A DNA stretch of 64,000 nt from Lineus longissimus (Eukaryota > Nemertea > Pilidiophora > Heteronemertea > Lineidae): positions 4,094,001-4,158,000 of the forward strand of contig NC_088321.1 in the NCBI RefSeq assembly GCF_910592395.1. Reading direction: 5' to 3'. How positions within the stretch are numbered: the first letter of the stretch is position 1; each line of letters opens with the position of its first letter. The notes beneath the pieces are model-generated. The model was given only the letters and a program-made list of their open reading frames with translations, was not told the DNA's origin and did not search any database. A program made the translations under genes and the position numbers. Positions 1-64,000 of this stretch are shown here, in pieces.

Positions 1-2629
1 CAAGTAGGCCTACTCTATCACTCAACACATTCAAATCATTTGTAGCTTCTATGTTAAGTAAAACTAAACGAAACAGAGAGAGAGCGATTTACTTTCCACA
101 GAGGATTTTCATGATAATAAATTCTGAAATATTCGTGAAAAAAATTTTAATAAAGAAATTTGGATGAGGATTTCGAAATGGACGATAGAGAAATTAGATA
201 GCGATTTCATAAACTGTGATATTGCATATTTCAAACATGGAAACTAGTAGAATTAGCCATGGACGTCTTTATGAATTATATATAAATTACACTACAGGAG
301 AACTAGATAAATATCACTACAAAAGAGTCAACTATTAAAGGTGTCAATAACGAGTAGATGCAAGAAACTGATACAGGTGAATTTATTAAACATGTTGAAA
401 GACACTTGCTTTACTATTTACATGCTATAGTTTCACCGGTCTAAGTCCGCTGGATTATATATTTCATGAAATCAAAAACAGACCAATCCGAGACACGACG
501 TCGAGTAAAACCGGACAATATGGTTTTGCTAACGCGATGTCAATGTAAAACATGAGGAATCGCATCAGGCGGCAATAATATCGTATTTTACCTTTGTTGA
601 TTATTCAGGAACGATATTCAAGAAATGATCTCATGTTGGTGAATCTAGAATGTGTATTGTTTTTTTCTGGTTTTTATCGTGCGTATGCATCCGCTTAGAA
701 CTCCGATCTTTTGTTGAAATTGTAACTTTCAATTATTTGTCTTTTTTGGGGGAGGGTGAGGATGTTAAACATTGAAATAGGTGTAGTTTTTTTTATAATC
801 CTTAATGTACTTATCAATCGATCTATTTGTTTAAAAAACCCACAAACCACACCAGGGTCTTTCAAATAAAGAGTCAGGCCACGGCAAGTTTCTTTTGATC
901 CCACAGCTCTCTCGGGCAATTAACTGGAAGCCATTGTGAAGCCCTTTTTAATTCAGCTACAAACTGAGCTGAGGTGCAAAACAATGATGGAACGACACCA
1001 AAGTTCAACGAAAAAAAATTACTCGGCACATGAGGTACACAATGATTTATCGCGTTACAAATACATAGAATATAAATTATATTGATGTGAACGATCTAAG
1101 AATTCAAGCAGATGTGTTGAGTAGCTGCTAATTGCCAAACATAACAATAATCAAATCGCAGTTAAGCTGATCACTGATCGCTTTACAATTTGTTATAAAA
1201 AATCCATAATTAGGTTGTAATCAATAGCAAACTTGGCACATGTAATGTAAATTGTTTCTTATGAGGTGACTCAAAAATTGATGTAAACATCATAAATGTT
1301 TGTGTTCTGGTTTTTTTACCGTGAACGCGAAATTAAACCAGCTATAAAACTCGTTGTAGTCGGACAAAATTAATAGGATATGAATATCCCATTAGATGAC
1401 AACAACCGGAACTATGTGGTACCCTTCGATTGTCCATTAAACACCGACGACATACATGTACTAAACTGCTAACCACAAAAATATATATGTGATGCTGTGG
1501 AATAGAAACGCTTTTCGTAAATTATTTTCAAATCAGTGCCATCACTTCTCCTCAAAACTGTCGAAAAGCAACATGCGAAACTTATCGCTTTTCATAAAAA
1601 TGTTATCTGAATAGTTTTATAGAGATCAGTGACCTTGAAGCTGGCGTATGCTTTAAAACGGGGTGTTTGTAACGGCCATGTTCAGCTGATCGAAGAATTG
1701 TTCAAATTCCTGTCATGCGGAATTGGCTTGGGTGTACCACATGACCCGAGAGAACCCCGTCCCTACGCGCGTCTTCCGAAATGGGTGGTGGCTTTGATGT
1801 TGAAGTCATACGTTCCCGTGTTGCCTGACTCTTTATTTTGAAAGACTCTGGTCACACCGACCTTTTAGAGCGTGATGATCTGATGACATGTTCAGTCATT
1901 TCTTCTGGGGGTAAACTAAGCACCATTATTGACCCTGTTCAGAGTCAGGTTTCAAACCTAGCTATCCCCAGTACATACATGTACTACCAAATTGATTGAA
2001 TATGCAGGTTCAATAGAATCTTTGCTCAACCGAAATAGATGCACCACTTTCGCCCCACAATTTCAAAGATGTATATTAAGTGTGAATTGAACATATTGGT
2101 TATGAATAACAACAAATTGGAGCCAAACTCACCGATTTCCTGTGAGGTATAACTCTCTTTTAAATATTCCAAAAAGCATATACAATGTACTCCTTTCTAA
2201 GTCATGAACTAAATGGATAAATAATCTTATACATGTGAAACTTGAATTGGTTCAAGTGGTCAGCTGATGATTTCCTCCTTACCATGCAGGCTATCACTGA
2301 TAATAGCAAAACAGGTTAGAACTAGATCTGACTAAGCACGGACATTTTGTTTAATCTTCAAAAAATGTCTTGTATAAAATTTTGTTTTATCTACAGCTCA
2401 TCAGTCACACTGTCTGTTGGCGTGTGACGTTTAGCAAGCCAACAAGCAAGACTGCAACAGATGAACATGCCGAAAGGCCTGGTGCAATGCCAGGCTGGGG
2501 TCAAGAAGCGCAAAAGTGCCATGCGCTTATGCATTTGGTTTCCAACATTTCACTAGAGGTTTTATTCGTCTGCTACGGCGTTTCTTTCCAAATTGGTTAC
2601 CAGCGCCACCGCTAACCGGATAGCATTTG
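1..2629. other. AT-rich non-coding stretch, no gene recognised
   Basis: Short open frames occur on both strands, but none shows a recognisable protein motif. An acceptor-like site near 2396 is followed by about 170 bases of open frame, without a convincing donor or similarity to any family I know. I see no repeat arrays here. Confidence 0.5.
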
Positions 2630-2870
2630 TACTGACCGCTATATATGAGGCAAGACCACAATTGATTTTTTAAGCCTTTTAACAGTTAAATTGTCAATGT
2701 TTGACCGCGACGCATCAAATACTGCGTTCGGTTGTGAATCTGAAATTTAGATTATGTTATTCCGGACAGTCGGGCAGGTAAATGGTGAAAAATAAACTGG
2801 TAATTGACCACGGAAATTTTTTGATAATCGACAAATTAGACAGACTTTGATATTTCCACTCTTTTCAGCC
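2630..2870 (+). repeat. dispersed repeat, copy 1
   Basis: The sequence around the CCGGACAGTCGGGCAGGTAA motif recurs in reverse complement at about 37815-38030, inside a kinase-gene intron. A more diverged relative lies at 7329-7625. Several interspersed copies indicate an old mobile element. Its termini are not defined and I see no coding capacity. Confidence 0.7.
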
Positions 2871-5134
2871 AACTGGCAGAAAAAACTCAAAACACGCCCC
2901 CTATTACCCAATTAGCAAAATTCGAAATTAGTTTTTTCATCAAATAATTTCTTTATATCTGTAGACTTGCCACAGCAAATATTTTTTCAATACCTCTGCA
3001 AATATGTACTTGATAGTTAAAAACATGCACTCGTCTAATTGATAGGCCTCGACCCTCCAACCTAGGAATATTCATTAGTGGTCTTGTCTCATATTGTTAA
3101 GCCACCCACTGAGCCCTCTGCAGCGCCATGTTATTTTTATACGGAACGCCCCCACGCCAAGAGTTACTTTGAGAATGGAAACCCCCTCAACCTAATGGGT
3201 GATGTCATTGTCAGTGCAAAATACTCGATCACCTAATTCCTACATGGATTTCTATTAGGATAGGGGAAGGATATGTCTTCTAACAATTGTGGCAATAATA
3301 AGTTCTAAAGTAACGCCATGAATAAATTGACTTGAGTGACTCTAATTGTATGAATGAATTGTCGTCTGCTATGACTGCAAGTGAACCTGCATCGGCTATT
3401 GGTCAGGAGTTTATGACGGTTCATTGTATTTGAGGTTACACCCTGTGATGTAAGATGACCTGTGTGGACAAAGTGGTACAAATATAGTTAGCTGAAGCTG
3501 GTAAAAATCAGTAACCAAATATTTACTGATGGTGTCCACAGTGTCACCTGCCTTGTGTGTGGTCTCACTGTACTGTAGTATTGGGGATGGAGCGCATCAC
3601 CCAAGATAACCACAAAACGCAAACACGATTCCCCGGGAGAAAAGAGCGGAGTGGCCTGGGGATTATATTGAGTTTGTTATTAAGCACAGACCGTTGCCCT
3701 TTTCCTTAACAACCCATCCCGAGGTCCATCCCAGCCCACGCACGCAGACACCTGACCACTGATCGTCACGCAAAGCACACTGTCAGCAAGAAATCACTTA
3801 TGAGATGCTAGAGGGGAGGACCAAGGCACTTGCCAAAAGCCAAAAGGATTTTCATTTTTCGGCGGTAAAATATCATGTGTAACTTGAATTTAAATCAGAA
3901 AATTTTGAGGCAGCATCAAGATGTAATTGAATGCAGAACCAACCTTATTTTTTTATATTTTTGGATGACCTGCCAGGATTTGTGTGGGGAGCAAACAATG
4001 AAGGAAAAATGCTGTAACGTGATTTTATTAATCCTGGGATGGTGAAAAATAAACTGGTAGTTGACCACGGAAATTTTTTGATAATCGACAAATTAGACAG
4101 ACTTTGATATTTCCACTGTATATCTGTAGACTTGCCACAGCAAATATTTTTTCAATACCTCTCCAAATATGTACTTGAGAGTTAAAAACATGCACTCGTC
4201 TAATTGATAGGCCTCGACCCTCCAACCTATAAAAATTCATTAGTGGTCTTGTCTCAGCCACCCACTGAGCCCTCTGCAACGCCATGTTATTTTTAGACGG
4301 AAAGCCCCCACGCCAAGAGTTACTTTGAGAATGGAAACCCCTCAACCAAATGGGTGATGTCATTGTCAGTGCAAAATACTCGATCACCTAATTTCTACAT
4401 GGATTTCCATTAGGAAAGCGGAAGGATATGTCTTCTAACAATTGTGGCAATAATAAGTTCTAAAGTAACGCCCTGAATAAATTGACTTGAGTGACTCTGA
4501 TGGTTCATTGTATTTGAGGTTACACCCTGTGATGTAAGATGACCTGTGTGGACAACGTGGTATGAATATAGTTAGCTTACGCTGGTAAAAATCAGTAACC
4601 AAATATTTACTGATGATGTCCACAGTGTCACCTGCCTTGTGTGTGATCTCAACTACACCCGTACTGCTAAGTATTGGGGATGGAGCGCATCACCCAAGAT
4701 AACCACAAAACGCAAACACGATTCCCCAGGAGAAAAGAGCGGAGTGGCCTGGGGATTACACTGACTTTGTTATTAAGCACAGACCGATGCCCTTTTCCCT
4801 AGCAACCCAATCCCTAGGTCCACTCCGGCCCACGCACCCAGACGCCTGACCACTGATCGTCACGCAAAGCACAGCTGTCAGCAAGAAATCCCTTGAGATG
4901 CTAGAGGGGAGGACCAAGGCACTTGCCAAAAGCCAAAAGGATTTTCATTCTCCAGCGGTAAAATATCATGTGTAACTTGAATTTAAATCAGAAAATTTTG
5001 AGGCAGCATCAAGATGTAATTGAATGCAGAACCAACCTCATTTGTTTATTTTTTTGGATGACCTGCAAGGATTTGTGTGCGGACCAAACAATGAAGGAAA
5101 AATGCTGTAACGTGATTTTATTAATCCTGGGATG
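2782..5134. repeat. direct tandem duplication of a ~1.2 kb segment
   Basis: Copy 1 (2782-4038) and copy 2 (4039 to about 5134) both begin with ATGGTGAAAAATAAACTGG and both end near ATTTTATTAATCCTGGGATG. Copy 2 has small internal deletions and point differences. The copies share AT-rich non-coding sequence and a GC-richer tail with no conserved reading frame, so this is a segmental tandem duplication rather than a gene pair. Confidence 0.85.
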
Positions 5135-6329
5135 ATTCTAGCAAATGCACTTGAAAGAATAGTCTTTGTGAATTCATGATGATATGCATAGCCCCTTAAA
5201 AATGAATTCCCTATTTATGCTCTGGACATAGTTTCAAGTCTTCTAAAGGCGATTAAGCTCAACCATTTTTACATTTTCTCGGGCGGTAAAAATGTAACTT
5301 ATCCGGCCTTTCCTGTTTAAAAGTCCGGCGCAGATCAGTTTGCTAAGTCTGATGAACATGTTGATAAGGGTTCCATTCAGAAACTCGTCTATGACTTGAT
5401 GATGCGTCAATTACTTTGATAATGATTTAGGTGCAGGAAGGGTATTGTGTTGCTGGTGCGAAATTCGCTTTGAATTGATTTGAACCATATGTCCCAAAAT
5501 GTTGTGAAGCAGAGAAAAGTATTGAAAAAAACGTTAGTTATACTTCGGGCCCCAAAACCTTGAAGTTATCGAAAATTCGTGATTCGACCGACCAGGATTA
5601 TAAATCTACTTCTATTTTGCCGTAGCCTTAAAAAATTATAAGCGTGCAGAGTGAGAGTGCCATTTCACTTTTCACTGGACAATGGCCTAAATATTTATAA
5701 TAGGTGACTCACGAAGATAGAATCACTATTCAGTCCGCATGATAGGAGAATCACCGAAAGCAATTGACCTTCTTTATGAGTTTTATTTTTGTTCACCTGT
5801 CGGGACATGGACTTCATTCGGGATGGGAGATAACACACCAAGGAGCACTTGACTTTTATAAGTTTGACTATGTTATCAGTAGCCAAATAAATCATACCAA
5901 GTTATTGAACACAAGGGATCAAATATCACCATAGAAACCGATAACCTATAGAAAAATCGAATGTCAAATACATGTACAGGCCAGATAAAAAATCACTGAA
6001 AACGTGAGATCGTCCTTTCTTTCTTGCTGTGCATCGGGAGAGGGCGTATTTTAAAGATACATTTATATAAGTGAAGACGTCGTCAAAACCAAGGCCTGGT
6101 GGTTCAGGGCAAATTAAGTCACTAACCCAGTGTTAACTTTCACTCAGCTTTATCTCCTTCAGTTAGCCCGGTAAACTTGATGCAGAGCAATGCCACACAA
6201 GTGGCCAACGTGTGTTAAACAACCAGCCCAGGGATGTAGAAAGAATAATATCAATACGCCTCCGTCTCAAAAACCATTGAGAAAGAGAACTATGTACTTT
6301 AACTAACGCTTATATATGTTTTTAAACAG
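5135..6329. other. non-coding stretch, nothing recognised
   Basis: AT-rich sequence without a recognisable exon, tandem repeat or inverted-repeat element. Confidence 0.4.
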
Positions 6330-6415
6330 GTGCACACTGACGCTTTCTCAACCACTTGTTTCCTCCAAATTGCCAGTGGATTTGAACTGTGAGGGTGTGA
6401 GGGCGATTTCTCTAG
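6330..6415 (+). CDS. candidate internal exon of an unrecognised gene
   Basis: An 86-nt open segment lies between an acceptor (TTTTTAAACAG) and a donor (GTATAG). In the open frame it encodes 28 residues, including LSQPLVSSKLPVDLNCEG. It ends one base into a codon, which matches the start phase of the candidate exon at 10189-10314. I recognise no family, and no upstream exon was found. Phase agreement over three exons is the main support. Confidence 0.35.
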
Positions 6416-7328
6416 GTATAGTAGGCTACTCTAGAGACTGTTTTAACCCGCGCCTTTACATGTTTTTTAAACGTATTGACATTATTGACAATGGTTTTCT
6501 AAATTACTTTTCTTTATCTCACGAGATAACCACTACATTTGATCTACGTTGATTGCTTGGAGTCTTTTGTTTGGTTAGGTGCTCTTGAGACGCTCGTTTA
6601 GGGATGGCCGCTTGATAATAAGCTATTAATTGGGTGACCTTGTCATGAGAGGTATGCGTACGTAAACATCGGGCGACAGTGATAACACACTGCTGTCGAT
6701 AAAACCTGAGAATAAAAGTGGTATCGATCGAACCTCACCATTACCTCTCATGATGATCATAATTGGCAGAATCCAGCCCTTTCGTTTCTGACCAGAGAGA
6801 AAATTGACATGGAAGTGTTCGCTTCTGCGTGATCAACTGAAAAACTAATGCAATTTAGCCTTCTGTGTTTGTGCCCAAGACTCACATTAACTTTTATCAA
6901 ACTTGTAAAGCATATTACATATTCTGAAAGTGTCTGTTCTGTTCATAAAACCAAGCAGATATCGTGATATTCATGGCCAGCACTTTTGTTTCTGACTATA
7001 CTCCATGACATAGAGAGGATAGGCTGAAGGAAAGTCCAACTTCGGAATTCTCAGCCTGCTGTGATTGTACCTAGGATGCCCATCTACGTTTGTCTAATGT
7101 GTAAAACATATTACATCTTCTGAAAGAATCTCTTCACATTAAAACCTTGTAGACATCGTTAGAATTCGCAGACTGTGTAGCACTTTTATTTCTGACCATA
7201 TTATTGTTACCCGTCACAGCAAAACCAGGCACAGGTCTCTCGAAGCTTGGCAGGATGAGACGGACTAGTCGTTCACTTTTGTCTGCCTCTGGCATAACCA
7301 TCAATTGGAGGCCTATCAGACTCGTATG

Positions 7329-7625
7329 ATATCCCGACAGTCGGGCGAGTAAGTGATGACATTTAAAATTTAAACTGGTTGTTGTTCACAGATATTTTTA
7401 GAAAATCATACAAGTTTGATATTTTGACACATTTCACCCCTTCCCGCGCCCTGACCAATTGGCAAAATATCAAAATCGTTTTTTATAAAATGATTTCTTT
7501 ATATCTGTACCAAAAATTGACCTTAAAAACTCGAGTCTAATTGAAAGGTCTGAATCCTCAAACCAAAGAAATCTAATCTTGTCTCAATGAGATAGACTTT
7601 TTTTGGGGGGGGGGGTGATAATTTT
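7329..7625 (+). repeat. diverged copy of the CCGACAGTCGGGC dispersed repeat
   Basis: It starts with a CGACAGTCGGGC motif and follows the same order of sub-motifs as 2765-3100: an AAACTGGTTGTTG-like block, a TTTGATATTTT block, TTTCTTTATATCTGTA and a late CTTGTCTCA block. Divergence is high, so it is an old copy. It ends near a poly-G run. Confidence 0.6.
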
Positions 7626-8857
7626 GAGAATCCAGCAAAAGTTTATTTTCCTGTTAACATAACATCCCATAACTCTCCTACCGAGGAAAGTGATCTGGAA
7701 AAAGCCATGATTTCTAGTCCAGCCAAAGCAAACAGTTCAGCACCACCTCTGGCCATGCAAGTTATTGATAAACGCAAGAGTATCTATGTTGCTTGTGAAA
7801 CGACTTTCATGACCAGGGGCTTATATAGTTTCAAAGTGATTGCGTATTGACAAGTTAGACAAATCAGTGAAACCTTCCATAGCGGACACCTCTTTATTAA
7901 GGACAAGAATGATTTAAGCACATTCTAAATGTCGATCAAGATGACCAGCGCAAGAATTTTGTGTTAAAACTAGACCATCGCGGCCAATACAGCAGGCCTG
8001 GGACGGAACGAACTCAGATATGACAGAGAGTTTCGGTCATGCGCAAACAGGACGCCTAACATGGTACAATACCAGAAATCCCCGACCTCGAACTTGCGCA
8101 TGCGCACTAATTACCATCTCGGCCGATCAACGCAGTAGTGCGCTTAGCTTAGGGCAATCTCCAAAAGCTGAGTTAATCAGGCGGTGGGGAGCATTACGCA
8201 CTTTGCCGATAGCCCATTGGTTTCCTCTAATGTCTGGCTAATACTGTGCAAAATTTCAGTGAATTTAGTCAAAAAAATCCTTTGTCCACCTTTGTACCGC
8301 CGCTTTGCATGCATTGATGAAGTTCAAACAGGGAAAATCAGGAAAATAAGCCTTTGAGGCGTTTTTACGGCTCAAAAACTGGCATTTCTAGAGATAATAT
8401 TTTAGTTGCCGATAGATCCGCGAGAGGGCAATACCATCTAGAGTCATAATAACACTGCTTCTGGCGTTTTGGAACATTTTTTTCTTTGTCCACTTGCATG
8501 CCGAAATTGGAGGTTTTAATGATGTGACAGCAAAAAATTGAATTGGTCATTGCGAGGGGGTCACTAGGGAGCTTGGGGGGTTGATCTATGCAATATACCT
8601 AGTTTTAAATCGTGCTTGTTTCATGCTAATGTGAAACACCATCATTCTGATACTACTGAGATTTAAATTTTTCACTCTAGATTTTAAATGAAGTTTGAAA
8701 ATTCATTTTTCACTTGATGATCATGCTAATCATGACTGCATGAGTCCAGTTTCCCTGCACCCAAAGTTTATTACTGATGGTAGCTTTCCTATATCTAATT
8801 GTCTAATGTAAAAAAGTTGGGCATTTTGTGGGGGGTGTACTGTGGTCTTGGCCTCTC

Positions 8858-8905
8858 CTACTTTGGGGGTGGGGGTGGGGTGGGGGTGGGGTGGGGTGGA
8901 GGTTG
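8858..8905 (+). other. G-rich tract with quadruplex potential
   Basis: Consecutive runs of three to five G separated by single T or A residues form a purine-rich tract on the plus strand. It meets simple G-quadruplex spacing rules. No gene context gives it a role. Confidence 0.5.
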
Positions 8906-9204
8906 GTCTTGTTGGCATCCAGGTTTGAGATATCATAAAACTCTTGACTGGTGTTATTATGGACTACTCGTTTTTCTCTCTTGTAATTCGGCAATTTTAT
9001 ATCAGATAACAAAGCGTAATTCAAACGGATACCGCATCTCGTTGAGGCTGCCATTGTGATTGATTGCTGCGAGCTGATTCGTCAATGGCGGCACGTGACT
9101 GATTACACTGGCGGCCTCTATCGGACGGCGTTGGTCGGGTTTTTCTGGTGTTGATACATCATCAAGTCAGGTTGCAATTAGCATTATCGCAGCTGCCTAG
9201 GTAT

Positions 9205-9312
9205 AAGGAATTGATACCGAACTGGCGGTATCGGTTGTCTCACCAAAACCGCGAGGGGTCGAGCAAGGAATGTAGACCAACCGATTGAGTGGTTTTGGCG
9301 AGACAGAAATTG
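9205..9312. mobile_element. foldback element remnant (AAGGAATTGATACC family)
   Basis: The left arm AAGGAATTGATACC and the right arm AGAAATTGATACCTT are inverted, and internally TGTCTCACCAAAACCGC is mirrored by GGTTTTGGCGAGACA. The motifs recur at 10945-11110 and, in opposite orientation, at 57270-57434. This is a small non-autonomous palindromic element. Confidence 0.7.
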
Positions 9313-10188
9313 ATACCTTACCAACTTCTGATATATATACGTTTTCCCCACGCTCCCGCCAGGTGGCCAGTGTGTAAAATAACGTTAGTATAAGTTATCA
9401 ATTTCTGCTCTATAAAACCTCTTAAATTAAATAACGAATAGTGTGGTTTTAAATGCTTTTTGGCTGTTATCATATTTTGCAGCAACCCAAGCAATCGGTT
9501 GCCTTACCCAGAGTCTTTCAAATAGACCGAGGTTGCCGTGGTTTTGGTCAACAATTAAGCTTCACCGGAACGCTTTTGTGAGACAATCAATATTGATTAT
9601 GCCGATTATGCATCAATGCCGACAGTGAGATAGCAATTTATATTCTTAAACAACGAGCTGTAATGTACTGGTTTTAGATGCTTTTGAAAGACTGTGCTAT
9701 AATTAGGGATCTACTTAATTTTTGTGAAAGGGCAAACGTATGCAAATATATATATTCTCTATTTTCTAATGTTAATTGATCACGTAGATGGGCAGTCAGT
9801 CGCCTTTAATTTTATCAAATTAGCCCGATTAACACAGTTTGTTTGCGGGGAATTTTTAGCATGGGGTTGTAATAAAACAATTCAGGTAGAAGTAATTTAA
9901 TAAGTTCAACGGTTAATGTATAAGAGCAAACTAAATTACAAAAAGTCCCCTATATTCAAAATAAGAACCAAGTGCTAGTCTATCTAACCAGTAGCTAGTA
10001 GAAGTTCTTATCAAATCTATATTTGGGTTCTGGCCAAAACGGGTGGTCGAGGACTTGATATACGACTTCACATGCCTCGATCTGGGTTATTCTTGTACTA
10101 ATGGGCGGGATTCCGGGCCGAAATCGTCTCCTGTGATTGACATTATTATATTTGTCTTGGTACTGTAGATCACTATTTTTGTACATAG

Positions 10189-10314
10189 GGTCCGTGGCTG
10201 ATAAACTTCCATTTACAGAGGGTAAGACACGGGTGTATATCAGAGACGTCCGGCAAGGTCTTAGTTATTACCTTCATGTTCACGACAAGCCTATGATGAA
10301 CAGACCTATCAAAG
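10189..10314 (+). CDS. candidate internal exon of an unrecognised gene
   Basis: A 126-nt segment with a good acceptor (TTTTTGTACATAG) and a strong donor (AAAG then GTGAGC). The open frame includes KLPFTEGKTRVYIRDVRQG and then YYLHVHDKPMMNRPIK, which looks like real protein rather than chance translation. It starts after one base of a codon and ends after one base, fitting 6330-6415 before it and 14304-14437 after it. I do not recognise the family. Confidence 0.5.
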
Positions 10315-10559
10315 GTGAGCATCTGATGAAGACTGGCTAGTCCTCGCCCGCAAAAGTAGTCAGAAAACCAGACGTCTGGGATTTTTTGGCAGGAATCGTT
10401 TATTTAGTATGTAATGTGGTCAGTAAGGAGAGCCGTTGCATAGTGATAAGATCACAGGGCTCATAATCGGGATGTCTTGGGTCCGAATCACTGAAAGATC
10501 ATCATTTGTTTCGTCTTTGTCATTCCAGACCAGCAGTAAATTGGTACCTTACTTGCATA

Positions 10560-10925
10560 TAGATGGCGAAATGTGATTAAGGAGATGATACTGAAGGTAT
10601 TGCATTTCTTTTAGTGAGGTTTTTGGCCGGATTTGGATCCAAACAATGGTACTTAAAAGTACCATTGTAAACAAGTGTTGTAGCTTTTTCTAGCAAACCC
10701 CGCTCATTATGTCACGTCGGTGGTGTGTGTCTGTCGCAGGGGACGGAGTTACTGACTCATTAAAGTCCCTCATTTTCACCGACAGGTACAACATTGCGAA
10801 TTCTGAAGAGCGCCGGTTGGTTAAGCTCTTGGTTCGGGCTTTTTAATCTCTGTCGTTTTACCGTCTGTACATTTTGCAACCATTGTATTTTCATTTTAAT
10901 GTTCTCCTTTTAGGAGGTTAATAAT
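10560..10925 (+). repeat. ~370-bp dispersed duplicate, copy 1
   Basis: It aligns with 13205-13575 over most of its length, sharing the CGCTCATTATGTCACGTCGG block and the final CTCCTTTTAGGAGGTTAAT block. Differences include indels, so the copies are not recent. In both cases a foldback-family element follows within about 20 bases. Confidence 0.75.
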
Positions 10926-10944
10926 GTTATTATTATATTATTAT

Positions 10945-11110
10945 TGCTTGTCTCACCAAAACCGCGAGGGTGGACCTAAAATGTAGACCAAAAACGAGGC
11001 AGCTGGAGTCGACGTTTCGGCAAACATTTCAGATCCAGCCGAGCGGTTTTAGTGAGACAATCAATACCGACAGTGAGGTATCAATTTCTACTCTAAAAAA
11101 ATCTCAAATT
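10945..11110. mobile_element. foldback element, AAGGAATTGATACC family
   Basis: Inverted arms TGTCTCACCAAAACCGC and GCGGTTTTAGTGAGACA flank a roughly 70-bp centre, followed by GAGGTATCAATTTCTACTCT and a run of A. It matches the 9205 and 57270 copies. It lies immediately after the 370-bp repeat, the same relation as the longer foldback element at 13589. Confidence 0.7.
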
Positions 11111-12081
11111 AAACAACGAAAAATAATACACTCCCTTTTACTCAGCTAAAATTACCATTTTGCTGAGTAACCCCGACTCTCAGTCTTTAAACAAAGAAAA
11201 CAAAGGAATAAAAGAAGAAACTGAGATTTTTATTCATTGTTAACATAGATTTGTTCAACAAGTATGATCAGTAATGGTATCCATGTATCTAATTAAATCA
11301 TCCATTTCTCACAAGTATCTGAAGTGCCCAACTGCATTTAGTCAAATGCAAAATAACAAGAGCACTGTCTTCAAGAATTTAGAAATACTGACTAAATTCA
11401 GTCGTTGTCTGAAGTGTCATCAATTCGAATTGTCAATTTTTTTCTAATTTCAAAACATCCTTTTATAATCTGACCTAATTGAGGCAGTTAAAGCAAGGTG
11501 TGAAGATGACTAATTTAGTCAAATGCATGCTCAGAATAAACACAAAAATAGTGTCCACTATCTACAATACTCACATGTTCTGACCAAATTGAATTTGAAT
11601 TCAGTCATTCAATGAATTGTTTTAAATGCAATCGAAAAACTGTTTCTACTTCAGAGGCCTAAGCATGATGAAATTAAATACGATTTTCTTGTTTTCAAAA
11701 CACAATTAAGTAAAACAGCAATGTAAACTATGCTAGATCTGCAAATCACAGAGATACAAACGAAAATAACGATATCATAACAGAAAAATTGTATCTATCA
11801 AATCTTAGAAAACGACAGACAAAGTTGCCAGGATTTTTATGAACGTTACTGACGATAGTAATGTAAGTGATGACCCTAGTGTTACCGGTAGTAAGGGCGA
11901 GTTAGAGTCTAATTTTGTTTCAGATGATGACTATGTACCTGCTGTATAGCATGACGCTAGTAATAGTGATGGGGCTTTTGATGGTGGCCCACGTGGAAAC
12001 AATTCGTCTGGGGATGAAGACATGCCCCCCCCCCCCCCCCCCACCCCCTCAGAAATCCTGAGAAATTCGGCGATTTAAGTG

Positions 12082-13031
12082 TTAATCTACTGGTATGATA
12101 TTATACTTAGAACACGACACCAAATCAGAAGAGCCGATGGGTCGGTGTGCCGGTGTAGACAGTGAGGCCCTTAATCTACTGGTATGATATTATACTTAGA
12201 ACACGACACCAAATCAGAAGAGCCGATGGGTCGGTGTGCCGGCGTAGACAGTGAGACCCTTAATCTACTGGTATGATATTATACTTAGAACACGACACCA
12301 AATCAGAAGAGCCGATGGGTCGGTGTGCCGGCGTAGACAGTGAGACCCTTAATCTACTGGTATGATATTATGCTTAGAACACGACACCAAATCAGAAGAG
12401 TGGATGGGTCAGTGTGCCGGCGTAGACAGTGAGACCCTTAATCTACTGGTATGATATTATGCTTAGAACACGACACCAAATCAGAAGAGCCGATGGGTCG
12501 GTGTGCCGGTATAGACAGTGAGACCCTTAATCTACTGGTATGATATAATACTTAGAACACGACACCAAATCAGAAGAGCCGATGGGTCGGTGTGCCGGCG
12601 TAGACAGTGAGGCCCTTAATCTACTGGTATGATATTATACTTAGAACACGACACCAAATCAGAAGAGTGGATGGGTCAGTGTGCCGGCGTAGACAGTGAG
12701 ACCCTTAATCTACTGGTATGATATTATGCTTAGAACACGACACCAAATCATAAGAGCCGATGGGTCGGTGTGCCGGTGTAGACAGTGAGGCCCTTAATCT
12801 ACTGGTATGATATTATGCTTAGAACACGACACCAAATCAGAAGAGCGGATGGGTCGGTGTGCCGGCGTAGACAGTGAGGCCCTTAATCTACTGGTATGAT
12901 ATTATACTTAGAACATGACACCAAATCAGAAGAGCCGATGGGTCGGTGTGCCGGTATAGGCAGTGAGGCCCTTAATCTACTGGTATGATATTATACTTAG
13001 AATATGACACCAAATCAGAAGAGCCGATGGT
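12082..13031. repeat. 89-bp tandem array, about 10.7 copies
   Basis: The unit runs from TTAATCTACTGGTATGATAT to GACAGTGAGGCCC with an exact 89-bp spacing between successive starts (12082, 12171, 12260). Copies differ by a few substitutions, for example GAGCCGATGGGTCGG versus GAGTGGATGGGTCAG. There is no conserved frame, so it is non-coding. Confidence 0.95.
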
Positions 13032-13204
13032 CGAGAAGATTTTGAACCTTTAGATATATTTCAAAGTAATCATTTTAAGCGTATTTTAGGTCTGCCAAAG
13101 AGGAGCCACCATTGTAGCTGTTGGCGGCCCTCGATATAAAACCGGTATCCGCTGTAGTTATAAATGGAAAATTTGTCGTTTTTTTCTATTTTTAAACAAC
13201 AGTC

Positions 13205-13575
13205 TCCGGCTTGTTTTTTAAATACATTTCTTTTAGCGAGGTTTTTAGCAGGATTTGGATGTATTAAAGGCACGCTTTTAATAAATACCATTGTGAACAA
13301 GCGACTAGCTCCTACTGTTGTAGCTTTTTCTAGCAAACCCCGCTCATTATGTCACGTCGGTGGTGTGTGTTTGTCGCAGAGGATGGGGTTACTGACTCAC
13401 TAAAGTCCCTCATTTTCACCAACAGGTACAACATTGTGAATTCTGAAGAGCGCCGGTTGGTTATGCTCTTGATTCGGGCTATTAAATCTGTCATAATTTT
13501 ACCGTCTGTAAATTTTGTAACCCATCATAGTACAGTATTTTATTTCATTTCGACGTTCTCCTTTTAGGAGGTTAA
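13205..13575 (+). repeat. ~370-bp dispersed duplicate, copy 2
   Basis: Second copy of the sequence at 10560-10925, with scattered substitutions and indels. It ends at GGAGGTTAATGAATATTATT, directly before the 633-bp foldback element. Confidence 0.75.
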
Positions 13576-13588
13576 TGAATATTATTAC

Positions 13589-14221
13589 TTAAGGAATTGA
13601 ACCCGAGGCGGAGGACCTTGGTTGAGTTACCAAGACACTCGAGGGTGGAGCTAAAATACAGTCCAAACCCGAGCCGACAGGCGAGGGTTTGGACGAAATT
13701 TTAGCTCCACCCGAGAGTGTCTTGGTAACTCAACCAAGGTCCGAAGCCGAGGGTTCAATTTCTATTCTAAAATACCTCAAACTTAAAAAGATAGGCCACG
13801 AAATAACTTGAATATGTGCGAATTTGGCAAATTCCATCCATCGCCTGCCCGGAGCGCCGGTAGCGCCGTTGTTTACATTATGTTACGGCAGCGCGTATAG
13901 GAAGTCCGGATCGGCTCGCTCAAGTGACGCTAAAATCCGCGCAAATGGGCTATTTGGAGCGTTTTTCTCAGCAAATATGTGTAGTGCTCATTAAAAAACT
14001 TAGGGTGGTTGATGCTTCCTTGGCTGATTTGTGTTTGAAGCAGTGTTTTGAGAGCCTCAAACTTCTGAAGTGAGCTGTGTGCATGGTTCCACATTTTAGT
14101 GCAACCCGAGGGAACTTTGGTAGAGCATCTTGGTTGCGTGTCCAAAACACTCCACTCTCAGAACGAGGCTTATGCATTTTCCATTTAAAGGTTGACTTTA
14201 CGGTACCGAGGTATTTTAGAA
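13589..14221 (+). mobile_element. 633-bp foldback transposable element, copy 1
   Basis: It begins TTAAGGAATTGAACCCGAGG and ends GGTATTTTAGAA. The first about 180 bp form a near-perfect palindrome built on TTGGTTGAGTTACCAAGACA. The rest is single-copy within the element and ends with TTATGCATTTTCCATTTAAA. Two further copies (19849-20540 and, inverted, 22986-23618) are nearly identical, so it was mobile recently. Its apparent open frames are shared only because the copies are nearly identical. No transposase is present, so it is non-autonomous. Confidence 0.9.
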
Positions 14222-14303
14222 TATTATACCAAAACCTTTTTTTCCTTTTGATATACTTGGCCCTTTTTCACTCATTCAAGAGTTCAAATTAATTATTTCA
14301 TAG

Positions 14304-14437
14304 GAAAAGTCAAAGCATCAGAATCTCATGGCATTGATAGATATGGTAACGTACTTCAATATCTTATTATGAATACAGCCGAGAATTTGGATGATGAAGA
14401 CATTGGTGAAATTGAAAATAATGCTCACGTTGATTGA
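14304..14437 (+). CDS. candidate terminal exon of an unrecognised gene
   Basis: After an acceptor (TTATTTCATAG) the open frame runs 43 codons to TGA and ends in an acidic tail, NLDDEDIGEIENNAHVD. Its start phase accepts the preceding candidate exon, completing a Gly codon. A polyadenylation signal lies about 120 bases after the stop. Natural amino-acid composition, splice sites and phase agreement support a real last exon. The product is not recognised and nothing shows its function. Confidence 0.5.
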
Positions 14438-14556
14438 ATAAATGTACAGGTTTTGTAGGTCTACATTGTAGGTCTTAGTTTTATAGTCTTCCATTTGTAG
14501 ATTTAGTTATACGGCTATCAGTGGTATGACCTAGGAATGTTGATTTCTTTCTGGTC

Positions 14557-14562
14557 AATAAA
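14557..14562 (+). terminator. AATAAA polyadenylation signal
   Basis: AATAAA in the context GGTCAATAAAGATG, about 120 bases after the stop at 14437. Another AATAAA overlaps the stop itself but is too close to serve the same end well. Confidence 0.45.
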
Positions 14563-15420
14563 GATGTCAGTGTTACTAATCACTTATTTCATTTCTTATT
14601 ATTGAGAGGATTGGGATGGACTTTCGGAGAGAAATGTTGTTGGTCACTGTTGTGATTATTGACATTCGCAGCTCATCCCAACAGAACTAGCACAGAACCG
14701 GGATGCATGGGCTGTCCATGCCATTTTGTAGGACAAAAGGTACTCTTCTATGCACCGGCAAAATCACAAAAGTGATACGATGCTATGATGATGATGATGA
14801 TGATGTCTTGTCTACATGTATAAAGCCACTTAACTATTCTATTGTCTTTGGCTCTGAGTGTACATATGTAGTACTGTATTCAAACAAATAGGCAAAGGAA
14901 CGGCAGGTTACACAAAAGTACATTTATTGAATCAGGTACAGAACTACTAGTGTGTACAACAAATATACATGTACTATGTATGAAAAATTGATCTACTAGT
15001 ATCCACCCGTATAATCACACCAGTCTCCACTGATAGTTAGACCCCTGTCTAGACATAATAGATTGTTGCTATAGGTGCAATGCATATCTTTTTTGAGAGT
15101 TAAACGCACACAAAACAAATTAATGACAAGCCTATCGGCGTCTGATTCACAATGTGGTTTGTGAGGAGTGTCATAGTCGTCAACAGTGTAGCTTACGTAT
15201 TTCGAAGACCAGTGGAATTGGCGGCGTCAAATTATTAGTGAAATTTATAATTTACAAATTACAAATCGTTTATTGAAACCGTGTAAAAAGTTACATTTTA
15301 CATAAGATGAAAGTACAATGACCATAAGCATGATGAACTAAATAACTGGTGTGACATTGTTGTGGATTTGGTGGTGTGCAGCTGGAGGAGTGGACAATGT
15401 CACAACCAGGGTTCCTACAT

Positions 15421-15980
15421 TATATACAGTGGAACCTCCGTTAGTAGACACCTCTCTATTAAAGACAACCTTTCCAATAAGGACACTAGTTTTGGTTCCA
15501 AATTGGTTGTTTCCATTCAATTTTGACTTCTCTAATCAGTCTTTGGGTGTTTCGAATGCTTGACACATTTCGAACATGTTTTGGTTGGAAACAACCCTAC
15601 AGTCTTACACTTATGGCTGAATGAATGACAGTGCATTTTCGTGAAAGCTCGGTGACGAAATGCTGCGACACTATTCGTCACCAACATGTTTGATGGGTGG
15701 TGCCATCTGCACAAAGGACGATGAATTAAATAACTGATGTGACATTGTCGCTGCATTTGCAGGTGTCCACATCGAGGAGTAGATGATGTCACTACATGTA
15801 CCAGGGTTTGTACTTTCATATACAGTGGACCTACTTTTTGTTGACACCTTTCTATTGAGGACAACCTCTTTAATAAGGACAGTAGTTTTTGGTTCCAAAT
15901 TGGTTGTTTCCATTCAACTCGACTTCTCAGTTTAGGACACCTCTCTGTTAAAACAGCACTTTTCAGTCCCTGGGGCATTT
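15421..15980 (+). mobile_element. two degenerate pogo-like MITE copies
   Basis: TATACAGTGGAACCTCCGTT at 15420 and TATACAGTGGACCTAC at 15822 each begin a copy of the element built from CTCTCTATTAAGGACA motifs. Each carries the internal GGTTCCAAATTGGTTGTTTC block, and the right ends have decayed. The flanks of the two copies also resemble each other, suggesting an old duplication. Confidence 0.7.
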
Positions 15981-16789
15981 CTGGAAATTTCATGCTATAG
16001 AGCAATTGGTTCAGCTAAGTGACAAGAACAGTACTATAAGACGGTTTTAAAAAGTTGAAAATTATTTATTTAAATGACATATGAATGGTTCAGCAGTAAT
16101 TGGCAGTGTGCATTATGTAATGAAATATGATTTACATAATATAACATTTTTGTGACAAATAGTACAGATGATGGATAAATCGATACAGTGGATAGCTGTT
16201 AGAATATGCAATACATGCAATAGCATTTGTTTTTATTGAGATTTTGCGAGAACCAAGTGGTATTTTGACAAGATAATAGAAAGCCAATAACACTACAAGA
16301 ACATGACTTCAATACATTGACATTGTAGTACTTGGTATACTAAAAATATTCAAAGATGGGTATCTTGAGTTAAAGTACAAGATGTATGAATGAAGGAGGC
16401 ACTCTGGTAAGAAATGGTGTCGCTAATGAAAGATTAGAACAGTCCGTCTCAACCTGCCAAGCTCAGAGCGACATGCGCCTGGTTTTGCTGTGACGGGTCA
16501 CATATACAAAGTTTACATAAAACAAGATTTGTATGTTTATTTAGGAGGAGTACAAAAGTTGTATATAAAATGCCGACTTCATTTTGATTTATACGACACA
16601 AAATTTGACATGACAGCATTTTATAAAATATGAATAATCTATAATGAGAATAGTTTTGTAGCACCAATGATTTGAAAATACTGAATTTATTTATTGCATG
16701 AATAGAACACAAAAAACAGGATGATTACATGATTGTCACATGCGTGAAATATATTGTCATGGATGGGCATTGGGAACAAAAAGAATTGC

Positions 16790-17240
16790 TGTTATCAGCT
16801 GCATTGGTAGCGATTGCTTTAGCTGATTTTCAGAAACTGACAGGAATGAGAATGTTGATATAGTGTTGAAAAAATATTTTTATAACATACATTGCATTCA
16901 AATAACACTAAGAAGTAGACGAGTACTAATTTCGCACACTTGAAAATATTTGGACATTGACTGCCACTGGTAGTGGTAGTAGAGTAATTACATGCCATCA
17001 GCAGCACTAATTCAGACAGTTTTCGCTGTGCTTCAGTAACTGACTGGAATGACTAAGTTTGATTGTGCTGAAATGATACATAATAACGTACATTGCATAA
17101 ACAAAATGATTACAAGATTTGTACTGTCTTGAAATATATGGACAGGGACAGTCACTGGAAGTTTGACATGCCATCAGTTGCACTGCTCCCGGCAGTTTTC
17201 ACTGTGCTTCAGTAACTGACTGGAATGACTAAGTTTGATT
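16790..17240. repeat. imperfect ~200-bp direct duplicates
   Basis: The blocks CTGTGCTTCAGTAACTGACT, GGAATGACTAAGTTTGATTG and a TACATTGCAT block recur at roughly 200-bp spacing, with an older, more diverged third copy at the start. No open frame is conserved. Confidence 0.6.
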
Positions 17241-18095
17241 GTTCTGTATTTGCCTCCATTTGGATTTTGTGAACAAAAGTTACTAACCTTGTGTAATTGA
17301 AGTGTCGAATTCGCCTTGGTCGAAATGATAATACAGTAAATAAATCTATTGAATGTTGCTGAAAAGAAAACACTTACTACGTTAGAAGCCATGTACATGA
17401 TAACACCACCACCACCATTATCAATATCATCACAAGTCAACTGGGGAATATGTGTGATATTTGTTCAAAACTTGCGTATATGGTATTTGCAGGTCTATTG
17501 TATTGTAACATATTTTTCACTTTCAAAATTAACTTTTTTACTAGAAATTATGAATCAATACTAACCGTAAGAAGCGTATGAAATTACAGAAGGCCTTCGT
17601 CGAAAAATGTAATGTACTTGTACTCATTCGTGTCATTAAACCTGAAAGCAGCACAGCATAACAGTGAAATTACCGTGACATCAATGGATGTCAAACTAAC
17701 GTAGTGACGTAAATTTGAATTCGAAGTGCACAAATTCACAATTAAGGTTTCGAACACATTGAGAACTGAAAAACTTCATACAAATGCTTTCACACCAATG
17801 ATATGATTGTGGCGCTCCTGATGAGGTATCGCCCTCTGCTAAGCAGCTTTGGTCGTAACTAGGGTAAATGTTTTTTTCAAGTGATATGAGCGATGGAGTT
17901 AGTTTCCACCAGCGCCACGTAGCAGTCAATGAAGTTGTGCTGGTACTCCATTAACGTCATGCTTCAAATTTGAAGAAATTAATATTACCTTCATCAAGTA
18001 CGTAATAATATTACACCAGGCCTTTGTCGAAAATGTAGATCTCGAAGTCTAACTGTAATGAAAGAAAACATCAATGTGACAATATGGTCTACTAT

Positions 18096-18318
18096 GTATG
18101 AGGGGGAGAACGGGTATTTTCGGGACACTGGGATGGGCCGAAAATAACTGTCGGGATTCGGGATAGACACCCTTATTTTAGCGGGATTCGAGACAAGCCG
18201 TGTTTTGCGTCACGATTCGGCTAAAATTGCGTATTGGGAAACGGGATAAGCCTTTTTTCCTAACGGGACGTCGAGACAGTTACCCCCCCCCCCTTCCCTG
18301 TTCCCACCCTCATGACAT
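18096..18318. mobile_element. ~220-bp inverted-repeat MITE
   Basis: The left end TGAGGGGGAGAACGGG is inverted relative to the right end CCCTGTTCCCACCCTCA. The interior carries repeated CGGGATTCGGGAT motifs and a run of C. No coding capacity. Confidence 0.6.
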
Positions 18319-19848
18319 GTAGCATTGTTTGTAGGCCTATTGTTACTCACAATCTATTTTTTTGTAATTGATACTGGTAGTATCAATGTGAAATATGCCA
18401 CACGTTGGGAGCATGCAAGGCCTAGTACAATACACCATCATCACAATCAAATATTTCAATAATACACTGTCAACGAGAATGAATGTTCAACCATCAATCA
18501 CGTGCATTGTAGTAGTGTACATCCCCCATCCCATGACGGCTTGCGCCCCGCTGACACGACGAGCACATGACTGAGCCAATCCATCGCCTATACACTACTT
18601 TACAAAAATCGACACCTACTGAAACTTTCACTAATTATTCTCGGAAATGTACTTTATCGTTACATCAATAAATGCACATTCGAATTTCAAAACTACCACT
18701 TATTTTTGCCGTGAAACTGACCTGAGTTATCGAAACACCGTCACTGCGAAAAGAGGAAGAAGCAGGTCCGCATTTATCGAAATATTGCTAAATATAATTG
18801 TCAAAATGTCGACCAAATTACCAATTAAATCACAATAAACTTATCAAATGTTCACTCATGCCTTTGGGTGAAAAAATACTGATTTTTCAATCATTCTCAA
18901 TTTTACAAATCACCAATCACAAAAAGAAATAATGATGCAATTACCCAAAATAGATGAGATTTGACCACTGGTATAATTCCGCCATCTTGGATATCGGCAT
19001 CGTCACCACCACTTCAAATTCTAAAGTCTTATTCAGGCCTAATATGTGTCACCTGCTGTGGTAAAATGGCTTGTTTTATCAATAAATAACAAAATATGAT
19101 CTTTGTAAATAAAATCGGAGATCTTCTGGTGTGTTTTTATGTGAATTTATTACGAACTATCAATGCAGCGCAGGGCAGCCATCGTGTTCTCATGCGTAGT
19201 GGCGATGCGATAGCCATCCGCGGCACTGCTTTTCAAGATGGTGGCAATTGCCCAGTGCTAGAGGCGTTGTAAGGAAAATTGAGAGCAGGCCCCTAATGAA
19301 TGAACTCTCAACGATATCGATATATTTTCGTAATTCCAGCACAACTGTTCACCAATGAACGTCCACCGACAATCCCACTTAACGAATATTAATATCAATT
19401 CATATCATGTATCTTAAAACGCTTTTATTTCATTTTAAAAAGAGTTATCGAGTGAACGATGACCTCCTACCGTACCCTCGAAATAAACAGCCAAAATGAC
19501 CACAAAAACACCTTTTTAGAAAAAAACAGCGATTTTTACGAAATAAATGTCATCAGAGACGAAACTAGACACTAATTTAGCTAGGTATGCACAGTAATAG
19601 TACCTGAAGTGATCGATTTCAAGGAGAAAATACACTGAAAACAACTTTTCAGGAACAGAAATAAGATCACATTGTGAATAATAAAATTGGCAGTAAGGTC
19701 TATTACAGATGACACCACAACAGAGGTCTATTTAGCAAAAATCAGAATCAGAGTTTTTCTTCAAAATCTCATCAAATATCGCAATATCAAAATACATGTA
19801 TCATGAAAAAGCTACTTTTTCATTACATGTAAACGCCTAGAATGTGAA

Positions 19849-20540
19849 TTAAGGAATTGAACCCGAGGCGGAGGACCTTGGTTGAGTTACCAAGACACTC
19901 GAGGGTGGAGCTAAAATACAGTCCAAACCCGAGCCGACAGGCGAGGGTTTGGACGAAATTTTAGCTCCACCCGAGAGTGTCTTGGTAACTCAACCAAGGT
20001 CCGAAGCCGAGGGTTCAATTTCTATTCTAAAATACCTCAAACTTAAAAAGATAGGCCACGAAAATAACTTGAATATGTGCGAATTTGGCAAATTCCATCC
20101 ATCGCCGGCCCGGCCGGAGCGCCGGTAGCGCCATTGTTTACATTATGTTACGGCAACGTTACAGAAAATGAGACATGTACATTTTGTACAGCGCGCATAG
20201 GAAGTCCGCATCGGCTCGCTCAAGTGATGCTAAAATCCGCGTTAATGGGCTATTTGGAGCGTTTTTCTCGGCAAATATGTGTAGTGCTCATTAAAAAACT
20301 TAGGGTGGTTGATGCTTCCTTGACTGATTTGTGTTTGAAGCAGTGTTTTGAGAGCCTCAAACTTCTGAAGTGAGCTGAAATTCCATTGACGTGACGTGTG
20401 CATGGTTCCACATTTTAGTGCAACCCGAGGGAACTTTGGTAGAGCATCTTGGTTGCGTGTCCAAAACACTCCGCTCTCAGAACGAGGCTTATGCATTTTC
20501 CATTTAAAAGTTGACTTTACGGTACCAAGGTATTTTAGAA
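19849..20540 (+). mobile_element. foldback element, copy 2 (692 bp)
   Basis: Same termini and palindromic first part as 13589-14221, with about 60 extra internal bases, including one stretch near 20155-20190 and a short insertion near 20380-20395. Flanks are GTGAA on the left and TTTCC on the right, with no obvious target duplication. Confidence 0.9.
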
Positions 20541-20700
20541 TTTCCTACAAATGAATAGGGGTTACCATGGATGGAAAAATCAATTAATCAAATTCATTGA
20601 TAAAATTTATAGATTTCAGGTCAAATACCTCTGACACGTGTATAAAGGGAACACCCAATTCATCCTGGCAATGGCATAATACAGTGACAAAGTAGGCGCG

Positions 20701-21048
20701 TTTTACTGTACAAGTAAACTGTAACAAATACCAGCAGTTCTATCATTGACCAGTTAATCCACATATAAGAAATGGGTAGATCACAATGTTTTACTGTTCA
20801 AGTAAAATGTAACAAATACCAGCAGTTCTATCATTGACCAGCTAATCCAGAAATAAGAAATGGGTAGATCACAATGTTTTACTGTTCAAGTAAAATGTAA
20901 CAAATACCAGCAGTTCTATCATTGACCAGTTAATCCACACATAAGAAATGGGTAGATCACAATGTTTTACTGTACAAGTAAAATGTAACAAATACCAGCA
21001 GTTCTATCATTGACCAGTTAATCCACACAGTCATAAGAAATGGGTATA
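20701..21048. repeat. 88-bp tandem array, four copies
   Basis: Starts of TTTTACTGT(A/T)CAAGTAAA are spaced 88 bp apart (20701, 20789, 20877, 20965). The array is broken in its last unit by the 4.07 kb inverted-repeat element: the interrupted unit continues after that element with TCACAATGTTCATG at 25119. Confidence 0.9.
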
Positions 21049-21773
21049 CAGTAGAACTCGCGTAAGTCGACATCGTATAACCAGTCACTGTGCATAAGTC
21101 GGCACCCACCAGAAAGTCCAAATTTCATCTAACTAACGTTAATTTCATTAAAAGATATGCATACAACTCGTCATTCATAAGTCGTCATTTAAGGTTAGGC
21201 TCTACGTCAATTCTTTGCAACACCATTCTGCCATGATTTTTTTTGCAAAAACACCAGCATTACTCCTTCAAAAGTGAGTTTCATCAAATTTCAGGTAGCG
21301 CACACTGTTCTTTGTGCATTACTGTACATACTGACAACCTTGAAATGCAAATTAACTTCCTTTTGAGGGAGTTCTAATTGCTTTCGAATTTCAGTTTCCT
21401 GGAAAAATTTCAAATGTGCAGAAAAGCAATTGGAGCAGCTTCAAAACGAAGTCAATGTTGATTTTGATGGTGGCAGTTTGTTCATTAAATCACAGAGAAC
21501 AGTGTGCGCTCCTTGAAATTTGATAAAACTCATTTTTGAGCAAGTAATGCTAGTGTTTTTGCCAAAAAATCATGCCAAAATGGTGTAGCAAAGAATTGTC
21601 GTAGAGCCGACCCTTAATACAAGTCGGTACCAATCTTACAGTCCCTTGTAATAGAAATGAATGTACAATTACACCGGTAACTCGTCACCGTGGGGCGTGC
21701 GTCTTTGTTCAGCCCACAGATCAAATGACGATCCACGTGTATTAAAAATGTACGGATACAGTTACAAGTCGTC

Positions 21774-24700
21774 ACTGACGAGTTATGTAAGCCATAATTG
21801 TGACGAGTTATGTAAGCCGTCATTGTGACGAGTTATGTAAGCCATCATTGTGATGAGTTATGTAAGCCATCATTGTGACGAGTTATGTAAGCCATCATTG
21901 TGACGAGTTATGTAAGCCATCATTGTGACGAGTTATGTAAGCCGTCATTGTGATGAGTTATGTAAGCCGTCATTGTGACTAGTTATGTAAGCCGTCATTG
22001 TGACGAGTTATGTAAGCCATCATTGTGACGAGTTATGTAAGCCATCATTGTGACGAGTTATGTAAGTCATCATTGTGACGAGTTATGTAAGCCGTCATTG
22101 TGACGAGTTATGTAAGCCGTCATTGTGACGAGTTATGTAAGCCATCATTGTGACGAGTTATGTAAGCCATCATTGTGACGAGTTATGTAAGTCATCATTG
22201 TGACGAGTTATGTAAGCCGTCATTGTGACGAGTTATGTAAGCCATCATTGTGACGAGTTATGTAAGCCATCATTGTGACGAGTTATGTAAGTCATCATTG
22301 TGACGAGTTATGTAAGCCGTCATTGTGACGAGTTATGTAAGCCATCATTGTGACGAGTTATGTAAGCCATCATTGTGACGAGTTATGTAAGCCATCATTG
22401 TGACGAGTTATGTAAGCCGTCATTGTGACGAGTTATGTAAGCCGTCATTGTGACGAGTTATGTAAGCCATCATTGTGACGAGTTATGTAAGCCATCATTG
22501 TGACGAGTTATGTAAGTCATCATTGTGACGAGTTATGTAAGCCGTCATTGTGACGAGTTATGTAAGCCATCATTGTGACGAGTTATGTAAGCCGTCATTG
22601 TGACGAGTTATGTAAGCCGTCATTGTGACGAGTTATGTAAGTCGTCATTGTGACGAGTTATGTAAGTCATCATTGTGACGAGTTATGTAAGCCGTCATTG
22701 TGACGAGTTATGTAAGCCATCATTGTGACGAGTTATGTAAGTCGTCATTGTGACGAGTTATGTAAGCCGTCATTGTGACGAGTTATGTAAGCCGTCATTG
22801 TGACGAGTTATGTAAGCCGTCATTGTGACGAGTTATGTAAGCCGTCATTGTGACGAGTTATGTAAGCCGTCATTGTGACGAGTTATGTAAGCCGTCATTG
22901 TGACGAGTTATGTAAGCCGTCATTGTGACGAGTTATGTAAGCCGTCATTGTGACGAGTTATGTAAGCCATCATTGTGACGAGTTATTCTAAAATACCTTG
23001 GTACCGTAAAGTCAACTTTTAAATGGAAAATGCATAAGCCTCGTTCTGAGAGTGGAGTGTTTTGGACACGCAACCAAGATGCTCTACCAAAGTTCCCTCG
23101 GGTTGCACTAAAATGTGGAACCATGCACACAGCTCACTTCAGAAGTTTGAGGCTCTCAAAACACTGCTTCAAACACAAATCAGCCAAGGAAGCATCGACC
23201 ACCCTAAGTTTTTTAATGAGCACTACACATATTTGCTGAGAAAAACGCTCCAAATAGCCCATTTGCGCAGATTTTAGCGTCACTTGAGCGAGCCGATCCG
23301 GACTTCCTATACGCGCTGCCGTAACATAATGTAAACAACGGCGCTACCGGCGCTCCGGGCAGGCGATGGATGGAATTTGCCAAATTCGCACATATTCAAG
23401 TTATTTCGTGGCCTATCTTTTTAAGTTTGAGGTATTTTAGAATTGAAATTGAACCCTCGGCTTCGGACCTTGGTTGAGTTACCAAGACACTCTCGGGTGG
23501 AGCTAAAATTTCGTCCAAACCCTCGCCTGTCGGCTCGGGTTTGGACTGTATTTTAGCTCCACCCTCGAGTGTCTTGGTAACTCAACCAAGGTCCTCCGCC
23601 TCGGGTTCAATTCCTTAATGTAAGCCATCATTGTGACGAGTTATGTAAGCCATCATTGTGACGAGTTATGTAAGCCATCATTGTGACGAGTTATGTAAGC
23701 CATCATTGTGACGAGTTATGTAAGCCATCATTGTGATGAGTTATGTAAGCCGTCATTGTGACGAGTTATGTAAGCCATCATTGTGACGAGTTATGTAAGC
23801 CATCATTGTGACGAGTTATGTAAGCCATCATTGTGACGAGTTATGTAAGCCGTCATTGTGACGAGTTATGTAAGCCGTCATTGTGACGAGTTATGTAAGC
23901 CATCATTGTGACGAGTTATGTAAGCCATCATTGTGACGAGTTATGTAAGTCATCATTGTGACGAGTTATGTAAGCCGTCATTGTGACGAGTTATGTAAGC
24001 CATCATTGTGACGAGTTATGTAAGCCATCATTGTGACGAGTTATGTAAGCCGTCATTGTGACGAGTTATGTAAGCCATCATTGTGACGAGTTATGTAAGC
24101 CATCATTGTGACGAGTTATGTAAGCCATCATTGTGACGAGTTATGTAAGCCGTCATTGTGACGAGTTATGTAAGCCATCATTGTGACGAGTTATGTAAGC
24201 CATCATTGTGACGAGTTATGTAAGCCATCATTGTGACGAGTTATGTAAGCCATCATTGTGACGAGTTATGTAAGCCATCATTGTGACGAGTTATGTAAGC
24301 CGTCATTGTGACGAGTTATGTAAGCCGTCATTGTGACGAGTTATGTAAGTCATCATTGTGACGAGTTATGTAAGCCATCATTGTGACGAGTTATGTAAGC
24401 CGTCATTGTGACGAGTTATGTAAGCCATCATTGTGACGAGTTATGTAAGCCATCATTGTGACGAGTTATGTAAGCCATCATTGTGACGAGTTATGTTAGC
24501 CGTCATTGTGACGAGTTATGTAAGCCATCATTGTGACGAGTTATGTAAGCCATCATTGTGACGTGTTATGTAAGCCATCATTGTGACGAGTTATGTAAGC
24601 CATCATTGTGACGAGTTATGTAAGCCATCATTGTGACGAGTTATGTAAGCCGTCATTGTGACGAGTTATGTAAGCCGTCATTGTGACGAGTTATGTAAGC

Positions 24701-25046
24701 CTTCATTGTGACGAGTTATGTAAGCCATCATTGTGACGAGTTATGTAAGCCATCATTGTGACGAGTTATGTAAGCCATCATTGTGACGAGTTATGTAAGC
24801 CTTCATTGTGACGAGTTATGTAAGCCATCATTGTGACGAGTTATGTAAGCCATCATTGTGACGAGTTATGTAAGCCATCATTGTGACGAGTTATGTAAGC
24901 CATCATTGTGACGAGTTATGTAAGTCGTCATTGTGACGTGTTATGTAAGCCATCATTGTGACGAGTTATGTAAGCCATCATTGTGACGAGTTATGTAAGC
25001 CATCATTGTGACGAGTTATGTAAGCCATCAAAATGATGAGTTATTT
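21774..25046. repeat. 25-bp minisatellite, ~105 copies, split by an insertion
   Basis: The unit is TGACGAGTTATGTAAGCC followed by (A/G)TCATTG. It runs from 21774 to 22985 and resumes at 23619 to about 25046. The most frequent variant site is CCGTC versus CCATC, a typical CpG-decay change, with rarer GTCATC and GACGTG variants. The unit resembles the element's own sub-terminal CGTCATTCATAAGTCGTCAT motif near 21168, so it probably grew from inside the element. Confidence 0.95.
22986..23618 (-). mobile_element. foldback element, copy 3, inserted in the minisatellite
   Basis: Exact reverse orientation of the 633-bp element. The minisatellite unit is broken between GACGAGTTA and TGTAAGCC, and both halves are intact with no duplicated bases. 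It therefore inserted between A and T without a target duplication. Confidence 0.9.
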
Positions 25047-25118
25047 TACTGGTCCTACCTGTAAGTCATCATCAACATCTAAGTCCCAAGGGTGGCGACT
25101 TACGCGAGTTCTACTGTA

Positions 25119-25971
25119 TCACAATGTTCATGATATGATTACATAACCAGTCCATTGACTTTAAAGTAGGTATTAAACCATACAAGTTTTGCATGTATAA
25201 ATCAATATCAAATTGAAACATCCTATCACGTTTCTGAAAATGTTTAACAAGAATATTGCATTAGGTCATTAGGTGGGGGGGGGGGGGTAACCACTTGTCC
25301 ACCCAACTGAACAACGGCACCAGTATTCCTGCGTTTGGTCTCGCGACGCCAACAACAGATTGGCAGCGAGCCAAGGCCACTCACAGCCAGTAAAATCGCG
25401 AGGTTGTTCAGTCGGGTTGACTAGTGGGTGGTGCTGCCCCTCCCATATGAATTATTGAGTCTAGTGACACAGTGTTCCTGAACTTTCAGTAAGTTTTTTT
25501 TAAAATTGCATTGAGATGAAACCTGTACCACATTGTAGCCAATATCATATAGTTTCAAAAACAGAAAGAATTAAAAAAATCTGTTGGTACAATTTTGAGA
25601 AAACTGCATTTTTCCATTTCATGTACATTTTCCCATACATTGTATACATGCATTTCTCATAAGTTAATCCTCCCATTTTTACTCATTTAACATGTTTAAA
25701 TGTGTCATTCGCACTAAAAAATCACTTTGTTTGTTTGTCCACATACATGGTCAAAAGGAAAAGTAAATGATCATAACCAAAATGATTTACAAGAGTAATT
25801 AGATATAAGCAGATTATACATGGTGTTTATTAACTCTCATATTTGACTTTTAGCCATATTATGAAGGGAATATGGGAGTTAAACACCATGTCATCTCCTA
25901 TTATCTTACCATTGTTGCAACACATTTTGGTGAAAATCATTTACTCTTCCTTTCGGCAAAAGAAAAAAATA
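25119..25971. other. intergenic DNA downstream of the HECT-like gene
   Basis: AT-rich, with a poly-G run near 25274 and a short inverted pair around TGGTGTTTATTAACTC and GAGTTAAACACCA (25830-25890). I looked on the minus strand for HECT C-lobe coding sequence and saw none. Confidence 0.5.
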
Positions 25972-26528
25972 TTATTTAGTGCCGATGGGAAATATTGACA
26001 TGCATCGCAATCTGTTTGCATTCACCTTGAGCGTGATCGGATCTTTGAGTGTTGTATTCATAAAGTCTCTCTCAAGAGGAGGCAAGAGCTTTAAGAAAGA
26101 ACTTGTGATCATCTCCGAGTCCACATTCGCGTCAAACAGGGCACACAATGATGCCTTGCATAGGCTCATTGGGAAGTACCCCAACAACACGTAAGCGTGG
26201 CTGATGATTTTCCCAATGATGGAGAAAACATCAGTGTCCATCACATCATGGTCCACTTTTGGGACCTTAGCATCACTCCCCTCAAAATACTTTGAGAGGG
26301 CAGCCTTGAGAAAACACGTCAACATCTCTCGGGACAAGCCATCCATATCCTCTGCAATGTTTTCTCCTTCGAACGTCACATTGATTCGATGGAAAGTCAG
26401 TTGGCCATCACTCCTATAATAGTCCATCAGGTTTAAGATCGACTCACGGCTGATGAACATGTTCTTCTCCACACCAACTCGAATGAAGGTTTTTATCTCC
26501 ATAGCTGCACTTTGTAGATCTCCAAGAC
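25972..26528 (-). CDS. HECT N-lobe exon
   Basis: The acceptor ATCACTTCAG precedes about 184 codons ending in TAA at 25972. Features typical of the HECT N-lobe are VTFEGENIAEDMDGLSRE and, later, a GKIISHAYVLLGYFP helix. The phase joins correctly with exon 26783-26870. An internal AAG followed by GTGAAT at 26025 could act as a donor to an unseen C-lobe exon. Otherwise the protein ends about half-way through the domain, without the catalytic cysteine. Confidence 0.75.
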
Positions 26529-29500
26529 CTGAAGTGATAGAGTAAGTTAATCAAAGAAATTGCCAACTCTAAATTGTCAATAGACAAGGACATCCTTAAA
26601 GAGATCAGGGTTTTTCAGTGGCCTCAACAAGACCTGAATGAGATTGGGGATTCTGTGATATGCCATTAAGCTAAATGGACTGCCAATGACTTACAATGGC
26701 CATGTAACTCGGGATAGAATCGGCATTCTCTACACACCAGTAGCAACTGAAATTGTTGAAATTAAATTGAAAGAAAACTTACAGGTTTTTGTGCAAACTG
26801 AACCAGTAGCAGTAGATTCAATCTCCTCTTCATTTTTGTTCATTTCCACATCATCCAAAGATTCCACATCCTAGAATAAGATGAATGACATCCTAGAAGT
26901 AGAAGAATGGATCAGCTTTAAAAATAGATTACTAACACGGGGTATTTATATAGGGTTCTATTACTCATCAGGTGAGTATGCTGCTTTCAATGAGTTCATT
27001 GCCAGGTGGCTCTTTAGGAAAGAAGTATGCAAGTGATTCTGTTCTTTCAATCCTCCACAACCTGGTTCAACATTGATCATGGTTGAGGCAACTGTCACAA
27101 AGATACTACCATATAGTGGTTGCATCTAACGGTGGCCAGTGGAACCAGGCTGAGACTGGTCCAGCGACCGGGAAATCAATGAAAACTAGCAGTGGCGGAA
27201 TAAGAAAAGACTGGCGTTTGAATGTAGCCACTGCTTAAAGGAGTGTAGGTAAGCTTAGGCTTAGGCTTTTATTCACTAGGCCAAGGGTAGTTCTCTGCCA
27301 ATCCCAACTTACCCTAAATCAACATCTGTGCCAAGAATGCATACAGAGGGCTTTTTTATAGACATCATACATAAAGAGACCGAGATCAACAAATGAAATA
27401 AACTTACTGAAGACAATTGGCGATCATCATATCTTTTATGTGCAGTGTGGTATTTGATGTTCTCCCAACCTCCTTCAGGGAGAGTTGATCCCGCTTCAGC
27501 TTTTCGCCAGCTAACATAAGTTCACAGCCCTGAACCTTGGTCGTTCCCTCAACAAAATAGAACAAGCTCTGAAAAGAGAAAATATACCCATAAATGGTGA
27601 GGCAGACGCAGAACACACAGTGCTGCAAGTGATGATGACTGTGCATTTCTGTAGACCCAGGTGAAAGTTCCCGTTTCAAACAGGATTTTACCAATATGGT
27701 TGACGCTGAGACAGTCAGGCCTTCTGGTGAGGAAATACAAATTGAACTAGATTGAGAAATCTGCTTAACAGCAAATTAAATGGGCCCCCGAGTATTGGAT
27801 GGAGGGAGCATTGGGTTATCCTAGCGATAGTAAACTGTTGTATGGATTACATTATCCTAGCCAGAGAATGAGGGTGGAGACAGTTCTTGGTAAGTATAGT
27901 TCAGAGTGCATCACTCACTGGGTGAGGTAAAGTCTTGGGTTTGAAAGTGTTGGGGAAAGTGTTTGAGGCTTGTTTCTGTTAAAAACATTGTTGACACCAT
28001 TCTCAGTTGCTGCTTTGCTGATCTTGGACAGTGTTTTATCAGTTCAGCTACTGAGGTAGGCCTAAAACACTTTCTCCAACACTTTGAAAACAGAAGACTT
28101 GATGTTACCCATTGTCTGTGTAAGGGGTGGGTCTGTAAAAAGACATGTTTGAGATGAAATTGAAATAGCATTGAGAATTAAAGATGCTTTCCCAATGCTT
28201 GACTGGTCCGGCAAGAGGCATTGCCAGGAAAACGTGACGTCATTTTGGCCATTCTTCTTACCGCACGCCCTCCCTCTCCGTAAAACTTGCAGACATGGTG
28301 TGAAGTGGGAGGGCGCACAATGGGAACCACACTGCCGCGATGTTAATAGTTTCTATTTATAGAATTCAGCGGCAGAGATTTTAATCACGGAAAAAGTAGA
28401 TTAACTCGGCTAATCTCAATGGATTTTACCCAGGAATGTTTTCAAGGCGAGAGAAACATCTGATTTAAGTACTGCGCTTATTAGATTTCATGTTCATGCC
28501 GAAGATTGGCCTGAAACGTGGACGAAAAGAGTGCATTATCGAGTGTTGGAGAGGTCACGTGATTGGACGAGAAACCTGAGCGAAAACAATACTAACTCCA
28601 GCTCCCAGAGAGGGAGGAGCTGGAGTCATAAAAACGTATCTAAAGCATCGAAATATTCTGAGTTTTGAAAAATCGTTTTGCGATAGTCCATGAATCGAAT
28701 TGGGTTTCTTTATAATACCTCCATCGTCCCATCGCTCGACCAACTCCTGAGAATAATGACGTCATTATGACGGGGCGGAGCTTATGCTAATGTATCAGCG
28801 TCTCGCCTCTGCGCATGTCACAGCGCATGTCAGATTGAATCGCGACTTCGGCATGTTGGGAGAAGACGATCAGACGAATCTCAGCATAAAAGCGTCAATA
28901 ACATCAAAATGAGGCGAAATTTTGAAAAGTCTTTAGTGACGTCCCTTGGATGGGGGTATGCTTGGTGGGTTTGGGGTGAAAGATTTTTGGTTTGTTCAGC
29001 TGTTTCAGAGAACACTCACACTAAAGTTTGGTAACAGATAGAATGCAGAATTCCAGCAATATCAATATGGTCCCCAGACTGTGTGGTCTGGGGCCCATAA
29101 ATATCTCATCCATTTTCTCATTCATGATATCAATTCATTCATTCAGGGCTGTGCACATCACAAACACACACAAATGAAGTTTTTGGCAACAAAGTTATTG
29201 AATGACACTCGTGGTAAGTTCCACCTCTTTTTTATCCACTATCAAGAAGCAACATGGCTGGGTTCTGAGAGACGAGAGAGAAAGTTGTCACATACCAGGA
29301 CAGTATCCGTTTCCCGGAATCGCCTCGTTAAATTCGTTTCAGGGCACACAAATTTCACCTGGATACATCCCTCCTCATCTGGTTCTGGGCCCAGTTCTGC
29401 AAGCCTCTTTTCTGTCAGCTGAAGCACAAGAAAACAACTCTTGAGATTTAAATCAAACAATACTCTTTCTGATCCAGGTGCTAACTGTGGAGTGAGGACA

Positions 29501-32500
29501 AGAGGTCAAATGAAAAGTTGGTTAATCACTTCTCTGAATATAATGCAATATCTGAAGGACCCCAACAAATTGTTTCTCATTGACAAATCCATGTAGTTCT
29601 CCAACAAGGACTTCACCAAGCCAGTCAACTGGATCAAACAGGGGGCTAAATTTGGCCGAACTAGCTGTCGATACCTATCAAACGGTGTGAAGTACACCAG
29701 TTTTAAGTTCTAGTGTATGTGAAATTCTAAATAATTGATTCCTGATTTCCAGATTCCATCTTTACTGATTTCAGGCTTGCATTGGTCGCGTCCTCTTCTA
29801 ACCTTCACATAAGCAAGCGGTCGATAGCATTTTCAACGTGTACACATTTGGAGGAGCGTTGTTTCAGATTCTGAGGAGTCACACTGGACCAGCCAATCAT
29901 ATCACGATATCTGTTACAATGTACCATGACCTGCCAATCAAACCATGATCAAACCGAGCGGCGGCAAAATTCTTTTGAAGTCTGACCCCGTTTTCTCTTC
30001 GATTGTTATTATCGTGCTTTTGAAGTCTCAGTCAGCGTCTTCTGATTGGTCGCAAACAATTCAGCGCAAAGATTGGACGGGCTCAGCGATTGGTCCTGTC
30101 AGAACGTAGTGAGGAGTAAGCAGACGAAGAATTATGTGAGGAGTTAGGCAGAATTATGTGAGGAGTTAGGCAGAATGATGTGAGGAGTTAGGCAGAATGA
30201 TGTGAGGAGTTAGTCAGAATAATGTGAGGAGTTAGGCAGAATGGCAAATTCATACAGCATTACTAACCTGACGTAGTTCTTCTCCTTGCCCTCCTTTCAG
30301 TGCGTGCAATCTGGAGGTTTAGGCGAGCAACCCTTCTTCAATTGGCCTGAAATTGAACATTTCATAGGGTCAAGAAACTGTGTGGAATAATAGAAATGAA
30401 ACAACACTGGAAAATAATCGCTCGCATATTTCAACCAATTCAATTAGGTCTAATCGCCAACGTTCTTGTCTAATGCAGATATTGGAGGCAGAGAGACCCC
30501 CCCCCCTCTCTACGGGCTGAATCTCTGCGGAGTACATTGCTTGCCTGAAGTCCCTTAGAAACAATTTTCTGATTTGTCACCATACTGAATATCAGACCAA
30601 TCCCACTTTTAAAGGAACCTTCCTCATTAATAATGCCACAACGCTCCGACAACAATAGCTGGTACAGCATTTTGGGTATAGAGGGGTAATAGCTGATAAT
30701 CATGGATTGCATCTTACCTTTTCACCATCTACAATCATACTTTCCATATATTCCATATCTTGAATAACACGAACGTTTTCTGTTGCTGTTCTTGGATGGT
30801 GCTGCAAGGCAAGAAACACGTCTCATCAGAGAAATGTTAAACATTATTCAACTGTTAGTGTTCAGTTCACTCTGTCTGAGTAAACGAAACAATACCAGTC
30901 ATCTTACAAATTGTCTCATCAAGATCACCTCAAGCACATCCTTTAAAGCTGACCAGCATGCTTTCTCAGTGACAAATTGGCCAGAATAAAAACACCAACA
31001 GGTACTTCCTTGACCTTTGGCCCCTGGTGGCCAGAAGGTGAATCATATGAGGTCATTTTCCGTGTCTGAGTAGCGGTCACCAAGGAATGTGTATGTGTAC
31101 CAAGTTTCACGTCAATTGCTTCAGCGGAAATGAAACATGCCACCCATGCCTAACGTTGACGGACGACATTATTTATAGTGTGTCATTGTAAAGGCTCACA
31201 GGTGGGCCAAAAAATGAGGTATTCTCAATTCCATAACTGTTCAGCTATCACAACAGTGTCATCCATCTCTATGTCTGGGCCACCGGCAAAATCTCTCATC
31301 TCCAGCTGAAATAGAGATTTATGCCAAATTTATTTGCTACTGTGCAAAGTCTGCCAGGAAGAAAATGAATCATAGCATCCTGTCAGTGTCATAGAATGAT
31401 CGGATAGAATTATTTAACTTGAACATGTTGAAGATACTGCATGCTTCAGAGATTATCATCAGTAATCAGGATATACACAATACATGTATCATACAATGAT
31501 ACATAGATACTGTGTCTGCGGGTTTAAGCCGGTTTCGGGTCGCCTGTACAAAAGACCTGTTTTACCTGTAATAGGCCTATGTAAAGTGACATACCGAGCA
31601 CCGGCTAAAACTCACAGACACAGTATGTTAGTAATGTGACCTAAGGACATCCTAAAATCTATTTCAAAATGGTTTAGATTGAAATGGTCCATAGATCATG
31701 GGCTTACCTGTGGACCAACTAAATGAAGAGAACAAGACCAACAGACAGTGTTAATATTGACTCATATATTATTATTGCCTACCATAGCCATCTCAACTAG
31801 CAAAGGTGAGGTTCTCATACATGAAGTACATCAGCACATCCATTGTATGTAATACTATGCATCAGAAACAACCTGGTGAGTCATGGTCACTAGAACTGAG
31901 ATTTACGCCTGTAACCAGGTTGGGGACTGATAGTGATACATAGTACTGGTGCTGAAGAAAAACCCCGCTGCACATGTGGTGCTACTTCAGATCATATTCA
32001 GTACACTTATACTCACCACTACTTCGCCTCCAGCTGGAGTGCTAGCAGCAAGGGCCATGGTTGAACTATTAGTATCAGTGAAGAGGGAGCTTGCTTGACG
32101 TCTAGATCTAGATGTCTGACCAGAAGTCGTAGCAGTGGAGATAGAGCTTTCCTGGCGGATAGATGCCCGAGTGGACAACTGAAATATGTTTAAAAGAAAG
32201 AATGATCAGCAGAAAGCATTGTTACAAGTACTGCTCAATGCTGATAGGCCAAGGAAATGTGGCACATGAGGATATAGAAATTCCAGCAGTGCTACTGCAT
32301 ACAGTGAGTACTCATTTGACTTCAAAATCTTCACTCAGTTTTTCTAACCAGGTGTGCTCATCCCACTTACCTCAGAATCAGGTGCATCAACATCTCCACC
32401 AAGATCAGGAAGGAAATCGTCTACCGGTAATTCAGGCCCACTACGTGTCCTTAAAATACAAAAACAAAGTTATTGTTAAAATCAACAAATTATTGGAAAT

Positions 32501-34979
32501 CAACAATGAAGTTCATGGTTTGAAGCCGCCAAAATGTGTGATCATCATTTTGCAAGGATTGTTGTAATCTTATAAGTACTGAACTCATAAAGCAGTATAG
32601 AATGGGTGAGGTGAAGTCTTGGAGTTGAGAAAGTGTAAGGTGTTGGTGCTACACCTACCTTCACCATGGTAACACCATCACTACACCAACACTTGACATT
32701 CCTGATATTCTTGCTGCAGTGTAGTCATGAACAACACTGCCCAACCATGGCCAAAGGAAGTACTAGTAACTGACATTTATTACTTGTCGAGAAAAATGAC
32801 GAAAAACATAAACAGCCTGTGCTTTTGAATGTAATGACAAACCTCCCTGATAAGCCTGGTAAGCTTAGCTCAGTTTGACCTAGATTGACCTAGATTGTCA
32901 GTTACTTCTTTTGCCATGGTGGGACAGAACAGCTTTCTGGCCTGATAATTGCATAACCATAGTTTAACTTACTTGTAATGGTGCTTCAATTCTGGTATCA
33001 CTTCTTGATCTTCGACTTCGATGAAGTTGAAGTCGGATGCGAGGTCGTGATTGGGGACGAGGTCTTTCAGATGCAGCCTGCCTCTACAATGACGAAGAAA
33101 TTGCTCAAAAGATGTTCAATCAGGAATTCGTTTCACCCCTAGCCTCATTCTATTGCACTCTTACAATGTTCAAATGTAGTGATGATAGTGGACATATTGT
33201 GATGTGAAATTTTAGGGAGAAAATGAAACGGTGACCTTGACTAGATCTTCAGACATTTTCAGAAGTGTTCACTTCAGGAAAAATGTGTAGTCCTAAAAAG
33301 AGTACAAATTCGGCTCAAATACAATTGTTTCCAAATTCTAGAGATTGCAGACTTGGCAATGCAGATATAACATAATTTCCCAACATTTCAAAAAATACAG
33401 TGTAGGTAATATGTTAAGGGATAGAAAACAAAAGTTCCAAAATGCAGGTGAATTTATCACTCCTCTGGTCCCAAAAAAGTCTTCTCCTCTCAAGTTAGTT
33501 ACCAAATATTCAATCAAAATGCAGGCGAATCTATCACTCCTCTGGTCCCAAAAAAGTCTTCTCCTCTCAAGTTAGTTACCAAATATTCAATCAAAATGCA
33601 GGCGAATCTATCACTCCTCAAGTCCCAAAAAAGTCTTCTCCTCTCAAGTTAGTTACCAAATATTCAATCAAAATGCAGGTGAATCTATCACTCCTCTGGT
33701 CCCAAAAAAGTCTTCTCCTCTCAAGTTAGTTACCAAATATTCAATCAAAATGCAGGCGAATCTATCACTCCTCTGGTCCCAAAAAAGTCTTCTCCTCTCA
33801 AGTTAGTTACCAAATATTCAATCAAAATGCAGGTGAATCTATCACTCCTCTGGTCCCAAAAAAGTCTTCTCCTCTCAAGTTAGTTACCAAATATTCAATC
33901 AAAATGCAGGGGAATCTATCACTCCTCTGGTCCCAAAAAAGTCTTCTCCTCTCAAGTTAGTTACCAAATTCTCAATCAAAATGCAGGGGAATCTATCACT
34001 CCTCTGGTCCCAAAAAAGTCTTCTCCTCTCAAGTTAGTTACCAAATATTCAATCAAAATGCAGGCGAATCTATCACTCCTCAAGTCCCAAAAAAGTCTTT
34101 TCCTCTCAAGTTAGTTACCAAATATTCAATCAAAATGCAGGCGAATCTATCACTCCTCTGGTCCCAAAAAAGTCTTCTCCTCTCAAGTTAGTTACCAAAT
34201 ATTCAATCAAAATGCAGGGGAATCTATCACTCCTCTGGTCCCAAAAAAGTCTTCTCCTCTCAAGTTAGTTACCAAATATTCAATCAAATTCGAAGTGCAG
34301 GTGTAGTAAAATGACAAATGTGCCACCTTCAAAAAGAAGAGTAGTAGCCTACCTGATTATGACTAATATCAGGTAAGTTTTCACCTGCTTCCTCCTCCTC
34401 GACAGTTTCCTGAAGAAAAATATCTCTGGTTACACTATGAAGACTTCAAGACCACTAGAGGCCCTAAATGACAATCAGCCAATCACCACGCAGAGATGTT
34501 GCGAATGTTCTCATTAGCCAACCACCACCTCAAGAAGAAAGACATTTATGTATTGGAATCATACTGACAGATCAATGACCTTTACAAACTAAGATTAAGT
34601 AACATTTTGGACAGCCAGTGTAGATATTAAGATAGGCTTAAAGAAACATTGTTTTTTTGGGATAGTCGAGTCGGCACAACTATTCGTGAAATGCATAAGT
34701 TTAATGCATGCCTGAAAATACTTACACTCTGACAGATGTAAGTTCATCCTTCTTGAATTTTGTGAGGAGAACAGCAAATCGATCGACAATGCCTCTTTCA
34801 GTTGCATCCTTTTTTTCTTGTCCCTCCCCGGTGAAATAAAAATTAAAGTTCTGAAGCACTTCTTTCCACTTTGACGGTTCAGAGAAAGGGTTGATGGCTA
34901 CAATCTCTTTTAGAAGCGCTACATCCTTCACCATAGTGAACTTATAAATCTTCCTTTGTTGAGGAGTCGTAGACATTTT
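25972..34979 (-). CDS. SANT / ubiquitin-like / HECT N-lobe protein (G2E3-like), gene span
   Basis: About twelve minus-strand exons. Order in the protein: a Myb/SANT-like DNA-binding segment (exon 34726-34979), acidic and Ser/Arg-rich linkers, a ubiquitin-like or UBX-type beta-grasp segment (29296-29396 plus 27408-27568) and a HECT N-lobe (25972-26528). HECT proteins pass ubiquitin through a C-lobe cysteine, and no such exon is visible. HECT proteins annotated as G2E3-like in fish and invertebrates show similar N-lobes. The start at 34976 has A at -3 and is preceded by an acceptor, so a 5' UTR exon, or splicing from the kinase gene upstream, is implied. Phases agree across most joins, but the 27408 to 26870 join does not keep frame, so a missed small exon or a frame break is possible. 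It may be a multicopy, transposon-associated family. Confidence 0.7.
26783..26870 (-). CDS. acidic linker exon before the HECT domain
   Basis: 88 nt between the acceptor TTATTCTAG and the donor GTAAGT. The natural frame reads DVESLDDVEMNKNEEEIE and then a Ser/Thr-rich end. Its exit phase fits the HECT exon. Its entry phase (0) does not fit the exit phase (2) of 27408-27568. A second TTCTAGGATGT lies 22 bases upstream, giving tandem acceptors, but using it does not repair the frame. Confidence 0.55.
26871..27407. other. intron with an unresolved frame join
   Basis: About 540 bases between the linker exon and the ubiquitin-like exon. A donor-like GTAAGT faces TGATTTAGG near 27315 with an acceptor-like TTGGCACAG 13 bases upstream, but this micro-exon introduces a stop in the required frame. 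No repeat is seen. Confidence 0.35.
27408..27568 (-). CDS. ubiquitin-like domain exon, second half
   Basis: 161 nt after the acceptor CTCTTTTCAG. It encodes SLFYFVEGTTKVQGCELMLA and later LSLKEVGRTSNTTLHIKD, the pattern of the second half of a UBX or ubiquitin fold. It joins in phase 0 to the exon at 29296-29396. Confidence 0.7.
27910..28115. mobile_element. ~200-bp palindromic MITE in an intron
   Basis: TTGAAAGTGTTGGGGAAAGT near 27938 is mirrored by CTTTCTCCAACACTTTGAAA near 28070, with further matching bases inside (CATTGTTGACA and GGACAGTG types). The GGGTGAGGTAAAGTCTTGG lead-in recurs at about 32605, so at least one related copy exists. Confidence 0.6.
28116..29295. other. intron, nothing coding
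   Basis: It holds a short hairpin with arms ACTCCAGCTCC and GGAGCTGGAGT (28588-28627) and a GC-richer patch with TGACGTCA-like sites near 28756. These could be a small element or an internal promoter. There is no direct support for either. Confidence 0.35.
29296..29396 (-). CDS. ubiquitin-like domain exon, first half
   Basis: 101 nt ending in VKFVCPETNLTRRFRETDTV and a final L before the GTATGT donor. The pattern (beta strand, turn, RRF, then Asp-Thr) is that of UBX or ubiquitin-like folds before their helix. Two acceptors are possible. TTGCAG at 29397 gives an in-phase join with the 43-nt exon at 30268; the upstream one adds eight residues but breaks the phase. Confidence 0.65.
29397..30267. 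other. intron with a 22-bp tandem repeat
   Basis: Non-coding. GAGGAGTTAGGCAGAAT repeats at 22-bp spacing between about 30109 and 30243, roughly six copies with a few substitutions. It ends only about 25 bases from the next exon's donor. Confidence 0.7.
30268..30310 (-). CDS. small basic exon
   Basis: 43 nt between the acceptor AAACCTCCAG and the donor GTTAGT. It reads IARTERRARRRTTS in the frame that joins on both sides. Small size lowers confidence, but phases fit. Confidence 0.5.
30718..30801 (-). CDS. linker exon
   Basis: 84 nt, acceptor TCTTGCAG-type with donor GTAAGA. It encodes HHPRTATENVRVIQDMEYME and eight further residues, starting and ending in phase 0. A coiled or linker region of the HECT-like protein. 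Confidence 0.6.
31252..31305 (-). CDS. linker exon, donor uncertain
   Basis: About 54 nt after the acceptor CTATTTCAG, reading LEMRDFAGGPDIEMDDTV in phase 0. The donor (GTGATA) is weak, so the 3' boundary is provisional. Confidence 0.45.
31510..31623. mobile_element. 114-bp MITE with TA target duplication
   Basis: The ends CTGTGTCTGCGGGTTTAAGC and CTGTGTCTGTGAGTTTTAGC (right end, complement) are inverted repeats, with TA on both sides. It lies in an intron of the HECT-like gene. Confidence 0.8.
32017..32178 (-). CDS. Ser/Thr-rich linker exon
   Basis: 162 nt, acceptor ATATTTCAG with donor GTGAGT, phase 0 at both ends. It is low in hydrophobics and rich in Ser, Thr and Ala (for example SSISTATTSGQTSRSRR), so probably disordered and phosphorylatable. 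Confidence 0.65.
32371..32449 (-). CDS. acidic linker exon
   Basis: 79 nt, acceptor TATTTTAAG with donor GTAAGT. It reads TRSGPELPVDDFLPDLGGDV and DAPDSE. The entry phase completes a Lys codon from exon 32973-33083. Confidence 0.65.
32973..33083 (-). CDS. linker exon after the SANT-like domain
   Basis: 111 nt, acceptor CATTGTAG with donor GTAAGT. The supported frame reads GRLHLKDLVPNHDLASDF and NFIEVEDQEVIPELKHHY. A second open frame is Arg-rich, but it leads to a stop in the next exon. Confidence 0.6.
33440..34285. repeat. ~77-bp tandem array, 11 copies, intronic
   Basis: The unit contains AATGCAGGCGAATCTATCAC and AAGTCTTCTCCTCTCAAGTT, with spacings of 76-78 bp. Copies vary mainly at GGCGAA, GGTGAA or GGGGAA and at CTCTGG or CTCAAG. 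It fills most of the intron between exons 33083 and 34353. Confidence 0.95.
34353..34409 (-). CDS. 57-nt possible cassette exon
   Basis: The acceptor TTTTTCTTCAG and donor GTAGGC enclose exactly 19 codons. With its neighbours it is read in a basic frame (KLSRRRKQVKTYL). Another frame reads ETVEEEEAGENLPDISHNQ, which looks more natural but needs a different upstream donor. As 57 is divisible by three, it can be skipped without shifting frame. Confidence 0.5.
34726..34979 (-). CDS. Myb/SANT-like exon with likely start codon
   Basis: After the acceptor TTTTATTTAG the exon reads AAAATGTCT, with ATG at 34976. The protein includes KIYKFTMVKDVALLKEIV, then NPF and a Trp-containing second helix, and finally VDRFAVLLTKFKKDEL. 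This is the tri-helical Myb/SANT-like pattern found at the N terminus of many multicopy, transposon-related animal proteins. The donor is GTAAGT. Because the acceptor is in phase 0 with the last kinase exon, a chimeric transcript is possible. Confidence 0.65.
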
Positions 34980-35491
34980 CTAAATAAAAAGAGATTCCTA
35001 TAGTTTATTACTCCAAGGCCTAGGCTAGGCCTAAATCCCTAAGAAGCTAAGGCAGTAAGGGTCCCTCTATATACTACTCTGCCTATCCGTCCTGTAAAAA
35101 ACCTGAAATCTTGGCTCTCAGAGTAGGGCGTACGAGTTAGATAATGACATATCATATTGTCAAATTTGATCAAAATTTCAAAACAAAAACTTCGGATTTT
35201 AATTCAAAACTTGATCGATGAGAGGTTGTCCTTAACAGAGAGGTTGTCCTTAATAGAGAGGCTGTCCTTAATAGAGAGGCTGTCCTTAATAGAGAGGGTG
35301 TCCTTAATAGAGATGTTGTCCTAAATAGAGAGGTTGTCCTTAATAGAGAGGTTGTCCTTAATAGAGAGGTTGTCCTTAATAGAGAGGCTGTCCTTAATAG
35401 AGAGGTTGTCCTTAATAGAGAGGTTGTCCTTAATAGAGCGGTGTCCGCTAAGGGAGGTTCCACTGTATTTGTAAATAAATATCATCCCTAC
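34980..35491. other. gap between the HECT-like and kinase genes, with a MITE array
   Basis: Only about 510 bases separate the last kinase exon from the SANT exon. It contains the expanded pogo-like MITE at 35208-35467. No polyadenylation signal for the kinase gene is obvious. Confidence 0.5.
35208..35467 (-). mobile_element. pogo-like MITE with internal 18-bp expansion
   Basis: About 12 copies of GTCCTTAATAGAGAGGTT at 18-bp spacing end in GGAGGTTCCACTGTA, the outer terminus of the family. If the kinase exon is not spliced at 35491, its frame continues into this element and encodes SIKDNL hexapeptide repeats. Confidence 0.85.
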
Positions 35492-35617
35492 CTCTGGTAA
35501 CCGTCGATACATGAGCTCATTGGCAGACGGTCGGTATTCAGGCTCACGTTCTAACATGTCCTTTATCAGGTTCTTGAAATCTTCTGAATAGTTTCCTTTC
35601 ACTGGGGCAAACTGGCC
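35492..35617 (-). CDS. NEK-like kinase, last domain exon
   Basis: 126 nt, phase 0 at both ends, acceptor CACCTTCCAG and donor GTAGGG. It encodes [18 protein letters not shown] through [14 protein letters not shown]. The Arg of RPSANEL is the conserved subdomain XI arginine. Nothing resembling an RCC1 repeat follows within the window. Confidence 0.9.
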
Positions 35618-38600
35618 CTGGAAGGTGAATGAAAATAATTTAACTCCTTCAGTGCCAAGGATTTGAGCATTTTCATCACCGAAATCTCACAAAAATAATT
35701 GTGATACACTCATCGAAATTCTTCAAAACCTTCGTCGTCACCCCTAGTTTCCATAAAACAACAATGATAAGTGGGGGCATATTGGGATTATGCACTAAAA
35801 AGTGGGAGTGGTAATTTTTGGCCTATTTCCACCATTTTTTACCTAAAATGAGGGCTGGCAGACCCCATCTCACTCTCGCAGTTGAACAATCTATTCAATT
35901 AGGACACCCCAGACCAGAGAAACCATATGAAACACATTTGAGTAGCTGGGGACATCTGGTGTTGTTGTGAGGAACTAAAATATCTGTACCTAGTTTCAGC
36001 AAATAGCATCCCGCGAAGTTACTATTTATATCTCACAAGGTCATTCGCATAAGATATTGATGGCGTTTTAGTCACGTGACAGTCGGACATCGACACTTAT
36101 TTCAACGCATTTGAGCTTATTTCAAAGTCAATTATCTTTGACCCTGCATTGTTTTTAGCATGAATGATACCATAGAGTCAGAGAGAGAAATATTCAGAAC
36201 AATTATGTAGTATTTCCAACACTCAGACATGTGCCATATTGAATCTAACTGCCCTAGTTAGAAAGCCTGAATCCATTACGAAACCGCATGTTTGTCCGAC
36301 ATTGCCTGTAATTCAGCGATGGGGAAATAGAGGGCAGCAGCTGCAGTGACGTCATCTTCGCGGAATGCTATTTTCCTGAACCACCAGTAAACTTGAACAG
36401 TGAACCCCTTTAAATTTCTTACCTTCATAATTTTATTGACCAAGGCGGGCAGATTCGATCCCTCGAACGTCTTCTGTAAACAAGCCATTTCATACAGAAT
36501 GCAGCCGAGTGCCCAGATGTCTGACTTACCATTGTACTCCTTGCCTTCGCACTGTAATAGAACAAAATGATAACAAAACTACCTGATCCGAGTCACCAGG
36601 TCGCACGACATGATTTTCTCCGGCCTGAAAGCTCGAGACGGCAGGTCACGTGCTTTCAGGCTGGAGAGGATCATCGAGTGCGATCTGGATGACAAGGATC
36701 AGCCACGAGTGAAGTTTTTTAAAATCATATACCACACATCGCAAAAAATATCAAGAAAATGACAATTGTAAAGGCAATTTTTTTTTCATTTTTCACCAAA
36801 CATTTCTCTTGAAGACATGACTATCTTTTGAGTTGAATGGAGAGCTCTCTATTAGCACTTTCTGATGGTACCATTAGTAAACCTATCGACATCCCCATTC
36901 TTTGGAAAACTCTCAACGAGCACTTTCTAATGGTACCATTTGACATAACCATTCACAGGAAAGCTCTCAGCGAGCCCTTTATGGTACCATTTGTAAACCT
37001 ATTGACATGACCATTCTTTGGAAAGCTTTCAATGAATACTTTTTTGCAGTACCATTTGTAAACCAGTTGACATGACCATTGATTCGAATGCTCTCAATGA
37101 GCACTTTCTGATGGTACAATTTGTTAACCTATTGAGATGACCATTCCTTGGAATGCTCTCAATGAGCACTTGCTGATGGTACCATTTCTAAACCTATTGG
37201 CATGACCATTCACTGGAAAGCTCACAATAAGCCCTTTCTTATGGTACCATTGTAAACCTATTGACATGACCATTCATTGGAAAGCTCACAATGAGCCCTT
37301 TCTTATGGTACCATTGTAAACCTACTGACATGACCATTCTTTGGAAACCTCTCCATAAGCACCTTCTGATGGTACCATTTCTAAACCTATTGACATGACC
37401 ATTCATTGGAAAGCTCACAATGAGCACTTTCTTATGGTACCATTGTAAACCTATTGACATGACCATTCATTGGAAAGCCCTCAATGAGCCCTTTCTTATG
37501 GTACCATATCTAAACCTACTGACATGACCATTCATTGGAAAGCTCTCAATGAGCACTTTCTATTTAGAGACTCACCATTTCGGGGCTGATATAATAAGGC
37601 GTTCCCATCACTGTATTCGCTCCTTTATCAGCAGTTGACATTATCTTTGAGATTCCAAAGTCGCCGACTTTAACAACGCCCTCTTTTGTCAGGAAGATGT
37701 TGGCCGTTTTCATATCCCTGGAGAAATTATCAAAATCATTTTTTTTAGTAGGAGAAGTTACTCAATAAAATGCAGACCGACACTAACGAAATCAACAACT
37801 TTCCTGAAAAGAAGGAAATAAAAGAGTGGAAATATCAATGTCTGTCCAATTTGTCCGATTATCAAAAAATGTCCGTGGTCAACTACCAGTTTACTTTTCA
37901 CCATTTACTTGCCTGAATGTCCGGAATATCATATCAAAATTTCAGATTCACAACCCCATGCAGTATTTGATGCGTCGCGGTCAAACATTGACAATTTTAC
38001 TGCTAAAAGGCTTAAAGTGATACTATGATGTGATTTTCAACTTTGCGGAAATACGTCCGTTTTTAATTGTTGATCACAAATGCGAAGCTCAAATTTTCCA
38101 TTTTTGATTAGATTTTATATTATAAAATCGCTGTTTTATTTTAATCGCGTCAGACTGGCCAACTGCCGAAGACGTTTTGAAAAACCCACACTAAGTCACG
38201 TGACCTCATGACATCACAACATGAACAAGTCAGACTGTCGAATATTTCCCTATTCGCTCTAGGAAGAAGCTATATCCGCAGTAGTTCGCGTACGCTCAGG
38301 AAAATCTACGTCTATCAATCCCTTAGGCCTAAAAGCATCTAATACAAACTGTGTGAGCTTTGGCCATGCATGCACCTGCAGCAGAGACACAAGAGCAAAA
38401 GGGCCTGGGTTTAATCCTGGGGAGAGCCCAGGATTGTATTTCAGGATGAACCGGCGTGGCTTTCGAGGAACGTAAATTCCTGGTTCTTCACAGTCCATCG
38501 AATGAGATGTTAAACCAAGGTTCCTTGTATCTGATGTCTATGCCAGGGCAGGTTAAATACCCCACCAAGTGAGAAACATGAGTAGCTTGCGTGGACTCTA

Positions 38601-41600
38601 CCTGTGGCCGAAGTCGATTCACTAGACAAATAACTCAATTGGTGCATAACCATAGTGGCACACATAAACGCTCATCCTGCCTCGGAGGAGGAATACTCCC
38701 TGTAGAAAATCACCTGCAAGGGCAGAGTGAATGCTGAAGAGGAAGAAGAAGGGACAACACTCGACCGCCGATAGGGAGATCGGTGTTTTTCTGGTGTATT
38801 ACGCTGGCAAAAATGCCCAGTTAGGTGGCACTGTCTTAACCTTGTTGGTCCGACACATTCAAAACAGTCAGGGAGGACACTAAATGTGGCCCACCACGGC
38901 AAAATGGGTCGCATGTCTCACAGAAGATGAGCCTAAAATGACACCAGGACATAAGAGTCACGTCCACTACATAAAACGCCAGTGTTGGTACGGAGTTTTT
39001 GCGCTTACACCTGTTAATTTTCCCCTGGAAAACGCCAGTGCTAGAAAACGCCGGTGTTTTCTTGTCACGACGATGGATTCAGGGCTAAATGGGGGCTAAT
39101 TTAAGCACGGCGTTTTATGTAGTGTAATCACAAAAACGCCGGCGTTAGTAAGTTTCTACACTCGGCGACAGGCGGCGTGGTTACCACTGCGCATTTTGTG
39201 TCGGTCAATCGCGACTCCAACAATAACAAAAAATCGGAGAGTTCTACAGGAATTTCATATAGACCATGCCATCTGTCGCCGTGTTCAATAACTGCTTCCA
39301 TGTAGTGGAAGTCCTCACCGTGTCTTCTCCGGGCTTTTTCTGGTTCGGAGTATCCCCGGGGTTTAAAAACGCCGGGGTTTTCCATGTTGTGGACGTACTA
39401 CTATTATAGAAGAAATCGATTTCACATAAGGCAGACAATAGTGAAATGAACAACCAGTCCGTCTCAACCTGTCAAGCTCGAAGCGACATGCGACTCATTT
39501 TGCTGTGGTGGGCCACAAATACTAAAATAGATCACAGATACACTGGCAAAATTTGGCGAGTAAAATTTATATAAATTTTATATAAAATTCGACTTCTCTA
39601 AATTTTATATATAGAAAACTTTGCAGAGACTACCTGTGTAGTATGTTATGTTCGTGAATGTGACGAATGGCTGCCACCATCTGTTGGAAGATTTCTAGTA
39701 TTTCCTTCTCGTCCAGTGGAGCGTCCCTATGAGAGAGGTATTGAGCTAGCGTCCTGGAAAAAGGAATCGAGGAAAATAAAAAATTGCAACTTTTTACATG
39801 AGCATAGCGCTTTATAATGCAGAACAGCCTCAAAGCACTTTATATTATCTACAGAACATAGATATATTAATGATAATGATATTAATCATGAGACTTATAT
39901 AGCGCTAAATCTAACTGGTTTCAGTCGCTCAAAGCGCTTCACATTATTATCCCTAACAGTCTCAGAGCACTTTATATTTTTTACAGAACATAGAGAATAA
40001 TAATGATAATAATCATGAGACTTATATAGCGCTTAATCTAACTGGTTTCAGTCGCTCAAAGCGCTTCACATTATTATCCCTAACAGTCTCAGAGCACTTT
40101 ATATTTTTTACAGAACATAGAGAATAATAATGATAATAATCATGAGACTTATATAGCGCTTAATCTAACTGGTTTCAGTCGCTCAAAGCGCTTCACATTA
40201 TTACCCCTAGCTATCGGCCTGAACATTTTTGTTTCAAGCTCGACTCTCTGGGAGTATCACAGGTCCGAGCTGCAGCTTTACAGCACTCTAGACTAACATT
40301 CATAGTGGGCCATCTCTGCCAGCTAGGTACCCATCTACTCCTGGGTGAAGAGAAGCAAGTGAGGTAAAGTGCCTTGCTCAAGGACACAAAGGCGAAAGAT
40401 AATCTTTAGAAAAAAATAAGTTCAGGGTTTTCATGACAAGTCAATCTGTAAACAATTTTGGAACGAGATGCGAGTTGACTTTGTCGATGATTAAAGGCCT
40501 ACGCGGTTCGTAAAAGAATTTGAATTTGTAATTGAATTTGAAAACTTTAATTGCGTAAATACATACTGAATATAAATTTCAACACTGCCGTTGTGTAGAC
40601 TGATGTACAAATACAGTGGAACCTCCCTTAGCGGACACCTCTCTATTAAGGACAACCTCTCTATTAAGGACAACCTCTCTATTTAGGACAACCTCTCTAT
40701 TAAGGACAACCTCTCTATTAAGGACACTAGTTCTGGTCCCAAATTGGTTGTTTCCATTCGATTTGACCTCTCTAATCGGGACACCTCTCTTTTAAGGATA
40801 ACATTTGTCAGTCCCAATGGTGTCCTTTAAAACTGATAGGTTCTACTGTGCTACTCTAAAGTGAAAAGTGAAAAGTGACTGGGCAGCCGACAGCTTGGTA
40901 ATATTGCCATTGCCATAGGACAGCACTTGTCAGTCCCATGGGTGTCCTTAATAGAGTGGTTCTACTGTAACTTACCCTCCATTTGCATACTCCATTTCAA
41001 TCATCAAGACGCCGTCTTCTATTAAGGACAACCTCTCTATTAAGGACACTAGTTTTGGTTCCAAATTGGCTGTTTCCATTGAAGTTGACCTCTCTAATCA
41101 GGACACCTCTTTATTAAGGACAGCTCTTGTCAGTCCCATGGGTGTCCTCAATAGAGTGGTTCTACAGTAACTTACCCTCCATTTGCATACTCCATTTCAA
41201 TCATCAGGACGCCGTCTTCTTCAAAACTATCGTAATAACTGATGATGTTCGGGTGGTCTAAGACGGCGAGAACTTTCACCTGAAAAGACGAGATCGTGTC
41301 AAAAATCAGACGACTTGCCTGAAGTATCTGAAAATACAGGTAAGTACAGTAGAACCTCCCTTAGCGGACACCTCTCTATAAAGGACACCCTCTCTATTAT
41401 ATCAGAAATTGCACGACTTGTCTAAAGTACAGTAGAACCTCTCTATTGAGGACATCCTCTCTATTATATCAGAAATTGCACACCTTGCCTAAAGTACAGT
41501 AGAACCTCTCTATTGAGGACACCTCTCCACAAAGGACACCCTCTCTATTATATCAGAAATTGCACACCTTGCCTAAAGTACAGTAGAACCTCGCTATTGA

Positions 41601-44600
41601 GGACACCCTCGGGACTGACAAGTGCTGTCCTTATTAGAGAGCTGTCCTGATTAGAGAGGTCAAATTGAATGCTCACAACCAATTCTCGACCAAAAGTAGT
41701 GTCCTATATAGAGAGGTTGTCCTTAATGGAGAGGTGTCCGCTAAGCAAGGTTCCACTGTATGTGAAAATAAGTAACAAAATGGTTTAAATGAAATAAGCA
41801 CAAATTTGACATTTTTCAATATTTGGCTGAAAATGGGTCTTTTTCACACTTTGTCCAATTCTCACAAAGTAAGTAAAATATTGAGGTGAGAGCCAAGCGT
41901 CAACTAGGACTCTATCAGATCTATTATAAACAATATTGGGTAATGTTTTCATGTAAGTAGGAGGAAACCTACGATATTGAAGAAGACACTCTGTTTCTGA
42001 GTGTACCCGTACGGAATGGTAATTGAACCTGGGACGTCAGAGGTGACAGGCGCTGTTGTTTCCACTGCGCCACTCTGACGGCCGCAGCAAAGTGAGTAGT
42101 TTTAGATATTTTTGACTTAAAGGTGTACGCCGTTCGTAATTACTGGTGGTCTAAGAAAATAGAAATGCAGTGATACACAATGCCGGAGTGCCGTTATTAT
42201 GCATGCAAATTTGTTGAAACTTGGTATTTATAGTATTTGTATATCAGTCTATGCAATGGCAATGCAGAAATTTTCAATAAGCCCACATTGACGCAACTGG
42301 AAATTTTCAAATTCATATTCAAATTTCACTTTTTTTACAAACCTACGTAGGCCTTTAATAATAATATTTTGTTCAACATGTTCAATTGCTGAATTTTCCG
42401 CATGAAATCTCCAGCGCCATTTTTTTCATGAAATAGACAGAAGACAACAACGCCGGGGATATCACTGTACATTTCTTTACGACTCTCACCTCGTTAAGAG
42501 CAAGTTGTCTCTCTGCTGCATTCAAGTCGTGCATGTTGATTTCTTTGAGTATGACCAGGGAGTCGTCGTCACGTTTCCGGTAGAGGACGGCCGCACCATA
42601 TGCCCCTAGAAGAAATTAACAGTTAATAATAACTAAACGTATTTATAGTGCCAAAATCTACCTGAAGTGATCAATGACACTTTACAATTACTTACTTACT
42701 TACTTTTTTGTACAATAAGTTAATAGAATAAGTCTAATGCCTGTAGCGATGAAAGAGGAAGGTTTTAAAGGGAAGCTATGGGAATGATTCCCCATTCGAC
42801 CAACAGTTACATGAAAGAGGAAGGTTTTAAAGGGAAGCTATGCGAATGATTCCCCATTCGACCAACAGTTACATGAAAGAGGAAGGTTTTAAAGGGAAGC
42901 TATGGAAGGTTTTAAAGGGAAGCTATGGGAATGATTCCCCATTCGACCAACAGTTACATGAAAGAGGAAGGTTTTAAAGGGAAGCTATGGAAGGTTTTAA
43001 AGGGAAGCTATGGGAATGATTCCCCATTCGACCAACAGTTACATGAAAGAGGAAGGTTTTAAAGGGAAGCTATGGAAGGTTTTAAAGGGAAGATATGGGA
43101 ATGATTCCCCATTCGACCAACAGTTACATGAAAGAGGAAGGTTTTAAAGGGAAGCTATGGGAATGATTCCCTATTCGACCAACAGTTACATGAAAGAGGA
43201 AGGTTTTAAAGGGAAGCTATGGGAATGATTCCCTATTCGACCAACAGTTACATGAAAGAGGAAGGTTTTAAAGGGAAGCTATGGGAATGATTCCCTATTC
43301 GACCAACAGTTACATGAAAGAGGAAGGTTTTAAAGGGAAGCTATGGGAATGATTCCCCATTCGACCAACAGCTACAACCTTAACATCTACGTAAACTGCG
43401 TATTCTTAAAAACAACTGTGGCTCTTGGTTTTATAAATAAACAAACATTAATGAGTGAAATGGATGATTTTAATTGCTTATTTTTGAATCAAGTATGCCG
43501 CCATCTTGGTGGATTTTAATCTGCTCTCTCCTCCATACGGAGAGCCAATGACGTCATTCATGCAGCCATTGTGACAATCAGCTGTTCGAACAATGGCGAA
43601 TGCTTGGAATGACAGATGACAGTTCTTCGATTTCTTCGGGTTCTTCGTCGACGTCCGGTGATGAATCCTTCGATTACAACCGTGCATCAGCAGAAGAACG
43701 AGCAGGTCTAGTTCCCTATGCGTTTGAGCCAAGGACCGGGGTAGAAAAAGGTCTGGAAACTTAGTGGAAACGAGTAGTACTCGCCTTGATGAAAAAACCC
43801 CACTGCATCCATGACGTCATTCGCCCGGGAGATTTGAACAAACATGGCAACCCCCGCAAACTGCTTATCAAATGCAATTTTCTGCACTATCTAGGAATAT
43901 TCATCACATCCTTGGTGTAGAGTATTTGTTTGTCATGTAACTTGGTATGTATTTGTTAAAAAAAATATTATTTTGCTGCATCAATTTATTCCCATAGCTT
44001 CCCTTTAAGGCTGTTCTTGAAGACCGGGATGCTGTCATTTTCCCGTATAGGACGCGGACGGCCATTCCAAAGTTTTGGAGCAGTGCAAGAAAAAGCCCGG
44101 CTCCAAAATTAACCGACCTGCTTCTTGGTCGCGACAGCAGTAGGCCACTTGCAGAACGAAGTTGCCGCCTCGGCTGATAAAAAAAAAATCAATGAAGGAG
44201 CTAAAATAATCAGGGCCAGAGTTGTTGAGACACTCGAAAACAAGCAAAAGCACCTTAACCCTTTAACTGCCGAATATATTTTTCATAATTTTCAAACTTT
44301 CCAATGACCTGTTTTGAAAAGACTGCAGCTTGAAACGGAGAAGAGTTCCATTCCTCGAAACCGCCATCGACACGATCACCTGCACGCCATCTATCAGTAG
44401 GTGGGAAAACTGCGTAGTTTTTGTTGAGGCAGGTGTTAAGAATTTCCTAACAAGGCCGATGTTTTTATTATTAATTAATGAGGGTCTGTCGGATGAGACA
44501 AAAAGTTGTACCTGAGTGTCTTAGCCAGGACAAGTAAAAGATCCCACATACATGTAGGTGGACAGTAGCATACAGTAGTCTAGTCAAGCTAGCTCATTTT

Positions 44601-47600
44601 GGACCTTAACCGGAAACAAATTGCAACAGAAATTATTCCACTGGCACTGCCATTCATTCAGGGAATGAATAATTATTAAAAGAGTTATGTCGCAATGTGG
44701 CAGAATGTATGGTGATCGCACTGATGACCGCAATGTGGCAGAATGTATGGTGATCACACTGATGACGACCTAGGTCGCAATGTGGCAGAATGTATAGTGA
44801 TCGCACTCATGACGACCTAGGTTGCGATGTGGCAGAATGTATGGTGATCGCACTGATGACGACCTAGGTTGCGATGTGGCAGAATGTTTGGTGATCGCAC
44901 TGATGATGATCTCGGTCGCAATGTGGCAGAATGTATGGTGGTCGCACTGATGATGACCTAGGTCACAATGTGGTTGAAAGTATGGTAAGTCAAGTAATGG
45001 GTAATTGAAAGCCATGGCTTCCAAAACTCAAAGATGCTTGATTGAACTCGGGGAGCTAGAATCTTCACAAATACACACCCAACAAATGATATTGCAACTC
45101 TGTGACCAATTAATATACTTTCAGTTTTGAAGTATCCAGTTGTGCAGTGAGTGACCGGCGTATTAAGAGCCTGATTTACCCACCTTTCCCAACGGTTCTG
45201 ATCTTCTCAAAGCCGGCCATTGACTGCTGGTAATGTCCGCTCCATCCACGGAGACACTCAAGACGGAAGTAGAGCTCCCCAACCGTACTGGAAAAAAGTC
45301 CATAAGATTTAGTTCCGTGGATTTTTAGAATTACACCAAGCAGGTTGTCCGTAATAGAGAGGTGTCCACTAAGAGAGGTTCTACTGCAGTAGAATCTCTC
45401 TATTAAGGACACCCTAAGGACTGACAAGTGCTGATCTTAATAGAGAGGTGTCCTGGTTAGAGAGGTCAAATTGAATGGCAACAACCAATTTGGGACCAAA
45501 ACTAGTGTCCTTAATAGAGAGGTTGTCCTTAATAGAGAGGCATCACTAAGGGAGGTTCTACTATATGCTTAAATTTACCATTCATGTTCTCACCTTTTTG
45601 AGGACGGGTCTTTGACCAGCTCTGCTCCGACAATGTCTCGAGACAAACCAACCGACACCTGAGGAAGAAAAGTCGACAATGAAGACCTGAAAAACCCGAC
45701 ATTTTTTTCAGACATTACGTTATTCAGCCCCTGACCTCGCAGTTAATAATAAAATTCAGGGGTCATACTAAATAGCGTCCACCAGGTTTAAAAGCATATG
45801 TGACCCGTTCCAGCAAAACCAGTCGCATGTCGCTCTGAGCTTGGCAGGTTGAAACAGACTGTTTGTTCATTTCACGATTGTCTGCCTTTTGTGAAATCTG
45901 ACGACATCAATTTCTTCTATTATCTCCTGGTGTCATCTAGGCTCATCTTATGTGCGACATGCGACTGGTTTTGCTAGAACAGGTCACATATTTAAAGCCA
46001 TCAAGATAAAATCTAATATTCATAAACGAAATAAGCAGGACATTTTCTGATCGTTTCATGACATTTGTGTGCTAGATTAACGAGTTGTTGCCTAAAATGT
46101 ACCAGTGTCCATTGGTCACCCAGTCGGTGGCCTTGTTGGATTTGACTTGGAGGAAATGATAGGGCTTCCCAATACTACAGGGGCTTTGTGATTTTAGACA
46201 ACATCTCCCTTATTCTACACCCAAATGTCATGAAATTTTCAGGAAATGTGTTCTATGGTGTACTTATAGTTATACCATTTATGGCTTCTAAATTTTATTT
46301 TGATGACTTGATACCCAACTTTAAACCTGGTGGACGCTGTTTAGGATGACCGGAATTCAGGCCTAGCCCAATACATGGTCTATTGTCTTTAAACAAAGTC
46401 CGTTTGGACCTTGGCCTAAATTCCCATTGTTCTATTGACTTATCAAAGGGTTTAAAGGACAAATCATGATCACATAGACCCCAAGAAACAGCTTTCATGG
46501 AGGTTGATACGCTTAAACACGAAAATGCAAATAAAGGTATATGGGGACCCTCACCCCCTTATTTGGGGGTAGGGGATGTTCATTGCCCCGTTTACAGTAG
46601 TGAACTTCCGGTAATTGAAACACAGTGGAACATCTCTAAGCGGACACCTCTGTAATTAGGACACCCTCTCTAAGACACTGATTTTGGTCCCAAATTGGTC
46701 ATTTTCACCTCTGTTATCAGGTCACTTCTCTATACTTCCTGAGTCATCTTCGTCCCTAGTGCTGGGACATAAGGCCTTCACCTCTCTATAAAGCACATCG
46801 ACTCTCAGCCCCAAGGGTGTCCTTAACCTCCTGAATCCCGGTACCGACCAGTCGGTCATTTTGAAATACATTTTTTTTCCAACGACCGACAGGTCGGTCT
46901 CAGTGATATTTTATTCCCTTGAGCTGAGACGCTAGTTTATTGCTTGTTTTAGCGTGTATGATGTAGAGTAGGGTCAGTTAGAGCATGCCTGGGTAGATGG
47001 CGCCTCGGTACTAGACTTTGGCGGTTGTATGCGGGTGCTATACATCGTGAAAGTCAGACACAATTTCGCAACCACGTGACCACCCTGGGATCCCGGGATT
47101 TTCAAGTTCTGGGATTCAAGAGGTTAATAGAGCGGTTCTAAAGTACCTGCATGGTTACTTACCCCCAGAAGAGCCTCCAGCTCCTTGACGATGCCCTGTC
47201 CGCCATCTTGTCCCTGAGCGGCGTTACATGCCAAGAAGTCGAGGCGGAGGTTCGCTGCCTCCTTGTTGCCATGGAGACTGAAGAGTTTGGAGAAGAAGCC
47301 ACGAATACCTGCGTGGTCAAGGACGGTATCTTTATTGAGCGGCTGTAAATTTAGAGATTCAAAATTGAACATGGAAGACGGAAGTGTAGAACCTTTTTTA
47401 GCCACATCATTTTCAATGTTGTCAGGCCAAGCTGGCTACCCAGTGGACTGGTTATCACTGGCGATGGTAGCCACTGAACCAGTTCATTGTTAAGGTCAGG
47501 TCAGTGCAGGGTTGTTGCTGAACCTTTTTTTAGCGGCATCATTTTCAATGTTGTCAGACCAAGCTGGCTACCCAGTGGACTGGTTATCACTGGCAATGGT

Positions 47601-50600
47601 AGCCACTGAACCAGTTCATTGTTAAGGTCAGGTCAGTGCAGGGTCGTTGCTGAACCTTTTTTAGCCACATCATTTTCAATGTTGTCAGACCAAGCCGGCC
47701 ACCCAGTGGACTGGTTATCACTGGCGGTGGTAGCCACTGAACCAGTTCAATGTTAAGGTCAGGTCAGTGCAGGGTTGTTGCTGAACCTTTTTTAGCCACA
47801 TCATTTTCAATGTTGTCAGACCAAGCTGGCTACCGAGTCGACTGGTTATCACTGGCGATGGTAGCCACTGAACCAGTTCACCGTTAAGGTCAGGTCAGTG
47901 CAGGGTTGTTGCTGAACCTTTTTTAGCTGCATCATTTTCAATGTTGTCAGACCAAGCTGGCTACCCAGTGGACTAGTTATCACTGGCGGTGGTAGCCACT
48001 GAACCAGTTCACCGTTAAGGTCAGGTCAGTGCAGGGTTGTTGCTGAACCTTTTTTAGCTGAATCATTTTCAATGTTGTCAGACCAAGCTGGCTACCCAGT
48101 GGACTGGTTATCACTGGCGGTGGTAGCCACTGAACCAGTTCACCGTTAAGGTCAGGTCAGTGCAGGGTTGTTGCTGAACCTTTTTTAGCTGCATCATTTT
48201 CAATGTTGTCAGACCAAGCTGGCTACCCAGTGGACTGGTTATCACTGGCGATGGTAGCCACTGAACCAGTTCACCGTTAAGGTCAGGTCAGTGCAGGGTC
48301 ATTGCTGAACCTTTTTTAGCCACATCATTCGAAATATTGCCCAAAATAAACGTGCTACCTTTTGGAATTGACAATATGCATTAGTTAGTTAAAATGAAAA
48401 ATTAATGATATCATATTGTAGGTATGATTGTTAGCTTCAAAATAAATATCACTTGTAGTACTTCATTTTCAACTTTTTTTAGCCCGGCTATTTATCATAG
48501 TAAGTAGCCCCGAATGACCTACCTTTTCCTCTTTCCCACACAACTGTATCACGCCCAACGGGCTATTTATGCTATTTATCATAGTAAGTAGCCCCGAATG
48601 ACCTACCTTTTCCTCTTTCCCACACAACTGTATCACGCCCACCGGGCTATTTATGCTATTTATCATAGTAAGTAGCCCCGAATGACCTACCTTTTCCTCT
48701 TTCCCACACAACTGTATCACGCCCACCGGGCTATTTATGCTATTTATCATAGTAAGTAGCCCCGAATAACCTACCTTTTCCTCTTTCCCACACAACTGTA
48801 TCACGCCCACCGGGCTATTTATGCTATTTATCATAGTAAGTAGCCCCGAATGACCTACCTTTTCCTCTTTCCCACACAACTGTATCACGCCCACCGGGCT
48901 ATTTATGCTATTTATCATAGTAAGTAGCCCCGAATAACCAACCTTTTCCTCTTTCCCACACAACTGTTTCACGCCCACCGGGCTATTTATGCTATTTATC
49001 ATAGTAAGTAGCCCCGAATGACCTACCTTTTCCTCTTTCCCACACAACTTTATCACGCCCACCGGGCTATTTATGCTATTTATCATAGTAAGTAGCTCCG
49101 AATGACCTACCTTTTCCTCTTTCCCACACAACTGTATCATGCCCACCGGGCTATTTATGCTATTTATCATAGTAAGTAGCTCCAAATGACCTACCTTTTC
49201 CTCTTTCCCACACAACTGTATCACGTCCACCGGGTTATTTATGCTATTTATCATAGTAAGTAGCCCCGAATAACCTACCTTTTCCTCTTTCCCACACAAC
49301 TGTATCCCGCCCACCGGGTTATTTATGCTATTTATCATAGTAAGTAGCTCCGAATAACCTACCTTTTCCTCTTTCCCACACAACTGTACGACGCCCACCG
49401 GGCTATTTATGCTATTTATCATAGTAAGTAGCCCCGAATAACCTACCTTTTCCTCTTTCCCACACAACTGTATCACGCCCAACGGGCTATTTATGCTATT
49501 TATCATAGTAAGTAGCTTCGAATGACCTACCTTTTCCTCTTTCCCACACAACTGTATCACGCCCACCGGGCTATTTATGCTATTTATCATAGTAAGTAGC
49601 CCCGAATGACCTACCTTTTCCTCTTTCCCACACAACTGTATCACGCCCACCGGGCTATTTATGCTATTTATCATAGTAAGTAGCCCCGAACGACCTACCT
49701 TTTCCTCTTTCCCACACAACTGTATCACGCCCTACGGGCTATTTATGCTATTTATCATAGTAAGTAGCTTCGAATGACCTACCTTTTCCTCTTTCCCACA
49801 CAACTGTATCACGCCCACCGGGCTATTTATGCTATTTATCATAGTAAGTAGCCCCGAATGACCTACCTTTTCCTCTTTCCCACACAACTGTATCACGCCC
49901 ACCGGGTTATTTATGCTATTTATCATAGTAAGTAGCCCCGAATAACCTACCTTTTCCTCTTTCCCACACAACTGTATCACGCCCACCGGGCTATTTATGC
50001 TATTTATCATAGTAAGTAGCCCCGAATGACCTACCTTTTCCTCTTTCCCACACAACTGTATCACGCCCATCAGGCTATTTATGCTATTTATCATAGTAAG
50101 TAGCTCCGAACGACCTACCTTTTCCTCTTTCCCACACAACTTTATCACGCCCACCGGGCTATTTATGCTATTTATCATAGTAAGTAGCCCCGAATGACCT
50201 ACCTATTCCTCTTTCCCACAGAACTGTATCACGCCCACCGGGCTATTTATGCCATTGATCATAGTAAGTAGCCCCGAATAACCTACCTTTTCCTCTTTCC
50301 CACACAACTGTATCCGACCCCACCGGGCTATTTATGCTATTTATCATAGTAAGTAGCCTCGAATGACCTACCTTTTCCTCTTTCCCACACAACTGTATCA
50401 CGCCCACCGGGCCATGGAGAACTAAGGCAACACTGTGAAACTTCTTATTGAGCAGGAATTGGCCTATTAAACCTGAAAGAGAAGGGAGCTGAGGTTAACA
50501 TGTGTTTTGAATACTTTGTACATTTTGGGGATTCTTTTTCCTGCTGTTTTGTATGACGTCATTTCCTTTGATACATCATCATGTCGCCGTCTTTGTGGTT

Positions 50601-52611
50601 ATTTCCGTTACGTATTTCGGTTGGGTTAACGCCATTTTTAGAATCATTCGCAGACGTCAGTCCTGTTTTCCTTTATAACATGAAAATCGCACTCTTAGGT
50701 ATGATTACAGTAGAACCTCTCTATTAAGAACACCCTTGGGACTGCAAAGTACTGTCCTTAATAAAGAGGTGTCCTGATTAGAGAGGTCAAATTGAATGGA
50801 AACAGCCAATTTGGGACCAAAACTAGTGTCCTTAATAGAGAGGTGTCCACTGTACTTTCCTTTCAATTTCTCTTTGATTTGTTGGTAATGCTAATCCGCA
50901 ATACCATATTTATTTCATTGCCTCATGTCTGTATATTTGTTTTTGCAGAACGTGTTTTTATCATAATAAATCAAGAACGTTTACTCTTTCACTGCCAATA
51001 ACGTTTTAAAACGTTACTGAAAATATGTCGCTAAATTGCCAATAACGTTTCAGAACGTTATCTCAGTGTTTCCATCTACTCATCAAAAAGTAAACCAAAC
51101 TATTGATTCTATGTTGATTTAAAGTAAACCTCCCGCCATGTCTTCGGAAGTGTTCTCGGAAGGATTCAGTTCAATCTCGTCCCCAGGAAGTGGGTATTTC
51201 GAGTCAGGTGAATTGGTGAAAATAGACCAATTTAGCCCCCTCCCCCCCAAATCCTCATCCTTCTGACTCTCAATAAGTCCTTCTGAGACTGTTATCTCGA
51301 GGCGATGGAGTGGAACCCCGAAACCATCTCGAGTCCTTCCGACACCTATAGTGGTGCGCTAATCTCAACCATCATTACCCTTCCTTTTCATGCTATTGCT
51401 AATTCCAACCATGACACTTCCCTCTCATAGAGCTATCTCTAACCATGACGATGTCTCGAACTTATATTGCAAAAATGTCACTTGAGGCAGTAGGGCATTC
51501 TGTAGAGACATAATGTTCTTCGTTTACTTCAAAGTACAGTAGAACCTCCCTTAGCAGACACCTCTCTTATTAAGGACAACCTCTCTATTAAGGACACTAG
51601 TTTTGGTCTCAAATTGGTTGTTTCCATTCAAGTTGACCTCTCTAATCAGGACACTTCTATTAAGGACAGCACTTGTCAGTCCCGAGGGTGTCCTTAGTAG
51701 TGAGGTTCTACTGTCATGAGTTTTTGGTGCCTAACCTACCTATCAAACCATCAAAAGTCGATGTCTCGAACTTATATTGCAAAAACGTCACTTGAGGCAG
51801 TAGGGCATTCTGTAGAGACATAATGTTCTTTATCTTACTCGAAACCACCAGTAACCGCGGTGGAAAATCGGCGCGGCTTCCCTGACGATCGTACTTCAGC
51901 GACCGCGATCGCGATAACACAACCTCGGCATGCTCATTATCATAAATGCCCTGATCGCTATGCTGTCCGTTGGAATCGCTGCGCTGACGACGTGGGCTCA
52001 CAAACACCGCCCCGCCATCAGAATAACTCCTTGTGTGTTCCTTGACTAACTTTTCTTTCTGATTTCTCGCCGCAGTCTGTCCGCTTACAGGACGCTCTTT
52101 GCCAATATTTTCCGAGTCCGGCTCAGACTTATTTTTTCCGTGTTCCGTATTCGTCGGATTATTGCCACTCTTACGATCCGCGCTGTTCTGCCGTTCAATC
52201 TCTCCCTGTGCGGATATTCGTGCGTCGGTCCGCCTCCGCTTCCCGACCGAGTCTCTCGTGTTCCTGAGTCGTTTCGTCGCGGGCATTGTCCACGTCCTGA
52301 TCACCACTCGTGCAGTCACCCGCCCCATTCCTTGGCACCTCCTCCTCAGGATTCCTCCGAGTCCGACCTTTCTTCTCACCACTACCGACTGAATCCACCG
52401 CTTTCTCGCACTTTGAAATCGGCTCACTCCCCGCCTCCTTTGATTTCACCCGCTCCGTTTTTCCTCGATTTTCCGAATACCCACTTTCACCGTCTTTGAC
52501 GTTAACTCTGGAACCACTGGAATGCCCATGTCTTCGCTTCTTCTCTTTTGATCTATTCTAAAATTGCTCTGGTGGTCCAGGCCCACCTGTAACATCCCTG
52601 GAGTCTGCCAT
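35492..52611 (-). CDS. NEK-family kinase with N-terminal DUF4347 / clan-CD-like domain, gene span
   Basis: Twelve minus-strand exons, all with GT-AG boundaries and consistent phase. Order: a disordered charged region (51839-52611), a domain with a VALVLHG block and an LDFLACN block across exons 50372, 47163 and 45594, then a complete kinase domain (45184 down to 35492). Kinase motifs: GKGAYG glycine loop, VILKE lysine, NE of helix C, HRDMKTAN catalytic loop, [11 protein letters not shown] and a SDIWALG helix [13 protein letters not shown] and RPSANEL resemble NEK8/NEK9. NEK kinases act at centrosomes, cilia and mitosis. No RCC1 repeats follow, unlike NEK8/NEK9. The His-Gly and Ala-Cys pair, about 54 residues apart, fits DUF4347 and caspase/CHAT-like folds. 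Exon 1 has a frame problem, so the gene may be an imperfect allele or carry assembly errors. Confidence 0.85.
35618..36422. other. kinase intron
   Basis: Non-coding, AT-rich; no repeat array or complete inverted-repeat element recognised. Confidence 0.5.
36423..36551 (-). CDS. NEK-like kinase exon, subdomains VIII-X
   Basis: 129 nt, phase 0, acceptor TTCTATTACAG and donor GTAAGA. It encodes [20 protein letters not shown] and a tail with [15 protein letters not shown]. The NLPALV stretch is typical of NEK8-type kinases. Confidence 0.95.
36583..36703. mobile_element. 121-bp hairpin element in a kinase intron
   Basis: CTGATCCGAGTCACCAGGTC at the left is largely mirrored by the right end, and CCGGCCTGAAAGC is mirrored by GCTTTCAGGCTGG in the centre. 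Arms are about 50 bases with mismatches. Confidence 0.7.
36830..37565. repeat. ~65-bp tandem array, about 11 copies
   Basis: The unit joins ATGGTACCATTTGTAAACC, ATTGACATGACCATTC and GGAAAGCTCTCAATGAGC. Copies are moderately diverged. It abuts the donor of kinase exon 37576-37717, with only about 10 bases between. Confidence 0.95.
37576..37717 (-). CDS. NEK-like kinase exon, catalytic loop to activation segment
   Basis: 142 nt, acceptor AATTTCTCCAG and donor GTGAGT. It completes the HRD motif and encodes [23 protein letters not shown] and [10 protein letters not shown]. Catalytic Asp, the Lys two residues later, Asn and the DFG Asp are all present, so the kinase should be active. Confidence 0.95.
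37815..38030 (-). repeat. dispersed repeat, inverted copy of 2630-2870
   Basis: Shares TTGACCGCGACGCATCAAAT and the CCGGACATTC and GGTGAAAAGTAAACTGG blocks (on the minus strand) with 2690-2810. The match ends at a poly-A-rich stretch. Confidence 0.75.
38370..38755 (+). mobile_element. tRNA-derived SINE, copy A
   Basis: The decayed B box GGGTTTAATCC is followed by the body TGAACCGGCGTGGCTTTCGA, CCAAGTGAGAAACATGAGTA and GGAGGAGGAATACTCCC, ending in a GAAGAAGAAG tail. The same body occurs at 57053-57590 and 58005-58650. Confidence 0.8.
39634..39753 (-). CDS. NEK-like kinase exon, subdomains V-VI
   Basis: 120 nt, acceptor CCTTTTTCCAG and donor GTAGTC. It encodes [20 protein letters not shown] and ends in HIHEHNILH, with the HRD Arg split at the junction. 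Phase 2 at both ends, consistent with its neighbours. Confidence 0.95.
39880..40390 (+). repeat. widespread TATATAGCGCTTAA interspersed repeat with internal 123-bp duplication
   Basis: The block ACTTATATAGCGCTTAATCT to GCTCAAAGCGCTTCACATTA occurs 2.6 times at about 123-bp spacing. It is followed once by GTACCCATCTACTCCTGGGT and AAGTGCCTTGCTCAAGGACA. From memory, sequences of this type are scattered in many marine animal genomes. Its transposon class is unclear to me. Confidence 0.65.
40491..40610 (+). repeat. fragment of a TTAAAGGCCTACGC MITE family
   Basis: Begins TTAAAGGCCTACGCGGTTCG, resembling the left terminus of the complete element at 42121-42355, then diverges. Its right end has been replaced by the adjacent pogo-like MITE. 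Confidence 0.5.
40613..40857 (+). mobile_element. pogo-like MITE (CAGTGGAACCTCC family)
   Basis: Left terminus TACAGTGGAACCTCCCTTAG, several CTCTCTATTAAGGACAAC modules, the central CAAATTGGTTGTTTCC block and right terminus AGGTTCTACTG. TA-flanked termini of this form suggest the Tc1/mariner-pogo group. The module number varies between copies. Confidence 0.8.
40970..41169. repeat. 200-bp unit duplicating a kinase splice donor with MITE sequence
   Basis: 40970-41021 is a near-exact copy of the donor edge of exon 41176-41279 (GTAAGT plus the last about 46 exon bases). It is then joined in a CTTCT/CTCT micro-overlap to the middle of a pogo-like MITE that runs to 41167. The repeat period is 200 bp. 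The exon copy lacks an acceptor and is truncated. Confidence 0.85.
41176..41279 (-). CDS. NEK-like kinase exon, subdomains III-V
   Basis: 104 nt, acceptor GTCTTTTCAG and donor GTAAGT. It encodes [19 protein letters not shown] and MIEMEYANG, covering strand 4, strand 5 and the hinge. Exit phase 2 fits 39634-39753. Confidence 0.95.
41340..41762 (+). mobile_element. pogo-like MITE cluster with tandemly copied intron flank
   Basis: TACAGTAGAACCTC(T/C)CT begins four times between 41345 and 41590. It is separated by ATATCAGAAATTGCAC(A/G) and CTTGCCTAAAG, which derive from the unique intron sequence just before the first copy. A last, full internal part ends at GGTTCCACTGTA. Confidence 0.75.
41763..42489. 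other. kinase intron with a TTAA-flanked MITE
   Basis: Mostly unique AT-rich DNA. The complete element at 42121-42355 is annotated separately. Confidence 0.5.
42121..42355. mobile_element. 235-bp MITE flanked by TTAA
   Basis: Left end AGGTGTACGCCGTTCGTAAT, right end (complement) AGGCCTACGTAGGTTTGTAA, with TTAA immediately outside both. TTAA duplication is shared by piggyBac and Kolobok-type transposons. Related termini occur at 40491 and 52800/53912. Confidence 0.7.
42490..42605 (-). CDS. NEK-like kinase exon, glycine loop to helix C
   Basis: 116 nt, acceptor TTTCTTCTAG and donor GTGAGA. It encodes [20 protein letters not shown] and ends ERQLALNE, supplying the ATP-anchoring Lys and the helix C Glu. 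It resembles NEK9 in this region. Confidence 0.95.
42745..43375. repeat. 63-bp tandem array spanning the element's left boundary
   Basis: The unit joins the external flank GAAAGAGGAAGGTTTTAA to the element's own end AGGGAAGCTATGGGAATGAT and CCATTCGACCAACAGTTAC. About nine copies, three of which carry an extra 24-bp internal repeat. Amplification therefore happened after insertion, across the host-element junction. Confidence 0.9.
42769..44004. mobile_element. ~1.24-kb TTAA-flanked element with AGGGAAGC termini
   Basis: Both ends read AGGGAAGCTATGGGAA inwards and are directly flanked by TTAA (42765-42768 and 44005-44008). Kolobok elements combine TTAA duplications with RGGG ends, so this is a likely non-autonomous Kolobok-type insertion. 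The interior has a minus-strand open frame of 84 codons without known motifs. The left terminus is tandemly amplified. Confidence 0.75.
44009..45183. other. kinase intron with unclassified dispersed repeat and a tandem array
   Basis: 44010-44420 contains GGACGGCCATTCCAAAGTTT and similar blocks that look like a fragment of a larger dispersed element. I cannot name it. A tandem array follows at 44695. Confidence 0.4.
44695..45000. repeat. ~47-bp tandem array, about 6 copies
   Basis: The unit is GCAATGTGGCAGAATGTATG, GTGATCGCACTGATGACG and ACCTAGGT. The first copies are shorter. Non-coding. Confidence 0.85.
45184..45287 (-). CDS. linker and kinase N-terminal exon
   Basis: 104 nt, acceptor CTTTTTTCCAG and donor GTGGGT. 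It encodes [19 protein letters not shown], then [16 protein letters not shown], the start of the kinase domain. It joins the protease-like region to the kinase in one continuous frame, which argues for a genuine fusion protein. Confidence 0.9.
45340..45567. mobile_element. pogo-like MITE pair
   Basis: A short fragment ending AGAGAGGTTCTACTG is followed immediately by a full copy, CAGTAGAATCTCTCTATTAA to GAGGTTCTACTATA. The central CAATTTGGGACCAAAACTAG block is present. Confidence 0.75.
45594..45658 (-). CDS. clan-CD-like domain exon, C-terminal part
   Basis: 65 nt, acceptor TTCTTCCTCAG and donor GTGAGA. It encodes [20 protein letters not shown]. The [11 protein letters not shown] strand and turn corresponds to the DUF4347 segment VAASTDATG that follows its Gly-Cys block. 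Confidence 0.85.
45778..46342. mobile_element. ~565-bp inverted-repeat element with a nested insertion
   Basis: AGCGTCCACCAGGTTTAAA at the left is mirrored by TTTAAACCTGGTGGACGCT at the right. The right half also matches 54784-54970 in inverted orientation, confirming a family. The TGTGACC element at 45800-45989 sits inside its left part. Confidence 0.75.
45800..45989. mobile_element. 190-bp TGTGACC palindromic MITE
   Basis: TGTGACCCGTTCCAGCAAAA and CCAGTCGCATGTCGC are mirrored at the right end by GCGACATGCGACTGG and TTTTGCTAGAACAGGTCACA. TA flanks both sides. Fragments of the family lie at 7208, 16440 and 39460. Confidence 0.85.
46622..47143. mobile_element. pogo-like MITE split by a TTAA-element
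   Basis: The left part starts CAGTGGAACATCTCTAAGCG and continues to GGGTGTCCTTAA. The expected TAGAG and GGTTCTA continuation resumes at 47128 after a 297-bp insertion. Confidence 0.75.
46827..47123. mobile_element. 297-bp TTAA-inserted MITE nested in a pogo-like MITE
   Basis: Ends CCTCCTGAATCCCGG and (complement) CCTCTTGAATCCCAG are inverted repeats. TTAA at 46823 and at 47124 duplicates the TTAA of the host MITE motif TCCTTAATAGAG. Because the host sequence is known, the target duplication is directly demonstrated. Confidence 0.9.
47163..47342 (-). CDS. clan-CD-like domain exon with Ala-Cys block
   Basis: 180 nt, exactly 60 codons, phase 0 at both ends, acceptor AAATTTACAG and donor GTAAGT. 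It includes [16 protein letters not shown] and [16 protein letters not shown], then [13 protein letters not shown]. The hydrophobic strand ending in Ala-Cys-Asn and the following Gly-rich turn and helix match the Cys block of DUF4347-like and CHAT/caspase-like folds. Whether it has peptidase activity is unknown. Confidence 0.9.
47389..48345. repeat. 131-bp tandem array, about 7.3 copies
   Basis: GAACCTTTTTTAGC(C/T/G) starts recur at 130-132-bp spacing eight times (47389, 47520, 47652, 47783 and on). The first unit begins 47 bases from the acceptor of exon 47163-47342, so the array seems to have grown from the 3' end of this intron. Confidence 0.95.
48480..50371. repeat. 84-bp tandem array of a kinase-gene 5' splice site, ~22 copies
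   Basis: On the minus strand each unit contains the last about 40 bases of exon 50372-50472 (CGGTGGGCGTGATACAG and GGGAAAGAGGAAAAG) followed by GTAGGT and 38 intron bases. Because 84 is divisible by three, the exon's frame stays open through most units, giving a 28-residue repeat with [13 protein letters not shown]. The unit nearest the exon has a one-base insertion, and a few units carry stops. It is most simply an intronic minisatellite, with alternative-donor potential. Confidence 0.9.
50372..50472 (-). CDS. clan-CD-like domain exon with His-Gly block
   Basis: 101 nt, acceptor TCTCTTTCAG and donor GTAGGT. Entry phase 1 fits exon 51839. It encodes [20 protein letters not shown] and [13 protein letters not shown]. 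The strand VALVLHG followed by G-x-IQL matches the DUF4347 pattern (strand, His-Gly, Pro-Gly, LQLG). The donor edge has been amplified into the adjoining 84-bp array. Confidence 0.9.
50707..50855. mobile_element. pogo-like MITE
   Basis: TACAGTAGAACCTCTCTATT to AGAGAGGTGTCCACTGTA, with the central CAATTTGGGACCAAAACTAG block. Confidence 0.8.
51535..51714. mobile_element. pogo-like MITE
   Basis: TACAGTAGAACCTCCCTTAG to GTGAGGTTCTACTGT. Flanked by directly repeated intron sequence, see 51449-51838. Confidence 0.85.
51839..52611 (-). CDS. first coding exon of the kinase gene, frame disturbed
   Basis: ATG at 52611 in the context CAACATGGCAGAC. The sequence [17 protein letters not shown] meets an in-frame TAG at 52558-52560 and then continues in the same frame as plausible disordered, Lys/Glu-rich protein to about 52210. 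From there the natural-looking frame is another one (with [18 protein letters not shown] and [18 protein letters not shown]), running to FPPRLLVVS at the donor GTAAGA. The stop plus frame switch mean a sequencing error, a disabled allele or a wrong start. The end of the exon fits the next exon in phase. Confidence 0.65.
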
Positions 52612-52799
52612 GTTGATGACAACGGCGTTCCAGGACTTGGCTTTTGCTTTGTTTGTTAAGGACAGCACAAGTGTCAGGTCATCACAGTTGCATGCTCAAG
52701 TCAGCAGTGTCCTAGAGATTCTGAAGGAACAATCATATTCAATTAGCCTACAATTATGTACAATCAATCATGTTAATCACATCGCCATCAACTATAATT

Positions 52800-53912
52800 T
52801 TAAAAGGTTACGCCACTCGTAATTACTCGTGGTCCAGTTAAATAGAAATTCACTAATCACACAATGCTGTAGTGCAGTTATTGCCAGAGCCCTCTATTAA
52901 AAACTGTGTACATTACGTGTACATTGTTTGTTCATAAGTTTTGGTAAAAAAAGTACACCTTGGACCAATCAATCTGCACAAAATTTTATATGTGTCAAGA
53001 AGAACCCTTTGCTATAGTATAATAAAGTTTCAAAACAATCCAATACCGATTGCCTGCGAAAAAATGATTTCCGTACACCATATCCATCAAAACGTCACTG
53101 ACGCATTGATATGGCGCTGTCAAAATACAAGTTTTAACCTGACCAGTGAGACCACATTTTCTTAAATATATTATCAAAAAGCATATTTCTGTGATGGCCT
53201 GACGCTGTAGATTAAGAATCAACCACAGATTGAGAATTAATTCCACTTTGGTCCATCCCAGCCATGTGTTTACCACAACCTGACATTTTAATAAGCTCTA
53301 TGTAACTGTGCACACTTCCGTTTGTGGATGAATACACGTCTCTGCCCTAGTATTATGAGTACAAATTTGTTTAAACTTGGTATTCATAATATCTGTATAT
53401 CAGTCTTCACAATGGCAATGTCGAAATTTATATTTAGTACGTATTTCCGGAATTAGACATTTTTAAAACATTTTAACCTGTAAGCAGCGTAGTTTTTTAT
53501 TTGTTAACCGCGTCATATCGTGTAATTGATTAGATTACACATCCTCATCTAACAGCCGCTTCCTCTTGCATGCTGTAGCCATGATTCAGCTCAAAAACCA
53601 TGATTCAGCTCAAAAGCTCAAAAACCATGATTCAGCTCAAAAGCTCAAAAACCATGATTCAGCTCAAAAACTGGTGCCAGTAGTGTTCTGAAACCAAACT
53701 ACACTGCGCTGACGTTCTAAGGGGATTCCCCATCGAATTTCTGAGTGTTGCTTGGGCTTAGGTGAATCAAAAACATAGGACGCCATATAACGTCTTACGC
53801 AATGCACCTTCTTTAGGCCAAGACGTCATATGGTGTCTTAATTACGCAGTTAACAGGTTAAATTTAATTACAAATTCAGAATTTTTAACAACCGGCGTAG
53901 CCTAGCTAGGCC
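52800..53912. mobile_element. possible TTAAAGG-family element (~1.1 kb)
   Basis: The left end AAAAGGTTACGCCACTCGTA and right end (complement) AAGGCCTAGCTAGGCTACGC resemble the ends of the 42121-42355 MITE. Internal ACTTGGTATTCATAAT and TATATCAGTCTTCACAATGG blocks are also shared. Divergence makes the exact ends uncertain. Confidence 0.5.
53575..53690. repeat. short tandem repeat of CATGATTCAGCTCAAAA
   Basis: Four copies of CATGATTCAGCTCAAAA with a variable AGCTCAAAA extension. Non-coding. Confidence 0.85.
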
Positions 53913-55011
53913 TTAATTTCAGTCGATTAAAAAATAAAACAGGGATAGGCCCGGAGCAACTGCAGAATAGCCGGGACACTCTGTGCTAAATGATAGGAAT
54001 GGTGTACATAATGTACAGAGGAACAGAGTGTAGGCCTACATCGTCATAATGTACTGTCAGAGCTACTGTCCCGGCTATCGCTATTCTGTAGTTAGGCCAT
54101 AGGCCCCGATAGGCCTACATTCACTTATTGACTAATTGAGACATCTAGGCTTCGACATTTTTTCAAACTTAATCAATAACTCTGTGTGATTGGGAGTTTG
54201 ACATGATGACTGGTGTGTGATTTAACTGTAAATGAATGCGAAATGACTTTTTTGTAACTTTTTTTGTTTTTCTTTGAATGCCATCTCAATTTTCCTTAGA
54301 TACGCCCAAAACATTTAATTTCTGGCGAAATCTTTTGATGAAAAAACATATACTCTTTCTCTTCATTTGGTTATTCTCCAAAATTTCGTTCTCTAGAAGG
54401 TAAAATATTACAAAAGAAACCGAAAAATTTGTACCTGTCAAAGTTTGGCTTCCATCTTGTTTTTTAGTTCATAAAAAAATTCTGGGAGGCGCTCGCAGTG
54501 AAAGCCGACAGATGGTGCACAAGTGCATCCGGTTTTTTCTCGGAGTTGGGTTTGTTTATAAAATTTCCTCCGCACTTCCGCTAGTTTTGTCGTTATTATT
54601 GGTCAGATTCTACTGAAAATTGTTTAATTGTATTCATAAAGGTATACACTACTAATGACTTATGCCGAATATATGTTGACATATGCGTGTATTTTGGCTT
54701 GATGACGATTTGAAAACGCCAAAATTACCAGTCATCCGATCGGCGAAACAGCGTCCACCACTCATCTCATCATGCACTGCACCAGCGTCCACCTGGTTTA
54801 AAATTCAGGCATAAAGTCATCAAAATGAAATTTAGTGGCCATAAACGTAATAAGTACACCATGAAACACATTTCCTGAAAATTTTTATGACATTTGGGTG
54901 TAAGACTGAGATGTTGTCTTACTCGGACTCTTATCTCTAAAATCACAGGGGCAGCTGGGCTCTGTATTGTCTATAGGCCTATTGACACTATTGACTGTAG
55001 TCTGTTGTTGT

Positions 55012-55605
55012 CAATCCACCTATTTTCACGTGAGAGAGGTTCAACTATTTTGGCCTAAAACTTGATGATCAATATTAACTGTCAACAAAATCCAACTATT
55101 TTCACCTGAGGGGCAAACTATTTTGGCCTAAAACTTGATGATCAATATTAATCGTCAACAAAATCGAACTATTTTCACCCGAGAGATGTCAAACAATTTT
55201 GGCCTAAAACTTGATGATATAAGGCCTAATTGTCAACAAAATCCAACTATTTTCACGTGAGAGAGGTTCAACTATTTTGGCCTAAAACTTGATGATATTA
55301 ACTGTCAACAAAATCGAACTATTTTCACCCGAGAGATGTCAAACAATTTTGGCCTAAAACTTGATGATATAAGGCCTAATTGTCAACAAAATCCAACTAT
55401 TTTCACGTGAGAGAGGTGAAACTATTTTGGCCTAAAACTTGATGATATTAACTGTCAACAAAATCCAACTATTTTCACCTGAGGGTCAAACTTTTTTGGC
55501 CTGAAACTTGATGATCAATATTAATCGTCAACAAAATCGAACTATTTTCACCTGAGACTGAGAGGTCAAACTATTTTGGCCTTAAACTTGATGATATTAA
55601 GCTTT
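55012..55605. repeat. ~70-bp tandem array, about 8 copies
   Basis: The unit joins AACTATTTTCACCTGAGAG, AAACTATTTTGGCCTAAAAC and TTGATGAT with TTAACTGTCAACAAAATC. Unit length varies through TATAAGGCCTAAT or CAATATTAATCG inserts, giving a higher-order alternation. Confidence 0.9.
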
Positions 55606-56331
55606 GCATTCTTAATCTTATATTGTTTCAGCACTTTTTAATTTGCATCAAATTACAATATTCGGCCATTATATTGACGTTTTGAAATCTTTTTCGACCC
55701 TGTTTACATTGTCTTAGGAAAAGTATAGGCTTGACTAGTTTGGGGTGAGTCTCCACTCGCTTTTCAGAGAAAAGTGAGTCCCAAAGGTGAATTGTTATGA
55801 CAGGAGGTGAATCCGCTCCTGGTGATTTCCATGAGACAGGTGAATCTATGACTGGTTCCCAACCTCAGGGATTTGCTGGACTGGCGAGTTAACGTCGAGT
55901 GCCTGAGGAGGGGGGTCCGGGCATAAACTTGATAGCTGCATTAAAACAATGAAATGTCAAATGAAGCCGGCGGCTATTTCTTGCACCGGTACGTCAGTAC
56001 TAGATAAACTGTAAAACACATGGTAAACTTACACTGCCTGTGATTCACAGACAGTGTAAGTTTGAAAAATAATAAATAATAAATTTCTGCCATTTTGAAA
56101 AGCACTTTTCACAGAAATTTATTTGCGCAAACCGTTTATTGAGTCTTTGGCATGGGAACTGGTATTGAAACATCTCAGTTGTAATCTGTTGTTTTTGATA
56201 TGTCATCCGATCTGAAGCGTATTCAGATCTCGATAATAATTTTGGGCAAGTTGGGGTTCCTGGCCATAACTGTCATGACTGTCAACCCAATGTTCGTCTA
56301 ATCTTTTGATTTCACCACGTTCTTTTTCTAG

Positions 56332-56473
56332 ATGGATCCAGCATTGCTGAAGGAGAGAGAAGCTTTCAAAAAGAGGGCGCTAGCACAACCATCAGTCGAA
56401 AAGAGAAAGGCCCAGAAAAGAACTGAAAATGATCGCAGTACTAAGAAGGCACGGCCAGCGCCAAAACCTAAAG
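56332..56473 (+). CDS. GTF2E2: GTF2E2 exon with start codon
   Basis: The acceptor TTCTTTTTCTAG is followed at once by ATG. 142 nt encode 47 residues: the conserved N terminus and a basic Lys/Arg-rich linker, ending with one base of an Ala codon before GTAAGC. Confidence 0.95.
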
Positions 56474-59400
56474 GTAAGCACCCTACCATTGAAAGCCTCA
56501 TACTTACTTAGGGCTCTTCGTCCCTCGTGGCACATAAGGCCACAACACAACCTCCAGCCTTTTCAGTCTCTTGCTGCCCGTTGTGCCTCGTCCCATGTCA
56601 GCCCCATCAGTTTCAGCTCCTTTGACATAGTCCTCCTGGTAAGCACCTACCCTTGACAGCCTCATACTTACTTGAGGCTCTTCGTCCCTCGTGGCACATA
56701 AGGCCACAAGACAACCTCCAGCCTTTTCAGTCTCTTGCTGCCCGTTGTGCCTCGTCCCAGGTCAGCCCCATCAGTTTCAGCTCCACTGACATAGTCCTAC
56801 TCCATTTGACTTTGGGCCAGCCTCGTTTGTTCTTTCCCTGGGGGGCTCAAATGCAGGGCAGTCTTTGGTATGCTGCTTGGATTCATCCAGAGGACATGTC
56901 TAAGCCATCAAAGTCTGCAGCATCCGATTACGTCGGCAACGTTAGAACTCTAGATCTGCGTCAGCTGACGGATCGGAGAGCTTCATTAGAGATTATCCTT
57001 GGCCAGAACACTTGGCAGATCCATCGCAGACACCTGTTTGAAAGCCTCATAGCCTAGTGGTTGATAAAAGTACTGCGGGTTACCACGAAATTCGGCCCAG
57101 ATTCGGAACCCAGGATTTGTGTTCTCGATGAACCGTTGTAGATTTAAGGAACTAATATTCCTGACTCTTCACAGTCATTCGAATAAGACTTGACAAAACA
57201 CCCGAGTGAGAATATTTCGTTATCATAATGGATAATGTAGCCTTTATCATTTGATATTTCATTTGATATGTTTTAGAATAGAAATTGATACCTCACTGTC
57301 GGTATTGATTGTCTCACAAAAACCGCTCGGATGGAGCTTAAATATTGGCTATGGTTTTGGTCTACATTTTAGCTCCACCCTCGCGGTTTCGGTGAGACAA
57401 CCAATACCTCCAGTTCAGTATCAATTCCTTGAAGCCAAATCTCCTAGTATCTGGTATTTACGCCAGGGCAAGTAAAAGTCCCCACCAAGTGAGAAACATG
57501 AGTAGCTGGCGTGGACTTCCCTCCTTTGGCCAAAAGACCGAGGGCATAATGGTCAGTATGATGGCCGCGTCCAAGTGTTAACCAGTTCAACCAGAACATC
57601 AAGATTCAAACAGACTCGAAGGCTGTGAAAGAATTTTGAAGGCCAAGTTTGCATGAAAGTTTAAGCCTAATGATTTTCATAGCTTTGCTCGTTGGCCGAA
57701 AACAGAAAAGTTTTTGAGTGGCTGTTTTAGTTTTGGTCTAATTGCAGCTAAAAATGTTTATGAGTTGAGCCTTTCAGTGAGTTTACTGTTTTATTCATTT
57801 CAGCCGATTTTAACTACAAGGCAATGCAAGGAAGTTCACAGTTTAAGTTTGGAATATTGGCAAAAATAGTTAAATATATGAAGGTAAGATAAGAATACTA
57901 ATCACTTGGTTTCGTTGACTGTTTTTTCCACCAGGACAAAAGTACCGAAAAGTGTTTTGCCGCTGAAGTAAAATGATCAAATGTATGTGCAAATTTGAAT
58001 AAAGGAGCCTTATAGCTGAGTGGTGAACTCCGACTACCACTCAAAAGGCCCCGGTTCGATCCCGGGTAGAACCCAGGAGTGTATTTCTGGATGAACCGGT
58101 GTGGCTTTCAAGGAACGAAAATTACCGGCTCTCCACAGTCCTTTGAATGAGATGTAAAACCGAGGTTCCTTTAATCTGGTGTCTATGCCAGGGCAGGTTA
58201 CAGACTCCACCAAGTGAGAAACATGAGTAGCTTGCGTGGACTCTACAGGGCTGCCTAACCTTACACATTTGGGGGAAATCTCACACACAGGCCTGTTTAC
58301 ACTTAGTTAGGGCCATTTTACACTTTGACTCCAGAAAATGTATTTAAAATTGTGCCGAAATCATCAGAAGACCCAACAATGACATTTCCCTTGCTGATTT
58401 ACACTTTTTCACCGAGGGTTTTAGTTTTACACATTGCTGGACGAAGGCAGTTGTGACACTCCCTCCAGCCGAAGTCTGGAGTCACTAGGCCTTGCCGAAG
58501 TCGTAGTCACTAGACCAATAAACCCAACTGGCGCCTAACCATACTGGCACGCATAAACGCTTATCCTGCCTTGGAGGAGGAATACTCCGTGGAGAAAATC
58601 ACCTCCAAGTGCAGAGCAAACGCCCAGGAAGGGGAAGGATAGAAGAAGGGAAATTGGATTCCATCGAAATTGGATATCGTGATGCGATTTTGGGCTGCAC
58701 TCACCCTGTTTCTGCCCCTCTCATGTTCGAATTTGCTCACAATGAAAAAGAAATCCCCATCTGATAGGCTCATATAGGCCAATAGAACTTCAGGTGACTT
58801 CTTCAATCATAAAATTAACTCGATTTTTGAAGAATATCTCATTTTCCTCTCCATCGGAAAAATAGAAGTTGTCCTTTAAAGAAATCAATCAGCAGCAGCT
58901 AGGTAGGCAAGAAAAAGCTACACAAAGTCCTCAATAGGGGTCCCTCCAATCTCATCGTACGTCAAACGATTCACGCTTGTGCGAGGAATGTTATAGTGCT
59001 GTGTCAAACATTACCAGAATTATCGGAATACCAGACGACTTGGAATCCTGACTTGGCACTCAATGCCGGGAATTCAGGATTTTGAATCAGCAGAGTTTGC
59101 CCTGATGACGCCAGCGTCGACACTGATGAAACATGGGCCTACCCGATGTGAGTTGTTTTTCTCAGTGATTCATTCCTAACTTATTGAAACGTTCCTAGAG
59201 ATTGCATTGTCAAACTCGTGTATCGTCCGCTTTTAATATTTCAGCAACGGCATCAACAGGGAGACACTTATCCATTATCAATTGATGACATTCTTGACGA
59301 AACAAATCAACTTGATGTCGGAGCACGGCATAAACAATGGCTATTGACCGAGGTAGGTTTCCTCCCACTGTTCACCCTCCTCCAAACTCACTTTATCCCT

Positions 59401-62400
59401 GGTACCATCAGGACAAGACCAATATACTGATATTTGATGAAATATGGCTATCGACCGAGGTAGGTTGTTTCCTCCCACTGTTCACCCTCCTCCAAACTCA
59501 CTTTATCCCTGGTACCATCAGGGCAAGACCAATATACTGATATTTGATGAAATATGGCTATCGACCGAGGTAGGTTTCCTCCCACTGTTCACCCTCCAAA
59601 CTCACTTTATCCCTGGTACCATCAGGGCAAGACCAATATACTGATATTTGATGAAATATGGCTATTGACCGAGGTAGGTTGTTTCCTCCCACTGTTCACC
59701 CTCCTCCAAACTCACTTTATCCCTGGTACCATCAGGGCAAGACCAATATACTGATATTTGATGAAATATGGCTATTGACCGAGGTAGGTTGTTTCCTCCC
59801 ACTGTTCACCCTCCTCCAAACTCACTTTATCCCTGGTACCATCAGGGCAAGACCAATATACTGATATTTGATGAAATATGGCTATCGACTGAAGTAGGTT
59901 TCCTCCCACTATTCACCCTCCTCCAAACTCACTTTATCCCTGGTACCATCAGGGCAAGACCAATATACTGATATTTGATGAAATATGGCTATTGACCGAG
60001 GTAGGTTGTTTCCTCCCACTGTTCACCCTCCTCTAAACTCACTTTATCCCTGGTACCATCGGGGCAAGACCAATATACTGATATTTGATGAAATATGGCT
60101 ATCGACCGAGGTAGGTTTCCTCCCACTGTTCACCCTCCAAACTCACTTTATCCCCGGTACCATCAGGGCAAGACCAATTTACTGATATTTGATGAAATAT
60201 GGCTATCGACCGAGGTAGGTTTCCTCCCACTGTTCACCCTCCAAACTCACTTTATCCCTGGTACCATCAGGACAAGACCATTATACTGATATTTGATGAA
60301 ATATGGCTATTGACCGAGGTAGGTTGTTTCCTCCCACTGTTCACCCTCCTCCAAACTCACTTTATCCCTGGTACCATCAGGACAAGACCAATATACTGAT
60401 ATTTGATGAAATATGGCTATTGACTGAGGTAGGTTATTTCCTCACTATTCACCCTCCTCCAAACTCACTTTATCCCTGGTACCATCAGGGCAAGACCAAT
60501 ATACTGATATTTGATGAAATTCTTGTTGAGACCAACCAATGTTATGTCACCCTCACCCTGCACACCACCCCTCCCTTGGGTCATCTTCTGCATCTCATGA
60601 GGATAAGGGCCATCCATTGAGTATGTACGGACTGAGCGAGGAGACAGTTTAGGATCTTTGGGGAAAATGCGTACAGCTGTAAATTTTGTCCAAATTGTGT
60701 GTACAAGGGGAGGGGTCTCAAAATCCGAAGTTTGATGCGTACATACAGTGGAACCTCCCTTAGCGGACACCTCTCTATTAAGGACACTAGTTTTGGTCCC
60801 AATTTGGTAGTTTCTATTCAATTTTACCTCTCTGATCAGGACACCTCTCTATTAAGGCCAGCACTTGCCAGTCCCGAAGGTGTCCTTAATAGAGAGGTTC
60901 TACTGTACTTAATGGATGGCCCCATACTGGTATCAAGAGCCTTTCGAATCCAGCACCCAAAATATGATTCTGGGCCAGATGACCATCCATGAGCATGAAT
61001 GTAGTATAGGACTGAAAAGCCTGTAAGACCTGGGTACAAGGTATTTTTAAAGTGGTCTGCATCCGCAAACTGTGCGTGATATAACGCTGAAAATGCGGGA
61101 TATTGATGATAGATACATGATCTGATAGATGTTAAAGCGAAATGTTTATATCAATACTGGTTTGGCAGTAATTCTTCAAAACACCACGAAAACGATATTT
61201 CCACTCAATCAACTAGACTTTGATGTTTTCACCCCAAATCTTGGTTCAGTACTCAGACTGACATTGTCTTCCATGTCATCAAGAAAATTTTCAAAAAATG
61301 TTGATATTTTGAGAACATGTCCAAGTTGTCATTTTGCGATATTTGGAAGAATAAATGGTTAATTAGCGTTGATATCCATATCTCACTTAGCATCAATCAG
61401 ATTATGTATCTATCATCATTACGTTCCAAAATTTTCAGCAACATAATGGAAGAGTTTTGGCTCCACTTACCACTGTGCATGCGCATGGTGAATCTCTTTT
61501 CACCAGGAAAAAACTGAAGCTATTACAGTGGAACCTCCCTTAGCGGACACCTCTCTATTAAAGATAACCTCTCTATTAAGGATAACCTCTCTATTAAGGA
61601 CAACCTCTCTATTAGTATTAAGGACACTAGTTTTGGTCCCAAATTGGTTGTTTCCATTCAATTTGACCTCTCTAATCAGGACACCTCTCTATTAAGGACA
61701 TCACTTGTCAGTCCCGTTGGTGTCCTTAATAGAGAGGTTCTACTGTACATCGGTGTCGTGAAAAGGTCAGATAGGGACCTGGAATGTAAAGTGCCACCTC
61801 GTTTGCTGATCAAAATATGAACCTCTCGAATGTCTCGTAACCCTTGTAGGCCTTCGTCAACAATCAGGACACCTCTCTATTTAGGACATCACTTGTCAGT
61901 CCCGTTGGTGTCCTTAATAGAGAGGTTCTACTGTACTTCGTAGTCTTGAAAAAGTCAGACAGGGACCTGGAATAGAAAGTGCCACCTTGTTTGCTGATCA
62001 AAATCTGAACCTCTCTAATGTCTCGTAACCCTTGTAGGCCCTCGTCAACAATCAGGACACCTCTCTATTAAGGACATCACTTGTCAGTCCCGTTAGTGTC
62101 CTTAATAGAGAGGTTCTACTGTACTTCGAAGTCTTGAAAAAGTCAGACAGGGACCTGGAATATAAAGTGCCACCTTGTTTGCTGATCAAAATCTGAACCT
62201 CTCTAATGTCTCATAACCCTTGTAGGCCCTCGTCAACAATCCCAAGATCAACGTCGTGGATGACAATAAGTTTGTCTTCCGCCCGAAGTATAACATCCGA
62301 GACCGGAGGGGGTTAATGCGATTGCTGGAGCGGAATGACCTGAAAGGATTGGGTGGTGTTTTGATGGACGACGTCGAAGAGGCTGTGCCGAAATGTGGGC

Positions 62401-62411
62401 GAGTTATTCAG
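56332..62411 (+). CDS. GTF2E2: TFIIE subunit beta, first four coding exons (partial)
   Basis: TFIIE-beta partners TFIIE-alpha at RNA polymerase II promoters, bridging to TFIIH and helping DNA opening in the nucleus. Exons at 56332-56473, 57804-57883, 59245-59352 and 62226-62411 give 172 residues in one phase-consistent frame, beginning [20 protein letters not shown] as in animal TFIIE-beta. They continue with the [26 protein letters not shown] and [20 protein letters not shown] signatures of the first winged-helix domain. The vertebrate protein is about 290 residues, so 40 percent lies past the window end. A 5' UTR exon is implied because ATG directly follows an acceptor. Introns 3 and 4 carry extensive tandem arrays, including copies of the gene's own splice sites. 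Confidence 0.95.
56474..56805 (+). repeat. ~166-bp tandem duplication starting at a splice donor
   Basis: GTAAGCACC(C)TACC(A/C)TTGA(A/C)AGCCT and the following GGGCTCTTCGTCCCTCG-type sequence occur twice. The second GTAAGCACC at 56640 is a ready-made extra donor-like site, though the preceding bases (TCCTG) differ from the exon end (CTAAAG). Confidence 0.8.
57053..57590 (+). mobile_element. tRNA-derived SINE copy B, split by a foldback element
   Basis: The A box TAGCCTAGTGG and body blocks GATGAACCGTTGTAG and CTTCACAGTCATTCGAAT are followed by an insertion of about 240 bp. The body then resumes with CCAAATCTCCTAGTATCTGG and CCAAGTGAGAAACATGAGTA. CTTGA occurs on both sides of the insert and may be its target duplication. 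Confidence 0.75.
57270..57434 (-). mobile_element. foldback element (AAGGAATTGATACC family), nested in the SINE
   Basis: AGAAATTGATACCTCACTG at the left, AGTATCAATTCCTT at the right, inner arms TGTCTCACAAAAACCGC and GCGGTTTCGGTGAGACA. Same family as 9205-9312 and 10945-11110. The upstream 80 bases may belong to a longer form. Confidence 0.75.
57804..57883 (+). CDS. GTF2E2: GTF2E2 exon 2
   Basis: 80 nt, acceptor TTCATTTCAG and donor GTAAGA. It encodes [19 protein letters not shown] and KIVKYMK, the first helix of the winged-helix domain. Phase 1 in, phase 0 out. Confidence 0.95.
57884..59244. other. GTF2E2 intron with a full SINE
   Basis: Holds SINE copy C with its own insertion. The rest is unique. 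Confidence 0.6.
58005..58650 (+). mobile_element. tRNA-derived SINE copy C with intact Pol III boxes
   Basis: The A box TAGCTGAGTGG and B box GGTTCGATCCC are correctly spaced, with a CCCGG/CCGGG T-arm, followed by the shared body and an AAGAAGGG tail. About 220 bases (58246-58465), absent from copy A, interrupt it after GTGGACTCTAC. The acceptor-stem halves do not pair, so it is not a functional tRNA gene. The boxes could still drive Pol III transcription. Confidence 0.85.
59245..59352 (+). CDS. GTF2E2: GTF2E2 exon 3
   Basis: 108 nt, 36 codons, phase 0 at both ends, acceptor AATATTTCAG and donor GTAGGT. It encodes [19 protein letters not shown] through HKQWLLTE, the central part of the winged-helix domain. 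Its 3' part is the parent of the following tandem array. Confidence 0.95.
59353..60550 (+). repeat. 104-110-bp tandem array of exon-3-derived mini-exons, ~10 units
   Basis: Each unit has a pyrimidine-rich stretch (CTCCCACTGTTCACCCTCC), ACCATCAG, then 48 bases reading [16 protein letters not shown], and GTAGGT. The final unit (to about 60550) lacks the internal deletion and reads [20 protein letters not shown], aligning without gaps to exon 3 ([20 protein letters not shown]). The array thus derives from a diverged exon-3 duplicate with an internal deletion, then amplified. Units come in two lengths, depending on a TGT after the donor and a CTC repeat. Confidence 0.9.
60746..60907 (+). mobile_element. 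pogo-like MITE
   Basis: TACAGTGGAACCTCCCTTAG to GAGGTTCTACTGTA, complete with the central CCAATTTGGTAGTTTC block. Confidence 0.85.
61526..61746 (+). mobile_element. pogo-like MITE, parent of the 188-bp repeats
   Basis: TACAGTGGAACCTCCCTTAG to GAGGTTCTACTGTA, with extra CTCTCTATTAAGGATAAC modules. Its right half, from AATCAGGACACC, is part of the downstream three-unit repeat. Confidence 0.85.
61674..62237 (+). repeat. 188-bp repeat x3 joining a MITE end to the exon-4 acceptor
   Basis: Successive AATC junctions at 61674, 61862, 62050 and 62238 are exactly 188 bp apart. Each unit runs from the right half of the pogo-like MITE through intron sequence to CTTGTAGGCC(C/T)TCGTCAAC, the acceptor and first about 12 bases of exon 4. 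Only the last continues into the exon. The first two are decoy acceptors, joined to the MITE at an AATC overlap. Confidence 0.95.
62226..62411 (+). CDS. GTF2E2: GTF2E2 exon 4
   Basis: 186 nt, 62 codons, phase 0 at both ends, acceptor ACCCTTGTAG and donor GTAGGC. It encodes [40 protein letters not shown] and [17 protein letters not shown], matching the end of the first and start of the second winged-helix region of TFIIE-beta. Confidence 0.95.
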
Positions 62412-62445
62412 GTAGGCGCCGAGCTGACACGAGTGTCCTCTTTAA

Positions 62446-62576
62446 CGCTATAACACCTAGAGCCAGCGCAAGGGCTTATTCCCCTTGGCCCCGACGTTAT
62501 TTTACCTGGAAATCATGTTTTTTTCTCCAGTGAGATCGACGGCGGTTATCACCGTTCGCCTCCAGGTGTTATAGGG
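62446..62576. mobile_element. 131-bp MITE flanked by TTAA
   Basis: CGCTATAACACCTAGAG at the left is mirrored by CTCCAGGTGTTATAGGG at the right, with TTAA on both sides (62442 and 62577). It lies 35 bases after the exon-4 donor. Confidence 0.8.
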
Positions 62577-62904
62577 TTAAGAAACTCTCTAACAAGTTCA
62601 TGCTGCAATAGACTCCAACCTAGCATCTTCCGTTGATGTTCGTTGCAATATCACAAATTTAGTATTTTTTGCAAACTTCTCTACAGGCTTATGCTGCACC
62701 CTAATGCCACCAACCTAAATTCGAATGCTCTATACAATCACTGAGTTCAAGCATACTGTGCTATACACCCAAGCGAAGAGTCCATTGATCATGTTCTCTG
62801 TTATGCAGAGTACTTCATAACACTTTTTGTATCAGCTATACACCAACAAGTTAAAATGTACGTTTGTTCATCCTGAATATGAAAGAGGCAATAATTGGTG
62901 GAGC

Positions 62905-64000
62905 CCCATAGCCTAGTGGTCAATACTGCTTCCTACCCTGCAATAAGGCTCGGGTTTGATCCCCTTCTCAAGGAACTGTGTGGTCAACACTGCTTCCTAC
63001 CCTGCAATAAGGCCCGGGTTTGATCCCCTTCTCAAGGAACTGTGTTGTCAACACTGTTTCCTACTCTGCAATAAGACCCGGGTTTGATCCCCTTCTCAAG
63101 GAACTGTGTGGTCAACACTGCTTCCTACCCTGCAATAAGGCCCGGGTTTGATCCCCTTCTCATGGAACTGTGTTGTCAACACTGCTTCCTACCCTGCAAT
63201 AAGGCCCAGGTTTGATCCCCTTCTCAAGGAACTGTGTGGTCAACACTGCTTCCTACCCTGCAATAAGGGCCGGGTTTGATCCCCTTCTCAAGGAACTGTG
63301 TGGTCAACACTGCTTCCTACCCTGCAATAAGGTCTGGGTTTGATCCCCTTCTCAAGGAACTGTGTTGTCAACACTGCTTCCTACCCTGCACTAGATCCGG
63401 GTTTGATCCCCTTCTCAAGGAACTGTGTGGTCAACACTGCTTCCTACCCTGCAATAAGGCCTGGGTTTGATCCCCTTCTCAAGGAACTGTGTTGTCAACA
63501 CTGCTTCCTACCCTGCAATAAGGCCTGGGTTTGATCCCCTTCTCAAGGAACTGTGTTGTCAACACTGCTTCCTACTCTGCAATAAGGCCCGGGTTTGATC
63601 CCCTTCTCAAGGAACTGTGTGGTCAACACTGCTTCCTACCCTGCAATAAGGCCTGGGTTTGATCCCCTTCTCAAGGAACTGTGTGGTCAACACTGCTTCC
63701 TTCCCTGCAATAAGGGCCGGGTTTGATCCCCTTCTCATGGAACTGTGTGGTCAACACTGCTTCCTTCCCTGCAATAAGGGCCGGGTTTGATCCCCTTCTC
63801 ATGGAACTGTGTGGTCAACACTGCTTCCTTCCCTGCAATAAGGGCCGGGTTTGATCCCCTTCTCATGGAACTGTGTGGTCAACACTGCTTCCTACCCTGC
63901 AATAAGGCCCGGGTTTGATCTCCTTCTCAAGGAACTGTGTGGTCAACACTGCTTCCTACACTGCAATAAGGGCCGGGTTTGATCCCCTTCTCAAGGAACT
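62905..64000 (+). repeat. 64-bp tandem array from a tRNA-SINE head, ~17 copies, runs off the window
   Basis: The first unit retains an A box (TAGCCTAGTGG) 5' of GTCAATACTGCTTCCTACCC. Later units replace it with AGGAACTGTGTGGTCAACAC. Every unit keeps the B-box-like GGGTTTGATCCCC at 64-bp spacing (62952, 63016, 63080). The array lies in GTF2E2 intron 4 and continues beyond the window. Confidence 0.9.

Follow-up and report, generated by a model that had tools for sequence, protein, structure and literature searches.

The window, a 64,000-nt stretch of the nemertean Lineus longissimus (contig NC_088321.1, positions 4,094,001 to 4,158,000), contains LOC135499040, whose RefSeq predicted protein (P0006) has 839 aa. 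Using splice sites and phases, we re-derived the minus-strand exons from the DNA: 11 exons running from 52328 to 35492 give residues 1–592 of P0006, and six more, down to the stop codon at 31227–31225, bring the total to 17 and yield all 839 residues (Table 1). The sequence thus contains the fusion of a DUF4347 domain to a kinase, with the same joints in an independent gene model. A preliminary description of this DNA had proposed that exons join in phase to place DUF4347 and a complete NEK-type kinase in one frame; both points held, as the product of the rebuilt exons is identical to P0006 and VALVLHG, LDFLACNAA, HRDMKTAN, and DFG are all found, although 11 exons, rather than the twelve claimed, were counted as far as 35492.

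The beginning of the gene also needed revision. The first donor had been placed at 51839, but the one used in P0001, P0002, P0005, and P0006 follows 51740, and all four proteins carry the 33 residues added by the longer exon, which supplies helix 1 and strand 2 of the DUF4347 domain. Both donors leave the same phase, and we rejected the junction 51839/50472, which is phase compatible yet loses these 33 domain residues and is unused in the four proteins; a 425-aa version with this junction, in which the kinase is also shortened, scores 22.0 bits against PF14252, below the cut-off. A start at 52611 was likewise rejected: its ATG runs into a TAG at codon 18 (52560–52558), and there is a frame shift near 52210 relative to P0001, P0002, and P0005. 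The RefSeq protein of the window copy begins at 52328.

Table 1. Coding features of LOC135499040 in window coordinates
Feature	Coordinates	Strand	Basis
First coding exon: low-complexity N-terminus, then DUF4347 strand 1, helix 1, and strand 2 (LLVVSS...FDGLIG)	51740..52328	-	Splice sites and phase; identical to P0006; PF14252
DUF4347 exon; candidate His codon CAT at 50416-50414 (VALVLHG)	50372..50472	-	Splice sites and phase
DUF4347 exon; candidate Cys codon TGT at 47228-47226 (LDFLACNAA); missing from paralog model P0002	47163..47342	-	Splice sites and phase
DUF4347 exon	45594..45658	-	Splice sites and phase
DUF4347 end (GELYF) and kinase start within one exon	45184..45287	-	Splice sites and phase; profile match
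Kinase exon: remainder of glycine loop and VILK lysine	42490..42605	-	Splice sites and phase
Kinase exon	41176..41279	-	Splice sites and phase
Kinase exon	39634..39753	-	Splice sites and phase
Kinase exon: DMKTAN of HRDMKTAN, DFG	37576..37717	-	Splice sites and phase
Kinase exon	36423..36551	-	Splice sites and phase
Last kinase exon; Pkinase profile matched up to position 258/263	35492..35617	-	Splice sites and phase
First C-terminal exon of RefSeq model (KMSTTPQQRKIYKF..), at the place of RCC1 in relatives; own in-frame ATG at 34976	34726..34979	-	P0006 product
Other C-terminal exons of RefSeq model: 34409-34353, 33083-32973, 32449-32371, 32178-32017, and 31305-31225 (including stop codon)	31225..34409	-	Joined product identical to P0006

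Approximately 23 copies of an 84-bp unit (48487–50412) include the 3'-terminal part of the His exon with its splice donor (gtaggt) and extend through the following intron, placing many potential decoy donors beside the one that is used. Partial duplicates exist of the first coding exon (51443–51520) and of kinase exon 41279–41176 (40975–41061, with a donor-like end). Further intronic tandem arrays lie at 47389–48329 (131 bp), 42749–43376 (62 to 147 bp), 36838–37561 (65 to 193 bp), and 33438–34288 (77 bp), and short repeat units like GAGAGGTTGTCCTTAATA occur at several intron places, e.g., 35220–35446 and 40633–40726. Downstream on the same minus strand, an open frame of 192 aa (25975–26550) has no Pfam match; by eye, we take it to resemble a HECT-like C-terminal piece.

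The best solved relatives of the kinase domain by sequence are NEK1, NEK2, and NEK7, and with its glycine loop, HRD, and DFG present, the predicted kinase keeps its visible catalytic motifs. Its relatives carry automatic names such as Nek8-like, the reference NEK8 and NEK9 lying outside the compared set. We found no RCC1 family in P0006 by profile search and none in the window by tblastn of four RCC1 halves (best E 1.6). Beyond the kinase, P0002, P0005, and P0006 share non-RCC1 exons (KMSTTPQQRKIYKF), and no Pfam family passes the cut-off in the C-terminal exons. P0001, P0002, P0005, and P0006 are four Lineus entries with four gene numbers and near-identical products on one contig, given for each as 16,759,716 bases long; P0005 and P0006 share 96.7% identity over 666 aligned columns, P0002 is without the Cys exon, and P0001 stops inside the kinase. 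No RCC1-bearing Lineus protein appeared among the best 120 of 970 matches, which comprise proteins of 0.55 to 1.75 times the query length, so an RCC1-bearing Lineus gene outside this range would go unseen.

The upstream domain was correctly assigned to DUF4347: PF14252 scores 29.7 bits on the 630-aa product and 33.7 bits on the trimmed domain, against a Pfam gathering cut-off of 24.6 bits. Its predicted fold is a compact Rossmann-like domain in which the third strand leads straight into the candidate His and the fourth into the candidate Cys. A fold search with a 518-aa model of P0001 was uninformative on the domain because the kinase N-lobe filled the matches from the PDB, VIA, and viral libraries, and we therefore repeated it with the domain alone. 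Foldseek then found no solved structure below E 0.001, the best being Tce1 (E 1.7e-3, TM 0.58); caspases and a CHAT protein are among the fold matches, level with generic Rossmann folds (reductases and thioesterases). Membership in clan CD, in which His and Cys follow the third and fourth strands, had been suggested, and it fares unevenly: the placement of the two residues agrees with it and caspase and CHAT structures are matched, but no better than generic Rossmann folds. Because the 518-residue model includes only the N-lobe of the kinase and has a pTM of 0.54, it leaves the placement of the domain relative to the kinase undecided. By sequence, the window domain alone matched nothing in the PDB, NCBIfam returned kinase families plus a few weak stray matches and no DUF4347-like family on seven proteins, and PADLOC gave single-member matches only.

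To map the spread of this architecture, we searched with residues 85–520 of a Saccoglossus protein (domain plus kinase) and retained the best 120 of 970 matches. When the Saccoglossus domain was used by itself, in a protein search that requires shared 5-letter words, it recovered only itself. More than 60 residues lie ahead of the kinase in 105 of the 120 proteins. Precomputed annotation places PF14252 on 17 of them, including the sponges Dysidea and Geodia, horseshoe crabs, the prawn Macrobrachium, Saccoglossus, and entry Nk52, presumably an ichthyosporean; the architecture is thus already recorded where automatic annotation has applied the Pfam label. Among 49 full proteins picked from the 120, PF14252 matches 26 at E 0.1 or better and RCC1 matches 40; the Pfam model misses 23 of these 49 and 7 of 33 trimmed members. 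We also ran a domain profile, trained on 31 trimmed domains that exclude Lineus and the nematode Plectus, on the N-termini of the listed relatives. It matches 70 of 73 untrained N-termini, some of them close kin or isoforms of trained rows, at E <1e-3 (the exceptions being P0073, P0108, and P0105), as compared with E 0.91 for the best shuffled sequence. Two named Caenorhabditis NEKL-1 proteins match weakly (P0117, 2.6e-4; P0120, 3.9e-4).

These matches speak against the statement that no animal protein of such a layout is known, as many predicted ones among the best 120 of 970 combine DUF4347 with a NEK kinase. The contrast drawn with RCC1-bearing kinases is likewise not upheld, since relatives such as Saccoglossus P0003 hold DUF4347, kinase, and RCC1 together. 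The DUF4347–NEK pairing is therefore real, and among predicted proteins it is seen repeatedly in animals as far apart as sponges and sharks; it is broader than first suggested and no one-off. In the DUF4347 literature reached by our limited search, we met no mention of NEK kinases or ECT2L.

To follow the candidate catalytic pair, we aligned 90 rows: the window copy and 89 of the best 120 matches, namely those in which 150 or more residues lie ahead of the kinase, except P0001 and P0002; isoforms were entered as separate rows. His and Cys are both present in 13 of 90 rows, three of which are the window, P0005, and P0006. Once the Lineus rows and the rows gapped in either column are removed, 84 remain; 10 of these carry both residues, His is present in 49 and Cys in 19, and 26 carry neither. 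Both residues are kept in the window copy, Saccoglossus, Patiria, Limulus, Darwinula, two sponges, one shark, Plectus, Daktulosphaira, and one further entry. On a kinase-only tree of 70 rows, built by a quick method with 25 of 67 inner branches poorly supported and with gaps scored as absence, the minimum number of changes is 13 for the His state and 9 for the Cys state. The best-kept columns lie away from the pair (Y164, D111, F92, V139, and F165). Conservation extends to core residues, to the R-x-D in strand 4, and to the Y-F immediately preceding the kinase, but mostly not to the candidate catalytic pair. The alignment suggests a fold that is kept and a pair that is dispensable.

We consider it likely that the window copy is one of several near-identical Lineus genes derived from an ancient NEK8/9-like kinase with DUF4347, kinase, and RCC1, in which the first domain serves as a regulatory or docking module that acts by binding, not proteolysis, in most lineages. 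The ancestor would have been a NIMA-related kinase of the NEK8/9-like sort with the order DUF4347–kinase–RCC1. Its DUF4347 domain, of a fold presumably common with bacterial DUF4347 proteins, would be placed against the kinase N-lobe and would bind something, whereby the kinase may be regulated or positioned; the near-invariant Y-F adjoining the kinase fits a fixed putative interface. That the pair is usually not kept together points to such a regulatory or docking module as the probable role. An active clan-CD-type cysteine protease fused to the kinase, cutting for example the kinase itself or a substrate, is unlikely in comparison: one or both residues are absent in most rows, the caspase and CHAT fold matches tie with reductases and thioesterases, and ECT2L has neither residue at the aligned places. 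The search proposed for C14 and CHAT profiles came back empty for both: by a method insensitive to remote kin, 33 members gave 21 families at E <=1, which included neither of them, and the only peptidase profiles were single weak matches to C23 (0.034) and C80 (0.18). As a general reading, a protease finds no support in a domain with both residues in 13 of 90 rows, or in 10 of 84 without Lineus and gapped rows. The scatter of the keepers nevertheless leaves room for an active ancestor; they fit an ancestral pair lost many times, which would count against a binding-only reading. In its fullest form, the ancestor would be a protease–kinase fusion whose His-Cys pair cut itself or a partner and so switched the kinase; keepers of the pair (this nemertean, two sponges, a hemichordate, a sea star, and a horseshoe crab) would still do so, most others would carry a dead docking domain, and ECT2L would be a second dead descendant. 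We give this account little credence.

Whether the Lineus copy itself functions is a separate matter. It may be a decaying duplicate without protein function in a family that is functional elsewhere, a reading we regard as possible but doubtful: the TAG at codon 18, the first-exon frame shift relative to P0001, P0002, and P0005, the RCC1 repeats that were not found, the C-terminal exons with their own ATG, and the near-identical products of at least four gene numbers on one contig would all suit it, but the frame is open from 52328 across all exons, the kinase motifs are intact, and identity to P0005 is high (96.7% over 666 aligned columns). It is far less probable that gene prediction wrongly joined two neighboring genes. 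Such an error may have attached the C-terminal exons (joint 35492/34979), but the DUF4347–kinase joint sits within the single exon 45287–45184 and is met again in predicted proteins from many phyla. Under the preferred reading of descent from a DUF4347–kinase–RCC1 protein, the Lineus copies lack the RCC1 half and have other exons instead, so the window copy has probably changed partners or is heading to decay.

NEK8 and NEK9 are kinases of cilia and centrosomes, and discussion of their control usually centers on the kinase and RCC1. A widely kept front domain, common to ECT2L and bacterial proteins, would offer a concrete handle on the control or placement of such kinases, and DUF4347 gains a setting in animal cells where it can be tested. 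Loss of the candidate catalytic pair in scattered lineages could further serve as a natural experiment in the change from enzyme to scaffold.

Among known systems, the best fold match of the domain is Tce1 of Pseudomonas aeruginosa (PDB 9qpe), which was not found by sequence. PA0256 is reported to contain DUF4347 and is treated as a putative type VI effector (PMC8262886); Tce1 may be PA0256 or may itself have DUF4347. Unlike the NEK kinases, these bacterial proteins belong to a secretion setting. With caspase and CHAT peptidases of clan CD, the window domain shares like places for its candidate His and Cys in the predicted model, but the fold match ties with unrelated Rossmann folds, the pair is rarely kept, and no C14 or CHAT profile matches at E <=1 among 33 members. 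ECT2L (epithelial cell-transforming sequence 2 oncogene-like, PDB 11xu) also belongs here: a 33-row profile of NEK domains finds one solved chain below E 0.1, 11xu_A1, at ECT2L residues 289–456 (E 1.2e-14), and these residues alone match PF14252 (E 8e-17) while having neither the candidate His nor the Cys at the aligned places. The remainder of ECT2L contains F-box and DH domains. Nek8-like proteins such as those of Saccoglossus kowalevskii (P0003) and Limulus polyphemus (P0016) carry the DUF4347 domain at the corresponding position, directly ahead of the matching kinase, with 40% identity over 98% of the 190 residues searched in P0003; unlike the window copy, where RCC1 was not found, they have RCC1 repeats after the kinase.
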